Shown here: piece after piece, positions 1 to 47,682 of the stretch | Layout of the letters: every line of letters starts with the position of its first letter | How positions within the stretch are numbered: the stretch's first letter is position 1 | IMG/VR virus record: IMGVR_UViG_3300042523_000665 | Coordinates: 1-47,682 of that record | From: a virus | Strand: one strand, 5' to 3' | Length of the DNA stretch: 47,682 nucleotides | The notes under the pieces: model-generated | Told to the model about the DNA's origin: nothing | What the model saw: only the letters and a program-made list of their open reading frames with translations | Databases searched by the model: none | Position numbers and translations under genes: made by a program

Positions 1-1506
1 CCTGATAAAATCTACGTTGAAAAGATTTTAGTTGAAAAAGATAAATCGTATCACATTTGGGGTAAAATTTTTAGTGGAGAGACTATCCATGATTTTTGGA
101 TACCGAGAGCTGCGGTTATTAAACAATACACCGAAAACTTGGTTGATGTTAATTATACTAAGTATGAAAACCGACCACCACTCTCTCACCAAAAAGAAGC
201 AATAGAAAAATTATTAAAGAACGATAAGTTTATTTTGGCTGATGACATGGGTCTAGGTAAGACCACTTCTGCGGTGATTGCTTCATTAGAAAGTGGAGCA
301 AATAGAGTTTTAATTATATGTCCGGCGTCTCTTAAAATAAATTGGGAAAGAGAAATTAAAAACTATACCGACAAATCAGTTTATATCTGTGAGGGTAAGA
401 AGTTTGAATTAGCGGATTACGTGATTGTCAACTACGATATCCTTAAAAACTTCCATGACCCAAAAGATAAAAATGGTTCAACAATTCTTAATTCAAAATT
501 TGATTTGGTTATTATTGATGAAGCCCATTATGTTTCAAATGCTCAGGCTCAAAGAACAAAGATTATAATGGATGTAACCAAAAACATTAAAAAACTTTGG
601 TTATTAACGGGGACACCAATGACTTCTCGTCCCATGAATTATTATAATATCTTAAAACTTATTGATAGTCCTGTGAGTCAAAACTGGCAAGCATATGCAA
701 TTAGATATTGTGGTGGGTATCAGTTTAGAGTTGGTGGTAAAAAGATTTGGAATGTGACAGGAGCATCTAATTTAGAAGAATTAAGAGAAAGAACTTCACG
801 TCAAATATTAAGAAGATTAAAGACTGAAGTTTTAGATTTACCTGAAAAAATTATCACACCTGTTTATCTTCGTTTAAAATCAAGATTGTATGAAGGGTTG
901 ATGGGTGAGTATTATGATTGGTATAATAATAGACAAGATGAGTCAAGGTCTCTCTCAGTTCAGTTTTCAAAACTTATGAAAGTAAGACAGGTAATTGCTG
1001 AAGAAAAAATATCTATTACAATTGAACTTGCCGAGAACATTATTGAACAGGGTAAAAAAGTTATTATCTTCAGTAACTTCACCGAACCTTTAAAAAAGAT
1101 ACACGAACATTTTGGTAAGAAATCTGTTTATTTAGATGGGTCAACATCAAAACCTGCAAGACAAGATGCTGTTGACAAATTCCAAGAGAGTGATAAAATA
1201 CAAGTTTTTTGTGGTAACATGAAAGCTGCGGGAGTTGGATTAACACTTACCGCTGGTGAGGCCGTTATTATGAACGACTTATCATTTGTACCTGCTGAAC
1301 ATGCCCAAGCTGAAGACCGAGCATATAGATATGGACAAAAAAATTCAGTTTCAATATACTACCCATTATTTGATAACTCTATTGAAGGAGTTATTTATGA
1401 CATTCTTACAAGAAAGAAACAAATAATTGGTACGGTTATGGGTGATATAGACGAAAGTTCTGTAGATATTGTTGAACAAATACTTAACGAAATCAATAGT
1501 AAGTAA
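1..1506 (+). CDS. SNF2-type DEAH helicase, 5' end outside window
   Basis: This is a superfamily 2 helicase/translocase of the SNF2 type, probably acting on phage DNA in replication, recombination or repair. Helicase motifs appear in order: motif I DDMGLGKT, motif II DEAH, motif III LTGTP, a motif V-like AAGVGLTLT, and motif VI QAEDRAYRYGQ. The reading frame stays open from base 1, and the upstream residues (for example the stretch KSYHIWGKIF) look like real protein. The TTG at 139 is therefore not the start, and the N-terminus lies outside the window. About 501 residues are visible. T4 UvsW fills a similar slot, but the motifs here are closer to SNF2 proteins than to UvsW. The next gene starts 13 bases after the stop. 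Confidence 0.85.
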   Translation, partial: PDKIYVEKILVEKDKSYHIWGKIFSGETIHDFWIPRAAVIKQYTENLVDVNYTKYENRPPLSHQKEAIEKLLKNDKFILADDMGLGKTTSAVIASLESGANRVLIICPASLKINWEREIKNYTDKSVYICEGKKFELADYVIVNYDILKNFHDPKDKNGSTILNSKFDLVIIDEAHYVSNAQAQRTKIIMDVTKNIKKLWLLTGTPMTSRPMNYYNILKLIDSPVSQNWQAYAIRYCGGYQFRVGGKKIWNVTGASNLEELRERTSRQILRRLKTEVLDLPEKIITPVYLRLKSRLYEGLMGEYYDWYNNRQDESRSLSVQFSKLMKVRQVIAEEKISITIELAENIIEQGKKVIIFSNFTEPLKKIHEHFGKKSVYLDGSTSKPARQDAVDKFQESDKIQVFCGNMKAAGVGLTLTAGEAVIMNDLSFVPAEHAQAEDRAYRYGQKNSVSIYYPLFDNSIEGVIYDILTRKKQIIGTVMGDIDESSVDIVEQILNEINSK

Positions 1507-1507
1507 G

Positions 1508-1514
1508 TATTTAT
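1508..1514 (+). promoter_or_regulatory. TATTTAT motif upstream of SOD fusion gene
   Basis: TATTTAT lies 5 bases before the ATG at 1520, immediately after the helicase stop codon. It is one of ten copies found in gene orientation upstream of late-type genes. The spacing is very short for a promoter and would imply a leaderless message. Confidence 0.35.
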
Positions 1515-1519
1515 AATTA

Positions 1520-3025
1520 ATGAAATCGTTAAATATAGTATCAGAGTCATTAGTTAGTCGTTTGTTAGGTGAGGAAACTCAACCTGAAACCAAATTTTTT
1601 ATTAATGAAATGAAAACCATTGGTATTGATAAACTACCATATGGATACGCCTCGTTAAGAAGATTTATTGACCCTGAAACAATGAAGTTTCATTATCAAA
1701 AACATTATAAAGGGTATGTTAAAAAATTAAATTCAGCTCTTCGTAAAAAAGATTATGGTGATGTTGAATTGGAAAATATTGTTAAACAAATATCAAAATA
1801 TAATACAACAATAAGAAATAACGCAGGTGGAGCATTTAACCACGCATTGTTTTGGAAGATGTTATCCCCCACACCACAAAAACCAAGTGGAAAAGTATTT
1901 GAAAAAATTGTTAAACAATTTGGGACGTATCGTAACTTCAAAACTAAATTTGAAGAAATTTCAAGAAAACGATTTGGTTCAGGATGGTGTTGGTTAGTAT
2001 TAACCGATACGGGTAGATTAAAAGTAATGTCCACCTCAAATCAAGACAACCCACTTATGAATATAATTAATCAAGGTGGTTTTCCGTTGTTAGGTTTGGA
2101 TTTATGGGAACACGCATATTATTTAAAATACCAAAACAAAAGAGACGAATATATTGAGAATTTCTGGGAAGTAATCAATTGGGAATTTGTTAACGAATTA
2201 TACAAATCAAAAACTGAAAAAAAATTGAACGAGTCAATTTCACAAAAAAAACTTTTATACGAAAACGTATCTGATTATTCAGATATTTTTAGTAACAACA
2301 AAAATGTTCTTTGGGCTTATAGAAGATGTATTGACAATACATTGAAAAGAGTTTTATCTGATAAGTGGAGTGAAAACAATCAATACTCTGAAGGTTCATC
2401 TTCAGGTATCTACGACTTGGAACAACCAGGTCGTTCAGTAATTAATAAATTAAATACAAATTATATTGGGTTTAAGATTTTAGTTGATGATTTAAACGCA
2501 GTCCTTACGAAACTAAATAAACCCACATTAAATTTTATTGGGGTAACACCTTTACAACAAGTAGAAGAAATAAATAAATTTTGTTCTTATATGGAGTTTT
2601 TTGGTGAAAGAATTTTTAAAGGGTCTAAAACTCTTGATAAGATTATGAAACTTTTAAAAAGAACACATGACAAAGGTGGTCAACTTGAGGAGTATGTCGC
2701 AAAAAAAATCAATCAAGAATTTGGTGAAGGAACTGCAGTTGTAGTTGGTAGTTTAGGTTCAAAAGAAGATTTTGCAGGAACTGATTTAACAGTGAATTTT
2801 GATAACAAAATACAAAACGCTCAAGTTAAACCAATTTTAAGTATGGAAGTAATTGACGGTTTCTATAATATTAAAATTAAAGGTTTTGTCAAAAAGTTTA
2901 ATACCGACTTATTAATTTTCTCAAATATTAATAAAGAAGTTTATATTTTTAAAAACAAAACTGTCGCTTTTAGTTCAAGTATGTTTAAAATCCCAACACA
3001 AGATTTAATTTATACTGTGAATTGA
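1520..3025 (+). CDS. Mn/Fe superoxide dismutase fused to PD-(D/E)XK-like domain
   Basis: A 501-residue two-part protein. Residues about 35-230 are a complete Fe/Mn superoxide dismutase. The four metal ligands are visible as H58 (in HYQKHY), H108 (NHALFW), D194 and H198 (DLWEHAYY). NNAGG before H108 and NQDNPL near 174-179 are Mn-type signatures. Residues about 255-501 are not part of any SOD. Near the C-terminus E390/E391, D422 and Q435-V-K437 are spaced like a PD-(D/E)XK nuclease core with Gln in place of the usual acid; this is inference. The N-terminus (residues 1-18, ending LLGE) and the linker (LNE|S at 238, LYE|N at 248) carry (L/I)-x-E motifs like those cut by T4 prohead protease gp21. 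The neck gene follows directly, suggesting late expression. SOD call is strong; nuclease call is tentative. Confidence 0.85.
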   Translation: MKSLNIVSESLVSRLLGEETQPETKFFINEMKTIGIDKLPYGYASLRRFIDPETMKFHYQKHYKGYVKKLNSALRKKDYGDVELENIVKQISKYNTTIRNNAGGAFNHALFWKMLSPTPQKPSGKVFEKIVKQFGTYRNFKTKFEEISRKRFGSGWCWLVLTDTGRLKVMSTSNQDNPLMNIINQGGFPLLGLDLWEHAYYLKYQNKRDEYIENFWEVINWEFVNELYKSKTEKKLNESISQKKLLYENVSDYSDIFSNNKNVLWAYRRCIDNTLKRVLSDKWSENNQYSEGSSSGIYDLEQPGRSVINKLNTNYIGFKILVDDLNAVLTKLNKPTLNFIGVTPLQQVEEINKFCSYMEFFGERIFKGSKTLDKIMKLLKRTHDKGGQLEEYVAKKINQEFGEGTAVVVGSLGSKEDFAGTDLTVNFDNKIQNAQVKPILSMEVIDGFYNIKIKGFVKKFNTDLLIFSNINKEVYIFKNKTVAFSSSMFKIPTQDLIYTVN

Positions 3026-3032
3026 TATTTAT
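3026..3032 (+). promoter_or_regulatory. TATTTAT motif upstream of gp13-like gene
   Basis: TATTTAT follows the SOD fusion stop codon directly and lies 16 bases before the ATG at 3049. It is a candidate late promoter core or leader element. Confidence 0.4.
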
Positions 3033-3048
3033 ATAAAAATATCACTTC

Positions 3049-4179
3049 ATGAATACAATAATCGCAGAACCATACAGAAGTCAACTATATACAAAAGTTA
3101 GACACGTACTCGGAGCACCAATTCGTTCAATTGAATTAGAAGATGAACAAATGGATTCAATCTTGGAATTTTCTATCGGGGATTACTCCCAATATGTTCA
3201 AGATTGGTTAATTGAATCACAATGGACTTCATTATATAATTTAAATTTAGATACACAATCATTATCAAGAGCATTTGTAACTAAGAGTTTAGATTACGAA
3301 AACAGATATGCTCAGGCATACTCTAAAATAGTTGGTTTACAATCATCACCTCTTGGTGATTGGGAACTTAAAAAAGATTATATCACATTAGTTCCAAACC
3401 AACAGATTTATGAAATACCCGCAGGTCGTGAAATCAATGAATTATTATGGTTTACACCGGCAACGTTAAATAATGTATTATTTGACCCATGGAGTTTTGG
3501 GGCTTTAGGTGGTACAGGCATTGGTGGACCTGGTGGTTTTGCTCAAATGGGTGGTTCGGGTTCATACTTTATGACATCCGCATTTGATATGTTATTAAGA
3601 ATGCAAGAAATTAATATCCAAAGAAGAATTATTGGTGGTGATTTAACTTATAGAATAACAGGATTACCTAATGGTAAAAAGGCAATTCATTTAATGCAGA
3701 CACCTGGTGGTAAATTTGACTTTGGTAGTTCATCATTAAACCATCACCAAGTATGGTATTGGTATTACGATGTTGGACCTCAGGATAGAGATGCTTGTTT
3801 AGCTGCAAATCCTGATATTATTAAACTTCCTTCAGATGTTCCGATGAATTCAATTGGTTGGGTTGACTTAAATGACCCCGCACAACAGTGGGTTAGAAGA
3901 TATTTTGTAGCAAGTTGTAAAGAAACATTATCAAAAGTTAGAGGAAAATATTCAGGAAACTTAAAGACACCTGACTCTGAATTAACAATGGATTACGCAA
4001 CTTTAGCAACTGAGGGTAAAGATGAAAAAACAAAATTGATTGAGGAGTTAATTGGCGCAGATGGTAGATTGACAAGATTAAGACCTGAAAAAATAATGGA
4101 ACGTGAGGCATTAATTGCTGAAAATCTTAACAAACAAATGAAGTTCAGAGCGTTCCCAAGAAATATGTATGTAATATAA
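3049..4179 (+). CDS. 13: Neck protein, T4 gp13-like
   Basis: A 376-residue structural protein likely at the head-tail junction. The N-terminal stretch around residues 15-50 (LGAPIRSIELEDEQ, then a helix ending in a YSQYVQDW-type segment) matches the pattern that opens T4 gp13 (LGAPI-x-x-x-E-x-x-x-x-Q). A Gly-rich loop at about residues 150-175 (GGTGIGGPGGFAQMGG) and a later WYWYYD segment are also present. T4 gp13 is about 309 residues, so this is longer. It sits between the SOD fusion and a small protein, far from the tail genes, unlike T4 where 13, 14 and 15 are adjacent. Family assignment rests mainly on the N-terminal pattern. Confidence 0.65.
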   Translation: MNTIIAEPYRSQLYTKVRHVLGAPIRSIELEDEQMDSILEFSIGDYSQYVQDWLIESQWTSLYNLNLDTQSLSRAFVTKSLDYENRYAQAYSKIVGLQSSPLGDWELKKDYITLVPNQQIYEIPAGREINELLWFTPATLNNVLFDPWSFGALGGTGIGGPGGFAQMGGSGSYFMTSAFDMLLRMQEINIQRRIIGGDLTYRITGLPNGKKAIHLMQTPGGKFDFGSSSLNHHQVWYWYYDVGPQDRDACLAANPDIIKLPSDVPMNSIGWVDLNDPAQQWVRRYFVASCKETLSKVRGKYSGNLKTPDSELTMDYATLATEGKDEKTKLIEELIGADGRLTRLRPEKIMEREALIAENLNKQMKFRAFPRNMYVI

Positions 4180-4183
4180 TTTT

Positions 4184-4519
4184 ATGAGTATACAAAAATC
4201 AATTCCGATGAGACGTGTTATTGGGAACCAAGTTTTAACAACATCTGAAGTATGTATGGTTTCAGACGAAAGTTATACAACAGAAGGAGAATCAGTAGTT
4301 ATTACAAAAGAATTAGATGAAATTAAAATCATTTTAAATCATAACAATACTGACCACGTAATAGTAAAAGCCCTTACAAATACAAAAATCAAACCAATTG
4401 AGGGGTTGATTGATGAAGAGTATAGTGAAATTAATATTGAAAAAGGTGCTTGTGTTGAACTATATTATGCATTTGGTTCGTGGTTTGTAGTTTCCTCAGA
4501 CGGATTAAAACAATCATAA
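4184..4519 (+). CDS. Small beta-rich protein of unknown function
   Basis: A 111-residue protein starting 4 bases after the gp13-like gene, so probably co-transcribed and late. The sequence alternates short hydrophobic strands with polar turns, and ends in an aromatic segment (VELYYAFGSWFVVSSDG). This composition is typical of small virion beta-sandwich or fibre-tip proteins, but I do not recognise a family. No signal peptide or membrane segment is seen. It ends at a bidirectional terminator shared with the convergent polymerase gene. Confidence 0.7.
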   Translation: MSIQKSIPMRRVIGNQVLTTSEVCMVSDESYTTEGESVVITKELDEIKIILNHNNTDHVIVKALTNTKIKPIEGLIDEEYSEINIEKGACVELYYAFGSWFVVSSDGLKQS

Positions 4520-4556
4520 AAAAAAGGAATATGTATTTTTAACATATTCCTTTTTT
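4519..4556. terminator. Bidirectional intrinsic terminator
   Basis: A hairpin pairs AAAAAGGAATATG with CATATTCCTTTTT across a short loop. It has A-rich and T-rich flanks, so it can end transcription on both strands. It lies between the convergent genes ending at 4519 (+) and 4559 (-). Confidence 0.85.
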
Positions 4557-4558
4557 CA

Positions 4559-7339
4559 TTATACCATCTCTTCCCACCCTTCTTCAGCTAACTCGTAAAT
4601 GTATTCAGGGTCAATTCCTCGTTTACCCCAATATACCATTTCTTGGTCTGTAATAGTTAACAAATCTTCAATACTATCTTGGTCACCTGATTCAAAAGGA
4701 ATACCATTGGTTAGTCTACATTGTTCTTTGGTAAATAAACCTCTGTCTTTAGGGTCAGTAACAATTAAATTATTTCTAATTTCTTCATTAAACACAATCA
4801 ATAATGGTTCAATACGTTTGTTGAAAGTGGCAACTGCTCTTGCAATGTTATATTCACCTGTCATAGTAGGGTTATTCTCTAAATCTGAGGGGTCAATACG
4901 ATAACAATTAAGTTGGACGTGTGAACCTAACACAGGTTCTTTACCATGAAATAAACTATATTGGTCTTTTTCTTGCTTAGACATTTTTTCATTTACCTTT
5001 TGGACATCCCCGTGTGAGGCTTTAAGACCGTTATTAACATAAAATATCACATCACCCAAACTCACTGCAATACCATCACGAATTGCAAGTTCCATATGTG
5101 CTTGTCTTGACATCATATGTCCTGCCTTCGTTTTTTCGTTTGAACGTTTGTTGTAATCGTCAATAGATAGTTTTACTTTCGCTCTTTGAGCAATCTTCAT
5201 TAAAGGAATTTGTTGGTTAAAGATTACTTCCAAGTATTCATAGTACCACTCAACAAAATCTTGTCCGTTACCTTCCAATAACATTTTAATTCCTTTATCC
5301 AAGAAATCCTCAATGTAAAGTGGTAGTTTCTTACTCTTGATGGAGTTACCTGTAAGTTTAATCTTACCATTATGTTCCATTGTTGCGTAGTTCTTACGAG
5401 CAATATTCATACACGATTTCCATGTTCCATCACAATCTAATCCCATAGCCCCTTTCATAAACATATCGTTAAACTCGGCAACATCTGCGTCGTAGCCTGT
5501 GTATTCTTTACCTTCTTTAACTAACCAATTCTTACCCTTACCGATATATCTTCTATCGTCTACACCACCTTCAGGTAATGAGAAGTTCATACCATCCGTA
5601 TCACACACTAACGCAACATATCCTCTCTTCATAAAGAAACGTAACATCTGACGAAGGTATTGTCGTCCTGTACAGGTAATTTGTTCGCCCATATACATAT
5701 CACCCCAGTGGAATACTTGTGGAGCCGATAGAGCTCCAAACATGGAGTTAATAAAAATCTTAATTGGTAATTGTTTTCTGTCAAATGATGTTGCTTGTTT
5801 TTTGTCAATATCCTGATATTCTTTAGCCAAGTTTTTATACTTAATACGAGTATTACGGAAGTAATTTAACATACCCTTCATCGCTCCTGTAATATCACAA
5901 GTTGGAAATACATCGTGTTCAAGTTGTATTGAAGGATAAAGTGACGAGAAGTCAAGTTTCAATACATCGGTAGAAAATCCTACTTTAAGTAATCGTGATA
6001 ACCCTCCTACAAATTCTGTTTTTTCATTCTTTTTAGGAATTGCCAACATGTTCTTATATGACCAAGCTCTCATTTGGATTTCCCATAATGTTGCCGTTCC
6101 CATTGTTGAAACTCTTTCGTATGTTGTTGGAACTAAAGATGCTAATAGGAATGAACCTTGGTTAAATTCTTCGTCAACCGTTAAAGTTTCTTCTAAGTCA
6201 TCGTCGAGGTATCGTTCAACCAAATTATCACCTGTTGTCTTAATGTAGATACTTGAATGTTTGGAACAAGCGTCATCAATCTTTGGGTCAACGCCCACTT
6301 TCTTATATTTTCCGTTTTGTATGTTTAACCAAAACTCCTCTTTCTTTGAGTAGAACGGACCAATGTCTGTGTGGTCAATATAAACACGGTCAGGAGCTTC
6401 TGCCTTGATGTATTGGGTGATATACTTCAAACCTGCTGATTTGATGGATGAATTGATTGCCTGAGCCCTTCTAACGGCATGTAATGTATCAATAACATTA
6501 TAACCCCACATGGATGTTTGATTAAATCTCTCAACCTCGTTTGCCAACTTCAACATACTTTCAGACTGTTTGATTGGGTTGATTGGATTTAATGTCTTGG
6601 CAATTTTCTTAATATCTAATTTTAACGCTTTGGCTCGTTCAAAAATCCATAACCAGTCAAAGTTAAATCCGTTATAAGATGCAATGATACTTGGTTTAAG
6701 TTCATCTATGGTATTAAAAAATTTAATAATACCTTCCCTTTCTTGGTCTTCATCTGAACACTCAATTACCTCACTAAAACCTTTATTGGTTTTCATCCCT
6801 ATCATGAATATACGACCATCCTTTGGTTCTAATGCGGTCGTCTCCAAGTCAAATACAAATCTTGTGATACTATTATAATCATCAAATCCTTTGAATAATC
6901 GTTTTTCTTTTGTAACCAAGAATTGTTCTACAGGGGGTAATATTAATACTAAACCTTTTGTAGTTTCACCCCACGGGTCAACACCACCATCTCTAAAAAA
7001 CTGAATGAGTGAACGATATCCGTTCAGTGATTTAACCATAAAAGTTAAACCTTTTTCTAATCTTTCGTTACCATCTGTTCTTAATTTTTCAATGACAATT
7101 TTATGTTTTGTCATTGCCTCTTTCTGTAACGCTTTTGAGGATTTATAAAAGTTTAATCCACGTAAATCACCTACCCAAGCAAATGGGATGAAGGTATCTT
7201 TTTTAATTTGTTTTCCGTGAATTGGGTGTTCAAGAATTTTCCAAACACAATCTTTGACGTAATCGTATTCTACACTGACGATATATTTTTCGTCATCATT
7301 TCCCTGAAGGAAATTTTCAATTTCTTCGTTTGATATCAT
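4559..7339 (-). CDS. 43: Family B DNA polymerase, T4 gp43-like
   Basis: The replicative DNA polymerase, 926 residues (T4 gp43 is 898). The 3'-5' exonuclease domain shows Exo I FDLETT (D164, E166) and Exo II SYNGFNFDW. Polymerase motif A is DFSSLYPSI near residue 463, motif B is a KIFINSMFGAL variant near 531 (NSMFG rather than NSxYG), and motif C is CDTDG near 581. All catalytic acids are present, so the enzyme should be active in synthesis and proofreading. The gene is transcribed leftwards from a leader with two hairpins (7363-7398) and ends at the shared terminator. No intein or split is seen. Confidence 0.97.
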   Translation of the reverse strand: MISNEEIENFLQGNDDEKYIVSVEYDYVKDCVWKILEHPIHGKQIKKDTFIPFAWVGDLRGLNFYKSSKALQKEAMTKHKIVIEKLRTDGNERLEKGLTFMVKSLNGYRSLIQFFRDGGVDPWGETTKGLVLILPPVEQFLVTKEKRLFKGFDDYNSITRFVFDLETTALEPKDGRIFMIGMKTNKGFSEVIECSDEDQEREGIIKFFNTIDELKPSIIASYNGFNFDWLWIFERAKALKLDIKKIAKTLNPINPIKQSESMLKLANEVERFNQTSMWGYNVIDTLHAVRRAQAINSSIKSAGLKYITQYIKAEAPDRVYIDHTDIGPFYSKKEEFWLNIQNGKYKKVGVDPKIDDACSKHSSIYIKTTGDNLVERYLDDDLEETLTVDEEFNQGSFLLASLVPTTYERVSTMGTATLWEIQMRAWSYKNMLAIPKKNEKTEFVGGLSRLLKVGFSTDVLKLDFSSLYPSIQLEHDVFPTCDITGAMKGMLNYFRNTRIKYKNLAKEYQDIDKKQATSFDRKQLPIKIFINSMFGALSAPQVFHWGDMYMGEQITCTGRQYLRQMLRFFMKRGYVALVCDTDGMNFSLPEGGVDDRRYIGKGKNWLVKEGKEYTGYDADVAEFNDMFMKGAMGLDCDGTWKSCMNIARKNYATMEHNGKIKLTGNSIKSKKLPLYIEDFLDKGIKMLLEGNGQDFVEWYYEYLEVIFNQQIPLMKIAQRAKVKLSIDDYNKRSNEKTKAGHMMSRQAHMELAIRDGIAVSLGDVIFYVNNGLKASHGDVQKVNEKMSKQEKDQYSLFHGKEPVLGSHVQLNCYRIDPSDLENNPTMTGEYNIARAVATFNKRIEPLLIVFNEEIRNNLIVTDPKDRGLFTKEQCRLTNGIPFESGDQDSIEDLLTITDQEMVYWGKRGIDPEYIYELAEEGWEEMV

Positions 7340-7362
7340 AAAATTTAAAATGGTGTATTTGC

Positions 7363-7398
7363 TTCCGAATTAAGGTCGGAATTTACCTTATGTGGTAA
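7363..7398 (-). promoter_or_regulatory. Two adjacent hairpins in polymerase 5' leader
   Basis: On the minus strand, UUACC pairs with GGUAA around a 6-base loop (7398-7383). UUCCGA then pairs with UCGGAA around a 7-base loop (7381-7363). The ATG follows about 23 bases later. No U-run follows, so a terminator is unlikely. T4 gp43 represses its own mRNA by binding a leader hairpin, so an operator is plausible. An imperfect Bacteroidota -7 box (AATATTTG, 7410-7417) would put both hairpins inside the transcript. Confidence 0.45.
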
Positions 7399-7433
7399 GA
7401 TTAACCAATCAAATATTATAAGTCAAATTAAAT

Positions 7434-10358
7434 TTAAGGTTGTTTTTGAATTTGTATTTTGTTTTCAGCAGTGAATGTTCTAGCGGAGAATGTATAAACA
7501 CTTTCACCAGCATAATCTATAGTTTGACTCACGCCATTACAATCTACATAATTTAAAGTTAAGTCAGGTGGTAATGTTTGACAATAAGTTGTTAATTGAA
7601 AATTATAACAACTTGTTGATGTATAAGTCCCTAAGTCAATTAAATCAAATCCATCAGGTGACGCTGGACCTGATATCCACCTTGGTGGGTAACTTGCATA
7701 AGATATAACTGTCATATAACCAATATCACTAAGCGAACCTAAAGTTTGACTAACGTAATTACCATTTATATTTCTATATTGAACTACCATACTTGATACT
7801 GAACAGTCACCATTTTTTTCATTACCAATAACATACATATTTAAAGGTTCTGCCGGTGATGGTGATGGAGTTAAACTGGTTGTAGGAGTTACCGTTGGTG
7901 TTTTAGTCACTGTTGGTGTATTAGTTGGGGTTGATGTTATTGTTGGAGTTTGTGTAACGGTTGGTGTATTTGTTGCGGTTTGACTTGGTGTTACAGTATT
8001 AGTTGGAGTTTGAGTTACAGTTGCTGTATTAGTCGGGGTTTGGGTTACGGTAGGAGTATTTGTTGGTGTAGGTGTTGGTGTTTCAGTATTAGTTGGTGTG
8101 GGTGTTGTTGTTGGTGTTGGTGACGCATAAATTGTTGGAGTAACCGATGGTGTTGGTGTGATAGTTGGAGTAACCGATGGTGTTGGTGTGATGGTAGGTG
8201 TCGGTGTTGGTGTTGGTCGACTTGGGTCAAAACAAGTTAAAATTAAAGTTTGGTCATCCTCAATTAAGTGTAAATAAAAGTTATTATAACAACAATTAGG
8301 TATTGTAGTATTGTTAACTGTAAATGGAAATGTCTGACCTGATGTAATCAAATATCTTGGATTTGATTCTGAAACTTCATAATATAAGTTAAATGTTCTA
8401 TCAGCAAAAGTAGTTGAGGTAACTGTAAGATTATTACCTGAAACTAATAAACAAATATCGTTAATCAATCCGTCAGAACAATCTGGACATCCGTAGTCAA
8501 AAAGTAAAAACGGACTTTTTAAAATATCAAAATTATGTATAACTTCAGGATAACTTAATGGTTCAGTATACATTCTAAACTGAGAAATCGCCCCATCAAA
8601 CGTTCCACCAAAAGTTGGTTCTAATAGTATATTGGTTGTTAAACCTGATAATGAAGTTCCTGACAATGTTTGATTTGGCATAACCTCAGGGTCTTGCATG
8701 TATGTCAACCCTGTTAAGGTTGTTGGACATCCTGTAAAAGTTAAACTTTCTCTTAAACCTTGTGTACCTCCACCCCAAGATATATTAAACGGAACACCTA
8801 ATTGTTTTTCTTTTTCTGTGTTTAACGCTCTTGGAATAACTTCTTCAAATCCATTAATTACATAAAATAATCTTCCATTAATATAAATTTTTAAAACACC
8901 CAATCTGTCTTCTCTCTCAATTAACCATCTTTCATTTAGGTTAACTATTTCAACCTCTTCTGCGGGTGGTGCTCCCTCTTGAGTAATTGGTGGTTGAATA
9001 AGTAGTATACTATTATTTGATAAACTATCAACATATTCTGTTTCACTAATTAATCCTAATCCCCCTCGATAATATAAATCACAAGTATCAAAGTAAGTAC
9101 TTCTTTCCCACACACAATCCACTAAAATCCAATGTTCTTTTGTTGTATAATCAGAATTTAAATCTTCACAATAATCAAAAATTTGATTTGATGAACAATA
9201 TTCTGTAATAGTATAACCTGTTTGATAGGTAATTCCTGTTGTTGGACAAGTTCCTGTTGTAACACAACCTCCTGTAAATGTTAATACTTTAACACATACT
9301 TTTGGATTTTTAGGGTCACCAGATAATCTCAATGAAAACGAGTTTGACATTGAGTCGTATAACGGGTCTTTGTCACTATTTGGGACTTGTGTGGTTGCGT
9401 TACACCCACAGTTACAATCGGTATTATGTTGTGCTTTATAAACTAAAGGTTCGTATACTTCAATACATCTTGAATTGGTAACACCCGTGTTTGAACACGC
9501 ACAAGTTTCTAAACATCCTGATAAAACACTTGTAACTCTTGTATACCCACTATCAGAAACTGGTGAACCTGACGCATGATGATAAAATTTATTCTCAGCT
9601 CTTGCCCCAAAATAGAAAAAAGTATTTTCATTTTCAGGATATGTTAAATTTAAAGTTGTTTGAGTGTTGGTTGGATAAAATTCATCAACATACCTTGGTC
9701 TAATCAACATCTCAACAGTCCACCCTTCGTTTGTTCTATTTGGGAATGTTTCGTAATCATACCCAAACAAACTAAAGAACCCTTGGTAAAAACCACCATA
9801 TAATTGATTGTAATATGTTATAGTATAACCTGATTCTGAAACCATATTATACAAAGTTTGTTTTGTATTCCCTGAAAATCTTTCGTTTGGAAGATTTGTA
9901 TAACCCGTTATTTGAAATAGTTTTGTTCTTCTATCAAAATGATATCTATCCCACTTACTCGACCCGGTAAATAGACCCATCGTATAATTGATTGTTTCAC
10001 CAGTCATCTGCGGAACTAAACCGTTATCTATACCTGTTAACCCAATATCACATAATGTAGAAGCCGTTAAACAATTTAAATCTTCATTTAGTGGATTATA
10101 GTAATTTAATGAAACTAAAGTATTACCTGATAAAAAATCACCATAATTAATTGTTAGTTCTTGTGATGATAAAGGATTGTTTAAATCAAAATAAATAGGT
10201 AATCTATTACCATCATTATAACCAATAAGATTAGTTGAAAATACAACTTCTTCGTTATAATCTTTTTCATCTGACGCTAAACAAATGTCAAAAATTTTTG
10301 GGACAGGTTTAACATACCACTTTTTAAAATTGAACTGATTTATATTCTGTTGAGCCAT
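7434..10358 (-). CDS. Large LamG-like fibre/adhesin with Thr/Pro-rich mucin-like tract
   Basis: A 974-residue protein, probably exposed on the virion as a receptor-binding or decorating protein. The middle part contains a segment typical of Laminin-G/concanavalin A-like lectin folds ([15 protein letters not shown], near residue 590). There are many Cys residues, some in clusters such as CNCGC and CPDC, and repeated short Gly/Thr-containing beta elements. Residues about 714-836 are a nearly pure Thr/Pro repeat ([16 protein letters not shown]) followed by a C-terminal beta-rich domain of about 130 residues. There is no signal peptide. A TATTTAT motif precedes the start by 7 bases. Its exact place in the particle is not known. 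Confidence 0.75.
7849..8217 (-). repeat. Degenerate Thr/Pro-coding repeat tract
   Basis: About 370 bases of short degenerate repeats encode PT, TPT, TNTP and VTQTP units inside the fibre-like gene. The tract forms a mucin-like, probably extended linker, and is prone to length change by slippage or recombination. Confidence 0.9.
8131..8190 (-). repeat. 30-base tandem duplication within the Thr/Pro tract
   Basis: Two consecutive 30-base units (8131-8160 and 8161-8190) are almost identical; they differ at base 3 of the unit. Each encodes a 10-residue Thr/Pro unit containing TPTPSV, so the copy looks recent. Confidence 0.85.
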
Positions 10359-10365
10359 TCTATTG

Positions 10366-10372
10366 ATAAATA
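10366..10372 (-). promoter_or_regulatory. TATTTAT motif upstream of LamG-like gene
   Basis: TATTTAT on the minus strand lies 7 bases before the start codon at 10358, in the divergent gap shared with the + strand copy at 10385. Confidence 0.35.
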
Positions 10373-10384
10373 GTTAAATCAAAG

Positions 10385-10391
10385 TATTTAT
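10385..10391 (+). promoter_or_regulatory. TATTTAT motif upstream of the 10406 operon
   Basis: TATTTAT lies 14 bases before the ATG at 10406, in a 47-base divergent region. It is the only obvious signal for the five-gene operon that follows. Confidence 0.4.
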
Positions 10392-10405
10392 ATGTAAAAT
10401 ACCAA

Positions 10406-11275
10406 ATGGAATTTAATAAAGAATATTTTTTGTCACCTTATTACTTCTATATCAAAGAGGGTAAAGATACTATTTCCGTTTATTTTAGTGTCAGCAACAC
10501 TTTAAGTGAAGCTAGAAAGAAAGATGAAATTGTGAAATTTGATAAAAAAAATAGAAAAGAGGTTGAAAAAACAATTTCAAAGATTCAAAAAGAAAAAAAA
10601 TTAAAAAATAATTCTGACGTTAAAAAAACTCTAACAAAAAAGAAAGACGAGCTTGGAGAATTAGTTGACTATGACGGTTCTTTTTTAAGTTCAAAAATTC
10701 AAATACATAATCCGTACCTTTCACCAAAGGGTACAATGGACCAAGAGGTTGTTGCAACAAGACAAACTAACAACCCTATTACTCGTGGATATCGTGTGTA
10801 TTGGGGTGAGGGTGAAGAAGAAACAGATGAAGTTATTAATGAAATTGATTTTTCGGATGCGTTTGGTTATGAAGAAACAAAAGACAAAAACGGGCCTGAA
10901 ACTTTTAAAACATTTGTTAAAGAATTAGGATTAGATAAAGATGAAGCGGCGGAAAGAACAAGACAACAAGGTAAAGAACCTAACACTAAAAAACATAGAC
11001 AAAAATTAAAAAGAGTTCCTAAAAAAATTAAAAACCAAAAAGGTTTTATTGATAGAATGACAATTTCCGAAAAAGAAAATTTAGAAGAAGAAAAAAAAGA
11101 AATGATGAGAAAGATGGTGGAAGATATTGTTATGAAAAAAAAATCTTCAGATAAAGACATCTCAAAAAAAACAGGTTTAAGTAAAATTTTGACAAAAAAT
11201 TTAGAAAATATTAAAAAATTAGCAGATAAAGAAGGTATTGAAATAAATGACTTGGTAAAAATACTGAAAAAATGA
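10406..11275 (+). CDS. Lysine-rich protein of unknown function
   Basis: A 289-residue highly charged protein that heads a five-gene operon. The N-terminal ~45 residues look folded (YFLSPYYFYIKEGKD). Lys/Glu-rich helical segments follow, then a mid-region with beta character (RGYRVYWGEGEEE). The C-terminal ~120 residues are mostly predicted helix with long Lys runs, ending in a segment like a small HTH (KKTGLSKILTKNLENIKK). It overlaps the next start by 4 bases (ATGA). I do not recognise the family. A structural or DNA-associated role in the virion would suit the composition and the late-type motif upstream, but this is inference. Confidence 0.7.
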   Translation: MEFNKEYFLSPYYFYIKEGKDTISVYFSVSNTLSEARKKDEIVKFDKKNRKEVEKTISKIQKEKKLKNNSDVKKTLTKKKDELGELVDYDGSFLSSKIQIHNPYLSPKGTMDQEVVATRQTNNPITRGYRVYWGEGEEETDEVINEIDFSDAFGYEETKDKNGPETFKTFVKELGLDKDEAAERTRQQGKEPNTKKHRQKLKRVPKKIKNQKGFIDRMTISEKENLEEEKKEMMRKMVEDIVMKKKSSDKDISKKTGLSKILTKNLENIKKLADKEGIEINDLVKILKK

Positions 11276-11682
11276 ATAGTGAAATGTACGGGAACCAATA
11301 CCAAGTTCCACACAACGTATTAACGTCTTTAGAAAATTTTAAAGATGAAAGAACTATTCATAATATTTTTACAAATGGTTATTTAACATATCAAAATATG
11401 AAAAAAATACTTCACGATATTGATAATGGTAAATTTGGTGATAAAAATTTGAGTACTTTAAAATCTTTTATCACACAAAATTTAGGTTCAGATAGAGGAA
11501 GTGTTCATAGACAAAAAAGAGATGCGAGTGATTCAGGTATGCAAAACCAATTTTTATCTACTCACCAAAAGAGTGACCCAAGAAATATAACTAATAAACC
11601 ACATTCAAAATTATACGAAAACTATGACCAAGAAGTTGTTGATAGTTTAAAACGAATAAACGAAATAATGAAAAAATTATAA
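11272..11682 (+). CDS. Unknown small protein, second gene of operon
   Basis: A 136-residue protein that begins with the ATGA overlap of the preceding gene, so translation is probably coupled. It is polar, with many Asn, Gln, Lys and Asp residues, and a helical C-terminus (EVVDSLKRINEIMKKL). There is no membrane segment, Cys pair or catalytic motif. The next gene starts 4 bases downstream. I do not recognise the family, and its only functional clue is the conserved-looking tight operon. Confidence 0.65.
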   Translation: MNSEMYGNQYQVPHNVLTSLENFKDERTIHNIFTNGYLTYQNMKKILHDIDNGKFGDKNLSTLKSFITQNLGSDRGSVHRQKRDASDSGMQNQFLSTHQKSDPRNITNKPHSKLYENYDQEVVDSLKRINEIMKKL

Positions 11683-11686
11683 AATT

Positions 11687-11980
11687 ATGGCATCAAAAGA
11701 CCCAATAAATTTAGAACAACCATCAAATAATTTATCAACAATTGCTGATAAAATTAGAAAAGATTTAATAGTTAGAAATGACTATAAACCTGAAAAAAAT
11801 GAATATGGAGTTACAAATCCTGACGCAATTGCTGATGGGGATGATAAAGGAAAAGGAACAGGTATTTTCTTAGATGTTGCAAATGGAGGTTCAAGACAAG
11901 ACCAAATCGAAAGAAAAGACGATATTAAAATTAATAAATTTAACTCAAGTAAACCATATCAGTTTCCATCTGCAGAATGA
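11687..11980 (+). CDS. Unknown small polar protein, third gene of operon
   Basis: A 97-residue polar protein rich in Asp, Asn, Lys and Gly, likely partly disordered (DAIADGDDKGKGTG). It has a short helical N-terminal section and ends with a Pro/Tyr-containing tail (KPYQFPSAE). It overlaps the following WYL-like gene by 4 bases. No family is recognised. Low complexity and the position between the neighbours suggest a small accessory virion or assembly factor, without direct proof. Confidence 0.6.
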   Translation: MASKDPINLEQPSNNLSTIADKIRKDLIVRNDYKPEKNEYGVTNPDAIADGDDKGKGTGIFLDVANGGSRQDQIERKDDIKINKFNSSKPYQFPSAE

Positions 11981-12369
11981 AGCTTTACAACGTAATAAAA
12001 CAACTTATTTTTGAAGCTAGTATCGATGAAATAACCAATGCTATTAAAAATAGAAATTTGGTTACAATTTACTACAATGGTAAAGATAATGGAGGTAAAG
12101 GACTTCGTGTAATTGAACCTTTTTGTTACGGAACCTCAAAAAGAGGGAATAAAGTAATAAGAGCATGGGAAAGAGAAGGAGCGTCTCACACCGCACAAAT
12201 TGGTGACCAACCATTACCGGGGTGGAGATTATTTAGGATTGATAGAATAGGTAACTTTTCAGTAGACCCTAGAGATAAATTTGACGTAATCAGACCAAAT
12301 TATAATCCTGATGATAAAGGAATGGTAGGATTAAAAGTTTGTACAAAATTTGAATTAGAAAATGAATGA
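11977..12369 (+). CDS. WYL-like domain protein with capsid-targeting-type leader
   Basis: A 130-residue protein. Residues about 17-105 follow the WYL pattern: an RNLVTIYY strand, a basic RVIEPFCYG stretch, an RAWER strand and the closing WRLFRIDRIGNFSV element. WYL domains are SH3-like ligand or nucleic-acid sensors in transcription factors and defence proteins. Here there is no HTH partner. Residues 1-13 form a short amphipathic leader ending LIFE|A, which fits the T4 gp21 cleavage rule (L/I)-x-E|A/G/S. The gene overlaps both neighbours (ATGA with the previous, 8 bases with the next). The WYL assignment is good; the packaging idea is inference. Confidence 0.7.
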   Translation: MKLYNVIKQLIFEASIDEITNAIKNRNLVTIYYNGKDNGGKGLRVIEPFCYGTSKRGNKVIRAWEREGASHTAQIGDQPLPGWRLFRIDRIGNFSVDPRDKFDVIRPNYNPDDKGMVGLKVCTKFELENE

Positions 12370-12943
12370 TTTAATGCAGAAATTAATGGTGTCTAAACAG
12401 ATAATGGATAGACATAATGATATGGATAGAGGTATTACACCTAAAAAATCAAATCAACAACAATTAGTTAGAGAATATGACGAGGCTCCAATCCCGTCAA
12501 CTTATAACATACCTGAAGAGTATTTGTCTTCATCTCCTCAAATGCCAAAAGCGTCTACGGCAGTAATCACTGAAGATAGAATTAAAAATTCTAAATTACC
12601 TGATGCAATTAAAAGGTTAATGATGGAACACCCAATTCAACAAGCTCAACAATATCAAGCTACAATATCAGATGATATTATTGAAAAAGCATCAAGATTA
12701 ATGGGTACCCGTAAAGAAACTGTTGTAGAAAACAAACCACAACCTCAACATCAACCTTCAAATAGTGGTATTGGATTAAGTGCCAATGATATTAAAAAAA
12801 TTGTTAGAGAAACTGTTGAGGAGGTATTAACTGAAAATGGATTAATGGTTGAATCAACTCAAAAATCTAATGAAATTATGACAATCAAAGTTGGTAAACA
12901 TATATTTGAAGGTAAAATATCTAAAGTTAAAAAACTCCAATAA
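12362..12943 (+). CDS. Unknown protein, last gene of the five-gene operon
   Basis: A 193-residue protein rich in Gln, Pro, Met and Ser, likely extended over residues 20-70 and 115-135. A helix with ANDIKKIVRETVEEVL appears near residues 140-155. A small beta element (MTIKVGKHIFEGKIS) closes the C-terminus. It overlaps the WYL-like gene by 8 bases and is followed 20 bases later by an intrinsic terminator. I do not recognise the family. The helix plus flexible arms would suit a virion linker or scaffolding role, which is speculative. Confidence 0.65.
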   Translation: MNDLMQKLMVSKQIMDRHNDMDRGITPKKSNQQQLVREYDEAPIPSTYNIPEEYLSSSPQMPKASTAVITEDRIKNSKLPDAIKRLMMEHPIQQAQQYQATISDDIIEKASRLMGTRKETVVENKPQPQHQPSNSGIGLSANDIKKIVRETVEEVLTENGLMVESTQKSNEIMTIKVGKHIFEGKISKVKKLQ

Positions 12944-12963
12944 AAAAACCTAAAAAATTATAG

Positions 12964-12988
12964 AAGTCCCTTATGGGACTTTTTTTTT
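12964..12988 (+). terminator. Intrinsic terminator after the 10406 operon
   Basis: A 7-bp stem AAGTCCC/GGGACTT with loop TTAT is followed by a run of T residues. It separates the unknown operon from the sugar operon. Confidence 0.9.
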
Positions 12989-13008
12989 ATTATTGTTGAA
13001 ATATCTTT

Positions 13009-13016
13009 TATTTTTG
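13009..13016 (+). promoter_or_regulatory. Possible Bacteroidota -7 element before the sugar operon
   Basis: TATTTTTG matches TAnnTTTG 15 bases before the ATG at 13032, just downstream of a terminator, where a new promoter is expected. No clear TTTG lies at the proper distance upstream, so it is only a half match. Confidence 0.35.
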
Positions 13017-13031
13017 ATTATCATTTAACTT

Positions 13032-14246
13032 ATGAAAGAAAAGATAAAAGTTTTAGTAGTCCCGTCTGATACTACTGGTGTCGGTAGATTTAGGTCAATA
13101 ACTCCACATACACATTTACAAACTCTATATGGAGACGATTTTCACATTGATATTGAATTCAATCCTGATTTAACTAATTTAAATTATTTTAAAAACTACC
13201 AAATTATACATTACCATCGTTCTCTTGGTCAAGATATGGATAAGTCAGTACAAATAGTTCCAATTCTTAACGCTTTAGGTATTATTACAGTATGTGATTT
13301 AGATGACTATTGGTTACCTGGTAAAGAACACCCACTTCATCAACTAATCGTTCAAGAAAAAATACACGAAAAAATTGTTGCGAATTTAAAAGTAGCAAAA
13401 TATGTAACTACAACAACTGAGTTATTTGCTGATGAAATAAAAAAACATAATAAAAATGTTGTAATTTTTCCTAACGCAATTGACCATAAAGAGGCTCAAT
13501 TTAATGAACCGACTGAAGAATCTGACTTGGTAAGAGTTGGGTGGTTAGGAGGTTCTTCACACCTACATGATTTGATGTTGCTTGATGGTATGGTATCTAA
13601 ACTTTCTGATATTCAGAAAAATTTACAGTTTGTTGTTTGTGGTTTTGATACTCGCGGTATGATGACAGAAATTAACCAACAGACAGGTGAACAAACAAGA
13701 AGACCAATTAAACCACACGAAACCGTATGGTATGATTACGAAAAAATATTTACAAATAATTATTCAATCGTTACACCTGAATATAAAAACCATTTAGAAT
13801 TATTTGTTCAAACACCATATGAAAATGAGGAAAACCAACCTTATAGAAGAGTTTGGACAAAACCCGTAACATCTTACGCCCGTAGTTACTCTAAATTTGA
13901 TATATCTTTGGCACCAATTAAACAACATATGTTTAACAAAGTAAAATCACAACTTAAAGTTATTGAAGCAGGTTTTTATAAGAAAGCGTTAATTGCAACT
14001 AATTACGGACCTTATACAATTGACTTAAAACACGCAATGAAGAATGGTGAGTTTACTGATGGGAACGCATTACTAGTCGATGACGCAAGAAATCACAGTG
14101 ATTGGGCAAAATATGTTAAGAAATTAGTCCAAAATCCAAATATGAGAATTGATATGGGTGAAAGACTATATGAACATGTTTCTAAACACTATAGTTTAGA
14201 TGTCGTAACAAAAACAAGAGCAGAATTTTATAAATCAATCGTATGA
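13032..14246 (+). CDS. Glycosyltransferase, GT-B fold (GT4-like)
   Basis: A 404-residue glycosyltransferase that opens the long sugar operon. The C-terminal half has the features of GT-B enzymes: RVGWLGGSSHLHD near residue 180 and the donor-site region KVIEAGFYKKALIATNYGPY near 312, where the Glu corresponds to the E of the EX7E-type motif. The N-terminal half carries an HYHRS and a CDLDDYW segment typical of the acceptor domain. It acts on cytoplasmic nucleotide-sugar donors; sugar and acceptor cannot be told. It overlaps the exonuclease gene by 4 bases, so translation is coupled. Confidence 0.8.
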   Translation: MKEKIKVLVVPSDTTGVGRFRSITPHTHLQTLYGDDFHIDIEFNPDLTNLNYFKNYQIIHYHRSLGQDMDKSVQIVPILNALGIITVCDLDDYWLPGKEHPLHQLIVQEKIHEKIVANLKVAKYVTTTTELFADEIKKHNKNVVIFPNAIDHKEAQFNEPTEESDLVRVGWLGGSSHLHDLMLLDGMVSKLSDIQKNLQFVVCGFDTRGMMTEINQQTGEQTRRPIKPHETVWYDYEKIFTNNYSIVTPEYKNHLELFVQTPYENEENQPYRRVWTKPVTSYARSYSKFDISLAPIKQHMFNKVKSQLKVIEAGFYKKALIATNYGPYTIDLKHAMKNGEFTDGNALLVDDARNHSDWAKYVKKLVQNPNMRIDMGERLYEHVSKHYSLDVVTKTRAEFYKSIV

Positions 14247-14941
14247 TAAAGCATCCATTACACAAAATCTTATTTATTGACATTGAAACTGTAGGAGTTT
14301 CAAGTAATTATGAAAATTTCAAAAAGGATTATCCTGAACTTCATTTTCAATTTATTAATTATTTAGATTGGTTTAAAAAAAGGTTTCCTGAAGATAGTGA
14401 ATTAAGTTTGGACGAAATTTTTGTTAACCGTGCGGCATTAGTTCCTGAATTTTCTAAAATTGTTTGTGTTTCAGTAGGATTTGTTGACCCAAAGGGTGAT
14501 ATTAAAAAACAAAGTTTCTTTAACTCAGACGAAAAAGTATTACTTAAAGACGCTAACACACTATTAAATCGTGTTGACAAATTAGGTTTTATTCTTTGCG
14601 GACATAACCTTAAGAATTTTGATATTCCTGTATTGGCAAAAAGAATGTTAATAAATGGTATTTTACCATCATCTATCTTACCGTCTTACGATACTAAACC
14701 GTGGGAAATTAAAGCGATTGACACAAAAGAAATTTGGCAATACGGACAATTTGGGGCAATAAGTTCATTAGAATTAATGTGTGTTTCACTTGGTATTGAA
14801 AGTCCTAAAAACATGGAAGTAACAGGTAATAAAGTCCATAACGCATTTTGGAATGAAAACAAATACCAAGAGATACAAGATTATTGTGAAAAAGATGTTG
14901 AGGTATTAATAAAAGTTTTAATTAAATTAACAAATTTATGA
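14243..14941 (+). CDS. DnaQ-like 3'-5' exonuclease
   Basis: A 232-residue stand-alone exonuclease of the RNase H-like superfamily. Exo I is FIDIET (residues 10-15), Exo II is CGHNLKNFDIP (about 114-124), and Exo III is YCEKDVEVL (about 213-221). All four catalytic acids are present. It resembles the exonuclease domain of family B polymerases more than DnaQ proper. Roles in DNA repair, host DNA degradation or RNA trimming are possible. It sits between a glycosyltransferase and dUTPase with 4-base overlaps on both sides, an odd setting for a nucleic-acid enzyme. Confidence 0.85.
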   Translation: MIKHPLHKILFIDIETVGVSSNYENFKKDYPELHFQFINYLDWFKKRFPEDSELSLDEIFVNRAALVPEFSKIVCVSVGFVDPKGDIKKQSFFNSDEKVLLKDANTLLNRVDKLGFILCGHNLKNFDIPVLAKRMLINGILPSSILPSYDTKPWEIKAIDTKEIWQYGQFGAISSLELMCVSLGIESPKNMEVTGNKVHNAFWNENKYQEIQDYCEKDVEVLIKVLIKLTNL

Positions 14942-15507
14942 ATCAAGAACAATTTAATATAAAATTAGACGAACTTTCAAAAATGTTAAAAGAAATAGAT
15001 AATGAAGGTGAAAAAAATTTAAATTTAGATATAGGTGAGATTGAAGGTGATTTTGAAAAAATATTTGATGGTAAAATTACTATAAAATATAAATCAAATA
15101 ATAATAAAGAATTAAAATACAATTACCCATCTGATAGTGGATTTGATTTATATTCAAATGAAGAAATCATTATACCTCCGTTTGGTAGAGTGTTAATTCC
15201 AACAGGTATATATTTTGATTTACCACAAGATTTTGAAGTTCAAGTTAGGTCAAAAAGTGGGTTAGCCATCAATCAAGGTTTAATGGTTTTAAATTCACCT
15301 GGTACAGTAGATGAAGGATATACAGGAGAGATTAAAGTTATTATTTTTAATACAAATCAGTCAGAGTTTAAAATTGAAAAGGGAATGAAAGTAGCCCAAG
15401 CAGTTGTTGCAAGATGTGTCACAGGACGATGGGTTAATTTAGTTGAGGTTAATGAAATAAAAGATAAGGACCGTGGTGAAAACGGGTTTGGAAGTACAGG
15501 GATATGA
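14938..15507 (+). CDS. dut: dUTPase with N-terminal extension
   Basis: A trimeric dUTPase that hydrolyses dUTP to dUMP and PPi, keeping uracil out of phage DNA. The five motifs are seen: SDSGFDLYS, PTGIYFDLP, RSKSGLA, the substrate-binding GTVDEGYTGEI, and the C-terminal RGENGFGSTG. The enzyme proper covers about residues 40-189. The first ~40 residues are an extra charged, Glu/Asp/Lys-rich extension. It is coupled by 4-base overlaps to the exonuclease before and the glycosyltransferase after it. Confidence 0.95.
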   Translation: MNQEQFNIKLDELSKMLKEIDNEGEKNLNLDIGEIEGDFEKIFDGKITIKYKSNNNKELKYNYPSDSGFDLYSNEEIIIPPFGRVLIPTGIYFDLPQDFEVQVRSKSGLAINQGLMVLNSPGTVDEGYTGEIKVIIFNTNQSEFKIEKGMKVAQAVVARCVTGRWVNLVEVNEIKDKDRGENGFGSTGI

Positions 15508-17141
15508 TAACAATAGGATATAGTACACGAAATTCTAACACAGAATTTCAAGAATATTTAAAAAAATCTTCGGGACACCCCAAGGTTCAAATTATTGAAA
15601 AAGTTAATAATGGTGAAAAAAATCTTTCTGAGGTTTATAACGAAATTATATCAGAATCTAATTTTGATATAATTGTATTATGTCATGACGATATCTATTT
15701 TGACACAAATAATTGGGCTTCAAAATTAGTTAAACAATTTGATAAAAATCCTGATTATGGAATATTCGGTATGGCAGGTACAACAGAAATGCCAACAAGT
15801 GGAATGTGGTGGGAAGATAGGTCAAAGATGTATGGGATAGTAAATCATGAATCTGAGGGTAAAAAATGGGAATCAAAATATTCTGATTCATTAGGAAATG
15901 ATATTAAAGAAGTTGTTGTTGTTGACGGTGTGTTTATTGCGATTAACAAACAAAAGATTAAATCTAATTTTGATGAAACGGTTAGTGGGTTTCACATGTA
16001 TGATGTTAATTTTTGTTTTAAAAATTTCTTAGAGAATGTTAAAATTGGTGTTCTAACTAATATCAGATTAACACATAAATCTATTGGAATGACGAATGAA
16101 AAGTGGGAGGAAAATAGAAATTTATTTGTTGAAAAATATTCAGAATTTTTACCTAAAAAAATAAAGTTTACCGAAGATAGTAGGTTAAACGTGTTAATAT
16201 CATGTTTATTTTTTCAGAAATTTACAGGTTCTGAAATGTATGTTTTTGAACTTGCAAAAAATTTGGTAAAACAAAACTGTGACGTTACAATTGTTGCGTC
16301 TGAGACCAACGGTCCGTTAGTGTTAATGGCTACTAAATTAGGAATTAAGGTTAAAAATATAAAAGAAACACCGGGATATAAATTAGGTGATGGTAAATGG
16401 ATTGTAATGACACCAGAAGGTCCTAAACCATCAATACCAAACAATTATTATAAAATTTCAGAGACACATTTCGATATCATTCATTGTCAACATAAACCTA
16501 TTGTTGATATAATGAATATGTTATATCCAAATGTTAATAAAATATCCACAATACATTCTGAGGTTATTGAATTAGAAAATCCAGTTGTTCATCAATCAAT
16601 TAAAAAATACATAGCAATAAGACCTGAGATTAAAGACCACATTGTTTCTAATTTTAATATACCTGATAACATGGTTGATGTTATCTATAATCCGATAGAT
16701 GAAACTAAATTTTTTAATAAAAATTTAAATTCTGAAAATTACGTTTTATTTGTTGGTTCAATCGATTACTTACGAGAAAAAACTATACGAGATTTAGTTG
16801 AATACACTAAAGAAAACAATAAAGAATTATGGTTAGTTGGTGAAAACAAATCAAATTTTCTTTCAGAAATAACTAAAAATTCTCATGTTAAATTTCACGG
16901 ACCCACATTAGATGTGGACAAATATATTCATAAATGTTTTGAAACTGCCGGAATACTTTTAGGTAGGACAACTATTGAGGGGTGGATGTGTGGTAAACCA
17001 GGATGGATATATAATGTAGATAATACAGGAAACATTATTAATAAAGAATTATTTAATATTCCTGACGATATTAATAAATTTAAATCGTCAAATGTCTCCA
17101 AAACAATAAGACAAACATATCTTGATATTTTAAACAAATGA
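15504..17141 (+). CDS. Bifunctional glycosyltransferase, GT-A plus GT-B
   Basis: A 545-residue two-domain enzyme. Residues 1-225 form a GT-A domain with a DDIYFD acid motif (CHDDIYFD near residue 54-61) and a conserved GFHMYDVNFCFK segment near 160. Residues about 233-545 form a GT4-like GT-B domain that starts at RLNVLISCLFFQKF, contains STIHSE, VDVIYNPID and VLFVGSIDYLREK, and ends with the donor-site region GRTTIEGWMCGKPG. Such fusions can add two sugars in succession. It overlaps dut at the start and touches the 2-epimerase gene at the end. Confidence 0.85.
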   Translation: MITIGYSTRNSNTEFQEYLKKSSGHPKVQIIEKVNNGEKNLSEVYNEIISESNFDIIVLCHDDIYFDTNNWASKLVKQFDKNPDYGIFGMAGTTEMPTSGMWWEDRSKMYGIVNHESEGKKWESKYSDSLGNDIKEVVVVDGVFIAINKQKIKSNFDETVSGFHMYDVNFCFKNFLENVKIGVLTNIRLTHKSIGMTNEKWEENRNLFVEKYSEFLPKKIKFTEDSRLNVLISCLFFQKFTGSEMYVFELAKNLVKQNCDVTIVASETNGPLVLMATKLGIKVKNIKETPGYKLGDGKWIVMTPEGPKPSIPNNYYKISETHFDIIHCQHKPIVDIMNMLYPNVNKISTIHSEVIELENPVVHQSIKKYIAIRPEIKDHIVSNFNIPDNMVDVIYNPIDETKFFNKNLNSENYVLFVGSIDYLREKTIRDLVEYTKENNKELWLVGENKSNFLSEITKNSHVKFHGPTLDVDKYIHKCFETAGILLGRTTIEGWMCGKPGWIYNVDNTGNIINKELFNIPDDINKFKSSNVSKTIRQTYLDILNK

Positions 17142-18196
17142 AAAAAACAATTATAACTATTACTGGTATTAGACCTGACTTCATCAGAATGTCTGAAATT
17201 TTTAAAAAATTAGATAATAATTTTAATCATATATTAGTACATACTGGACAACATTATGATAAAATGTTGTCAGATGTATTTTTTGATGAGTTATCAATAC
17301 GTAAACCTGATTTTAATTTAGAGATTGGTTCAAATGGAAAAGAACATTTTCATCAACAGGCAGACTTATCTGTCAAAATAATTGACTTAATTCGTAACGA
17401 AAATATAAATCCTGATTTAATAATTTTTTTAGGTGATTCAAATTCAGCATTAGCATCCGTACCTCTTAAAAAAGAGGGGTATAAAATTGCTCACATTGAG
17501 GCGGGTATGAGGTCGGGCGATAAAAGAATGCTTGAAGAAATTAATAGAATTGTTTGTGACCATTGTAGTGACCTTTTATTTGTTTATCATGATAATTACA
17601 AAGAAAAATTGATTAGAGAATCAATTAATCCAAAATCAATTTATGTTGTAGGAAATACAATTAAAGAGGTTGCAAATAAAATAGAATTAAATAAATCTAA
17701 AAAAAATAATAAAATAATTTTAGATATTCATAGACCTGAAAATTTTAATAGTAAGGAACGTTTAAAAAACATATTAAACTACGCTAATATTTGTTCCCAA
17801 AGATTTGGGATACCTATTGAAATGTTATCATTTAAAAGAACTATTGATAAAATTTCCGAATTTAATTTAAATTTAGAAAATATTAAAGTAATTAATTTAT
17901 TATCTTTTAAAAATTATATAAATGAAATGTATCATTCTAAATTTATAATTTCAGATTCAGGCACAGCTCAAGAAGAACCTTGTTTATTTAACACTCCAGT
18001 TATTGTACCGAGAGATTTTACTGAAAGACCTGAATCGGTTGAATATGGATGTTCATATATGATTAATGTAAATGAATTAGATGTTTCGTGGATTGATTCA
18101 TTTAATTATCTATCAAATTATAACTCAAACACAGATTGGTTAGGAGATGGTAAAACATCAGACAAAATTATTGAAATATTAAAAGAAAAATTATGA
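17138..18196 (+). CDS. UDP-GlcNAc 2-epimerase (WecB-like)
   Basis: A 352-residue enzyme of the non-hydrolysing UDP-N-acetylglucosamine 2-epimerase family, which interconverts UDP-GlcNAc and UDP-ManNAc. Typical signatures are GIRPDFIRM near the start, HTGQHYD (residue 36), FLGDSNSALA (about 96), HIEAGMRS (about 114), and DSGTAQEEPCLFNTP near 277. Family members are usually 370-380 residues, so this one is slightly compact but complete in the catalytic regions. It supplies an amino sugar to the glycosyltransferases beside it. It overlaps both neighbours by 4 bases. Confidence 0.92.
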   Translation: MKKTIITITGIRPDFIRMSEIFKKLDNNFNHILVHTGQHYDKMLSDVFFDELSIRKPDFNLEIGSNGKEHFHQQADLSVKIIDLIRNENINPDLIIFLGDSNSALASVPLKKEGYKIAHIEAGMRSGDKRMLEEINRIVCDHCSDLLFVYHDNYKEKLIRESINPKSIYVVGNTIKEVANKIELNKSKKNNKIILDIHRPENFNSKERLKNILNYANICSQRFGIPIEMLSFKRTIDKISEFNLNLENIKVINLLSFKNYINEMYHSKFIISDSGTAQEEPCLFNTPVIVPRDFTERPESVEYGCSYMINVNELDVSWIDSFNYLSNYNSNTDWLGDGKTSDKIIEILKEKL

Positions 18197-18996
18197 TTTC
18201 TATCGTTACCGCATATCACAATCGAAAAAAAATATTTATTAAAACATTAGAAAGTTTTAAAAAAAGTAGTTTTACTGATTTTGAAGTTATTGCGGTTGAT
18301 GACTGTAGTCACGAAGATGAAAGATTAGAAGATTTGGTAAACGAATTTCCTTTTTTAAAAATTATTAGATTAGAAAAAAAAGATAAATGGTATGTAAATC
18401 CATGTGTTCCCTTTAACATCGGATTTAATCAAGCGTTAGGTGATAAAATTATTATACAAAATCCTGAATGTTTACATTCAGATGATATTTTAAATTTTGT
18501 AAACAAGAATTTGATTGATAATGATTATTTATCATTTGCTTGTTATTCTTTAAGTGAAATTCAAACATCAGCAGTGTTACAACTGAATGATTTTAAATCA
18601 TTTATTAACCCCTCAACGTATAGAAAAATATCAGTAGTTAATGATGGTGATGAAGGATGGTATAATCATTCATTATATCGACCAAAATCTTATCATTTTT
18701 GTACCGCAATAACTAAAAAAGATTTAAAAGAATTAGGAGGATTTGACGAAAGATTTGCATCTGGAGTGGCGTTTGATGATGATGAATTTATACATAGAAT
18801 TCGTATTAAATTAAATGTTAGGTTCATTGATGATTTTGTAGCACTTCATTTATGGCATTACGGAAATGATAAAAATGCGACAGTAACAAATCGAGTAAAT
18901 ATGGATAATAAATTTTGGGAAATGTGGAATAAAAATAATTACTTATTTAATTATGTTACTAAAATTGAAAATAAATACTCTATAAATAATGTCTAA
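18193..18996 (+). CDS. GT2-type glycosyltransferase
   Basis: A 267-residue GT-A enzyme of family 2 type. It begins with MISIVTAYHNRKK, then VIAVDDCSHED as the nucleotide-sugar binding acid motif. ELGGFDERFASGVAFDDDEF near residue 180 resembles the C-terminal region of galactosyltransferase-type GT2 proteins. It is probably cytoplasmic, with no membrane segment. It overlaps the previous gene by 4 bases and the following GT17-like gene by 8. Donor and acceptor are unknown. Confidence 0.85.
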   Translation: MISIVTAYHNRKKIFIKTLESFKKSSFTDFEVIAVDDCSHEDERLEDLVNEFPFLKIIRLEKKDKWYVNPCVPFNIGFNQALGDKIIIQNPECLHSDDILNFVNKNLIDNDYLSFACYSLSEIQTSAVLQLNDFKSFINPSTYRKISVVNDGDEGWYNHSLYRPKSYHFCTAITKKDLKELGGFDERFASGVAFDDDEFIHRIRIKLNVRFIDDFVALHLWHYGNDKNATVTNRVNMDNKFWEMWNKNNYLFNYVTKIENKYSINNV

Positions 18997-19777
18997 AAAA
19001 ATATTTGATTGTTTTAAATTTTTTAATGAAATAGAATTATTACACCTACGATTAATGGAGTTAAATCCTGTTGTAGATTATTTTGTAATAGTTGAATCTA
19101 ATAAAACACATACCGGAAATCCTAAAGAATTTATTTTTGAAAAAAATAAAGAACTTTTTAAAGAATATCTTGATAAAATAATACATGTTAAAGTTGAGGA
19201 TTTACCGGTATATTCTTCAGATAATATATGGGTGCCTGAAAATTACCAAAGAAATTGTATAATGAGAGGTTTAGTTGACCATGCGTCAATAGGTGATAAA
19301 ATAATTGTTTCAGATTTAGATGAAATTCCAAATACTGATTTAATTGTTAATAATATTGATAATAATGAGTGGGTAACTTTTAAACAAAATTTGTATTATT
19401 ATTATGTAAATTGTAAACAAAATTGTTTATGGGATGGACCAATAATGGCAAATTACGGAACTTTTCAGTCACCACAACAATTAAGAAATACCGCAAGACA
19501 TGGTTATAATAGTAAATTTCACGGAGGATGGCATTATAGTTTTATGGGAGGGCCTGAGAGAATTAGATATAAAGTTGAAAATATTGCAGAATCATCTTTG
19601 ATAATTGATAATGTTGGTAATCCTTCTGAAATAGAAAGTAAAATGAAAAATCAAACTGACTTATGGAATCGTACCGATGATTATGCTAAAAAAGAAATTG
19701 TTGATATAACAAAAGATAAACCAAAATCTATGGATAAATTTTTAGAATTATATCCTGATTTTTTATACAAAAAATAA
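18989..19777 (+). CDS. GT17-like glycosyltransferase
   Basis: A 262-residue protein resembling glycosyltransferase family 17 (beta-1,4-N-acetylglucosaminyltransferase type). The signatures are an N-terminal IFDCFKFFNEIELLHLR, VIVESNKTHTG near residue 32, NYQRN near 82, and the DxD motif SDLDEIP near 107. A HGGWHYSFMGG segment lies near 176. These match the arrangement in bacterial and viral GT17 proteins. GT17 with UDP-GlcNAc as donor would fit the neighbouring 2-epimerase, but the substrate is not proven. Confidence 0.8.
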   Translation: MSKKIFDCFKFFNEIELLHLRLMELNPVVDYFVIVESNKTHTGNPKEFIFEKNKELFKEYLDKIIHVKVEDLPVYSSDNIWVPENYQRNCIMRGLVDHASIGDKIIVSDLDEIPNTDLIVNNIDNNEWVTFKQNLYYYYVNCKQNCLWDGPIMANYGTFQSPQQLRNTARHGYNSKFHGGWHYSFMGGPERIRYKVENIAESSLIIDNVGNPSEIESKMKNQTDLWNRTDDYAKKEIVDITKDKPKSMDKFLELYPDFLYKK

Positions 19778-19781
19778 ATAC

Positions 19782-20510
19782 ATGAAAAAAAACGTTGAAA
19801 TAATTTCATTAATTTTTAAATCAATTGACTATTTAGAATTAATTTATAATGAATTAAAAAGTAACAAATGTAAGGTTAATGGGTGGGATGTTAGTTTGAG
19901 AATTGTAGCGAATGACGCAACACAAGAAATTTTAGATAAATTAAAAACTTTAGATATTCCATATACAATTTATAATGACACAAAACCTAATGATTATTAT
20001 TTAAATCGAGTATATCGATGTTGGAATTTTGCGGGTGAAACCAGTGAATATGACAATATATGTTTCGTCAATTCTGATATGGTTTTTAGTGATGGTTGGT
20101 TAGAAAATTTATTAAAACATCATGATGGAATTAATATTCCGACATCTAGATTAGTTGAAAGCGGAAAAATGGGAAGTGGAACATATGGATTAAGTATTAA
20201 TTGTGGAAAACACCCAAATAATATTGATTTCGAACTTTGGGAAAAGGTAAATACAACAATAAGAGAAGATAAAATTTATTCAGGTGGATTATATATGCCA
20301 TGTATACTTGAAAAAACAAGATTTTTAGAGAGTGGTAAGTACCCTGAAGGTAATATTTACCCTGACGGAATTGGAACATTAAACGGTTGGGTCGTACAAA
20401 GTGGAGATGACTGGTACTTTAGAAAACTTGAATCAAACTATGGTATGAAACACGTAACTGTTTTTGATTCATTAGTATACCACATACAAGAAGGTGAAAA
20501 AGATGATTAA
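19782..20510 (+). CDS. GT2-like glycosyltransferase
   Basis: A 242-residue GT-A type protein. It starts with a strand-helix unit (EIISLIFKSIDYLELIY), has a VANDAT segment, and a candidate acid motif FVNSDMVF near residue 100 in place of a classical DxD. A Gly/Trp-rich acceptor region with SGDDWYFRKLE lies near residue 205. It starts 4 bases after the GT17-like gene and is followed by a cupin. The specificity cannot be read from sequence. Confidence 0.7.
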   Translation: MKKNVEIISLIFKSIDYLELIYNELKSNKCKVNGWDVSLRIVANDATQEILDKLKTLDIPYTIYNDTKPNDYYLNRVYRCWNFAGETSEYDNICFVNSDMVFSDGWLENLLKHHDGINIPTSRLVESGKMGSGTYGLSINCGKHPNNIDFELWEKVNTTIREDKIYSGGLYMPCILEKTRFLESGKYPEGNIYPDGIGTLNGWVVQSGDDWYFRKLESNYGMKHVTVFDSLVYHIQEGEKDD

Positions 20511-20533
20511 AATGTTAAAATTAAAAAAATAAT

Positions 20534-20944
20534 ATGGAAAAAATATATTCTAAAATTAATGGAGAACTCCTTCATCAAGTTGTGAGATTATCTGATGTTA
20601 TTTCCAAAAGAACCGATTTAAGTACTGATAAAAACTATCTTCAGTGTGCCAGTTTAAAATTATCTAAAGGACACACATTTAAACCTCACAAACATAACAT
20701 AATCCCAAGACATGACGAAAATTATATACCTCAAGAAAGTTGGTGTGTTATAAAAGGAAAGGTAAAATGTATTTTCTATGACATTGATGATAATGTGATT
20801 GCAGAACCTATATTATCCGCAGGTGATATTAGTTTTACATTTAATGGTGGTCATAATTATTTGATTTTAGAAGACGATACTATTGTATATGAATATAAAA
20901 CAGGGCCGTATTTTGGTCAAACAATTGATAAAACTTTTATTTGA
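20534..20944 (+). CDS. Small cupin protein
   Basis: A 136-residue single-domain cupin. Motif 1 is seen in the GHTFKPHKH region near residue 50, and motif 2 is the GGHNYLIL segment near 108, so a metal site with three or four His is likely. Cupins in sugar operons often serve as sugar isomerases or WbuC-like accessory proteins. Position beside an acyltransferase and a DegT-like protein suggests work on an amino or deoxy sugar. The reaction is not known. Confidence 0.7.
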   Translation: MEKIYSKINGELLHQVVRLSDVISKRTDLSTDKNYLQCASLKLSKGHTFKPHKHNIIPRHDENYIPQESWCVIKGKVKCIFYDIDDNVIAEPILSAGDISFTFNGGHNYLILEDDTIVYEYKTGPYFGQTIDKTFI

Positions 20945-21468
20945 TGAAAATAGGTAATGATGTTGTTTTAGATTTAGATATAATAATAAAAGAAAAAAAT
21001 AATTGTGTTATAGGTAATCATGTTGCAATAGATAAAGGATTTTATTGTACCACAAAATTATATATTAGTGATTATACACATATTAGTCCTTATGTGACAA
21101 TTATAGGTGGTAAAAACTCAGATTTTACGGCTAAAGGGTTTAATAACATAATGGCCGGAGCTAGAATTGTATGTGGTTCAGATAGATTTGATGATAGTGG
21201 ATTATTTGGAGCAATGATACCTGAAGAATTAAAAGGTACTCAAATAATTAAACCTGTTCTTATGGAAGAATTTTCTAATATCGGAACAAATTCTATTGTA
21301 TTACCCGGCTCAAGATTAAGACGGGGTGTTCTATTATCTGCAGGTAGTTTATTAATGGGTGATACTGAAGAATGGGGGGTATATAAAGGAAATCCAGCAA
21401 TTTTAGTTAAAAAAATAGATAGTACAAGAATACTTTACAATGCAAAAAAATTAGGATATGATTACTAA
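20944..21468 (+). CDS. Hexapeptide-repeat acyltransferase
   Basis: A 174-residue left-handed beta-helix acyltransferase, likely using acetyl-CoA to O- or N-acetylate a sugar. Imperfect hexapeptide repeats include IGNHVAI, ISPYVTIIGG, and NIGTNSIVLPGS near residue 117. A KGNPAI segment near the end is typical of sugar acetyltransferases. I chose the ATG at 20944 over the TTG at 20941; the ATG overlaps the stop of the cupin gene by one base. It overlaps the DegT-like gene by 11 bases. Confidence 0.85.
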   Translation: MKIGNDVVLDLDIIIKEKNNCVIGNHVAIDKGFYCTTKLYISDYTHISPYVTIIGGKNSDFTAKGFNNIMAGARIVCGSDRFDDSGLFGAMIPEELKGTQIIKPVLMEEFSNIGTNSIVLPGSRLRRGVLLSAGSLLMGDTEEWGVYKGNPAILVKKIDSTRILYNAKKLGYDY

Positions 21469-22081
21469 TCTTATGGAACAAGTGAATATGGATACTGTGA
21501 CGGAATTTGAAAAAAAAATATCACAATTTTACAATGCCCCTTATGCAGTTGCTGTAGATAGTTGTACCCATGGTATCGAGTTATGTTTAAGACTAACAAA
21601 TACTACTAAAATTAATGTCCCATTACGAACTTATTTATCCATACCCATGTTGTCTAAAAAATTGGGAATTGGATTAAATTGGAGAGATGAAAAATGGGAA
21701 GATTATTACACTTTAAATTACGAAGAAAAAAGAATAATTGACGCTGCAGTATTGTGGAAAAAAGACAGTTATATTCCAAACACATATATGTGTTTAAGTT
21801 TTCAATTTCAAAAACATTTAAGTTTAGGTAGAGGTGGTATGATTCTTTTGGACAACGAACAAGATGCTATTCAGTTAAAAAAAATGAGTTATGACGGCAG
21901 ACTACCCAATATTCCATGGAGAGAACAAAATATTGATACTATGGGTTACCATTACTATATGACTCCTGAGACTGCCAAATTAGGATTAGATAAATTATCT
22001 AACGCTATTAATACAAATCCTAAAAAATGGAAATATGAGGATTGGCCAGATTTGACTAAAATGAATTTTTTTAAAAGTTAA
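21458..22081 (+). CDS. Short DegT/DnrJ/EryC1-type protein
   Basis: A 207-residue protein related to PLP-dependent sugar aminotransferases. The N-terminal FYNAPYAVAVDSCTHGIEL matches the cofactor phosphate site, and SFQFQKHLSLGRGGMIL contains the Lys expected to bind PLP (about residue 114). Usual family members have about 370 residues. The protein lacks most of the large-domain spacer and C-terminal domain, but the frame is clean and the end (WPDLTKMNFFKS) is not abrupt. It could be a minimal active enzyme or a reduced partner. An alternative ATG lies at 21473. Confidence 0.75.
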   Translation: MITNLMEQVNMDTVTEFEKKISQFYNAPYAVAVDSCTHGIELCLRLTNTTKINVPLRTYLSIPMLSKKLGIGLNWRDEKWEDYYTLNYEEKRIIDAAVLWKKDSYIPNTYMCLSFQFQKHLSLGRGGMILLDNEQDAIQLKKMSYDGRLPNIPWREQNIDTMGYHYYMTPETAKLGLDKLSNAINTNPKKWKYEDWPDLTKMNFFKS

Positions 22082-22090
22082 AAATAAAAT

Positions 22091-23062
22091 ATGATTAAAC
22101 GTGCATTTATAACCGGTGTGAGTGGCCAAGATGGGTCATATCTAGCAGAATATCTTTTATCATTAGGATATGAAGTTCATGGTATTATACGAAGAAATTC
22201 CACACCTGAACATCAACAAAGTAGACTTGACGAAATTCGAGACAAAATAAATATATATTATGGTGACTTATTAGACCAATCTAATATTGAAAGATTATTA
22301 AATGAAATACAACCTGATGAGATATACAATTTAGCAGCTCAAAGTCATGTACGTATTAGTTATGATATCCCACAATTTACATCACAAGTTAATTCTTTAG
22401 GTGTTTTAAATATTTTAGACGCATATCGTAGAATTTGTCCTAAATCAAAATTTTATCAAGCAAGTAGTTCGGAAATGTTTGGAAGTTCGGTAGACCCTGA
22501 TGGATATCAAAGAGAAACAACTCATATGAATCCAGTTTCACCATATGGGTGTAGTAAAGTATTTGGGTATAACATTGTTCGAAACTATAGAAACGCATAT
22601 AATTTACATGCTAACAATGGTATTTTATTCAATCATGAATCCCCTCGTAGGGGTTCCAATTTTGTAACTAATAAAGTAATTAAAGCTGCTGTGATGATAA
22701 GTTTAGGGTTATCAGATAAATTAGAACTTGGTAATATGGATTCATACAGAGATTGGGGTCATTCCAAAGATTACGTAAAAGCAATGCATTTAATATTACA
22801 ACAGGATAAACCAGTTGATTTAGTTGTTGCAACTGGAGAATCTAGGTCAGTTAGAGATATGTGTGAATATGTTTTTAGTAAATTAAATTTAAATTATAAA
22901 AACTACGTTGTTCAAAATGATAAGTTTTTAAGACCTGAAGAATTACCATATCTTAAAGGAGACTCAAGTAAAATTAGGTCTTTAGGATGGAAACCTGAAT
23001 ATACTTTTGAAACGATGATGGACGAAATGATAAATTATTGGTTAGACATTTATAAAAAATAA
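22091..23062 (+). CDS. gmd: GDP-mannose 4,6-dehydratase
   Basis: A 323-residue extended SDR enzyme that converts GDP-mannose to GDP-4-keto-6-deoxymannose, the precursor of GDP-fucose, GDP-rhamnose and related sugars. It has the NADP site TGVSGQDGSYLAEYLL (residue 8), RRNS near 36, the NLAAQSHV segment, ASSSEMFG, and the catalytic SPYGCSKVFGYN with Tyr and Lys. Length is a little below the usual 340-370. There is no clear GDP-fucose synthase, but SDR genes at 24941 and 26340 could take the next step. The next gene is a glycosyltransferase. Confidence 0.95.
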   Translation: MIKRAFITGVSGQDGSYLAEYLLSLGYEVHGIIRRNSTPEHQQSRLDEIRDKINIYYGDLLDQSNIERLLNEIQPDEIYNLAAQSHVRISYDIPQFTSQVNSLGVLNILDAYRRICPKSKFYQASSSEMFGSSVDPDGYQRETTHMNPVSPYGCSKVFGYNIVRNYRNAYNLHANNGILFNHESPRRGSNFVTNKVIKAAVMISLGLSDKLELGNMDSYRDWGHSKDYVKAMHLILQQDKPVDLVVATGESRSVRDMCEYVFSKLNLNYKNYVVQNDKFLRPEELPYLKGDSSKIRSLGWKPEYTFETMMDEMINYWLDIYKK

Positions 23063-23077
23063 AAAATAAAATATATT

Positions 23078-24001
23078 ATGAAAAACAAAATTGGGTGGTT
23101 AGTTAATGATAGATTGACTTGTATTCCTAATACAAGAACATTTTGGCATGACTTATTAGATTGGTTTCCCAATCTTCAAGATAAATGCGATGGATATACA
23201 GATTATTCTATACTAGCAGATAGAATAGAATCAGTTGAGAATCGTCCAGATTATATAATTAGAAACGGTAGTTATTTTCGTAAACTTAATATTGATGTTC
23301 CAACATTTTGTTTAATACAAGATACTATGAACAATCCAATGCAGACTGAAGTCATAAATTCATGTACATGTGTGGTATTTGCATCAAAAGAAACGTATAA
23401 TATATACAAAGGAAGAATTAATCCAAAAAACGTAAGGATAATTGAACAATCTTCTGATTTTGATTTTTTTAAACCCATCCCTGAAAAACATCCTGATGTT
23501 TTACCTAATTCAATTATTTTTATAGGTGATTCTTCTAATGAAAAAAAAGGATTTCATAGAGTTTTAAATCTAATTGAGCAAATGCCTGATTTTAATTTTT
23601 GTTTAGTAATGAAAGATAATACAACAATTGATATTATCCCTTCTCATAGTAGAGATAGGGTAAAAATATTCAATAGAGTTGACACAACTACAGTTAGACT
23701 TTTAATTAATTCATCAGTATGTGGTATTTGCACATCGGGAAATGAAGAAGGTCATTTTGCTGGGATAGAAATAGGTGCGTGTAATATACCAATGGTTGCA
23801 AGACCTATGGGGTGTTATTTAGATAGAAAAGATGATAAAACATGGGGATTAGTTGCTAATGACGAAGATTTTCCTGAAACAATAAGATACGTTACAAATA
23901 ATCGTGAATTATTTACACCACGAGAATATTATTCAAAAGAATACACATTAGAACGTTGTCGTGAAAAATGGACTAATTTAATAAATGAATTTGTTAATTA
24001 A
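23078..24001 (+). CDS. GT-B type glycosyltransferase
   Basis: A 307-residue glycosyltransferase. It begins with NKIGWLVNDRL and carries a central SIIFIGDSSNEKKGFHRVL strand-turn typical of the second Rossmann domain of GT4 proteins. GICTSGNEEGHFAGIEIGAC near residue 216 includes the E-rich donor site. The N-terminal domain is small. It lies after gmd and before a fucosyltransferase-like gene, so a GDP-deoxyhexose donor is possible. Confidence 0.75.
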   Translation: MKNKIGWLVNDRLTCIPNTRTFWHDLLDWFPNLQDKCDGYTDYSILADRIESVENRPDYIIRNGSYFRKLNIDVPTFCLIQDTMNNPMQTEVINSCTCVVFASKETYNIYKGRINPKNVRIIEQSSDFDFFKPIPEKHPDVLPNSIIFIGDSSNEKKGFHRVLNLIEQMPDFNFCLVMKDNTTIDIIPSHSRDRVKIFNRVDTTTVRLLINSSVCGICTSGNEEGHFAGIEIGACNIPMVARPMGCYLDRKDDKTWGLVANDEDFPETIRYVTNNRELFTPREYYSKEYTLERCREKWTNLINEFVN

Positions 24002-24012
24002 ATAAATTATAT

Positions 24013-24837
24013 ATGAAATTTACCGTAGAAATATTATCAGGACTATGTAATGTTATTAAATCGTTAGTTACCGCCTTAAGTATAGGTGAAACTAATATTT
24101 TACCTAGATTTAACGCACATTTTGATGCGGATTATAATGAAATTCTTGATGACACTTTAATTTGTCATGGACCACATGAATTTGGGGAATCATTTATTTC
24201 AGCGAGATTTCTTATTTTAAAATCAGAAGAAAATCAACAACCAGATTTAATAAATGACGCTAAAGTATTAGGTGACCATCCTAACATTGTTAATAAAAAA
24301 CTAGCACCTTTATTTTCAACACATTCAATTGATTGGTTTTTTAATCGAAATCTTATATGTGATACAGTATATAATAGAATACAGAGTGGAATTAGTAAGA
24401 TTAAATGGAAAAATGAAGTTTTATCTGAAGTTGATAGGGTTTCAAAAGATTTTGAATATCCATTATTAACAATACAAATAAGAACTTGGACGCATAAATT
24501 TGACCCTCCAAACTGCACTAGTATTCGTGATGGAGTTATCAGAGATTATAATTTTGAAACATATAAAAATGCAATTGATAAATTTTTACCAAATGTAAAA
24601 ACTATTTTTCTTACTTCAGACAATGATAGTGTTTTACCTCAATATATAGAGTATTTAAAAGATTATAATGTAATAACATATACTAAACCTGATAATGTTA
24701 CACAAATGCAATATTCTTCGGCAAGTATGTTAATTGCATCAAAATGTGATATGTTAGTTTGTAATCGTTTAAGTACATTTTCAGAATGTATTTGGTGGTT
24801 TGGAGGATGTAAAGCAACTACTATATCCGTTTTTTAA
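24013..24837 (+). CDS. Fucosyltransferase-like protein
   Basis: A 274-residue protein resembling GT-B enzymes of the alpha-1,2/1,6-fucosyltransferase and O-fucosyltransferase group. The segment LLTIQIRTWTHKFD near residue 158 is a variant of the HxRRxD-type motif that binds GDP-fucose; the usual His is replaced. IFLTSDND follows at about 196, and the end has the conserved-looking LSTFSECIWWFGG. Fucose transfer would fit gmd two genes upstream. The match is remote. Confidence 0.55.
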   Translation: MKFTVEILSGLCNVIKSLVTALSIGETNILPRFNAHFDADYNEILDDTLICHGPHEFGESFISARFLILKSEENQQPDLINDAKVLGDHPNIVNKKLAPLFSTHSIDWFFNRNLICDTVYNRIQSGISKIKWKNEVLSEVDRVSKDFEYPLLTIQIRTWTHKFDPPNCTSIRDGVIRDYNFETYKNAIDKFLPNVKTIFLTSDNDSVLPQYIEYLKDYNVITYTKPDNVTQMQYSSASMLIASKCDMLVCNRLSTFSECIWWFGGCKATTISVF

Positions 24838-24940
24838 AAAATTAAAAAGAGTTAACAATATATGGATGTTAAAACTACCAATATTATAATTTAATAATAA
24901 AAACTCTATAATATAAAAAAATAAATAAATTTTTAAAGTA
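24838..24940. other. AT-rich gap in sugar operon, no gene
   Basis: This 103-base gap is the largest inside the sugar operon. It is almost all A and T. I see no TATTTAT motif, TAnnTTTG box or hairpin with a T-run. Confidence 0.5.
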
Positions 24941-25915
24941 ATGAAAGAAAAAGTTTTATTAGTAGGTGGAGCCGGTTATATTGGTGGACTTACTTGTGAT
25001 TATTTAATTAATGATGGGTTTGAAGTAACTGTATATGATAATCTATTATATGAAAATAGATACTTAAAAAAAGTAAATTTTATTTATGGTGATATTAGAG
25101 ATACCAATAAATTATCCGAAGTTTCTAAAGATTTTGATATAATTATTCTAATGGCTGCTCTTGTTGGGGACCCTGCTTGTAGCGTGGACCAATTTTTAAC
25201 CGAAGAAATAAATTATACCGCAATCAAAAATTTTTGTGACGTTGTTTTATCTGATAAACATTTAATTTTTATGTCTACGTGTTCAGTTTACGGAGCTCAA
25301 GATGGTATATTAGATGAATTAAGTGAAACAAATCCATTATCATCATATGCCTCAACAAAACTTAAAGCTGAAAAACACATTTTAGAAAAAAATGGGACAA
25401 TTTTTAGATTAGGAACTGTCTTTGGTCTTGGTGACACATATTCTAGAATTAGAATGGATTTAGTTGTTAATGTATTAACTATGAAGGCGGTAAAAGAAGG
25501 TACGATAACTATTAATGGAGGGGAACAATGGAGACCAATAATTGCAGTTAAAGATATTGCGGGATATATTACAGAGGCATGTAAAGAAAAGTATCCCGGA
25601 ATTTTTGTTTTATCAAAAGAAAATGTTATAATTAAAGAACTAGGTGAACGTGTTGCTAAAATAGTACCTAATACTAAAGTAACATACACTGAAATATCTT
25701 TTCAAGATGCTAGAAATTATCGTGTTGATAATTCAAAATCTTTAAAAGTTTTTAAGTATAAACCAATCACATCCGTTGAGGATGAGGTGTTGAGAATGGT
25801 CAAATTATTTAAAGAAAATAGGATTGAAAATCCTGAAGATAAGGTTTACCACAATGGTGCCTTTTTAACAAATAAAAAAAATCAAAAAGAATTATTATGG
25901 ACACAAGAAAATTAA
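24941..25915 (+). CDS. NAD(P)-dependent sugar epimerase/dehydratase (SDR)
   Basis: A 324-residue extended SDR enzyme acting on nucleotide sugars. The dinucleotide site is VGGAGYIGG (residues 7-15), the catalytic region is STCSVYG near 110 and SSYASTKLKAEK near 129. A GDPACSVDQ segment is seen near 77. It overlaps the cupin/RmlC-like gene by 19 bases. With the next two genes it forms a small set of dehydratase or epimerase, epimerase and reductase. The precise sugar is unknown. Confidence 0.88.
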   Translation: MKEKVLLVGGAGYIGGLTCDYLINDGFEVTVYDNLLYENRYLKKVNFIYGDIRDTNKLSEVSKDFDIIILMAALVGDPACSVDQFLTEEINYTAIKNFCDVVLSDKHLIFMSTCSVYGAQDGILDELSETNPLSSYASTKLKAEKHILEKNGTIFRLGTVFGLGDTYSRIRMDLVVNVLTMKAVKEGTITINGGEQWRPIIAVKDIAGYITEACKEKYPGIFVLSKENVIIKELGERVAKIVPNTKVTYTEISFQDARNYRVDNSKSLKVFKYKPITSVEDEVLRMVKLFKENRIENPEDKVYHNGAFLTNKKNQKELLWTQEN

Positions 25916-26316
25916 TGAATGGAGGTATTTCTGTTGATGACAGAGGCTCAGTTAGATTTGTTAATGATTTCAATTTTGAAAATGTAAAAAGATTTTACCA
26001 AGTTGAGAATCATAGACAAGGATTTATAAGAGCATGGCATGGCCATAAAAAAGAAGGGAAATATGTTTATGTTTCTAGTGGTACCGCACTTATTGGAATT
26101 GTTAATATGGAAACTGAAGAAGTTACGAAATATATTTTAAGTGCAAGACAACCAAAAGTATTATTTATCCCACCAAATCATTATAATGGATTTAAAAATT
26201 TAGAAGAAAATACTTCAGTTATTTTCTTTTCAACTACCTCATTAGAAGAAAGTTTAGGTGATGATATAAGATTACCACATGATAATTGGAATATATGGGA
26301 AGAAGATTTTAGATAA
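25897..26316 (+). CDS. RmlC-like sugar epimerase (cupin fold)
   Basis: A 139-residue protein resembling dTDP-4-dehydrorhamnose 3,5-epimerase-type enzymes, but shorter than the usual ~180. RAWHGHKKEGKYVYVSSG near residue 47 carries the His pair and Lys of the active site, and PPNHYNGF near 88 the downstream part of the cupin barrel. It lies between two SDR genes, as in rhamnose-type pathways. It could epimerise a 4-keto-6-deoxy sugar. No RmlA or RmlB is found in the window, so the nucleotide carrier is uncertain. Confidence 0.8.
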   Translation: MDTRKLMNGGISVDDRGSVRFVNDFNFENVKRFYQVENHRQGFIRAWHGHKKEGKYVYVSSGTALIGIVNMETEEVTKYILSARQPKVLFIPPNHYNGFKNLEENTSVIFFSTTSLEESLGDDIRLPHDNWNIWEEDFR

Positions 26317-26339
26317 AAAAATAAAAAAATAAAAAAATT

Positions 26340-27164
26340 ATGAAAATTTATATTTTAGGTTCAAAAGGTATGTTAGGTAAATATGTTTACACTTATCTAT
26401 CTGAAAAATTTAATGTTAATGAAATTAATCGAGATATTCTTGACGCTTCACAACAAACAGAAAAAACATTAGAAGACATTTTAATTAGATGTGGGGTAAA
26501 TGAAGAAGATGTTATCATAAATTGTATTGGGACAATTAAACCAAGAGTAGACCAATTAGGTGATTTAAATGCGATTTTAGTAAATTCGGTTTTTCCAAGA
26601 TTGTTAGCGAACGTTTGTGAAAAAAATAAATGGAATATGATTCATCCTACAACTGATTGTGTATACTCAGGTAAAAAAGGTAGATATAATGAAAATGACA
26701 AATATGATGTTGACGATGTTTATGGTATGTCAAAAGCTATGGGAGAACCAAATAACTGTACAATAATAAGAACTTCAATAATTGGAGAAGAAGTCAATCA
26801 ACATAGGTCTTTAGTTGAGTGGGTTAAAAGTCAAAAAAATAATAAAGTTAATGGGTTTTTAAATCACTTTTGGAATGGTATCACTTGTTTAGAATGGGCA
26901 AAATTAGCTGAAAAAATTATAAACAACAAAGACTTTTGGAAAGGAATTAAACATTTTATTTCTCCAACACAAGTATCAAAATATGATTTAGTTAATATGA
27001 TATCAAATTCATATGAGTTAAATATTGAAATTAATGCTATAAATTCAGATTTAACAGTCGACAGAACTTTATCAACCATGTTTGACACAAAATATAACAT
27101 ACCTGAATTAAAATTTCAAATAAGTGAAATGCAATTATTTTCAGAAAAGTTACACACAAATTAA
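26340..27164 (+). CDS. RmlD-like nucleotide-sugar reductase (SDR)
   Basis: A 274-residue protein of the dTDP-4-dehydrorhamnose reductase type. It has the N-terminal ILGSKGMLGKYV dinucleotide site, VINCIGTIKP, PTTDCVYSGKKG near 103, and catalytic VYGMSKAMGE near 131. It would reduce a 4-keto group to finish a deoxysugar, possibly starting from the Gmd product. It is the last gene of the sugar operon; PhoH follows after 3 bases. Confidence 0.85.
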   Translation: MKIYILGSKGMLGKYVYTYLSEKFNVNEINRDILDASQQTEKTLEDILIRCGVNEEDVIINCIGTIKPRVDQLGDLNAILVNSVFPRLLANVCEKNKWNMIHPTTDCVYSGKKGRYNENDKYDVDDVYGMSKAMGEPNNCTIIRTSIIGEEVNQHRSLVEWVKSQKNNKVNGFLNHFWNGITCLEWAKLAEKIINNKDFWKGIKHFISPTQVSKYDLVNMISNSYELNIEINAINSDLTVDRTLSTMFDTKYNIPELKFQISEMQLFSEKLHTN

Positions 27165-27167
27165 ATA

Positions 27168-27908
27168 ATGACAAGAAAAAAAACAATTAGTAAAGACAGT
27201 CAGTATATTCCTACTGAAACTAAACCAAAAATGTCTAAAAAAGACCAAATTAGTGGTATGATTAAAAAGAGTAAGGATAAATTCTTAACTCAAAGTCAAC
27301 GAGAGTATTACGATAAATTAGTTAGAAATCAAATTACAATTTGTTCAGGTCCGGCAGGTGTTGGTAAAAGTTTCATCGCAATGAAAGCAGCGGTTGATTT
27401 ATTAGCTGACCATACATCACCTTACGAAAAGATTATCATTGTTAGACCGGCAGTTGAAGCTGAGGAAAAACTTGGTTCGTTACCCGGTAATGTTGAAGAG
27501 AAATTAGACCCATATATTTTTCCGTCGTATTATCTATTAAATAAAATTATAGGTAAAGAATCTAGAGAAAAATTAAAACAAATGGAAGTTATTGAAGTTT
27601 TTGCTTTGGCGTATATGAGAGGGATGAATATTGATAACTCTATTTTAATATTTGAAGAAGCTCAAAACGCGACTCCAAAACAAATGAAGTTATTATTAAC
27701 CCGTATCGGTACTGATAGTAAATTTTTCATATCAGGTGACTTGGAGCAAACTGACAGATATAAAGATAAAAAACATTCAGGTTTGTGGGACGCTATTGAA
27801 AAATTTAAAAATATCTCTGAAATTGGTGTTCATGAATTTGGAGATGAAGATGTCGTTAGAAATCCATTAATTACCGAAATCTTAAGAAGATATGAAGATA
27901 GGAATTGA
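27168..27908 (+). CDS. phoH: PhoH-like ATPase
   Basis: A 246-residue ATPase of the PhoH family, common in marine and T4-like phages and of unclear role, perhaps RNA metabolism. Walker A is SGPAGVGKSF near residue 58, Walker B is SILIFEEAQNA near 165, and SGDLEQTD near 190 acts as sensor region. The first ~40 residues are a basic Lys-rich extension. It overlaps the next gene by 17 bases. Confidence 0.93.
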   Translation: MTRKKTISKDSQYIPTETKPKMSKKDQISGMIKKSKDKFLTQSQREYYDKLVRNQITICSGPAGVGKSFIAMKAAVDLLADHTSPYEKIIIVRPAVEAEEKLGSLPGNVEEKLDPYIFPSYYLLNKIIGKESREKLKQMEVIEVFALAYMRGMNIDNSILIFEEAQNATPKQMKLLLTRIGTDSKFFISGDLEQTDRYKDKKHSGLWDAIEKFKNISEIGVHEFGDEDVVRNPLITEILRRYEDRN

Positions 27909-28497
27909 TATTAATGGAGTATTAAGAGATACCATAGGTAAGTTTAAAACTACTTATGAAAAATTTTTAATAGAAAATAATTCAGAAAATTCCGAGTCTG
28001 AAAACCCGTTTGAATATAAAATTAATGAGCCAATTGATTCTTTAGATTTAATGAATCATTTTTCATTTCAATCAAAAGAAGAATTTTTTAGTTTTTTATA
28101 CGAAGAATTCCCAATGGAGATTTTTGGTCATTCTCCATCAACTGAGTTGTTAAGTTTTAATTATCTAAATGATTTTTATTTAGATTTTAGAGATAAAAAT
28201 GATATTGTTATAATTTCAGATGAGATTGGTAAAACAAAACCCGCAACTTTATTTTTCTTATCAAAGTTCGGATGTTTAATAGAATCAATTTTATTCTATA
28301 ATGATTCAAATAAGTCCAAAGTTTTAGGAGATTTTGATTTAATAGTTACTTCTAACCCTGATATTCTTATTAATTATAATAATTGTATTAAATTCAATAC
28401 AATTTATAACGAAAAAATTAATTGTAATGAATCAATTAATTCTATCGAAGAACTAAAGTTAATTTTAAAAAATAAATTAGATGCTGACAATTCTTAA
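27892..28497 (+). CDS. HAD-like phosphatase-type protein
   Basis: A 201-residue protein with features of the HAD superfamily. The opening IGIDINGVLRDT matches motif I (DxDG), but the second Asp is Asn. A Thr/Ser strand end (VIISDEIGKTKPATLFFL) near residue 103 may provide motifs II and III with a Lys, and LIVTSNPDIL near 150 comes later where motif IV acids would be. 5'-Nucleotidase-like activity is possible, but the Asn change may weaken it. The gene overlaps phoH by 17 bases and the next gene by 17. Confidence 0.6.
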   Translation: MKIGIDINGVLRDTIGKFKTTYEKFLIENNSENSESENPFEYKINEPIDSLDLMNHFSFQSKEEFFSFLYEEFPMEIFGHSPSTELLSFNYLNDFYLDFRDKNDIVIISDEIGKTKPATLFFLSKFGCLIESILFYNDSNKSKVLGDFDLIVTSNPDILINYNNCIKFNTIYNEKINCNESINSIEELKLILKNKLDADNS

Positions 28498-28741
28498 CGA
28501 ACACTATTACATTGATTTAGATTTAATTAGTGACAGTGTTACATATGACGCAAGTATTAGCGGAGATAGTGAACAACACATTAGTGTTGTAAAATATGAA
28601 CTAATAAAAATTATGGTAGATGTTGTTCTATCAGAAAGTGAAGAAACTGATGAAAAACTTGGTAATAAATCAAATTTATCAATACCATTTAAATTGGCAT
28701 TCAACACTTTATTAAATAATAAAATAATAAACAAATATTAA
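28481..28741 (+). CDS. Small acidic protein of unknown function
   Basis: An 86-residue acidic protein overlapping the HAD-like gene by 17 bases and ending 3 bases before the next start. It has mixed beta and helical character with a hydrophobic stretch (YELIKIMVDVVL) and a C-terminal helix. I do not recognise a family. Its frame is retained in the tight operon, which supports it being real. Confidence 0.6.
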   Translation: MLTILNEHYYIDLDLISDSVTYDASISGDSEQHISVVKYELIKIMVDVVLSESEETDEKLGNKSNLSIPFKLAFNTLLNNKIINKY

Positions 28742-28744
28742 AAT

Positions 28745-29803
28745 ATGGAAGAAAGAGTTTTAAAAATTGAAAGTTCTATTGAGAACCTTAAAAATAAAAA
28801 ATCAAAGATTTATTTTTTTGTTCAGGATACAAAGGGAAATGCTAGTGCATCTGTAAGACATATCTATCAGATGGGATTAACATTAAAAGAGAACGGATAC
28901 AATCCGATTATGTTACATGAAAAACCTGATTATTTCGGTGTTTCAGGATGGTTAGGTGAGAAATATTCTAATTTACCTCATCAGTCTGTTGAAGGTCAGA
29001 ATTTAGAAATTTCACCTGAAGATTTCATTATTATTCCTGAAATTTTTGGGTATATTATGTCACAATTAACTAATTTACCTTGTACTAAAGTTGTTTTATC
29101 ACAAGCTTACGACCATATTTTTGAAACTTTACAACCAGGACAAGTATGGAGTCAATTTGGATTTACAAAATGTATAACAACTTCTGAAAATCAGAAAAAA
29201 TATATCTCGGATATTATGAGAAACTTTTCGATTGATATATTAGAACCTGTTGTTTCATCTGTATTTACAACATCTAAATTTCCAGCAAAACCAATCATTG
29301 CTGTTTCATCAAGAGAACAACGTGAGGCAATTAATCTGATTAAAACTTTCTATCAAAAATATCCACAATTTAGATGGGTAACATTTAGAGACATGAGAGG
29401 AATTTCAGAAGAGGAATTTGCTAATACTTTAAAAGACTGTATGTTATCAGTTTGGATTGATAAGACAAGTTCTTTTGGAACTTTCCCATTGGAATCTATG
29501 AAGTCTAATGTTCCTGTTTTAGGTGTATTACCTAGGATGGTTCCATCATGGTTAAATGAAGAAAATGGTATTTGGATTCAAGAAGAAATTAAATTAGTTG
29601 ATTTCGTTGCCGAATTTATCCAAAATTGGTTAGAAGATAATATATCTGAAAAATTATATCAAAATGGATTAGATACTTCATCTGAGTTTTCAGATTTTCA
29701 AAAATTTGAAAAGAACGTTATTGAATTATTTTCAGATTACTTCAGTAAACGAACTCAAGGATTTCAAGAAGAAATAAATAAATTACAATTAATTGAACAA
29801 TAA
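28745..29803 (+). CDS. Glycosyltransferase-like protein, GT-B type
   Basis: A 352-residue protein with a helical N-terminal ~20 residues, then a first Rossmann-like strand (IYFFVQDTKGNASASVRHI). The C-terminal half has IIAVSSREQREAINL, and LSVWIDKTSSFGTFPLESMKSN near 236-257, similar to the donor site of GT4 enzymes. It is separated from the main sugar operon by phoH and lies close to the sigma factor gene. In T4 the DNA alpha-glucosyltransferase gene is near gene 55, so DNA glycosylation is one possibility among others. Confidence 0.65.
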   Translation: MEERVLKIESSIENLKNKKSKIYFFVQDTKGNASASVRHIYQMGLTLKENGYNPIMLHEKPDYFGVSGWLGEKYSNLPHQSVEGQNLEISPEDFIIIPEIFGYIMSQLTNLPCTKVVLSQAYDHIFETLQPGQVWSQFGFTKCITTSENQKKYISDIMRNFSIDILEPVVSSVFTTSKFPAKPIIAVSSREQREAINLIKTFYQKYPQFRWVTFRDMRGISEEEFANTLKDCMLSVWIDKTSSFGTFPLESMKSNVPVLGVLPRMVPSWLNEENGIWIQEEIKLVDFVAEFIQNWLEDNISEKLYQNGLDTSSEFSDFQKFEKNVIELFSDYFSKRTQGFQEEINKLQLIEQ

Positions 29804-29804
29804 T

Positions 29805-30611
29805 ATGAAAAAAGAATTTGAATTAAGTGTTATATTACCATTAAAAACCTCAGTAGTTAGAGATTTTGACGAGTTTTTTAAAAAAAGTATCGAGTCATTA
29901 ACTATACAAGATATATTACCCACCGAACTTATAATTGTTCACTCTGAAGAAGAAAGTTTAATTAATTATTTAAACAATTTTGATTTTGGTGATTTAAAAG
30001 TTAATAAGATTAAATTTGACGGTGAGCTTAGTTTTTGCGAACAAGTTAATACAGGTATTAAAAACTCAAAAACTGAATGGAATAGTATTTTAGAATTTGA
30101 CGATGAGTTTTCTAAAATTTGGTTTAAAAATGTTAGAAAATATTCAGAAATTTATACTGATGTAGATGTATTTATGCCAATCGTTGTTGATGTTGATAAT
30201 AAATCAGTATTTGCTGGATTTACAAACGAAGCGACATTTGCTGCTAATTTCTCACAAGAAATGGGAATATTAACAAATGAAACATTATTAAGTTATCAAA
30301 ATTTCCAAACTTCAGGTATGGTATTTAAAAAACAAATTGTTGAAGATTTTGGAGGATTTAAACCAGGGTTTAAACTAACATTTGCTTACGAGTTTTTATT
30401 AAGAATGACTTACAACTCAGTTAAATTCATGACAATACCAAGAATTGGTTATAAACATATGAATTTAAGAGAAGGTTCTATTTTTTGGGATTATAAAAAT
30501 GGTGAAAATGTGTTAACAGAAAATGAAGTTAAGTTTTGGGTTAATACTGCAAAAAAAGAATATTTCTTTAGCCAAGACAGAAACATAAAATATACACCTG
30601 AAAATGTTTAA
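29805..30611 (+). CDS. GT2-type glycosyltransferase
   Basis: A 268-residue GT-A enzyme. It has a VILPLKTSVVRD start strand, an ELIIVHSEEES segment, a likely acid motif LEFDDEF near residue 100, and a DFGGFKPGFKLTFAYEFLLR region near 184 typical of GT2 family ends. I chose the ATG at 29805 rather than an in-frame TTG at 29793. It overlaps the sigma factor gene by one base, so the three genes 28745-31348 are probably co-expressed. Confidence 0.75.
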   Translation: MKKEFELSVILPLKTSVVRDFDEFFKKSIESLTIQDILPTELIIVHSEEESLINYLNNFDFGDLKVNKIKFDGELSFCEQVNTGIKNSKTEWNSILEFDDEFSKIWFKNVRKYSEIYTDVDVFMPIVVDVDNKSVFAGFTNEATFAANFSQEMGILTNETLLSYQNFQTSGMVFKKQIVEDFGGFKPGFKLTFAYEFLLRMTYNSVKFMTIPRIGYKHMNLREGSIFWDYKNGENVLTENEVKFWVNTAKKEYFFSQDRNIKYTPENV

Positions 30612-31348
30612 TGATTTTAAGTGCAACGTCTGTTCAAGATTCTTTAACTAAGAAGAAAAAACCGGCCACAGAAAATTATTTTGATATAAGAGAGGAAAAT
30701 GCTGTTAGATTATTTCTAACCGCATCTACTTCTGAGGAAAAAAATAAAATTTATAATGAATTTTTAAGATTCCCTTTAGATAAGATGATATCTTCGATAA
30801 TAAGAAGATATAAATTGTATAGAAAAGATATGAATTTTACTGAAATTCATACCGACACACATTCTTTTTTGATGACAAAAATTGAAAAATTTAGTCCTTC
30901 AAAAGAAAAGAAAGCTTACTCATATTTTGGAACTATTTGTAAGAATTATCTTATGGGCCAAATATTAAAAGACCAAAAAGAAACAAATAGAAAAATTTCA
31001 TATGAGGATATTTCAAGTGATTTAGAAAATAGACCTGAAATGATTTATTATTTAGAAATTGAACCTATTCAAGAATATAATGTAATTCCGATATTAAAAG
31101 ATTATATTAAAACAACAATAGAAGAAGATGAATTAAATGATAATGAATTAAAATTAGGTTTTGCACTTATCGATATTTTAGACAATTACGAAACGATATT
31201 TCCGGCAACAGATAATAATAAATTTAATAAAAATGTAATTTTATTATCTATTCGTGAAATGACAAATATGTCAACTAAAGAGATTAGAGCTTCAATTAAA
31301 AAATTCAAGAAAATTTACTCTTCGTTAATAGATGTTAAGGAAGAGTAA
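30611..31348 (+). CDS. 55: Late sigma factor, T4 gp55-like
   Basis: A 245-residue sigma-like protein, expected to direct host RNA polymerase to late promoters. Residues about 50-125 match the pattern of T4 gp55 (region 2-like): a helix IHTDTHSFLMTKIEKFSP, then AYSYFGTICKNYLMGQILKDQKE, as in T4's [21 protein letters not shown]-type helix. T4 gp55 has 185 residues. The extra C-terminus (about 175-245) ends in a helix-turn-helix-like MTNMSTKEIRASIKKFKKIY, like a sigma region 4. The gene precedes the tail operon. Assignment rests on short patterns, but they are specific. Confidence 0.75.
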   Translation: MILSATSVQDSLTKKKKPATENYFDIREENAVRLFLTASTSEEKNKIYNEFLRFPLDKMISSIIRRYKLYRKDMNFTEIHTDTHSFLMTKIEKFSPSKEKKAYSYFGTICKNYLMGQILKDQKETNRKISYEDISSDLENRPEMIYYLEIEPIQEYNVIPILKDYIKTTIEEDELNDNELKLGFALIDILDNYETIFPATDNNKFNKNVILLSIREMTNMSTKEIRASIKKFKKIYSSLIDVKEE

Positions 31349-31364
31349 ATTTCCACTAAATATC

Positions 31365-31371
31365 TATTTAT
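31365..31371 (+). promoter_or_regulatory. TATTTAT motif at start of the tail operon
   Basis: TATTTAT lies 4 bases before the ATG at 31376, after the sigma factor stop. The spacing is too short for a normal leader. Confidence 0.3.
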
Positions 31372-31375
31372 TAGT

Positions 31376-31738
31376 ATGACAAAACCTAAAAAGAAACAAA
31401 TTAATTTTACTAAAGATTCTATTCTTGCTTTGATGCAAGAAATATATAATGAATTAGTGGAGCAAAGGACTACCGCCATCAGAATTCAAAATAAAATGAT
31501 TGGAATGATGAAAGAACCTGAAGATATGACTTTAATAGGCCCTGTAATCGAAAAACAACAAAAAATTGTAAACGACTGTGTTGAAAAGAAATTAACTCTT
31601 TCAAAGTTACAGTCAGGTATATGGGAAAAACAACAAAGTCACGAATCAAGTTTTGATATTTCATCTATGGATGACGATATTTTACAAGGTCTTTTAGATA
31701 AAGATATAAATTCAAGTAACGAGAATTTCTCAATATAA
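31376..31738 (+). CDS. Small helical protein, start of structural operon
   Basis: A 120-residue mostly helical protein with a basic N-terminus (KPKKKQINFTK) and long amphipathic helices (residues 15-40 and 55-85). The C-terminal third is acidic and polar (SSMDDDILQGLLDKD). It starts the operon of tail-type genes and ends 3 bases before the next start. I do not recognise it. A chaperone or small baseplate component is plausible, from position only. Confidence 0.6.
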   Translation: MTKPKKKQINFTKDSILALMQEIYNELVEQRTTAIRIQNKMIGMMKEPEDMTLIGPVIEKQQKIVNDCVEKKLTLSKLQSGIWEKQQSHESSFDISSMDDDILQGLLDKDINSSNENFSI

Positions 31739-31741
31739 AAA

Positions 31742-33691
31742 ATGGCTATAGACATTAGTAAATCATATGATGATGCCAAAAGAAAAATTAATTCTTTTAA
31801 AAAACTCAATGAGGTAAAAACTGAGTATGATAATCGAATTGATAAGTTCACTAATAATTTTCAAAAAAAAGCGGATAATATTCAAATTAATTTGGATAGT
31901 GCTGAAAAGGCCCGAGAACTTAAAGAAAAATTTACAACATCATTTGATGAACTAATAGAGATGATTAAAACATCTAATGATGGTTCAACACAAGATGAAT
32001 TAATAAAAATTCTTAAAGAATCCTTACAGAAATTACCCTCAATAGTTGAACAAATTATTCAGGAAGAAATTTTAAAATCTTCGGGATGTCCCCAAGACGA
32101 AACATACCCAACAAATCAAGAAATATACATTCCAATATCTAAAATTGATATATGGAAACAACTACAACTTGACCCTGATGGTCAACTTGGAGCAACAATA
32201 TATGAAAAGAAACCGTATACAAGTCAAACCGATTCACCACCTAAAAGCACAAATAGATTTTTCTATCAAGTAATACAAGGGAATGGTTTAGTTTTTCAGT
32301 ATAATGGAGCGTCAGGTCAACCGTTATTCAACATAAGTTATGAAACATTTAATGGTGTTGAACAAGGTAACTACTTTAAAGTTATTTTATTAGATAGATT
32401 AAATTCTCCTAACTTAATTTCATCATTTTTAGTTGATTACTATAAAAGTTTAAAAATATTTGATTTTCAGAACGCAATTACTAAAATTGTCGATTTAGTT
32501 TTAAATAGTTTTACAGTTAATGCCGGTACTGGTCCTGTTTCTTTAAACGACCAAAAAAAATTCTATGTTATTTTACAAAGAATATTAGGTATGTGTTTTG
32601 ATTATGATAAAGAAATTGATGTCGGAGGAACATCTAAGTATCCTGAATATGATGACACTACAGATAGTTTATTTGAATTTACACCTTCAGAATTATCACA
32701 AATAGATAATGAAATTGATTTAATACGGAGAGGGGTTGTTGAGTTTATTGATTGTAACAATATCATATTACCAGTAACTAATACTGAATATATATCAGAT
32801 ATTATTACTGAAACAAATGACGATGGTTCAAACGTTGACACGATTATACAGGAAGTTTTCTTTAATTTATCAAATGATAGAAGATGGGATTTACAATTAC
32901 CTCAAATTTTTAACGCATCCTTCAATGAAGACATTATTAAAAATTTTATTTCAGGTGTAGTCGCTTCAATTTTATCACCAAAAGTATTATTTCCTCAATT
33001 TGTTGTCGCACAATCATTATTATTATCGGCATCTCAGTTTGGTTCTACAGTTGAAAATTCTGTTACTGACGAATTTCCAGGTGCGATGGCATTTGCTCGA
33101 AATAACAAGTCGTTTATGATTAACGTAATTTCTCGTGTAGGTGCGGTTTTTATTGAAGAATTAATGAATAGGTTAAGAAAGGATTTAATTAAATTAGCTG
33201 AAAATATTGTTTTAGATATTATAAAAAATAAAAATAAATATCTATACGTCTTAGTTGAAAATATTATAAAACAAACAAAATTAATAGTTCAAGGGGGATT
33301 AAACGCGATAAACGATTATAGACAATGTAAATCACTCTTGGATTACATTTTTAATTTACTTTCTATTGGTGGAATTGCGTCTTTACAACGATTAAAGAAA
33401 AAAGAACTTATACCAACCCCAATTCTTTTTTTATCTCAAACATTATCAGGTTCTAACCCTGATAGAGAACTAATTGAGTATATTGAACAAATGCAAAGTT
33501 TAGGATTACCTGTTGGTAGAGGTATAAATGGAGAACCTGATATTGCAACCGTTGCGACTTATGCAACTTTCCAAGCAATATTTAACGAAAGAGCTAAAAA
33601 TGGAAAAGTTGAGGGAGTTGTATATACTGAAACTATTTCACCTACAGGTCAACCAACAGGAATTGTTAGAGTAGTTGGAAAATCTATATAA
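31742..33691 (+). CDS. Large structural protein, probable baseplate component
   Basis: A 649-residue protein with a coiled-coil-like N-terminus (about residues 5-65, Lys/Asp/Asn-rich helices). A middle region of mixed structure follows (120-350), then a helical region with long hydrophobic segments (about 395-540) that do not look like classical membrane spans. The C-terminal part ends in beta strands (VEGVVYTETISPTGQ). It lies directly before a gp5-like OB-fold protein, so a baseplate or hub role is likely. I cannot assign it to a T4 gene. Confidence 0.55.
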   Translation: MAIDISKSYDDAKRKINSFKKLNEVKTEYDNRIDKFTNNFQKKADNIQINLDSAEKARELKEKFTTSFDELIEMIKTSNDGSTQDELIKILKESLQKLPSIVEQIIQEEILKSSGCPQDETYPTNQEIYIPISKIDIWKQLQLDPDGQLGATIYEKKPYTSQTDSPPKSTNRFFYQVIQGNGLVFQYNGASGQPLFNISYETFNGVEQGNYFKVILLDRLNSPNLISSFLVDYYKSLKIFDFQNAITKIVDLVLNSFTVNAGTGPVSLNDQKKFYVILQRILGMCFDYDKEIDVGGTSKYPEYDDTTDSLFEFTPSELSQIDNEIDLIRRGVVEFIDCNNIILPVTNTEYISDIITETNDDGSNVDTIIQEVFFNLSNDRRWDLQLPQIFNASFNEDIIKNFISGVVASILSPKVLFPQFVVAQSLLLSASQFGSTVENSVTDEFPGAMAFARNNKSFMINVISRVGAVFIEELMNRLRKDLIKLAENIVLDIIKNKNKYLYVLVENIIKQTKLIVQGGLNAINDYRQCKSLLDYIFNLLSIGGIASLQRLKKKELIPTPILFLSQTLSGSNPDRELIEYIEQMQSLGLPVGRGINGEPDIATVATYATFQAIFNERAKNGKVEGVVYTETISPTGQPTGIVRVVGKSI

Positions 33692-33692
33692 A

Positions 33693-33890
33693 ATGGAAAA
33701 TAAAATAAAAGAAATTATATCTGATTTTAAGAATAAATCTAATAAAGAATTAATAATTGCTTTGGATTTTTTATCAAAAGATTTTGATGAGACAAAAGAT
33801 ATTGTAATTAAATTAACAAAAAAATTAGATAAAGCGGAATCTTTATATAATCAAATATTGAAAGAGTATGAGTCAAGAAGTAATGTTTAA
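33693..33890 (+). CDS. Short coiled-coil protein
   Basis: A 65-residue protein of charged heptad-like helices (KIKEIISDFKNKSN and ETKDIVIKLTKKLDKAE). I chose the ATG at 33693, one base after the stop of the previous gene, over an in-frame TTG at 33675. It overlaps the next gene by 23 bases. A small coiled coil between two baseplate-type genes suggests an assembly helper, but no family is known. Confidence 0.6.
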   Translation: MENKIKEIISDFKNKSNKELIIALDFLSKDFDETKDIVIKLTKKLDKAESLYNQILKEYESRSNV

Positions 33891-35493
33891 TCCAAATCTT
33901 AATAGAACATTATTTTTTGGAACGGTAAAAGATAATGATGACCCTAATTTACTTGAAAGAGTAAGGGTTGTACCTGAACACGAAAAGTTTTTAGAAATTA
34001 TAGGTTCATATAAAGATAGAACTGATTCGAAAGGTTCTTTATTAAATCCTAATCAAGACGATATCCGAGAAGATTTATATTTCACAAAGGATGACCCCTT
34101 TGTTTTCTTTCCGTTTTTACCAATGAATATTAATATCGTGCCATCAATTAATGATGGTGTATTATTAATTTATTTTAATTCAATTGATAATTCGGGTCGA
34201 AAAAAACAATTTTTTATTAAAGCGTCAATTTCAACAATAACCGCATTAAAGGCTGAAGATAGTAATCAAACAAAAGGTATATTAGGTAATTTACCTAATG
34301 TTAAAGCAGGTAAACCTTTAAAAAATAGTAATGGATATTTTAATACTTCAACAAAAGGCGTTATGGCAGAAGTTGAAGATGTTGGGATTTATTCAAAAGG
34401 GAGGTCAGATATTATTCTTAAAGATACTGAAGTTATTTTAAGAGCTAGAAAGACTAAAGAATTTAAAAATAATGAAAGTCCTGTAGTTAATAAAAATCGT
34501 TCTTTTTTACAACTTTCCGATTTTGAATTTAAAACAACCAAAAACCCTCCAAAAAATATTATTAAACAAGAAGTTGTTGACCAACAAATAGTTAAACTAG
34601 TTGAGTATGAAATTGATTACGGATTTAATGAGGGAACAGATGGACCTTATTCAGGTAATATCAACATATATAATTTACCGGGTAGAAACTCCAAAACAAC
34701 AACTACAAATTTTAGAAGTGATACCGTTTTAGATGACTATACTTCTTTTTTCCCTTACTTCATACATGAATTTGTTAATGTATATACAATAGAAACAGTG
34801 TCGTTTATTGTAAATTCAATCCTTAAAGGATTAAACAAGGGTGAAATTGATTTTGAATATACATCAATAATTGACGGACAGGAACAAAAAGTAAGAGTTT
34901 ATCAAAAAATTTTAGATAATCGATTTCCATTTTTTTACCGACCAAGTGTTACTAACCAAAATTTATTAAATAAAGGGGATGCTAATCAAAGAAAAACTAT
35001 AAATGCATTATCCTCAAGAGTAGTATTTCCAAAATCTAGAACAGAAAATCCAGGTGCGGGTTTAATATCCAAAAAGAATTATTTTGGACAGTTATTAAAA
35101 ACCTCTTTACAAAAAATAACCAGTCTTAATAAAGAAATTACTGAACAGTCTTACGCAGTATTAGGGTCGGATAAAGTATTTTTTATCTCAAGAACTTCAC
35201 AGATACCTGACAAACCAAGTATAATTGTTGATGATGAAGATGTTTATGGTATTGGTGAGTCAAAACTTTCGACAAACTATATGGAGGCAACAGAAGGTAT
35301 GGTTAGGGGTGAGTCTTTAAAGAAATTATTATCACTAATGGTTAGATTTTTATTAAATCACCAACACTTGTATAACCGTTATCCACCTTATGAAACAACC
35401 ACTGAAACCGCACCAATATCCAGTCAACAAGTTTTAGAAGAATTCAATTTATTTGACCAAAAAGTTATTAATCAAAATATTCGAATAAATTGA
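33868..35493 (+). CDS. Baseplate hub-type protein with gp5-like OB fold
   Basis: A 541-residue structural protein. The N-terminal ~130 residues look like the OB-fold of T4 gp5/VgrG-type proteins: LFFGTVKDNDDPNLLERVRV, then DPFVFFPFLPMN and INDGVLLIYFN. These are the places where gp5 proteins have GRVVD-x-x-DP-x-x-GRVKV and a later PxVGDxVWV strand. A variable middle and a C-terminal helical part (LLSLMVRFLLNHQHLYNR) follow. No lysozyme domain is seen. The OB-fold call is a remote match; a hub position would fit the neighbours. Confidence 0.55.
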   Translation: MSQEVMFNPNLNRTLFFGTVKDNDDPNLLERVRVVPEHEKFLEIIGSYKDRTDSKGSLLNPNQDDIREDLYFTKDDPFVFFPFLPMNINIVPSINDGVLLIYFNSIDNSGRKKQFFIKASISTITALKAEDSNQTKGILGNLPNVKAGKPLKNSNGYFNTSTKGVMAEVEDVGIYSKGRSDIILKDTEVILRARKTKEFKNNESPVVNKNRSFLQLSDFEFKTTKNPPKNIIKQEVVDQQIVKLVEYEIDYGFNEGTDGPYSGNINIYNLPGRNSKTTTTNFRSDTVLDDYTSFFPYFIHEFVNVYTIETVSFIVNSILKGLNKGEIDFEYTSIIDGQEQKVRVYQKILDNRFPFFYRPSVTNQNLLNKGDANQRKTINALSSRVVFPKSRTENPGAGLISKKNYFGQLLKTSLQKITSLNKEITEQSYAVLGSDKVFFISRTSQIPDKPSIIVDDEDVYGIGESKLSTNYMEATEGMVRGESLKKLLSLMVRFLLNHQHLYNRYPPYETTTETAPISSQQVLEEFNLFDQKVINQNIRIN

Positions 35494-35500
35494 TATTTAT
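35494..35500 (+). promoter_or_regulatory. TATTTAT motif upstream of the 35513 gene
   Basis: TATTTAT follows the stop of the hub-type gene directly and lies 12 bases before the ATG at 35513. Confidence 0.4.
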
Positions 35501-35512
35501 CTAAAAAAGATA

Positions 35513-37009
35513 ATGTCAATTCATCGTTCATATTTTAGTCGTAATAATACGTTATTATCCAACAGCTTTACTAATACAGGTAAATCTCCGTGGACACAAC
35601 TTTATTTTGGTTCATCATCAGATGTAATTGCATCACCAGGATTTAGTAGATTTATATTTGATTTAGACCTTTCACAACTTGTAGGAAAAATTCAAACCAA
35701 AACAATATCTACAGGATGTACTGGATTTTCAGGAATAACACATACCTTGAGAATGACAAATACATCTTCATTTGATAAAGAAGGTTTATCAAATGAATAC
35801 ACATCTCAGGGTAGATTAAGAGCAACTTCATTTGATTTAATTTTATTTAGAATACCATTAACTTCAGGTAGTACAGGTTCTGCTCAAAGTTGGGATGAGG
35901 GAGTTGGATATGACTATTACGATGTTCAAAATACACTTAACACATCTAATGGATTGTTAACACCAATTACATTACCCCAAGATAAATCATATTCACAAAG
36001 ACCTTCAAATTGGTATCAAAGAACAACATTAAGTGGTTGGAGTACTAATGGAATATACAATAACACAACTGGTGGTAATGTTGATTACTCAGATTTAATT
36101 ATCGTTGATACCCAACACTTTGAATTTGGTAATGAGGACATTGAGTTTGACATGACAAATGAAATTAATCAATATCTTACAGGTTCAACATCAGGATTTA
36201 CAGGTTGGGGGATTGCTTATTTACCCCAATTAGAAAATTTAACAGGGTTAACTGAAAACTATTCTGTTGGGTTTTTCACAAGACATACTCAAACATTTTA
36301 CGAACCGTTTCTTGAGACTTCATATAATGATTTAATATTAGATAATAGAAATTCATTCTATTCTTACAATAATAATAATCTTTATTTATATTCTTATATC
36401 GGAGGTGTTCCAACAAGTTTAGATAATCTACCTATTGTTACTCTTGAAAATAATCAGGGTAATGTTGTTGGAACATACACAGGTTGTCAAATAACACAAG
36501 GTGTTTATCAAATAACAACAAGTGGTATAACTGTGACAACTCCATGTATGTTTACGGATACTTGGTCTAATTTAGTTTATAACGGTATTTCATTACCTAA
36601 TGTGGTTAATGATTTAACTGTATTACCTTATCAAGGTTATTTTACATTAGGAACACAAAGTAGAGACCCTGAATTATTTGGATTTGATTTTTATGGTATC
36701 AAACAAGATGAAAAAATACTCAATACAGACGTTAGAAAAGTTGGTGTGGTTATTAAAAAAGCGTACACATCAAATCAAGTATTAACACCTGTCACAGCAT
36801 ATTATAGAATATATGTTAACGAAGGTACAACTGAAGTTCAAGTTCAAGACTGGACTCAAATTAATAGAGCGTCTAATGAATACTATTTTATATTTGATAC
36901 AAAAGATAAAATACCAAATGAATATAATGTTGATATTAAAGTACTAACATCAGGAGAAGTAGATACTTATAAAAAAACACTAACATTCCAAATAGTTAAT
37001 AAGAAATGA
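35513..37009 (+). CDS. Beta-rich tail or fibre-type protein
   Basis: A 498-residue protein rich in Thr, Ser, Asn, Gly and Tyr, with short strands and no long helices; this is typical of phage tail fibre, adaptor or decorating proteins. Recognisable parts include FGSSSDVIASPGFSRFIFD near the start and GITVTTPCMFTDTWSNLVYNG near residue 344. An Ig-like beta segment is at the C-terminus. The style resembles the LamG-like protein at 7434-10358, so both may belong to the receptor-contact apparatus. The next gene overlaps it by 4 bases. Confidence 0.6.
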   Translation: MSIHRSYFSRNNTLLSNSFTNTGKSPWTQLYFGSSSDVIASPGFSRFIFDLDLSQLVGKIQTKTISTGCTGFSGITHTLRMTNTSSFDKEGLSNEYTSQGRLRATSFDLILFRIPLTSGSTGSAQSWDEGVGYDYYDVQNTLNTSNGLLTPITLPQDKSYSQRPSNWYQRTTLSGWSTNGIYNNTTGGNVDYSDLIIVDTQHFEFGNEDIEFDMTNEINQYLTGSTSGFTGWGIAYLPQLENLTGLTENYSVGFFTRHTQTFYEPFLETSYNDLILDNRNSFYSYNNNNLYLYSYIGGVPTSLDNLPIVTLENNQGNVVGTYTGCQITQGVYQITTSGITVTTPCMFTDTWSNLVYNGISLPNVVNDLTVLPYQGYFTLGTQSRDPELFGFDFYGIKQDEKILNTDVRKVGVVIKKAYTSNQVLTPVTAYYRIYVNEGTTEVQVQDWTQINRASNEYYFIFDTKDKIPNEYNVDIKVLTSGEVDTYKKTLTFQIVNKK

Positions 37010-37524
37010 AAAAAGTAGCATTAAAAGAAAACGAATATATTAAATTATTAAAATTCGTATTATCTGAAGCTTTATCACCAGGTGAAGATAAAATTGACAT
37101 GATTTTAGATAAAATTAGTCAATCAGGTATGGAATCAATCACACCTGAAGAAAGAGAAACTCTTGAGAAATTCACTAAAGGTATTTCAATAGAGGATGAA
37201 CCATCGTCTAAAGAAGATGCAATAACAAAGGCAGGTGGTTTTTGGTCTTTTGAATTTCCAGGTATGCCGTCATTTAAATTTAGATACGAATCAACTGAAG
37301 ATACTGAAGATGAAAAAATACATACAGGATATCTAACAGTTGATGATAGTGATTACTATGGCGAAATTTATTGTGATACCGAAGGTAATTTTCAAACTTG
37401 TATGTTTGAAAATACTACTGAAGGAACTAATGTTTTTGAAGATTATGAAGGTTTAGAACACGATATTGAAGTGTTTTTAGATGTAGTCTGTAATGACCTA
37501 AAAGAAGATGATATGATTGCGTAA
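37006..37524 (+). CDS. Acidic protein with (L/I)xE leader, DUF6576-like motif
   Basis: A 172-residue acidic protein. The N-terminal 21 residues form a hydrophobic/basic helix ending VLSE|A, matching the T4 gp21 cleavage rule; LKE|N lies at residue 8. Residues about 29-60 (MILDKISQSGMESITPEE) resemble the short DUF6576 element known from Bacteroidota rhomboid proteins. The C-terminal region is beta-rich with YCDTEGNFQTC. It is coupled to the tail gene by a 4-base overlap. A packaged internal protein is the favoured idea; the domain match is tentative. Confidence 0.6.
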   Translation: MKKVALKENEYIKLLKFVLSEALSPGEDKIDMILDKISQSGMESITPEERETLEKFTKGISIEDEPSSKEDAITKAGGFWSFEFPGMPSFKFRYESTEDTEDEKIHTGYLTVDDSDYYGEIYCDTEGNFQTCMFENTTEGTNVFEDYEGLEHDIEVFLDVVCNDLKEDDMIA

Positions 37525-37525
37525 T

Positions 37526-38059
37526 ATGAAAAATTTAAATAACATAATTAAGAAAGTACTTAAAGAACAATCTGAAAGATATATGTTTTTCAGTAATTTA
37601 GAACAAATGCACCGTCAATGTGAGATACTTTTATCTATACCTAAAAATGATGTTGAAAATATTTTAAACAATGGTCACGATTGGGCACAAGACCATATTG
37701 CAGAATCTAAAAATAACTTGGACCAAGTATTTGATTTTATGATGAATGAAATCAAAGGTGATAAATTTAGTTCTGATGACGCAGTTAGACCTGAAGAAGT
37801 AATTGAAGATATTAATTTAAACGATTTAGCAATGGCTGATGATGTAAATGGAAACCCTGGAACTGCATTAGCATTATACCAAATGACTGAAGGTCGTAAA
37901 AAAGCAGGTACTAAATTATGTGCTCGTGGTAAAGCTGCAGCTAAATCAAAATTTGACGTATATCCTTCAGCTTATGCAAATGGTTACGCAGTACAAGTAT
38001 GTAAAGGTACAAAACCTGGTTTAGACGGAAAAAAACATTGTTCAGGGGCGTATTGTTAA
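37526..38059 (+). CDS. Cys-rich basic protein with (L/I)xE leader
   Basis: A 177-residue protein starting at the ATG at 37526 (an in-frame TTG at 37517 is less likely). The leader IIKKVLKE|Q occupies residues 7-14, the same position as in the gene at 38533. The body is acidic and helical. The C-terminal ~55 residues are basic with KKAGTKLCARGKAAAKSKF, a VYPSAYANGYA segment and three further Cys (VCKG, HCSGAYC), which suggests a small zinc-binding or disulfide-bonded DNA-contacting module. Similar tails occur in other phage proteins as I recall. Probably an internal head protein. Confidence 0.65.
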   Translation: MKNLNNIIKKVLKEQSERYMFFSNLEQMHRQCEILLSIPKNDVENILNNGHDWAQDHIAESKNNLDQVFDFMMNEIKGDKFSSDDAVRPEEVIEDINLNDLAMADDVNGNPGTALALYQMTEGRKKAGTKLCARGKAAAKSKFDVYPSAYANGYAVQVCKGTKPGLDGKKHCSGAYC

Positions 38060-38067
38060 TCAAAAAT

Positions 38068-38098
38068 TTTGAATTATTAAAAAAACATAATATATTTG
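38068..38098 (+). promoter_or_regulatory. Bacteroidota housekeeping-type promoter
   Basis: TTTG at 38068-38071 and TATATTTG at 38091-38098 are separated by 19 bases, an exact match to the TTTG-N19/21-TAnnTTTG consensus. It lies 19 bases before the ATG at 38118. Confidence 0.75.
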
Positions 38099-38117
38099 TA
38101 GTCAAATCATAAATGAA

Positions 38118-38522
38118 ATGACTATAATAAAAAAACTGTGGATTAAATATCGTCTGTATTTACGTAAATTAGACCGAAAGGATACCGAATTTGACATTTA
38201 TATGTCAAACGTGAGGAAATGTTCCACCATATGTCGTAAACTCATTCATTCGGAAGATTCTGAACTCATAATCGCTCCGATATCCGATAAGAAATATATC
38301 CGTAATGATAAATTAGGTATTTTTGTTACTATGGATGGTGGACAGGTTACAGTAACCAATCATACATACAGTTATTTCATTAAATTAAATAAAACACAAT
38401 GGGATAAACTGATTAGTGCATTCCGTAGAGAAATGGAATATAGAGCAATGGAGATTGAAAAAGAACTTGAATCTCAAATTAATCACTCACTTGATAATAT
38501 TTATAATAAAATAAATTGTTAA
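38118..38522 (+). CDS. Unknown protein under its own host-type promoter
   Basis: A 134-residue basic protein with a Lys/Arg-rich N-terminus (LWIKYRLYLRKLDRKD) and a central beta region (LGIFVTMDGGQVTVTNHTYSYF). The C-terminal helix (EYRAMEIEKELESQ) is charged. Its codon use looks less A/T-biased than that of its neighbours and it has a separate Bacteroidota-type promoter, so it may be an early gene or a recent acquisition inserted among late genes. I do not recognise a function. Confidence 0.65.
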   Translation: MTIIKKLWIKYRLYLRKLDRKDTEFDIYMSNVRKCSTICRKLIHSEDSELIIAPISDKKYIRNDKLGIFVTMDGGQVTVTNHTYSYFIKLNKTQWDKLISAFRREMEYRAMEIEKELESQINHSLDNIYNKINC

Positions 38523-38532
38523 TATTTAAATC

Positions 38533-38778
38533 ATGTCAAAGTTAGATAACCAAATTAAAAAAGTTTTAAGAGAAATGTCAGAAGAACCAGAATACGGAAG
38601 ACTTGATAGAGGTTTAGTACAAGACGTTATTGATAGATTACTATCAGATGAGACAGGTGGATATAGAGGAGCTTTAAAAGCATTAAATTCTGAGTTTGGT
38701 ACAGGACAATACTCAAGACCTGAAAGAACTTATGAACCACCTAAACCAGGTATTAGAGTTAGTAAAAGTATTTATTAA
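38533..38778 (+). CDS. Small protein with IKKVLRE leader
   Basis: An 81-residue protein. Residues 8-14 are IKKVLRE, matching position for position the leader of the protein at 37526 (IKKVLKE), and fitting an (L/I)-x-E|M cleavage. The rest is polar, Gly/Arg-rich and ends with Pro-rich YEPPKPGIRVSKS. The end PPxxPGIR is echoed by the protein encoded on the opposite strand (PPIRPGIRK at about residue 37). No domain is known; it may be an internal head protein. Its stop overlaps that of the convergent gene. Confidence 0.6.
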   Translation: MSKLDNQIKKVLREMSEEPEYGRLDRGLVQDVIDRLLSDETGGYRGALKALNSEFGTGQYSRPERTYEPPKPGIRVSKSIY

Positions 38779-39512
38779 CTTAAAGATTTTCTAATTAAAG
38801 ATATTAAGACCGATTCGTTGGTCTTTTTCTTTTTAGGTTTGTACGATGTCATAACAGGTTTTTGACCTTTACCTGTTTGAGTATCTTTTTTCTCGGCCTT
38901 TCTTTTTTGTTGACAAGCAGATTGTTTTTGAGAATCGGTCATTTTAGCAGCAACACCTACCGCTCTACATTTAGGATAACCCTTTGTATCACCCTCAGGT
39001 CTTCCACATGGTGGATGTTTACCATCTTTTTTACTACAAATATTTACCCATGGACCTTTAGGTTGTTTACTACCCTTTGGTTTTTTCTTTGTACCAAACC
39101 AAACACCTAAATCTTCATTAGTATCTTTTTTTGATTCATTTACACTATCCACTTGATAATCTGGTTTATACATTTTAAATGGTGCGTAAGCATATTCATC
39201 ATCACCTTCATCAGGAGCATCTTGTCTATAATCCTTATCTCTAATATGTTTAGCATTTTTTTCTTTTTTAGAAATTTCTTTTTTAGATTTTTTAACATGA
39301 CCATCTAAAGAATCGTAATTTATTTCAGCATCAACATAGTCAGATACAGGTTCAATAAATGGCTTTAAATTTTCATCAAACCATTTTCTAATTCCTGGTC
39401 TAATCGGAGGCTTATATGTACCACCAACAGTAGATGTAGTTGATGCTTCATTTAAATATTTCTCATATTCAGTTAGTTTTTTAAGAATTTCTAAAATCAT
39501 ATTACTTTTCAT
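38775..39512 (-). CDS. Basic Cys-rich protein with (L/I)xE leader, DUF5872-like
   Basis: A 245-residue basic protein. I chose the ATG at 39512 over TTG at 39518. Residues 1-22 form a helix ending YLNE|A, a good match to the gp21 cleavage rule. The middle is charged and disordered. At about residues 150-215 a Cys-rich basic block (WVNICSKKDGKHPPCGRPEG, then YPKCRAVGVAAKMT, and SACQQKRKAEKK) resembles the DUF5872-type module found in diverse phage and viral proteins, likely nucleic-acid binding. The C-terminus repeats a helix (ESVLISLIRKSLS). Probably a DNA-associated internal head protein. Confidence 0.65.
   Translation of the reverse strand: MKSNMILEILKKLTEYEKYLNEASTTSTVGGTYKPPIRPGIRKWFDENLKPFIEPVSDYVDAEINYDSLDGHVKKSKKEISKKEKNAKHIRDKDYRQDAPDEGDDEYAYAPFKMYKPDYQVDSVNESKKDTNEDLGVWFGTKKKPKGSKQPKGPWVNICSKKDGKHPPCGRPEGDTKGYPKCRAVGVAAKMTDSQKQSACQQKRKAEKKDTQTGKGQKPVMTSYKPKKKKTNESVLISLIRKSLS
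38805..38835 (+). terminator. Terminator inside the convergent gene's 3' end
   Basis: AAGACC (38806-38811) pairs with GGTCTT (38820-38825), followed by a T-rich run. It would end transcription from the gene that stops at 38778, and lies in the coding sequence of the minus-strand gene, where the T-run encodes Lys codons. Confidence 0.65.
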
Positions 39513-39537
39513 AACCAAAAAAATTGTTTATATTTAC

Positions 39538-39544
39538 ATAAATA
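39538..39544 (-). promoter_or_regulatory. TATTTAT motif upstream of Cys-rich protein gene
   Basis: The minus-strand TATTTAT lies 25 bases before the ATG at 39512, in the divergent gap with the gene at 39554. Confidence 0.4.
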
Positions 39545-39553
39545 TCTAATACT

Positions 39554-39808
39554 ATGGAACATTCAGAAGAAGACAAATTAAAATCAGAAATTTTAAATGA
39601 ATTAAACAATTTAAATGATGGAGGTATCCTATTTAATTCTATTGAATATAAATCATCAGATGGTTTAAATGATTTTATCTCTAATTTAACTGATGAACAG
39701 GCGAAATTATGTTTAATTGAATCCGTTAAATATTCATTCTTAAAGGGAGTGTATTCATTAGAAGAATCTGAAGTATTATCAAAATCAATTAGAGTTTTAT
39801 CCAAATAA
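39554..39808 (+). CDS. Small acidic helical protein
   Basis: An 84-residue acidic protein, mostly helical (EEDKLKSEILNELNNL and DEQAKLCLIESVKYSFLK). It lies in a divergent gap opposite the Cys-rich gene and ends at a bidirectional terminator shared with the capsid gene. An overlapping minus-strand frame exists but is a shadow, as it lacks protein-like composition. No family is recognised. Confidence 0.6.
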   Translation: MEHSEEDKLKSEILNELNNLNDGGILFNSIEYKSSDGLNDFISNLTDEQAKLCLIESVKYSFLKGVYSLEESEVLSKSIRVLSK

Positions 39809-39838
39809 AAAAAGGTCAGATTTCTCTGACCTTTTTTA
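39805..39838. terminator. Bidirectional intrinsic terminator
   Basis: A long stem AAAAAAGGTCAGA/TCTGACCTTTTTT with a 4-base loop serves both convergent genes: the small protein (+) and the major capsid gene (-). Confidence 0.9.
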
Positions 39839-39856
39839 TTATCTATTAAGATAAGA

Positions 39857-41746
39857 TTATCTTAATTCATTCAAATCGAATGTACGAACACCATCAACGA
39901 TGATACGACCATAGAAGCGATTGTTCACCATCTTCTTCGCATATCTTGTCATGATACCCTTGATAGGAGTAAAGTTGAATGGGTTATACATTGTTGGAGT
40001 TAATTGTAACGGTACGTATGGAGCGTAGATGTAACCAGTATCCAATAAAGAAGTACCTTTATGACCAATCAACACAGTGTTAGCTGGGAAGTATGGGTCA
40101 CGGTATACTTGATAACGACCACTTAATGTACCAACTCTCTCGATACCCATGTTGAATTGGTCCTGCTCAGGAGCCGCATTTGATACGTGGAAGTATTCCA
40201 AGTCATCAAAGATTGCACTGATTTCAGAAGATACAACAATCCAGTTAGCTCCACCTCTTAAAGTAGACTTGTGGATTTGAGCTGAAATTTGGTTGATTGC
40301 AGTAATCAACGTTTGGTTCCAGTCCTTTTGAGTGTAAGGAGTTGATTGGTTGTTCAGACGCTTCCATCCGTTGTAATCCCAACGTAATGTCCACGCTGCA
40401 CCTTTACGTAAGTCACGTAAGATTTCACGGTCAATTTCAGCCGCCACTTGTTCAGATAATAAAGCTGTTAATTCAGCTTCAGCATCGATGTTGTGGAACG
40501 CTGCAACGTCTTGTGCCATTTCTGGAGACCATTGTGCTCTTAATTTTCTTTCTGTAACAGATACAGTTACTGACTCAAGGTCAAAAGAAACTTCACCAAT
40601 TTTATCTTCAAATTCTAACTCTTCGTAACGTCTCCAAGCTGCTTGGATGTTAGTATTAGCAGAAGAACCACTCCATTGTGTAGCAGTTAATGTTGCTCCA
40701 GAATATCCATCAGGAGTTGACTGTCCACAAGCAATACATGCCGGAACTTGAGTGTCAATCTCTAAATAGATATAACCTTGTGTATTACACACGTTATCAT
40801 AGTAACCACCATTACCTTGAGTTGTACTTGCGAAAGTACTACCAAAAGCCGCTTGAGTACTAGTGTAGTTTGGCCCGTATATTGATTGACCATACTTTTG
40901 AGTTACAACACGGTATAAAAGTGGTGTATATGTATTAGTACCTAAGTTAGACGCAACAGTTGCGTTATTAGTATAAAGAACTAAGTTAGATAAGAAAGAT
41001 TCAGTATCTTGTTCTTGTCCGTCAGGTCCAATTAACTTACCATTACCTGCAGAAGTTAAACCTGAAAGTGCTACAATAATTTTTCTAAATTCAGTGTTAG
41101 AACCACCTTGTACAGTGTAACCTGAAGGAATTAATGCTCCGTCAGACCAAGCAACTGTTGGACATGAACCTGTTAGTGTTACAAAACGTCCTTTAGAATA
41201 ATCAAATAAACCTGCTGGGTTAAGACCTGGCTCAGTTCCTTCGTAGAATAAATCATAAAGGTTTTTCGCGTAAGTTGGGTTGTTTGCACTTCCTGTACCA
41301 GTAGCGTAACCTGCATTTGGGTCACCAGGATAGTTTCCAGGAGAGCCTACAGGCGCGTAATGGTCACCTGAAGTAACGTTTAATCCGTTGATTGCAGAAC
41401 CACCAGAATAACCTTGGATTTGTGGTACGAAGTAGAACAATTTACCGATTGGTAAGTTCATAGCTTGTACAGAAACGATTTCGTTAGACAATAATTTAGA
41501 GAACACACGTCTGATGATAGGGAATACCACAGTCTCGAATGAACCTGAATCTGCCGTAGAAGATGCTTCGTTAATCAAATGTGACGCTTGGTTTTCATAC
41601 AATTGTGCAACATTTTCTTTTAGGTGGCCTTTAAGACCTTCAAGGAACCCTAATTTGTCCCATTTGTTTACTGTGTCTTCTTTGATAACTTTCAAGTGCT
41701 TAAGACCGATGTTACCAACTAATCCACTTTCTAATAATGCTCCCAT
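39857..41746 (-). CDS. 23: Major capsid protein, T4 gp23-like
   Basis: A 629-residue HK97-fold capsid protein and the main building block of the head; T4 gp23 is 521. The N-terminal 60 residues form a propeptide ending HLINE|ASST, which matches the T4 maturation site at E65|A66. Additional (L/I)-x-E sites are seen in the propeptide (LKE|N at 44, LYE|N at 51). After cleavage SFETVVFPIIRRVFSKL starts the mature protein, as in T4. An inserted Gly/Thr/Asn-rich region (about residues 115-345) may be an exposed decoration domain. The C-terminus has typical gp23 features (GIMTRYAKKMVNNRFYGRI). The gene is last in the T4-order head block. Confidence 0.95.
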   Translation of the reverse strand: MGALLESGLVGNIGLKHLKVIKEDTVNKWDKLGFLEGLKGHLKENVAQLYENQASHLINEASSTADSGSFETVVFPIIRRVFSKLLSNEIVSVQAMNLPIGKLFYFVPQIQGYSGGSAINGLNVTSGDHYAPVGSPGNYPGDPNAGYATGTGSANNPTYAKNLYDLFYEGTEPGLNPAGLFDYSKGRFVTLTGSCPTVAWSDGALIPSGYTVQGGSNTEFRKIIVALSGLTSAGNGKLIGPDGQEQDTESFLSNLVLYTNNATVASNLGTNTYTPLLYRVVTQKYGQSIYGPNYTSTQAAFGSTFASTTQGNGGYYDNVCNTQGYIYLEIDTQVPACIACGQSTPDGYSGATLTATQWSGSSANTNIQAAWRRYEELEFEDKIGEVSFDLESVTVSVTERKLRAQWSPEMAQDVAAFHNIDAEAELTALLSEQVAAEIDREILRDLRKGAAWTLRWDYNGWKRLNNQSTPYTQKDWNQTLITAINQISAQIHKSTLRGGANWIVVSSEISAIFDDLEYFHVSNAAPEQDQFNMGIERVGTLSGRYQVYRDPYFPANTVLIGHKGTSLLDTGYIYAPYVPLQLTPTMYNPFNFTPIKGIMTRYAKKMVNNRFYGRIIVDGVRTFDLNELR

Positions 41747-41772
41747 TTTTTATAGGTTTTTTATTTTTAAGT

Positions 41773-43128
41773 TTATTTTATTATTTTTGACATAATGTCT
41801 TTCATTCTCAAGAATTGTGGATTCTCGTAAGTCTTAGATTCAATCAGATTAACTGCTGAACCTGACTGTGGAGTTTTCTCAATAACTCTTTCGATTGACT
41901 CATTAACGAATTTCTTACTGTTGTCAATATGTAATTCGTCTTTGATATTTTTATAAAGGGCTTTAGACTCTTTAAGGGATTCCGCTGAATCAAATCTTCT
42001 TAAAATGTTAATTTTCTCTTGTTTTGATGTTGAATGTTCAGTGAACAATCTTGTAGCGTAAGCAAGATTAGAATTGAATATCGCAACTTCATTAAGTTTA
42101 TCTCTAAACATATTTAAAGCTTTTCTATACTCTTCATTTTTAGCTCTCAACATTTCAACTTCTTCCATGATTTCATGGTTTTCAAAAGTTAGATTTCTGT
42201 TAGGTGTAATAGCTTTTCTTAAACCACGTCCTTTTTTAGAACCAAATCCATAAGTACGAGCAGCTTCTTTAGCTTCTTCCTTAGTGAATTTCTCAGCACG
42301 TTGACTTGGCATTTCAAACACATCACCTTCTTTAAATTCAAATTTAGGTTTTCCTGTGTGAGCAGTTGGATTAACGGCTTTTTTCTTTTCGTTAAAACCA
42401 CCTTTCGTCTTTTTGAAAGTAGATGCTGTTTTAGCATTACCTACTTTCGCAGCTCCCTTACCTAATTTTGCTTTAAATGATTCCATAACAGGGTCCATTT
42501 CTTCTTCCATGTAATCAATCTCTAAATCATCATCCATTCCGATTTCATAAACCATTTCTTCAGTTTCTTCTTCTTCAAGTGAATCCATTTCGATTTCATA
42601 AACCATTTCTTCAGTTTCTTCTTCTTCAGATTCATCAAATTCACCAAACTCTTCGTCTTCTGAACCGTCTTGAATAAGGTATTCATCTTCTTCATCTTTT
42701 AAATGAATAAAATCACCTTCTTTCTTGATTTCAAAAGAATCTGTTGGTTTCATTTCTTTGAATGCTTTAAGAACTGTCGACATCGGTTCGTCAGATAAAT
42801 CTTGAACATCAAATTCATTTTCATCTTCATCACCCATGTCAGATAAATCCATCATATCGAATCCTTCCTCAGAATCTTCGTCTTCTTCTTCTTCCGATTC
42901 GTCTTCTTCAGACTCATCTTCTTCTTCTGATTCATCATCTGATTCAATCTCGTCTTCGATTTCAAATTCATCTTCTTCTTCAGCCTCATTTTTCATAGAC
43001 TCTTTTACTAATTCGCTAATTTCTTCTTTCATTGTAGAATGAAGTATTTCTTTTGCGTTTTCATTGATAGCTTCTTCCAAATTTTGTATTTGGATTAATG
43101 CCTCTTCAACTAAGTTTTTTTCTGCCAT
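41773..43128 (-). CDS. 22: Prohead core scaffold, T4 gp22-like
   Basis: A 451-residue scaffold protein upstream of the capsid gene, the T4 position of gene 22. The N-terminal helix is followed by a very acidic region (about residues 40-215) with Glu/Asp/Ser runs, then a basic stretch (about 215-300), and a C-terminal coiled-coil helix ending in MKDIMSKIIK. T4 gp22 is about 269 residues, also acidic and helical, and is degraded by gp21. This protein is larger mainly because of the acidic tract. A 51-base tandem duplication lies within it. Identification rests on gene order and composition. Confidence 0.8.
   Translation of the reverse strand: MAEKNLVEEALIQIQNLEEAINENAKEILHSTMKEEISELVKESMKNEAEEEDEFEIEDEIESDDESEEEDESEEDESEEEEDEDSEEGFDMMDLSDMGDEDENEFDVQDLSDEPMSTVLKAFKEMKPTDSFEIKKEGDFIHLKDEEDEYLIQDGSEDEEFGEFDESEEEETEEMVYEIEMDSLEEEETEEMVYEIGMDDDLEIDYMEEEMDPVMESFKAKLGKGAAKVGNAKTASTFKKTKGGFNEKKKAVNPTAHTGKPKFEFKEGDVFEMPSQRAEKFTKEEAKEAARTYGFGSKKGRGLRKAITPNRNLTFENHEIMEEVEMLRAKNEEYRKALNMFRDKLNEVAIFNSNLAYATRLFTEHSTSKQEKINILRRFDSAESLKESKALYKNIKDELHIDNSKKFVNESIERVIEKTPQSGSAVNLIESKTYENPQFLRMKDIMSKIIK
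42541..42636 (-). repeat. 51-base tandem duplication in scaffold gene
   Basis: A 51-base unit (42541-42591) is followed by a nearly complete second copy from 42592. At least 37 bases from each copy are identical. It encodes a repeated 17-residue acidic unit containing EEMVYEI. Confidence 0.85.
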
Positions 43129-43146
43129 TTGTGCGTTATTTTATTG

Positions 43147-43153
43147 ATAAATA
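43147..43153 (-). promoter_or_regulatory. TATTTAT motif upstream of scaffold gene
   Basis: Minus-strand TATTTAT lies 18 bases before the scaffold ATG, just downstream of the terminator that ends the gp21 unit. This would allow gp22 and gp23 to be transcribed at their own, higher level. Confidence 0.45.
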
Positions 43154-43194
43154 TATCGATATTCTAAAAAAATAGTTTTTTAATATAATTGGCA

Positions 43195-43222
43195 TAAAAA
43201 AAGGGACAAAATGTCCCCTTTT
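43195..43222 (-). terminator. Intrinsic terminator after the gp21 unit
   Basis: On the minus strand GGGACA pairs with UGUCCC, extended by a G-U and several A-U pairs, and followed by a U-run. It separates the protease unit from scaffold and capsid genes. Confidence 0.85.
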
Positions 43223-43244
43223 AAATTCTTTTTAAACTTTGTGA

Positions 43245-43460
43245 TTACTCAAACACTTCGTCAATTTTACTTTCACTTACTGAAGTAATTCTCCAATCAT
43301 AACTAAATGATTTGTAAGCTTCAGTAACTTTAGCTTCAACATCAGTAACAGAATAACCTCTTACAAGTTTTTCTTCTCTTACTTTTTTAATTTTTCCTGT
43401 GTTCTCATCTGGCAAATCGTATTGGATTTTAGCCACAAAGTATTTTTCGTCCATTTCCAT
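43245..43460 (-). CDS. Small DUF4494-like protein
   Basis: A 71-residue protein of alternating strands and one helix (FVAKIQYDLPDENTG, VRGYSVTDVEAKVTEAYK). The pattern resembles DUF4494, a small family I know from Bacteroidota. Here it sits just downstream of the prohead protease gene with a 6-base gap, so it is probably expressed with it. Function is unknown. Confidence 0.65.
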   Translation of the reverse strand: MEMDEKYFVAKIQYDLPDENTGKIKKVREEKLVRGYSVTDVEAKVTEAYKSFSYDWRITSVSESKIDEVFE

Positions 43461-43466
43461 AATTAT

Positions 43467-44186
43467 TTATTTTCCTAAATAATCGGTAAGTCTTCCCATT
43501 AAATCAAGCGATTTGTTAACTGTTCTTGCTGCTTTCATATCATTTTCTTCTTTTAGGTTTTCCTCAAACGCAAATCTTCCATCAGGTTCAGTAAATAAAT
43601 AAGCTCCTGGTGTTGATGGTGATGACACCAAGTCAAAACAAATTAATTCAAAATCATCCTGAACTTCATTTTCTTCACCTACCTTTTTTAAAGAACCTAC
43701 CCCTCTTGATGATATACCTAATGTTACACCTAGTCTTAATAGGTTTGCTGCTTGGTCACCCTTTGTTGATACAATACCTCTTTCATGGAACCCTGGTGAT
43801 GTTAAAAGTAATAGTTTACCTAATAGAACATTACCATCCCACCACATTTCTGTAATCATGTGTGATACTCTATCTAAATCTATCAATGAAGATTCAGGGT
43901 GGTTAAGTTCAGATAAAGAGGTTTTTTTACCGATATAATTCTTTATATAATTTTCGGACTCTCTTTTTAAAATTCTTTCGGGATATATTCTACCGTTTCT
44001 ATTCGGTGTATTATATTTTTGTAAAACGGCATAAAATTCAAATGGTTTAGAATAATCTTTAAAATCCTTACTTTCTTGTAAGAATGTTTGATTATGTTTT
44101 TCTGTTGGAGAAACATAACCTGCGTCCATCTCAATTAAAATACCTTTTCCCGTCTCTTTTGGACCTAATATTTTGTAATTTTGCAT
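43467..44186 (-). CDS. 21: Prohead protease, T4 gp21-like
   Basis: A 239-residue serine protease that matures the prohead by cutting after (L/I)-x-E. The catalytic His is in SELNHPES (H96), and the Ser in LGISSRGVGS (S159 or S160), as in gp21 and the herpesvirus-type assemblin fold. NRNGRIYP near residue 63 and DLVSSPSTPGAY near 205 are also typical. T4 gp21 is about 212 residues. FLQE|S at residue 38 may be a self-cleavage site. It would act on the capsid, scaffold, core proteins and the candidate packaged proteins. Confidence 0.93.
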   Translation of the reverse strand: MQNYKILGPKETGKGILIEMDAGYVSPTEKHNQTFLQESKDFKDYSKPFEFYAVLQKYNTPNRNGRIYPERILKRESENYIKNYIGKKTSLSELNHPESSLIDLDRVSHMITEMWWDGNVLLGKLLLLTSPGFHERGIVSTKGDQAANLLRLGVTLGISSRGVGSLKKVGEENEVQDDFELICFDLVSSPSTPGAYLFTEPDGRFAFEENLKEENDMKAARTVNKSLDLMGRLTDYLGK

Positions 44187-44201
44187 TTTACCTTTTTATA
44201 G

Positions 44202-44208
44202 ATAAATA
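44202..44208 (-). promoter_or_regulatory. TATTTAT motif upstream of gp21 gene
   Basis: Minus-strand TATTTAT lies 15 bases before the gp21 ATG, directly after the 154-residue gene. Confidence 0.4.
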
Positions 44209-44673
44209 CTATACAAATTCTATTTTACTTTCTTTTTTGATTTTATCGTTTTTACTTAAATGAAAACTAAAATGATTAGATTTGTTAAAAATATCATATT
44301 CTAAACAACTAACAATTTTTTTAAGTGAATTTTTTATTTCAAGAGATTTAAAATCCATAGGTTTTTTAATAAAAAAAGTAATTTCAAGATTCATAAAAGA
44401 CCTTTTCTTTAATGCAATTCCTGAAGTTCGTAAGTCTAAATCAACTATAAAATTGTCATAGAAAAATTCCTCATCAATATAATCCCCGATAGTATTTTTT
44501 ATTTGTTTATTAAAATAAGACACAAGTCTTATCCAAGAGTCCTCAATAGATTTGGGTTCAACCCAAGATTGAATGTTTAAGTATATTGATTTAAAATTTT
44601 TAGAATCCACAGTCCCATAAGAACATTTTATTTTTTTATACCCTTTGATAGAGCAACTTTTTCCTTTTTTCAT
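44209..44673 (-). CDS. Unknown protein between core and protease genes
   Basis: A 154-residue basic protein with a Lys/Cys-containing N-terminus (KKGKSCSIKGYKKIKC), then mixed strands and helices (VDLDLRTSGIALKKRS, LEITFFIKKP). It occupies the T4 slot between portal and protease where genes 67 and 68 lie, but is not similar to those by eye. No motif of known function is seen. It has no TATTTAT in gene orientation; TATAAATA lies about 30 bases upstream on the coding strand. Confidence 0.65.
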   Translation of the reverse strand: MKKGKSCSIKGYKKIKCSYGTVDSKNFKSIYLNIQSWVEPKSIEDSWIRLVSYFNKQIKNTIGDYIDEEFFYDNFIVDLDLRTSGIALKKRSFMNLEITFFIKKPMDFKSLEIKNSLKKIVSCLEYDIFNKSNHFSFHLSKNDKIKKESKIEFV

Positions 44674-44743
44674 TTACAACCTTTTCATATCTTCGTTTAT
44701 TTATACATTAATAATAACACACAAAAGCATAGTTGTCAAAAAA

Positions 44744-44929
44744 ATGTTAATTATCACAGTTGATAAAGGAGATATTGAGAAATCCCTTAAAAAATTCAAA
44801 TCAAAAGTTTTAAAAACTAAAATGATAAAAGAATTACAAGACAGGAAAGAGTATAAAAAAAAATCTGACACGAAACGTCAGATTTTAAATAATGCTATTT
44901 ATAAAAATTCAAAAAATAGTGAATTATAA
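44744..44929 (+). CDS. rpsU: Ribosomal protein bS21 homologue
   Basis: A 61-residue protein of the bS21 family. IITVDKGDIEKSLKKFKSKV and KELQDRKEYKKKSDTKRQ match the family core (E-x-ALKRFKRK and KELR-x-R-x-YEKPS-x-KR). The true start is the ATG at 44744; an upstream in-frame ATG at 44645 would add unlike residues overlapping the neighbour. The C-terminus contains Tyr53, near the Tyr54 of flavobacterial bS21 that lies by the anti-Shine-Dalgarno sequence. The gene is the only + strand gene inside the head module, and overlaps the stop of the core-protein gene by 6 bases. It may replace host bS21 in ribosomes during infection. Confidence 0.85.
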   Translation: MLIITVDKGDIEKSLKKFKSKVLKTKMIKELQDRKEYKKKSDTKRQILNNAIYKNSKNSEL

Positions 44930-45634
44930 ATTTTGAGTTAAATTCATTAATTTAATATATTCTTTTTTAGAATGTTTAGTATTTGTAAGTCTTTCTTTTG
45001 TTTCTAATAAAACTTTAGTTAATTCTTCATCTGATTCTGAAATAAGAGTATCAATTTTTTTAATTGCTGTTTCTTTTAATTCTGTAAATTTTGTCTTTAA
45101 ATTTTCATCACCAGCAGTTAAAATTTCTTTAACAGAATTTCTTTCAGATTCAGTTAAGTTTTCTAAATATTTTTCAGCAGTCTTATTAGCAACTTTTAAC
45201 ATTGAACTAATTGGGACATTTTGAGTTTTACTTTCTTTAATTATTGGTTTTTTACCTAAAGACTCAACAATTGATTTTTTAGCAATTGATTTCTTTTCAG
45301 GTTTTAATAAGTCGCCATAAAATAATTCATCAATTGTTTTGTATTTGTTTTCAAGAACAATATCTTTAGTCCAACTTTTAATAAAACTTACTGTATTTTC
45401 AGATAATTTAATTTGTCTAAATTCACTAGATAAATCATCAACCAAATAAGTTGCGGTTTCTTTATCTAATTCTTTATTTTCTTTTAAATTATCATATATC
45501 GACATTAATTTACAAAAATCACTATTTTTAAGTAATTTTCTTTCAAAAAGTCTCATATCAGTTTTAAGAGTTCCTTTAACAAAGGAATCAATTAATTTAT
45601 TTTCTACTAATGTTTTTATTAATCCGAATCTCAT
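44924..45634 (-). CDS. Probable prohead core protein (gp67/gp68 position)
   Basis: A 236-residue Lys/Glu-rich helical protein immediately after the portal gene, the T4 position of the core genes 67 and 68. It carries several (L/I)-x-E sites: LVE|N at residue 11, and also IVE|S, IKE|S, LTE|S, ISE|S and LKE|T later. Many gp21 sites and a helical charged composition are what one expects of a core protein destroyed or trimmed on maturation. Sequence similarity to gp67 or gp68 is not evident, so the role is inferred from position and sites. Confidence 0.65.
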   Translation of the reverse strand: MRFGLIKTLVENKLIDSFVKGTLKTDMRLFERKLLKNSDFCKLMSIYDNLKENKELDKETATYLVDDLSSEFRQIKLSENTVSFIKSWTKDIVLENKYKTIDELFYGDLLKPEKKSIAKKSIVESLGKKPIIKESKTQNVPISSMLKVANKTAEKYLENLTESERNSVKEILTAGDENLKTKFTELKETAIKKIDTLISESDEELTKVLLETKERLTNTKHSKKEYIKLMNLTQNL

Positions 45635-45650
45635 GTTTATATTTTTTTAT

Positions 45651-45657
45651 ATAAATA
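45651..45657 (-). promoter_or_regulatory. TATTTAT motif upstream of core-protein gene
   Basis: Minus-strand TATTTAT directly follows the portal stop codon and lies 16 bases before the ATG at 45634. Confidence 0.4.
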
Positions 45658-47493
45658 TCAACCTTTAAGTAGTTTATCTAATTGATTACCCATTTCCCCT
45701 AAAGATTCTTGAACACGATTTAAATCAATTAATTCATCTTCATTTAACATTCCTGTATTTTCTAAGATTATATTAAGTTCAGAATTACGAGTATACGACC
45801 CTTCAGGTACTGTTGGAGCTGCTTCAGGTGGTGCTGGAGCTGGTGAGGCCGGAGCTTCAGGTGGAGCACTTTCACCACCTCCAAAATCACCCATTCCTCC
45901 ATCTGGTGGTGCCCCTCCTTCTGATGGAGCACCAGCAGGTTCACCTTCCTTTTTACCATACAACTTATCAAGATTATCGAATAATCCTGTATGAGTAATT
46001 ACCTCAGCAGTTTTCTTAAGTTCTTCACCAACAGCTCTTTCAATACGTTGTTGTTGTAAATCAAGTTTAATTTCTTCATCTGAAAATCCAAGAATATGTT
46101 TCTTAGCCCATGACATAGAAACTGCTGCAATACCACTACCAGGGTCAGCAACCATATCTTTATATAGAAGAATTTTTTCTTTCCATACATCAATCTTCAT
46201 CAAATCAGCTTGAGTTGATGGATTTGTTAAACTTAAATTAAAGTTTGATATCTCATCTTCAAAACCTAAAATGAATAGGTGTATGATTGCAATTTTATTT
46301 AATTCAGAAATCATATTTTTCTGAATTCTGTTAATAGTTCTTGCAAAACGAATATCTTGTAATGATAAATTCTTACCATCACCAACAGTTTCTTCAAAAC
46401 CTAAAAATGCTTTAGGAACACGAAGAGCCGTTAATAATTTCTTTTGGATATACTCAATGTCGGCAATTTCAGATAAGTTTTGAGCTCCCGCCAATGTCTC
46501 AATAGGACTTGCTTGTGCGGTATCTCTAACTGGAACGAAATAATCTTGGTCAACTGCCATCTGATTAAATCTCATATCCACATTACCTGTCTTATGGTCA
46601 ACCGTTTGACTTCTCTTAAACTTATTAGCAAATCTTTGGATATATGGTTCAACATCGGCATCGTCCATGTTTCCAACAAATACTTTAAATACACGTCTTT
46701 CAGGCGCTCTTGATGTTCTGTAGATTAACATAGCATCTTCAGATAACAATAATTGTTTCCAAATACGACGAGCCTTTTCTAACATAGAAGTTCCGTAAGG
46801 AAGTCTTCTATCATCACCAAGTAATCTAAAGTGAGCAATTTCCCAAGTATTAAACTCTAAATCCTTTTGTTTCCATTTGAACTTCAAATGTTTCTTTTCA
46901 GGATTGGTTGTTGAATCTGTTGAGTGTGCTCCCATACCCGCTTCCAATCGTTCAATCTCAATGATTGGTAATTGCATACATCCTATAATACCTTTTTCAG
47001 GGTCTAATTTAAGATATACAAAATTATCACCATACTTACAAGTGTTTCTTATCCACATAGGTAAGTTAGTGTTAATATCTAAAGCATTATTAAACAAATC
47101 TCCAAGAATTGATTTAATTCTCGATGATTCAGAATAAATTTGTAACATAAAACCATTTTGGTCAATGGTTGTAGATTCTTCGGCATATATGTCAAGAGCT
47201 GCACCAATTTCGGGGGTAAATTCCATTGACTCATAGTCGTAGAAAGATGATAAACGAGTTGGTTCATAGTAAACCGCCTGTGTATATAGATTATTTTCAA
47301 TTCTACCCCATTGGTTTGCTAAATAATATGTTTGTTGTGCCTGAAGTTTTTCTCTATCATATTCAGACTTAGAGGTTGTTTTTAATAACTCACTCTTATC
47401 ATATTTGTACGTAGGATAATCCTGCCCCAAAAGAGAATTGGGTCCAAATGTTTGGGATAACCGTTGCCATACCGTTAGTTTATTTTCACTCAT
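45658..47493 (-). CDS. 20: Portal vertex protein, T4 gp20-like
   Basis: A 611-residue portal protein forming the dodecameric ring for DNA entry and head assembly start. Typical gp20 features include an N-terminal helix region, YESMEFTPEIGAALDIYAEEST near residue 90, and NTCKYGDNFVYLKLD near 146. RRVFKVFVGN near 272 and KKLLTALRVPKAFLGFEE near 350 are also typical. T4 gp20 is 524 residues. The extra length is largely a Pro/Ala/Gly-rich tail (about residues 513-562, 45807-45957) followed by a short helical end (VQESLGEMGNQLDKLL). The gene begins the T4-order head block. Confidence 0.95.
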   Translation of the reverse strand: MSENKLTVWQRLSQTFGPNSLLGQDYPTYKYDKSELLKTTSKSEYDREKLQAQQTYYLANQWGRIENNLYTQAVYYEPTRLSSFYDYESMEFTPEIGAALDIYAEESTTIDQNGFMLQIYSESSRIKSILGDLFNNALDINTNLPMWIRNTCKYGDNFVYLKLDPEKGIIGCMQLPIIEIERLEAGMGAHSTDSTTNPEKKHLKFKWKQKDLEFNTWEIAHFRLLGDDRRLPYGTSMLEKARRIWKQLLLSEDAMLIYRTSRAPERRVFKVFVGNMDDADVEPYIQRFANKFKRSQTVDHKTGNVDMRFNQMAVDQDYFVPVRDTAQASPIETLAGAQNLSEIADIEYIQKKLLTALRVPKAFLGFEETVGDGKNLSLQDIRFARTINRIQKNMISELNKIAIIHLFILGFEDEISNFNLSLTNPSTQADLMKIDVWKEKILLYKDMVADPGSGIAAVSMSWAKKHILGFSDEEIKLDLQQQRIERAVGEELKKTAEVITHTGLFDNLDKLYGKKEGEPAGAPSEGGAPPDGGMGDFGGGESAPPEAPASPAPAPPEAAPTVPEGSYTRNSELNIILENTGMLNEDELIDLNRVQESLGEMGNQLDKLLKG

Positions 47494-47533
47494 AATATAT
47501 TAATGTTAATTGTAAATAACATTACAATAAATC
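47494..47533. other. Short gap upstream of portal gene
   Basis: This gap contains no exact TATTTAT in portal-gene orientation; related GATTTATTG and TTATTTACAA sequences occur on the minus strand. Confidence 0.4.
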
Positions 47534-47682
47534 TTATTTATCACTTTTTTTATTTCCCTGAGGTTTTTTAACCGTTTGAATACCTTTACCAGGAATAATT
47601 AATTTAGTTCCAGCATTATAATTACCTGTTTTGTTTCTTTTAATGTATCCCATAGTTTTATCTTCTTCCTCCGAATAACCAT
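47534..47682 (-). CDS. C-terminal end of a partial gene
   Basis: An open frame on the minus strand runs from the window edge to a stop at 47534, giving at least 49 residues. The sequence includes GYIKRNKTGNYNAGTKLIIPGKGIQ in two parts (GYIKRNKTGNYNAG, then TKLIIPGKGIQ) and ends in a Lys-rich tail. The position upstream of the portal gene is where T4 carries tail tube gene 19, but the sequence is too short to compare. An internal ATG (GYIKRN start) would give a 39-residue protein. Confidence 0.5.
   Translation of the reverse strand, partial: GYSEEEDKTMGYIKRNKTGNYNAGTKLIIPGKGIQTVKKPQGNKKSDK

Follow-up and report, generated by a model that had tools for sequence, protein, structure and literature searches.

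Superoxide dismutases (SODs) encoded by phages have so far been interpreted as auxiliary metabolic genes of the ordinary kind, active in the infected cell. Also known already are the internal proteins of phage T4, the polyvalent proteins (PMC5512222) and the packaged SODs of algal viruses (PMC7019647). The prohead protease of T4, gp21, cleaves behind L/I-X-E and in this way strips the internal proteins of their head-targeting leaders (PMC9026906, PMC5694885). The polyvalent proteins of phages and conjugative elements described by Iyer et al. (2017), in which several unrelated effector-like domains are carried by one polypeptide, are thought to enter the host together with the DNA (PMC5512222); superoxide is unmentioned in the main text of that paper. 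The chlorovirus PBCV-1 has a Cu/Zn SOD (a245r) that, like giant-virus SOD, is expressed late and packaged (PMC7019647).

We analysed a stretch of 47,682 nucleotides of viral DNA (IMG/VR virus record IMGVR_UViG_3300042523_000665, positions 1 to 47,682; hereafter the window), in which the ORF 1520-3025 (+) encodes a protein of 501 aa, as stated in the preliminary description. Precisely, this protein is composed of a leader, a Mn-type SOD, a variable linker and a C-terminal module formed by a helical part (MID) and a PD-(D/E)XK-like domain (NUC). As in polyvalent proteins, several unrelated effector-like domains stand in one polypeptide, but no built-in peptidase domain was recognised in the fusion. 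The likeness to PBCV-1 a245r and to the giant-virus SOD is that of a virus SOD, whereas those enzymes are of an unrelated family, belong to eukaryotic viruses and are not fused. New here are the conserved prohead-protease-type [LI]xE motifs at E30 and E248, which flank the SOD.

The fusion protein belongs to a widespread T4-like phage group and is not unique to the window. Hundreds of related contigs in IMG/VR match it, relatives are encoded by 596 of the 599 pattern-matching stretches, and the SOD-MID-NUC fusion is present in the best 80 loci, with 47-98% identity and mostly at full length. Since the same layout was found as one ORF in each of these best 80 viral loci, an assembly chimaera or a frameshift fusion was ruled out and we considered the fusion as no artefact. 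A SOD joined to a nuclease-like domain had been put forward as new. This holds for the literature searched, in which no paper was found that describes a SOD precursor of phages combining a nuclease module with prohead-protease sites (few subscription journals were covered, so that this is weak evidence of absence), but not for the databases: besides the hundreds of related contigs, a 501-aa protein that is 94% identical over the module was already deposited (A0A6J5L953 of UniProt, in BFVD), carrying only the name 'superoxide dismutase [uncultured Caudovirales phage]'.

Judged by its residues, the segment 31-228 (1610..2203, +) is a complete Fe/Mn-family SOD of Mn type. In the Pfam search, residues 36-226 matched Sod_Fe_C (PF02777, 4.1e-41) and Sod_Fe_N (PF00081, 3.3e-22) with near-full coverage of the profiles, and residues 38-229 matched MnSODs of the PDB with E-values down to 1e-59. 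The metal ligands H58, H108, D194 and H198 are all present and are invariant in 29 aligned homologues. The same homologues keep NNAGG (residues 100-104) and NQDNPL (residues 174-179) invariant, except for N100, which is conserved in at least 90% of them; the Mn-type outer-sphere Q175, also invariant, lies in NQDNPL, and the Gly-Gly pair is at 103-104. The signature DxWEHxxY is represented by DLWEHAYY, with DLWEH invariant. The early claim of a complete Mn-type SOD was therefore correct in its four ligands, its two motifs and their numbering, with both Pfam domains found. Bacterial MnSODs (PF00081 and PF02777) have the same ligands, the same Mn-type Gln in NQDNPL and the same DxWEHxxY, and differ from the phage protein in that the latter adds a leader before the SOD and MID-NUC after it. 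A scan of cellular genome contigs returned two SOD loci only (41-43% identical to the phage SOD) and no fusion. In the searched phage records, SODs match the fusion over the SOD part only; SODs without MID-NUC occur in Vibrio phage 2.275.O and in PA5oct-like phages. Over six pairs of relatives, omega was 0.01-0.09 for the SOD vs 0.15-0.45 for MID and 0.08-0.46 for NUC, with stronger purifying selection on the SOD than on MID or NUC in all six. The full-length AlphaFold model was poor in the N-terminal part of the SOD (pLDDT <50 at residues 73-103), which we attributed to a shallow alignment, and it was not used for the SOD fold.

The C-terminal module gave no significant sequence match in Pfam, PHROGs, PDB or INPHARED; scattered single-member Pfam matches (HORMA, MC4 and others) were put down to chance. 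An AlphaFold model of residues 246-501, built on an alignment of 24 sequences, had a pLDDT of 90.5. By using Foldseek, the best PDB match of the module was the PD-(D/E)XK homing endonuclease I-Ssp6803I, with modest figures (E 3.7e-3, prob 1.00, TM to target 0.42), and the next structural matches were archaeal Hjc resolvases. On the evidence of these best solved structural relatives, residues 251-501 would adopt a PD-(D/E)XK-like fold as a nuclease-like module. In the model, E390, D422, Q435 and K437 sit on the core helix and strands; the core helix and the first three strands fit PD-(D/E)XK, and a beta hairpin replaces a clear second helix. Among 29 full-length homologues E390 is invariant and D422, Q435 and K437 are each at least 90% conserved, and an alignment of 20 NUC domains, distant paralogues among them, shows no variation at these four positions. 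The E...D...QxK arrangement is shared with I-Ssp6803I and Hjc-type enzymes, as probably is much of the core fold, whereas no sequence relation to them is detectable, the NUC model is without the helix normally placed between strands 3 and 4, and MID is an extra helical domain of the phage module.

The preliminary description had assigned the whole of residues 255-501 to the nuclease-like domain. The four residues and the PD-(D/E)XK relatives proved to be real, but about 130 residues belong to the separate helical MID (residues 251-382, 2270..2665, +, delimited on the AlphaFold model), and the core is restricted to NUC (residues 383-501, 2666..3025, +, defined by Foldseek and by the conserved E390, D422, Q435 and K437). 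Fold prediction of the C-terminal part had been set beforehand as a test of the assignment, which withstood it, as the best solved relatives are PD-(D/E)XK enzymes. MID has a motif of its own, G-I/V-Y-D-L-E..GRSV-N-K-L-N-T-N-Y, in which G296, G304, R305, S306 and N309 are invariant in the 29 homologues. The BFVD search also showed the entire MID-NUC module, in a distantly related form, within a marine phage protein of 1113 aa (TM 0.83, 20% identity).

The leader (residues 1-30, 1520..1609, +) ends in F-I-N-E30↓M, where the arrow marks the putative cut at a T4 prohead-protease-type L/I-X-E site, and is a probable capsid-targeting propeptide. The linker (residues 229-250, 2204..2269, +) contains two further motifs of the [LI]xE pattern, L-N-E238↓S (nt 2231-2233, +) and L-Y-E248↓N (nt 2261-2263, +). 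So short a motif as L/I-X-E is frequently met, 56% of ORFs having one within N-terminal stretches of 45 residues, so that we gave weight only to its conservation at fixed places. For this purpose motifs were counted in 45 non-redundant fusions, the window included. [LI]xE is present at E30, immediately ahead of the SOD, in 45/45 of them, followed at P1' by M in 41 and by A in 4; at E248, between SOD and MID, it is present in 42/45 (the E itself in 44/45, and the three exceptions reading 'NVK', 'VRE' and 'VSE'), and at E238 in 35/45. The sequence around the linker motifs is otherwise variable, and elsewhere in the protein an equally conserved [LI]xE is found only at E197, in the catalytic WEH of the SOD. 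Residues 17-42 and 234-250 have a pLDDT <50 in the full-length model and are predicted to be disordered. At the very N-terminus (MKSLNIVSES in the window) the motif at position 9 is VSE, without L or I. The likeness to T4 leaders noted at first is hence stronger than had been stated, given that [LI]xE closes the leader at E30 in 45/45 relatives.

A candidate enzyme for such processing is encoded in the window. A gp21-type prohead protease is at 43467..44186 (-) (PF03420 Peptidase_S77, 2.5e-26; phrog_207 head maturation protease, 6.8e-44), the major capsid protein is the ORF 39857-41746 (-) (Gp23, PF07068, 1.6e-72), and Portal_T4 is also present. Residues 57-60 of the capsid protein carry the motif LINE↓A (41567..41578, -), which we took as a reference cleavage-type site and which recurs in 4/4 capsid protein N-termini read from related contigs. 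It has the same form as the leader motif FINE↓M, the P1' residue being Ala in the capsid and mostly Met after E30. With T4 IPI-III and Alt, whose capsid-targeting sequence is cut by gp21, the fusion has in common a leader ending in L/I-X-E, a gp21-type protease in the same phage and cargoes that are mutually unrelated. It differs from them in that the precursor holds two folded enzyme-like modules with a second site between them, in that the leader is of 30 residues vs 10-20 in the T4 internal proteins, and in that the cargo is a SOD, whose packaging is predicted.

On these grounds we favour, with somewhat better than even confidence, a head-targeted precursor that would be cut into leader, SOD and MID-NUC, both enzyme-like parts being packaged and injected with the DNA. 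In this scheme, the leader would load the precursor into the prohead; during head maturation the gp21-type serine protease would cut after E30, and a probable cut after E238 or E248 would free the SOD (about 31-238) from MID-NUC (249-501). Both products would stay alongside the packaged DNA and accompany it into the following host. There, the SOD would scavenge superoxide, whether encountered by the arriving genome or produced by the host under stress, and the nuclease-like MID-NUC would act on DNA, be it incoming, recombining or of the host. The preliminary description had proposed a protein possibly carried in the virion that might protect the infecting genome and attack host DNA or defence systems; of this, presence in the virion is what the sequence signatures point to. 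We infer packaging, cleavage, enzyme activities, injection and targets. Among them, the proposed head loading and leader removal draw on suitably placed conserved motifs and on the established biology of T4, and the proposed separation of the SOD from MID-NUC draws on the linker motif. The protein is probably made to be cleaved, rather than to work as a SOD-nuclease fusion. Weighing against the scheme are the three fusions that lack the E248 form, the VSE at position 9 of the window protein, Met as the usual P1' residue at E30 vs Ala in the capsid protein, a gene position which, gp13 aside, is outside the main head operon, and the modest fold match in the PDB. Should the SOD be packaged and injected, superoxide would be countered from the very start of infection, which has been proposed for the packaged SODs of giant algal viruses.

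Relatives without SOD bear on this scheme. In several loci (L148, L174, L183, L184, L186 and others) the slot between the helicase and the gp13-like gene holds a shorter protein made of a leader, an [LI]xE and MID-NUC, with no SOD and with the cut-site motif directly before MID; one of them (L184) keeps the first motif as SINE↓MKK. No SOD was found elsewhere in the contigs of the SOD-less relatives, some of which are fragments. Each of 20 large related contigs has one MID-NUC gene of this form, two of the 20 have a second, diverged NUC, and in two (G013 and G019) the SOD is absent. As SOD-less relatives in the same slot keep both parts, we considered leader plus MID-NUC as the conserved unit; from sequence comparison, the SOD is an optional insert between two protease-type sites.

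NUC paralogues occur also in other proteins bearing [LI]xE leaders. A protein of about 500 aa combines a leader of MKI-ITES type, a zinc ribbon, an L5 gp82-family domain (PF25735, 5e-31) and a C-terminal NUC (for example L286:1483-2970 (-) and L033:4121-5629 (-)); MID is weakly detectable in it (hhalign E 8e-5, in a single comparison). The gene of a 318-aa MID-NUC protein with the leader MKITISE (L287:1105-2058 (+), contig G012) has the prohead protease on one side and scaffold genes on the other. That NUC is a C-terminal module shared by two partners, the SOD and the zinc ribbon with its L5 gp82-type domain, would also be expected if it were a DNA-binding anchor of PD-(D/E)XK fold which holds packaged cargo on the DNA and is no nuclease, and a free nuclease would be dangerous inside a DNA-filled head. 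However, an anchor would not need the E, D, Q and K that are invariant even in distant paralogues, and a cut at E248 would release it from the SOD, so that we regard this reading as improbable.

The fusion gene is flanked upstream by a SNF2-type helicase (139..1506, +; PF00176, 5e-27) and downstream by a gp13-like neck/head-tail adaptor (3049..4179, +; phrog_211, 2.8e-8). The helicase ends <=350 nt upstream in 29 of the 44 testable related loci and the gp13-like gene lies <=250 nt downstream in 39 of 45. The neighbour at 3049-4179 had been called gp13 from the start; its match to the T4 gp13-type adaptor supports that call and a head-gene neighbourhood, and gp13 aside the fusion gene stands outside the main head operon. 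No T4 late promoter (TATAAATA) was found directly before the gene on the same strand; its start lies 13 nt behind the helicase, so that the two are probably co-transcribed. Within the structural region of the window, glycosyltransferase, sugar-nucleotide and related genes form a long series (13032-30611), which hints at glycosylation of particle or host surfaces. A window protein of 974 aa with a long linker of TPTPTP-type repeats (7434-10358, -) is probably a fibre or adhesin.

The upstream helicase would suit an intact two-domain enzyme that acts unpackaged in the infected cell, where the SOD would guard phage DNA under replication, together with the proteins that replicate it, against superoxide, and MID-NUC would hold the enzyme on DNA or, like Hjc, resolve branched DNA. 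SOD and module in one ORF in the best 80 related loci, the phage SODs without module, which can act inside cells, and the rank of Holliday-junction resolvases right after I-Ssp6803I among the relatives of NUC agree with such an enzyme. We nevertheless consider it rather unlikely, because it leaves unexplained the [LI]xE conserved in leader and disordered linker, the SOD-less versions with the cut site directly before MID, and the gp13 neighbour.

The conserved place beside the neck gene could instead indicate a structural or head-completion nuclease, with the SOD mainly as a dimerisation unit or passenger. The T4 proteins gp4 and gp2, which would be the model for it, act at the packaged DNA end or neck. 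Such a role for MID-NUC is in line with its presence in 20/20 large contigs, SOD missing from G013 and G019, and with the other MID-NUC gene between prohead protease and scaffold genes. Against it, no gp4/gp2 family was found in Pfam, PHROGs or the top BFVD matches, and the SOD is no mere dimeriser, because it keeps every catalytic residue and has the lowest omega, below MID and NUC in 6/6 pairs; we hold this explanation to be quite improbable. The cleavable, head-targeted precursor remains the reading that we prefer.

The leader of the fusion may be one case of a tag shared across the phage genome. In a near-identical contig of 240 kb (G005), related N-terminal tags were found on 21 of 275 ORFs, with 16 unrelated cores. 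The strict tag pattern matched these 21/275 ORF starts vs 1/1073 internal methionines; its regular expression was written after examples had been seen, which makes its p-value no more than an illustration. Tested more loosely, the same contig gave 45/275 vs 86/1073 (p = 9e-5). The window leader MKSLNIVSES fits the loose pattern and not the strict one. From such sequence patterns the shared tag is possibly a general capsid-loading tag of the phage group. It is conceivable, though a little short of an even chance in our judgement, that this T4-like group uses such a tag and the prohead protease to deliver enzymes, including a SOD freed in the head, and that its virions inject an antioxidant enzyme. 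A recurring tag with a protease site would then give a sequence rule by which virion-borne unknown proteins are predicted in common T4-like phages.

Many small unrelated proteins of the same contig (L290-L302) share tags with [LI]xE motifs, among them MKKVVRLTESDLTRIVKRVINE and MKYLITESQL; examples of tagged proteins, in record positions, are 14242-14736, 17034-17684, 24204-24497 and 3116-3451. In the window, leaders that end in FVLSE↓A (37006-37524, +), KYLNE↓A (38775-39518, -) and QLIFE↓A (11977-12369, +) mark further candidate packaged proteins.
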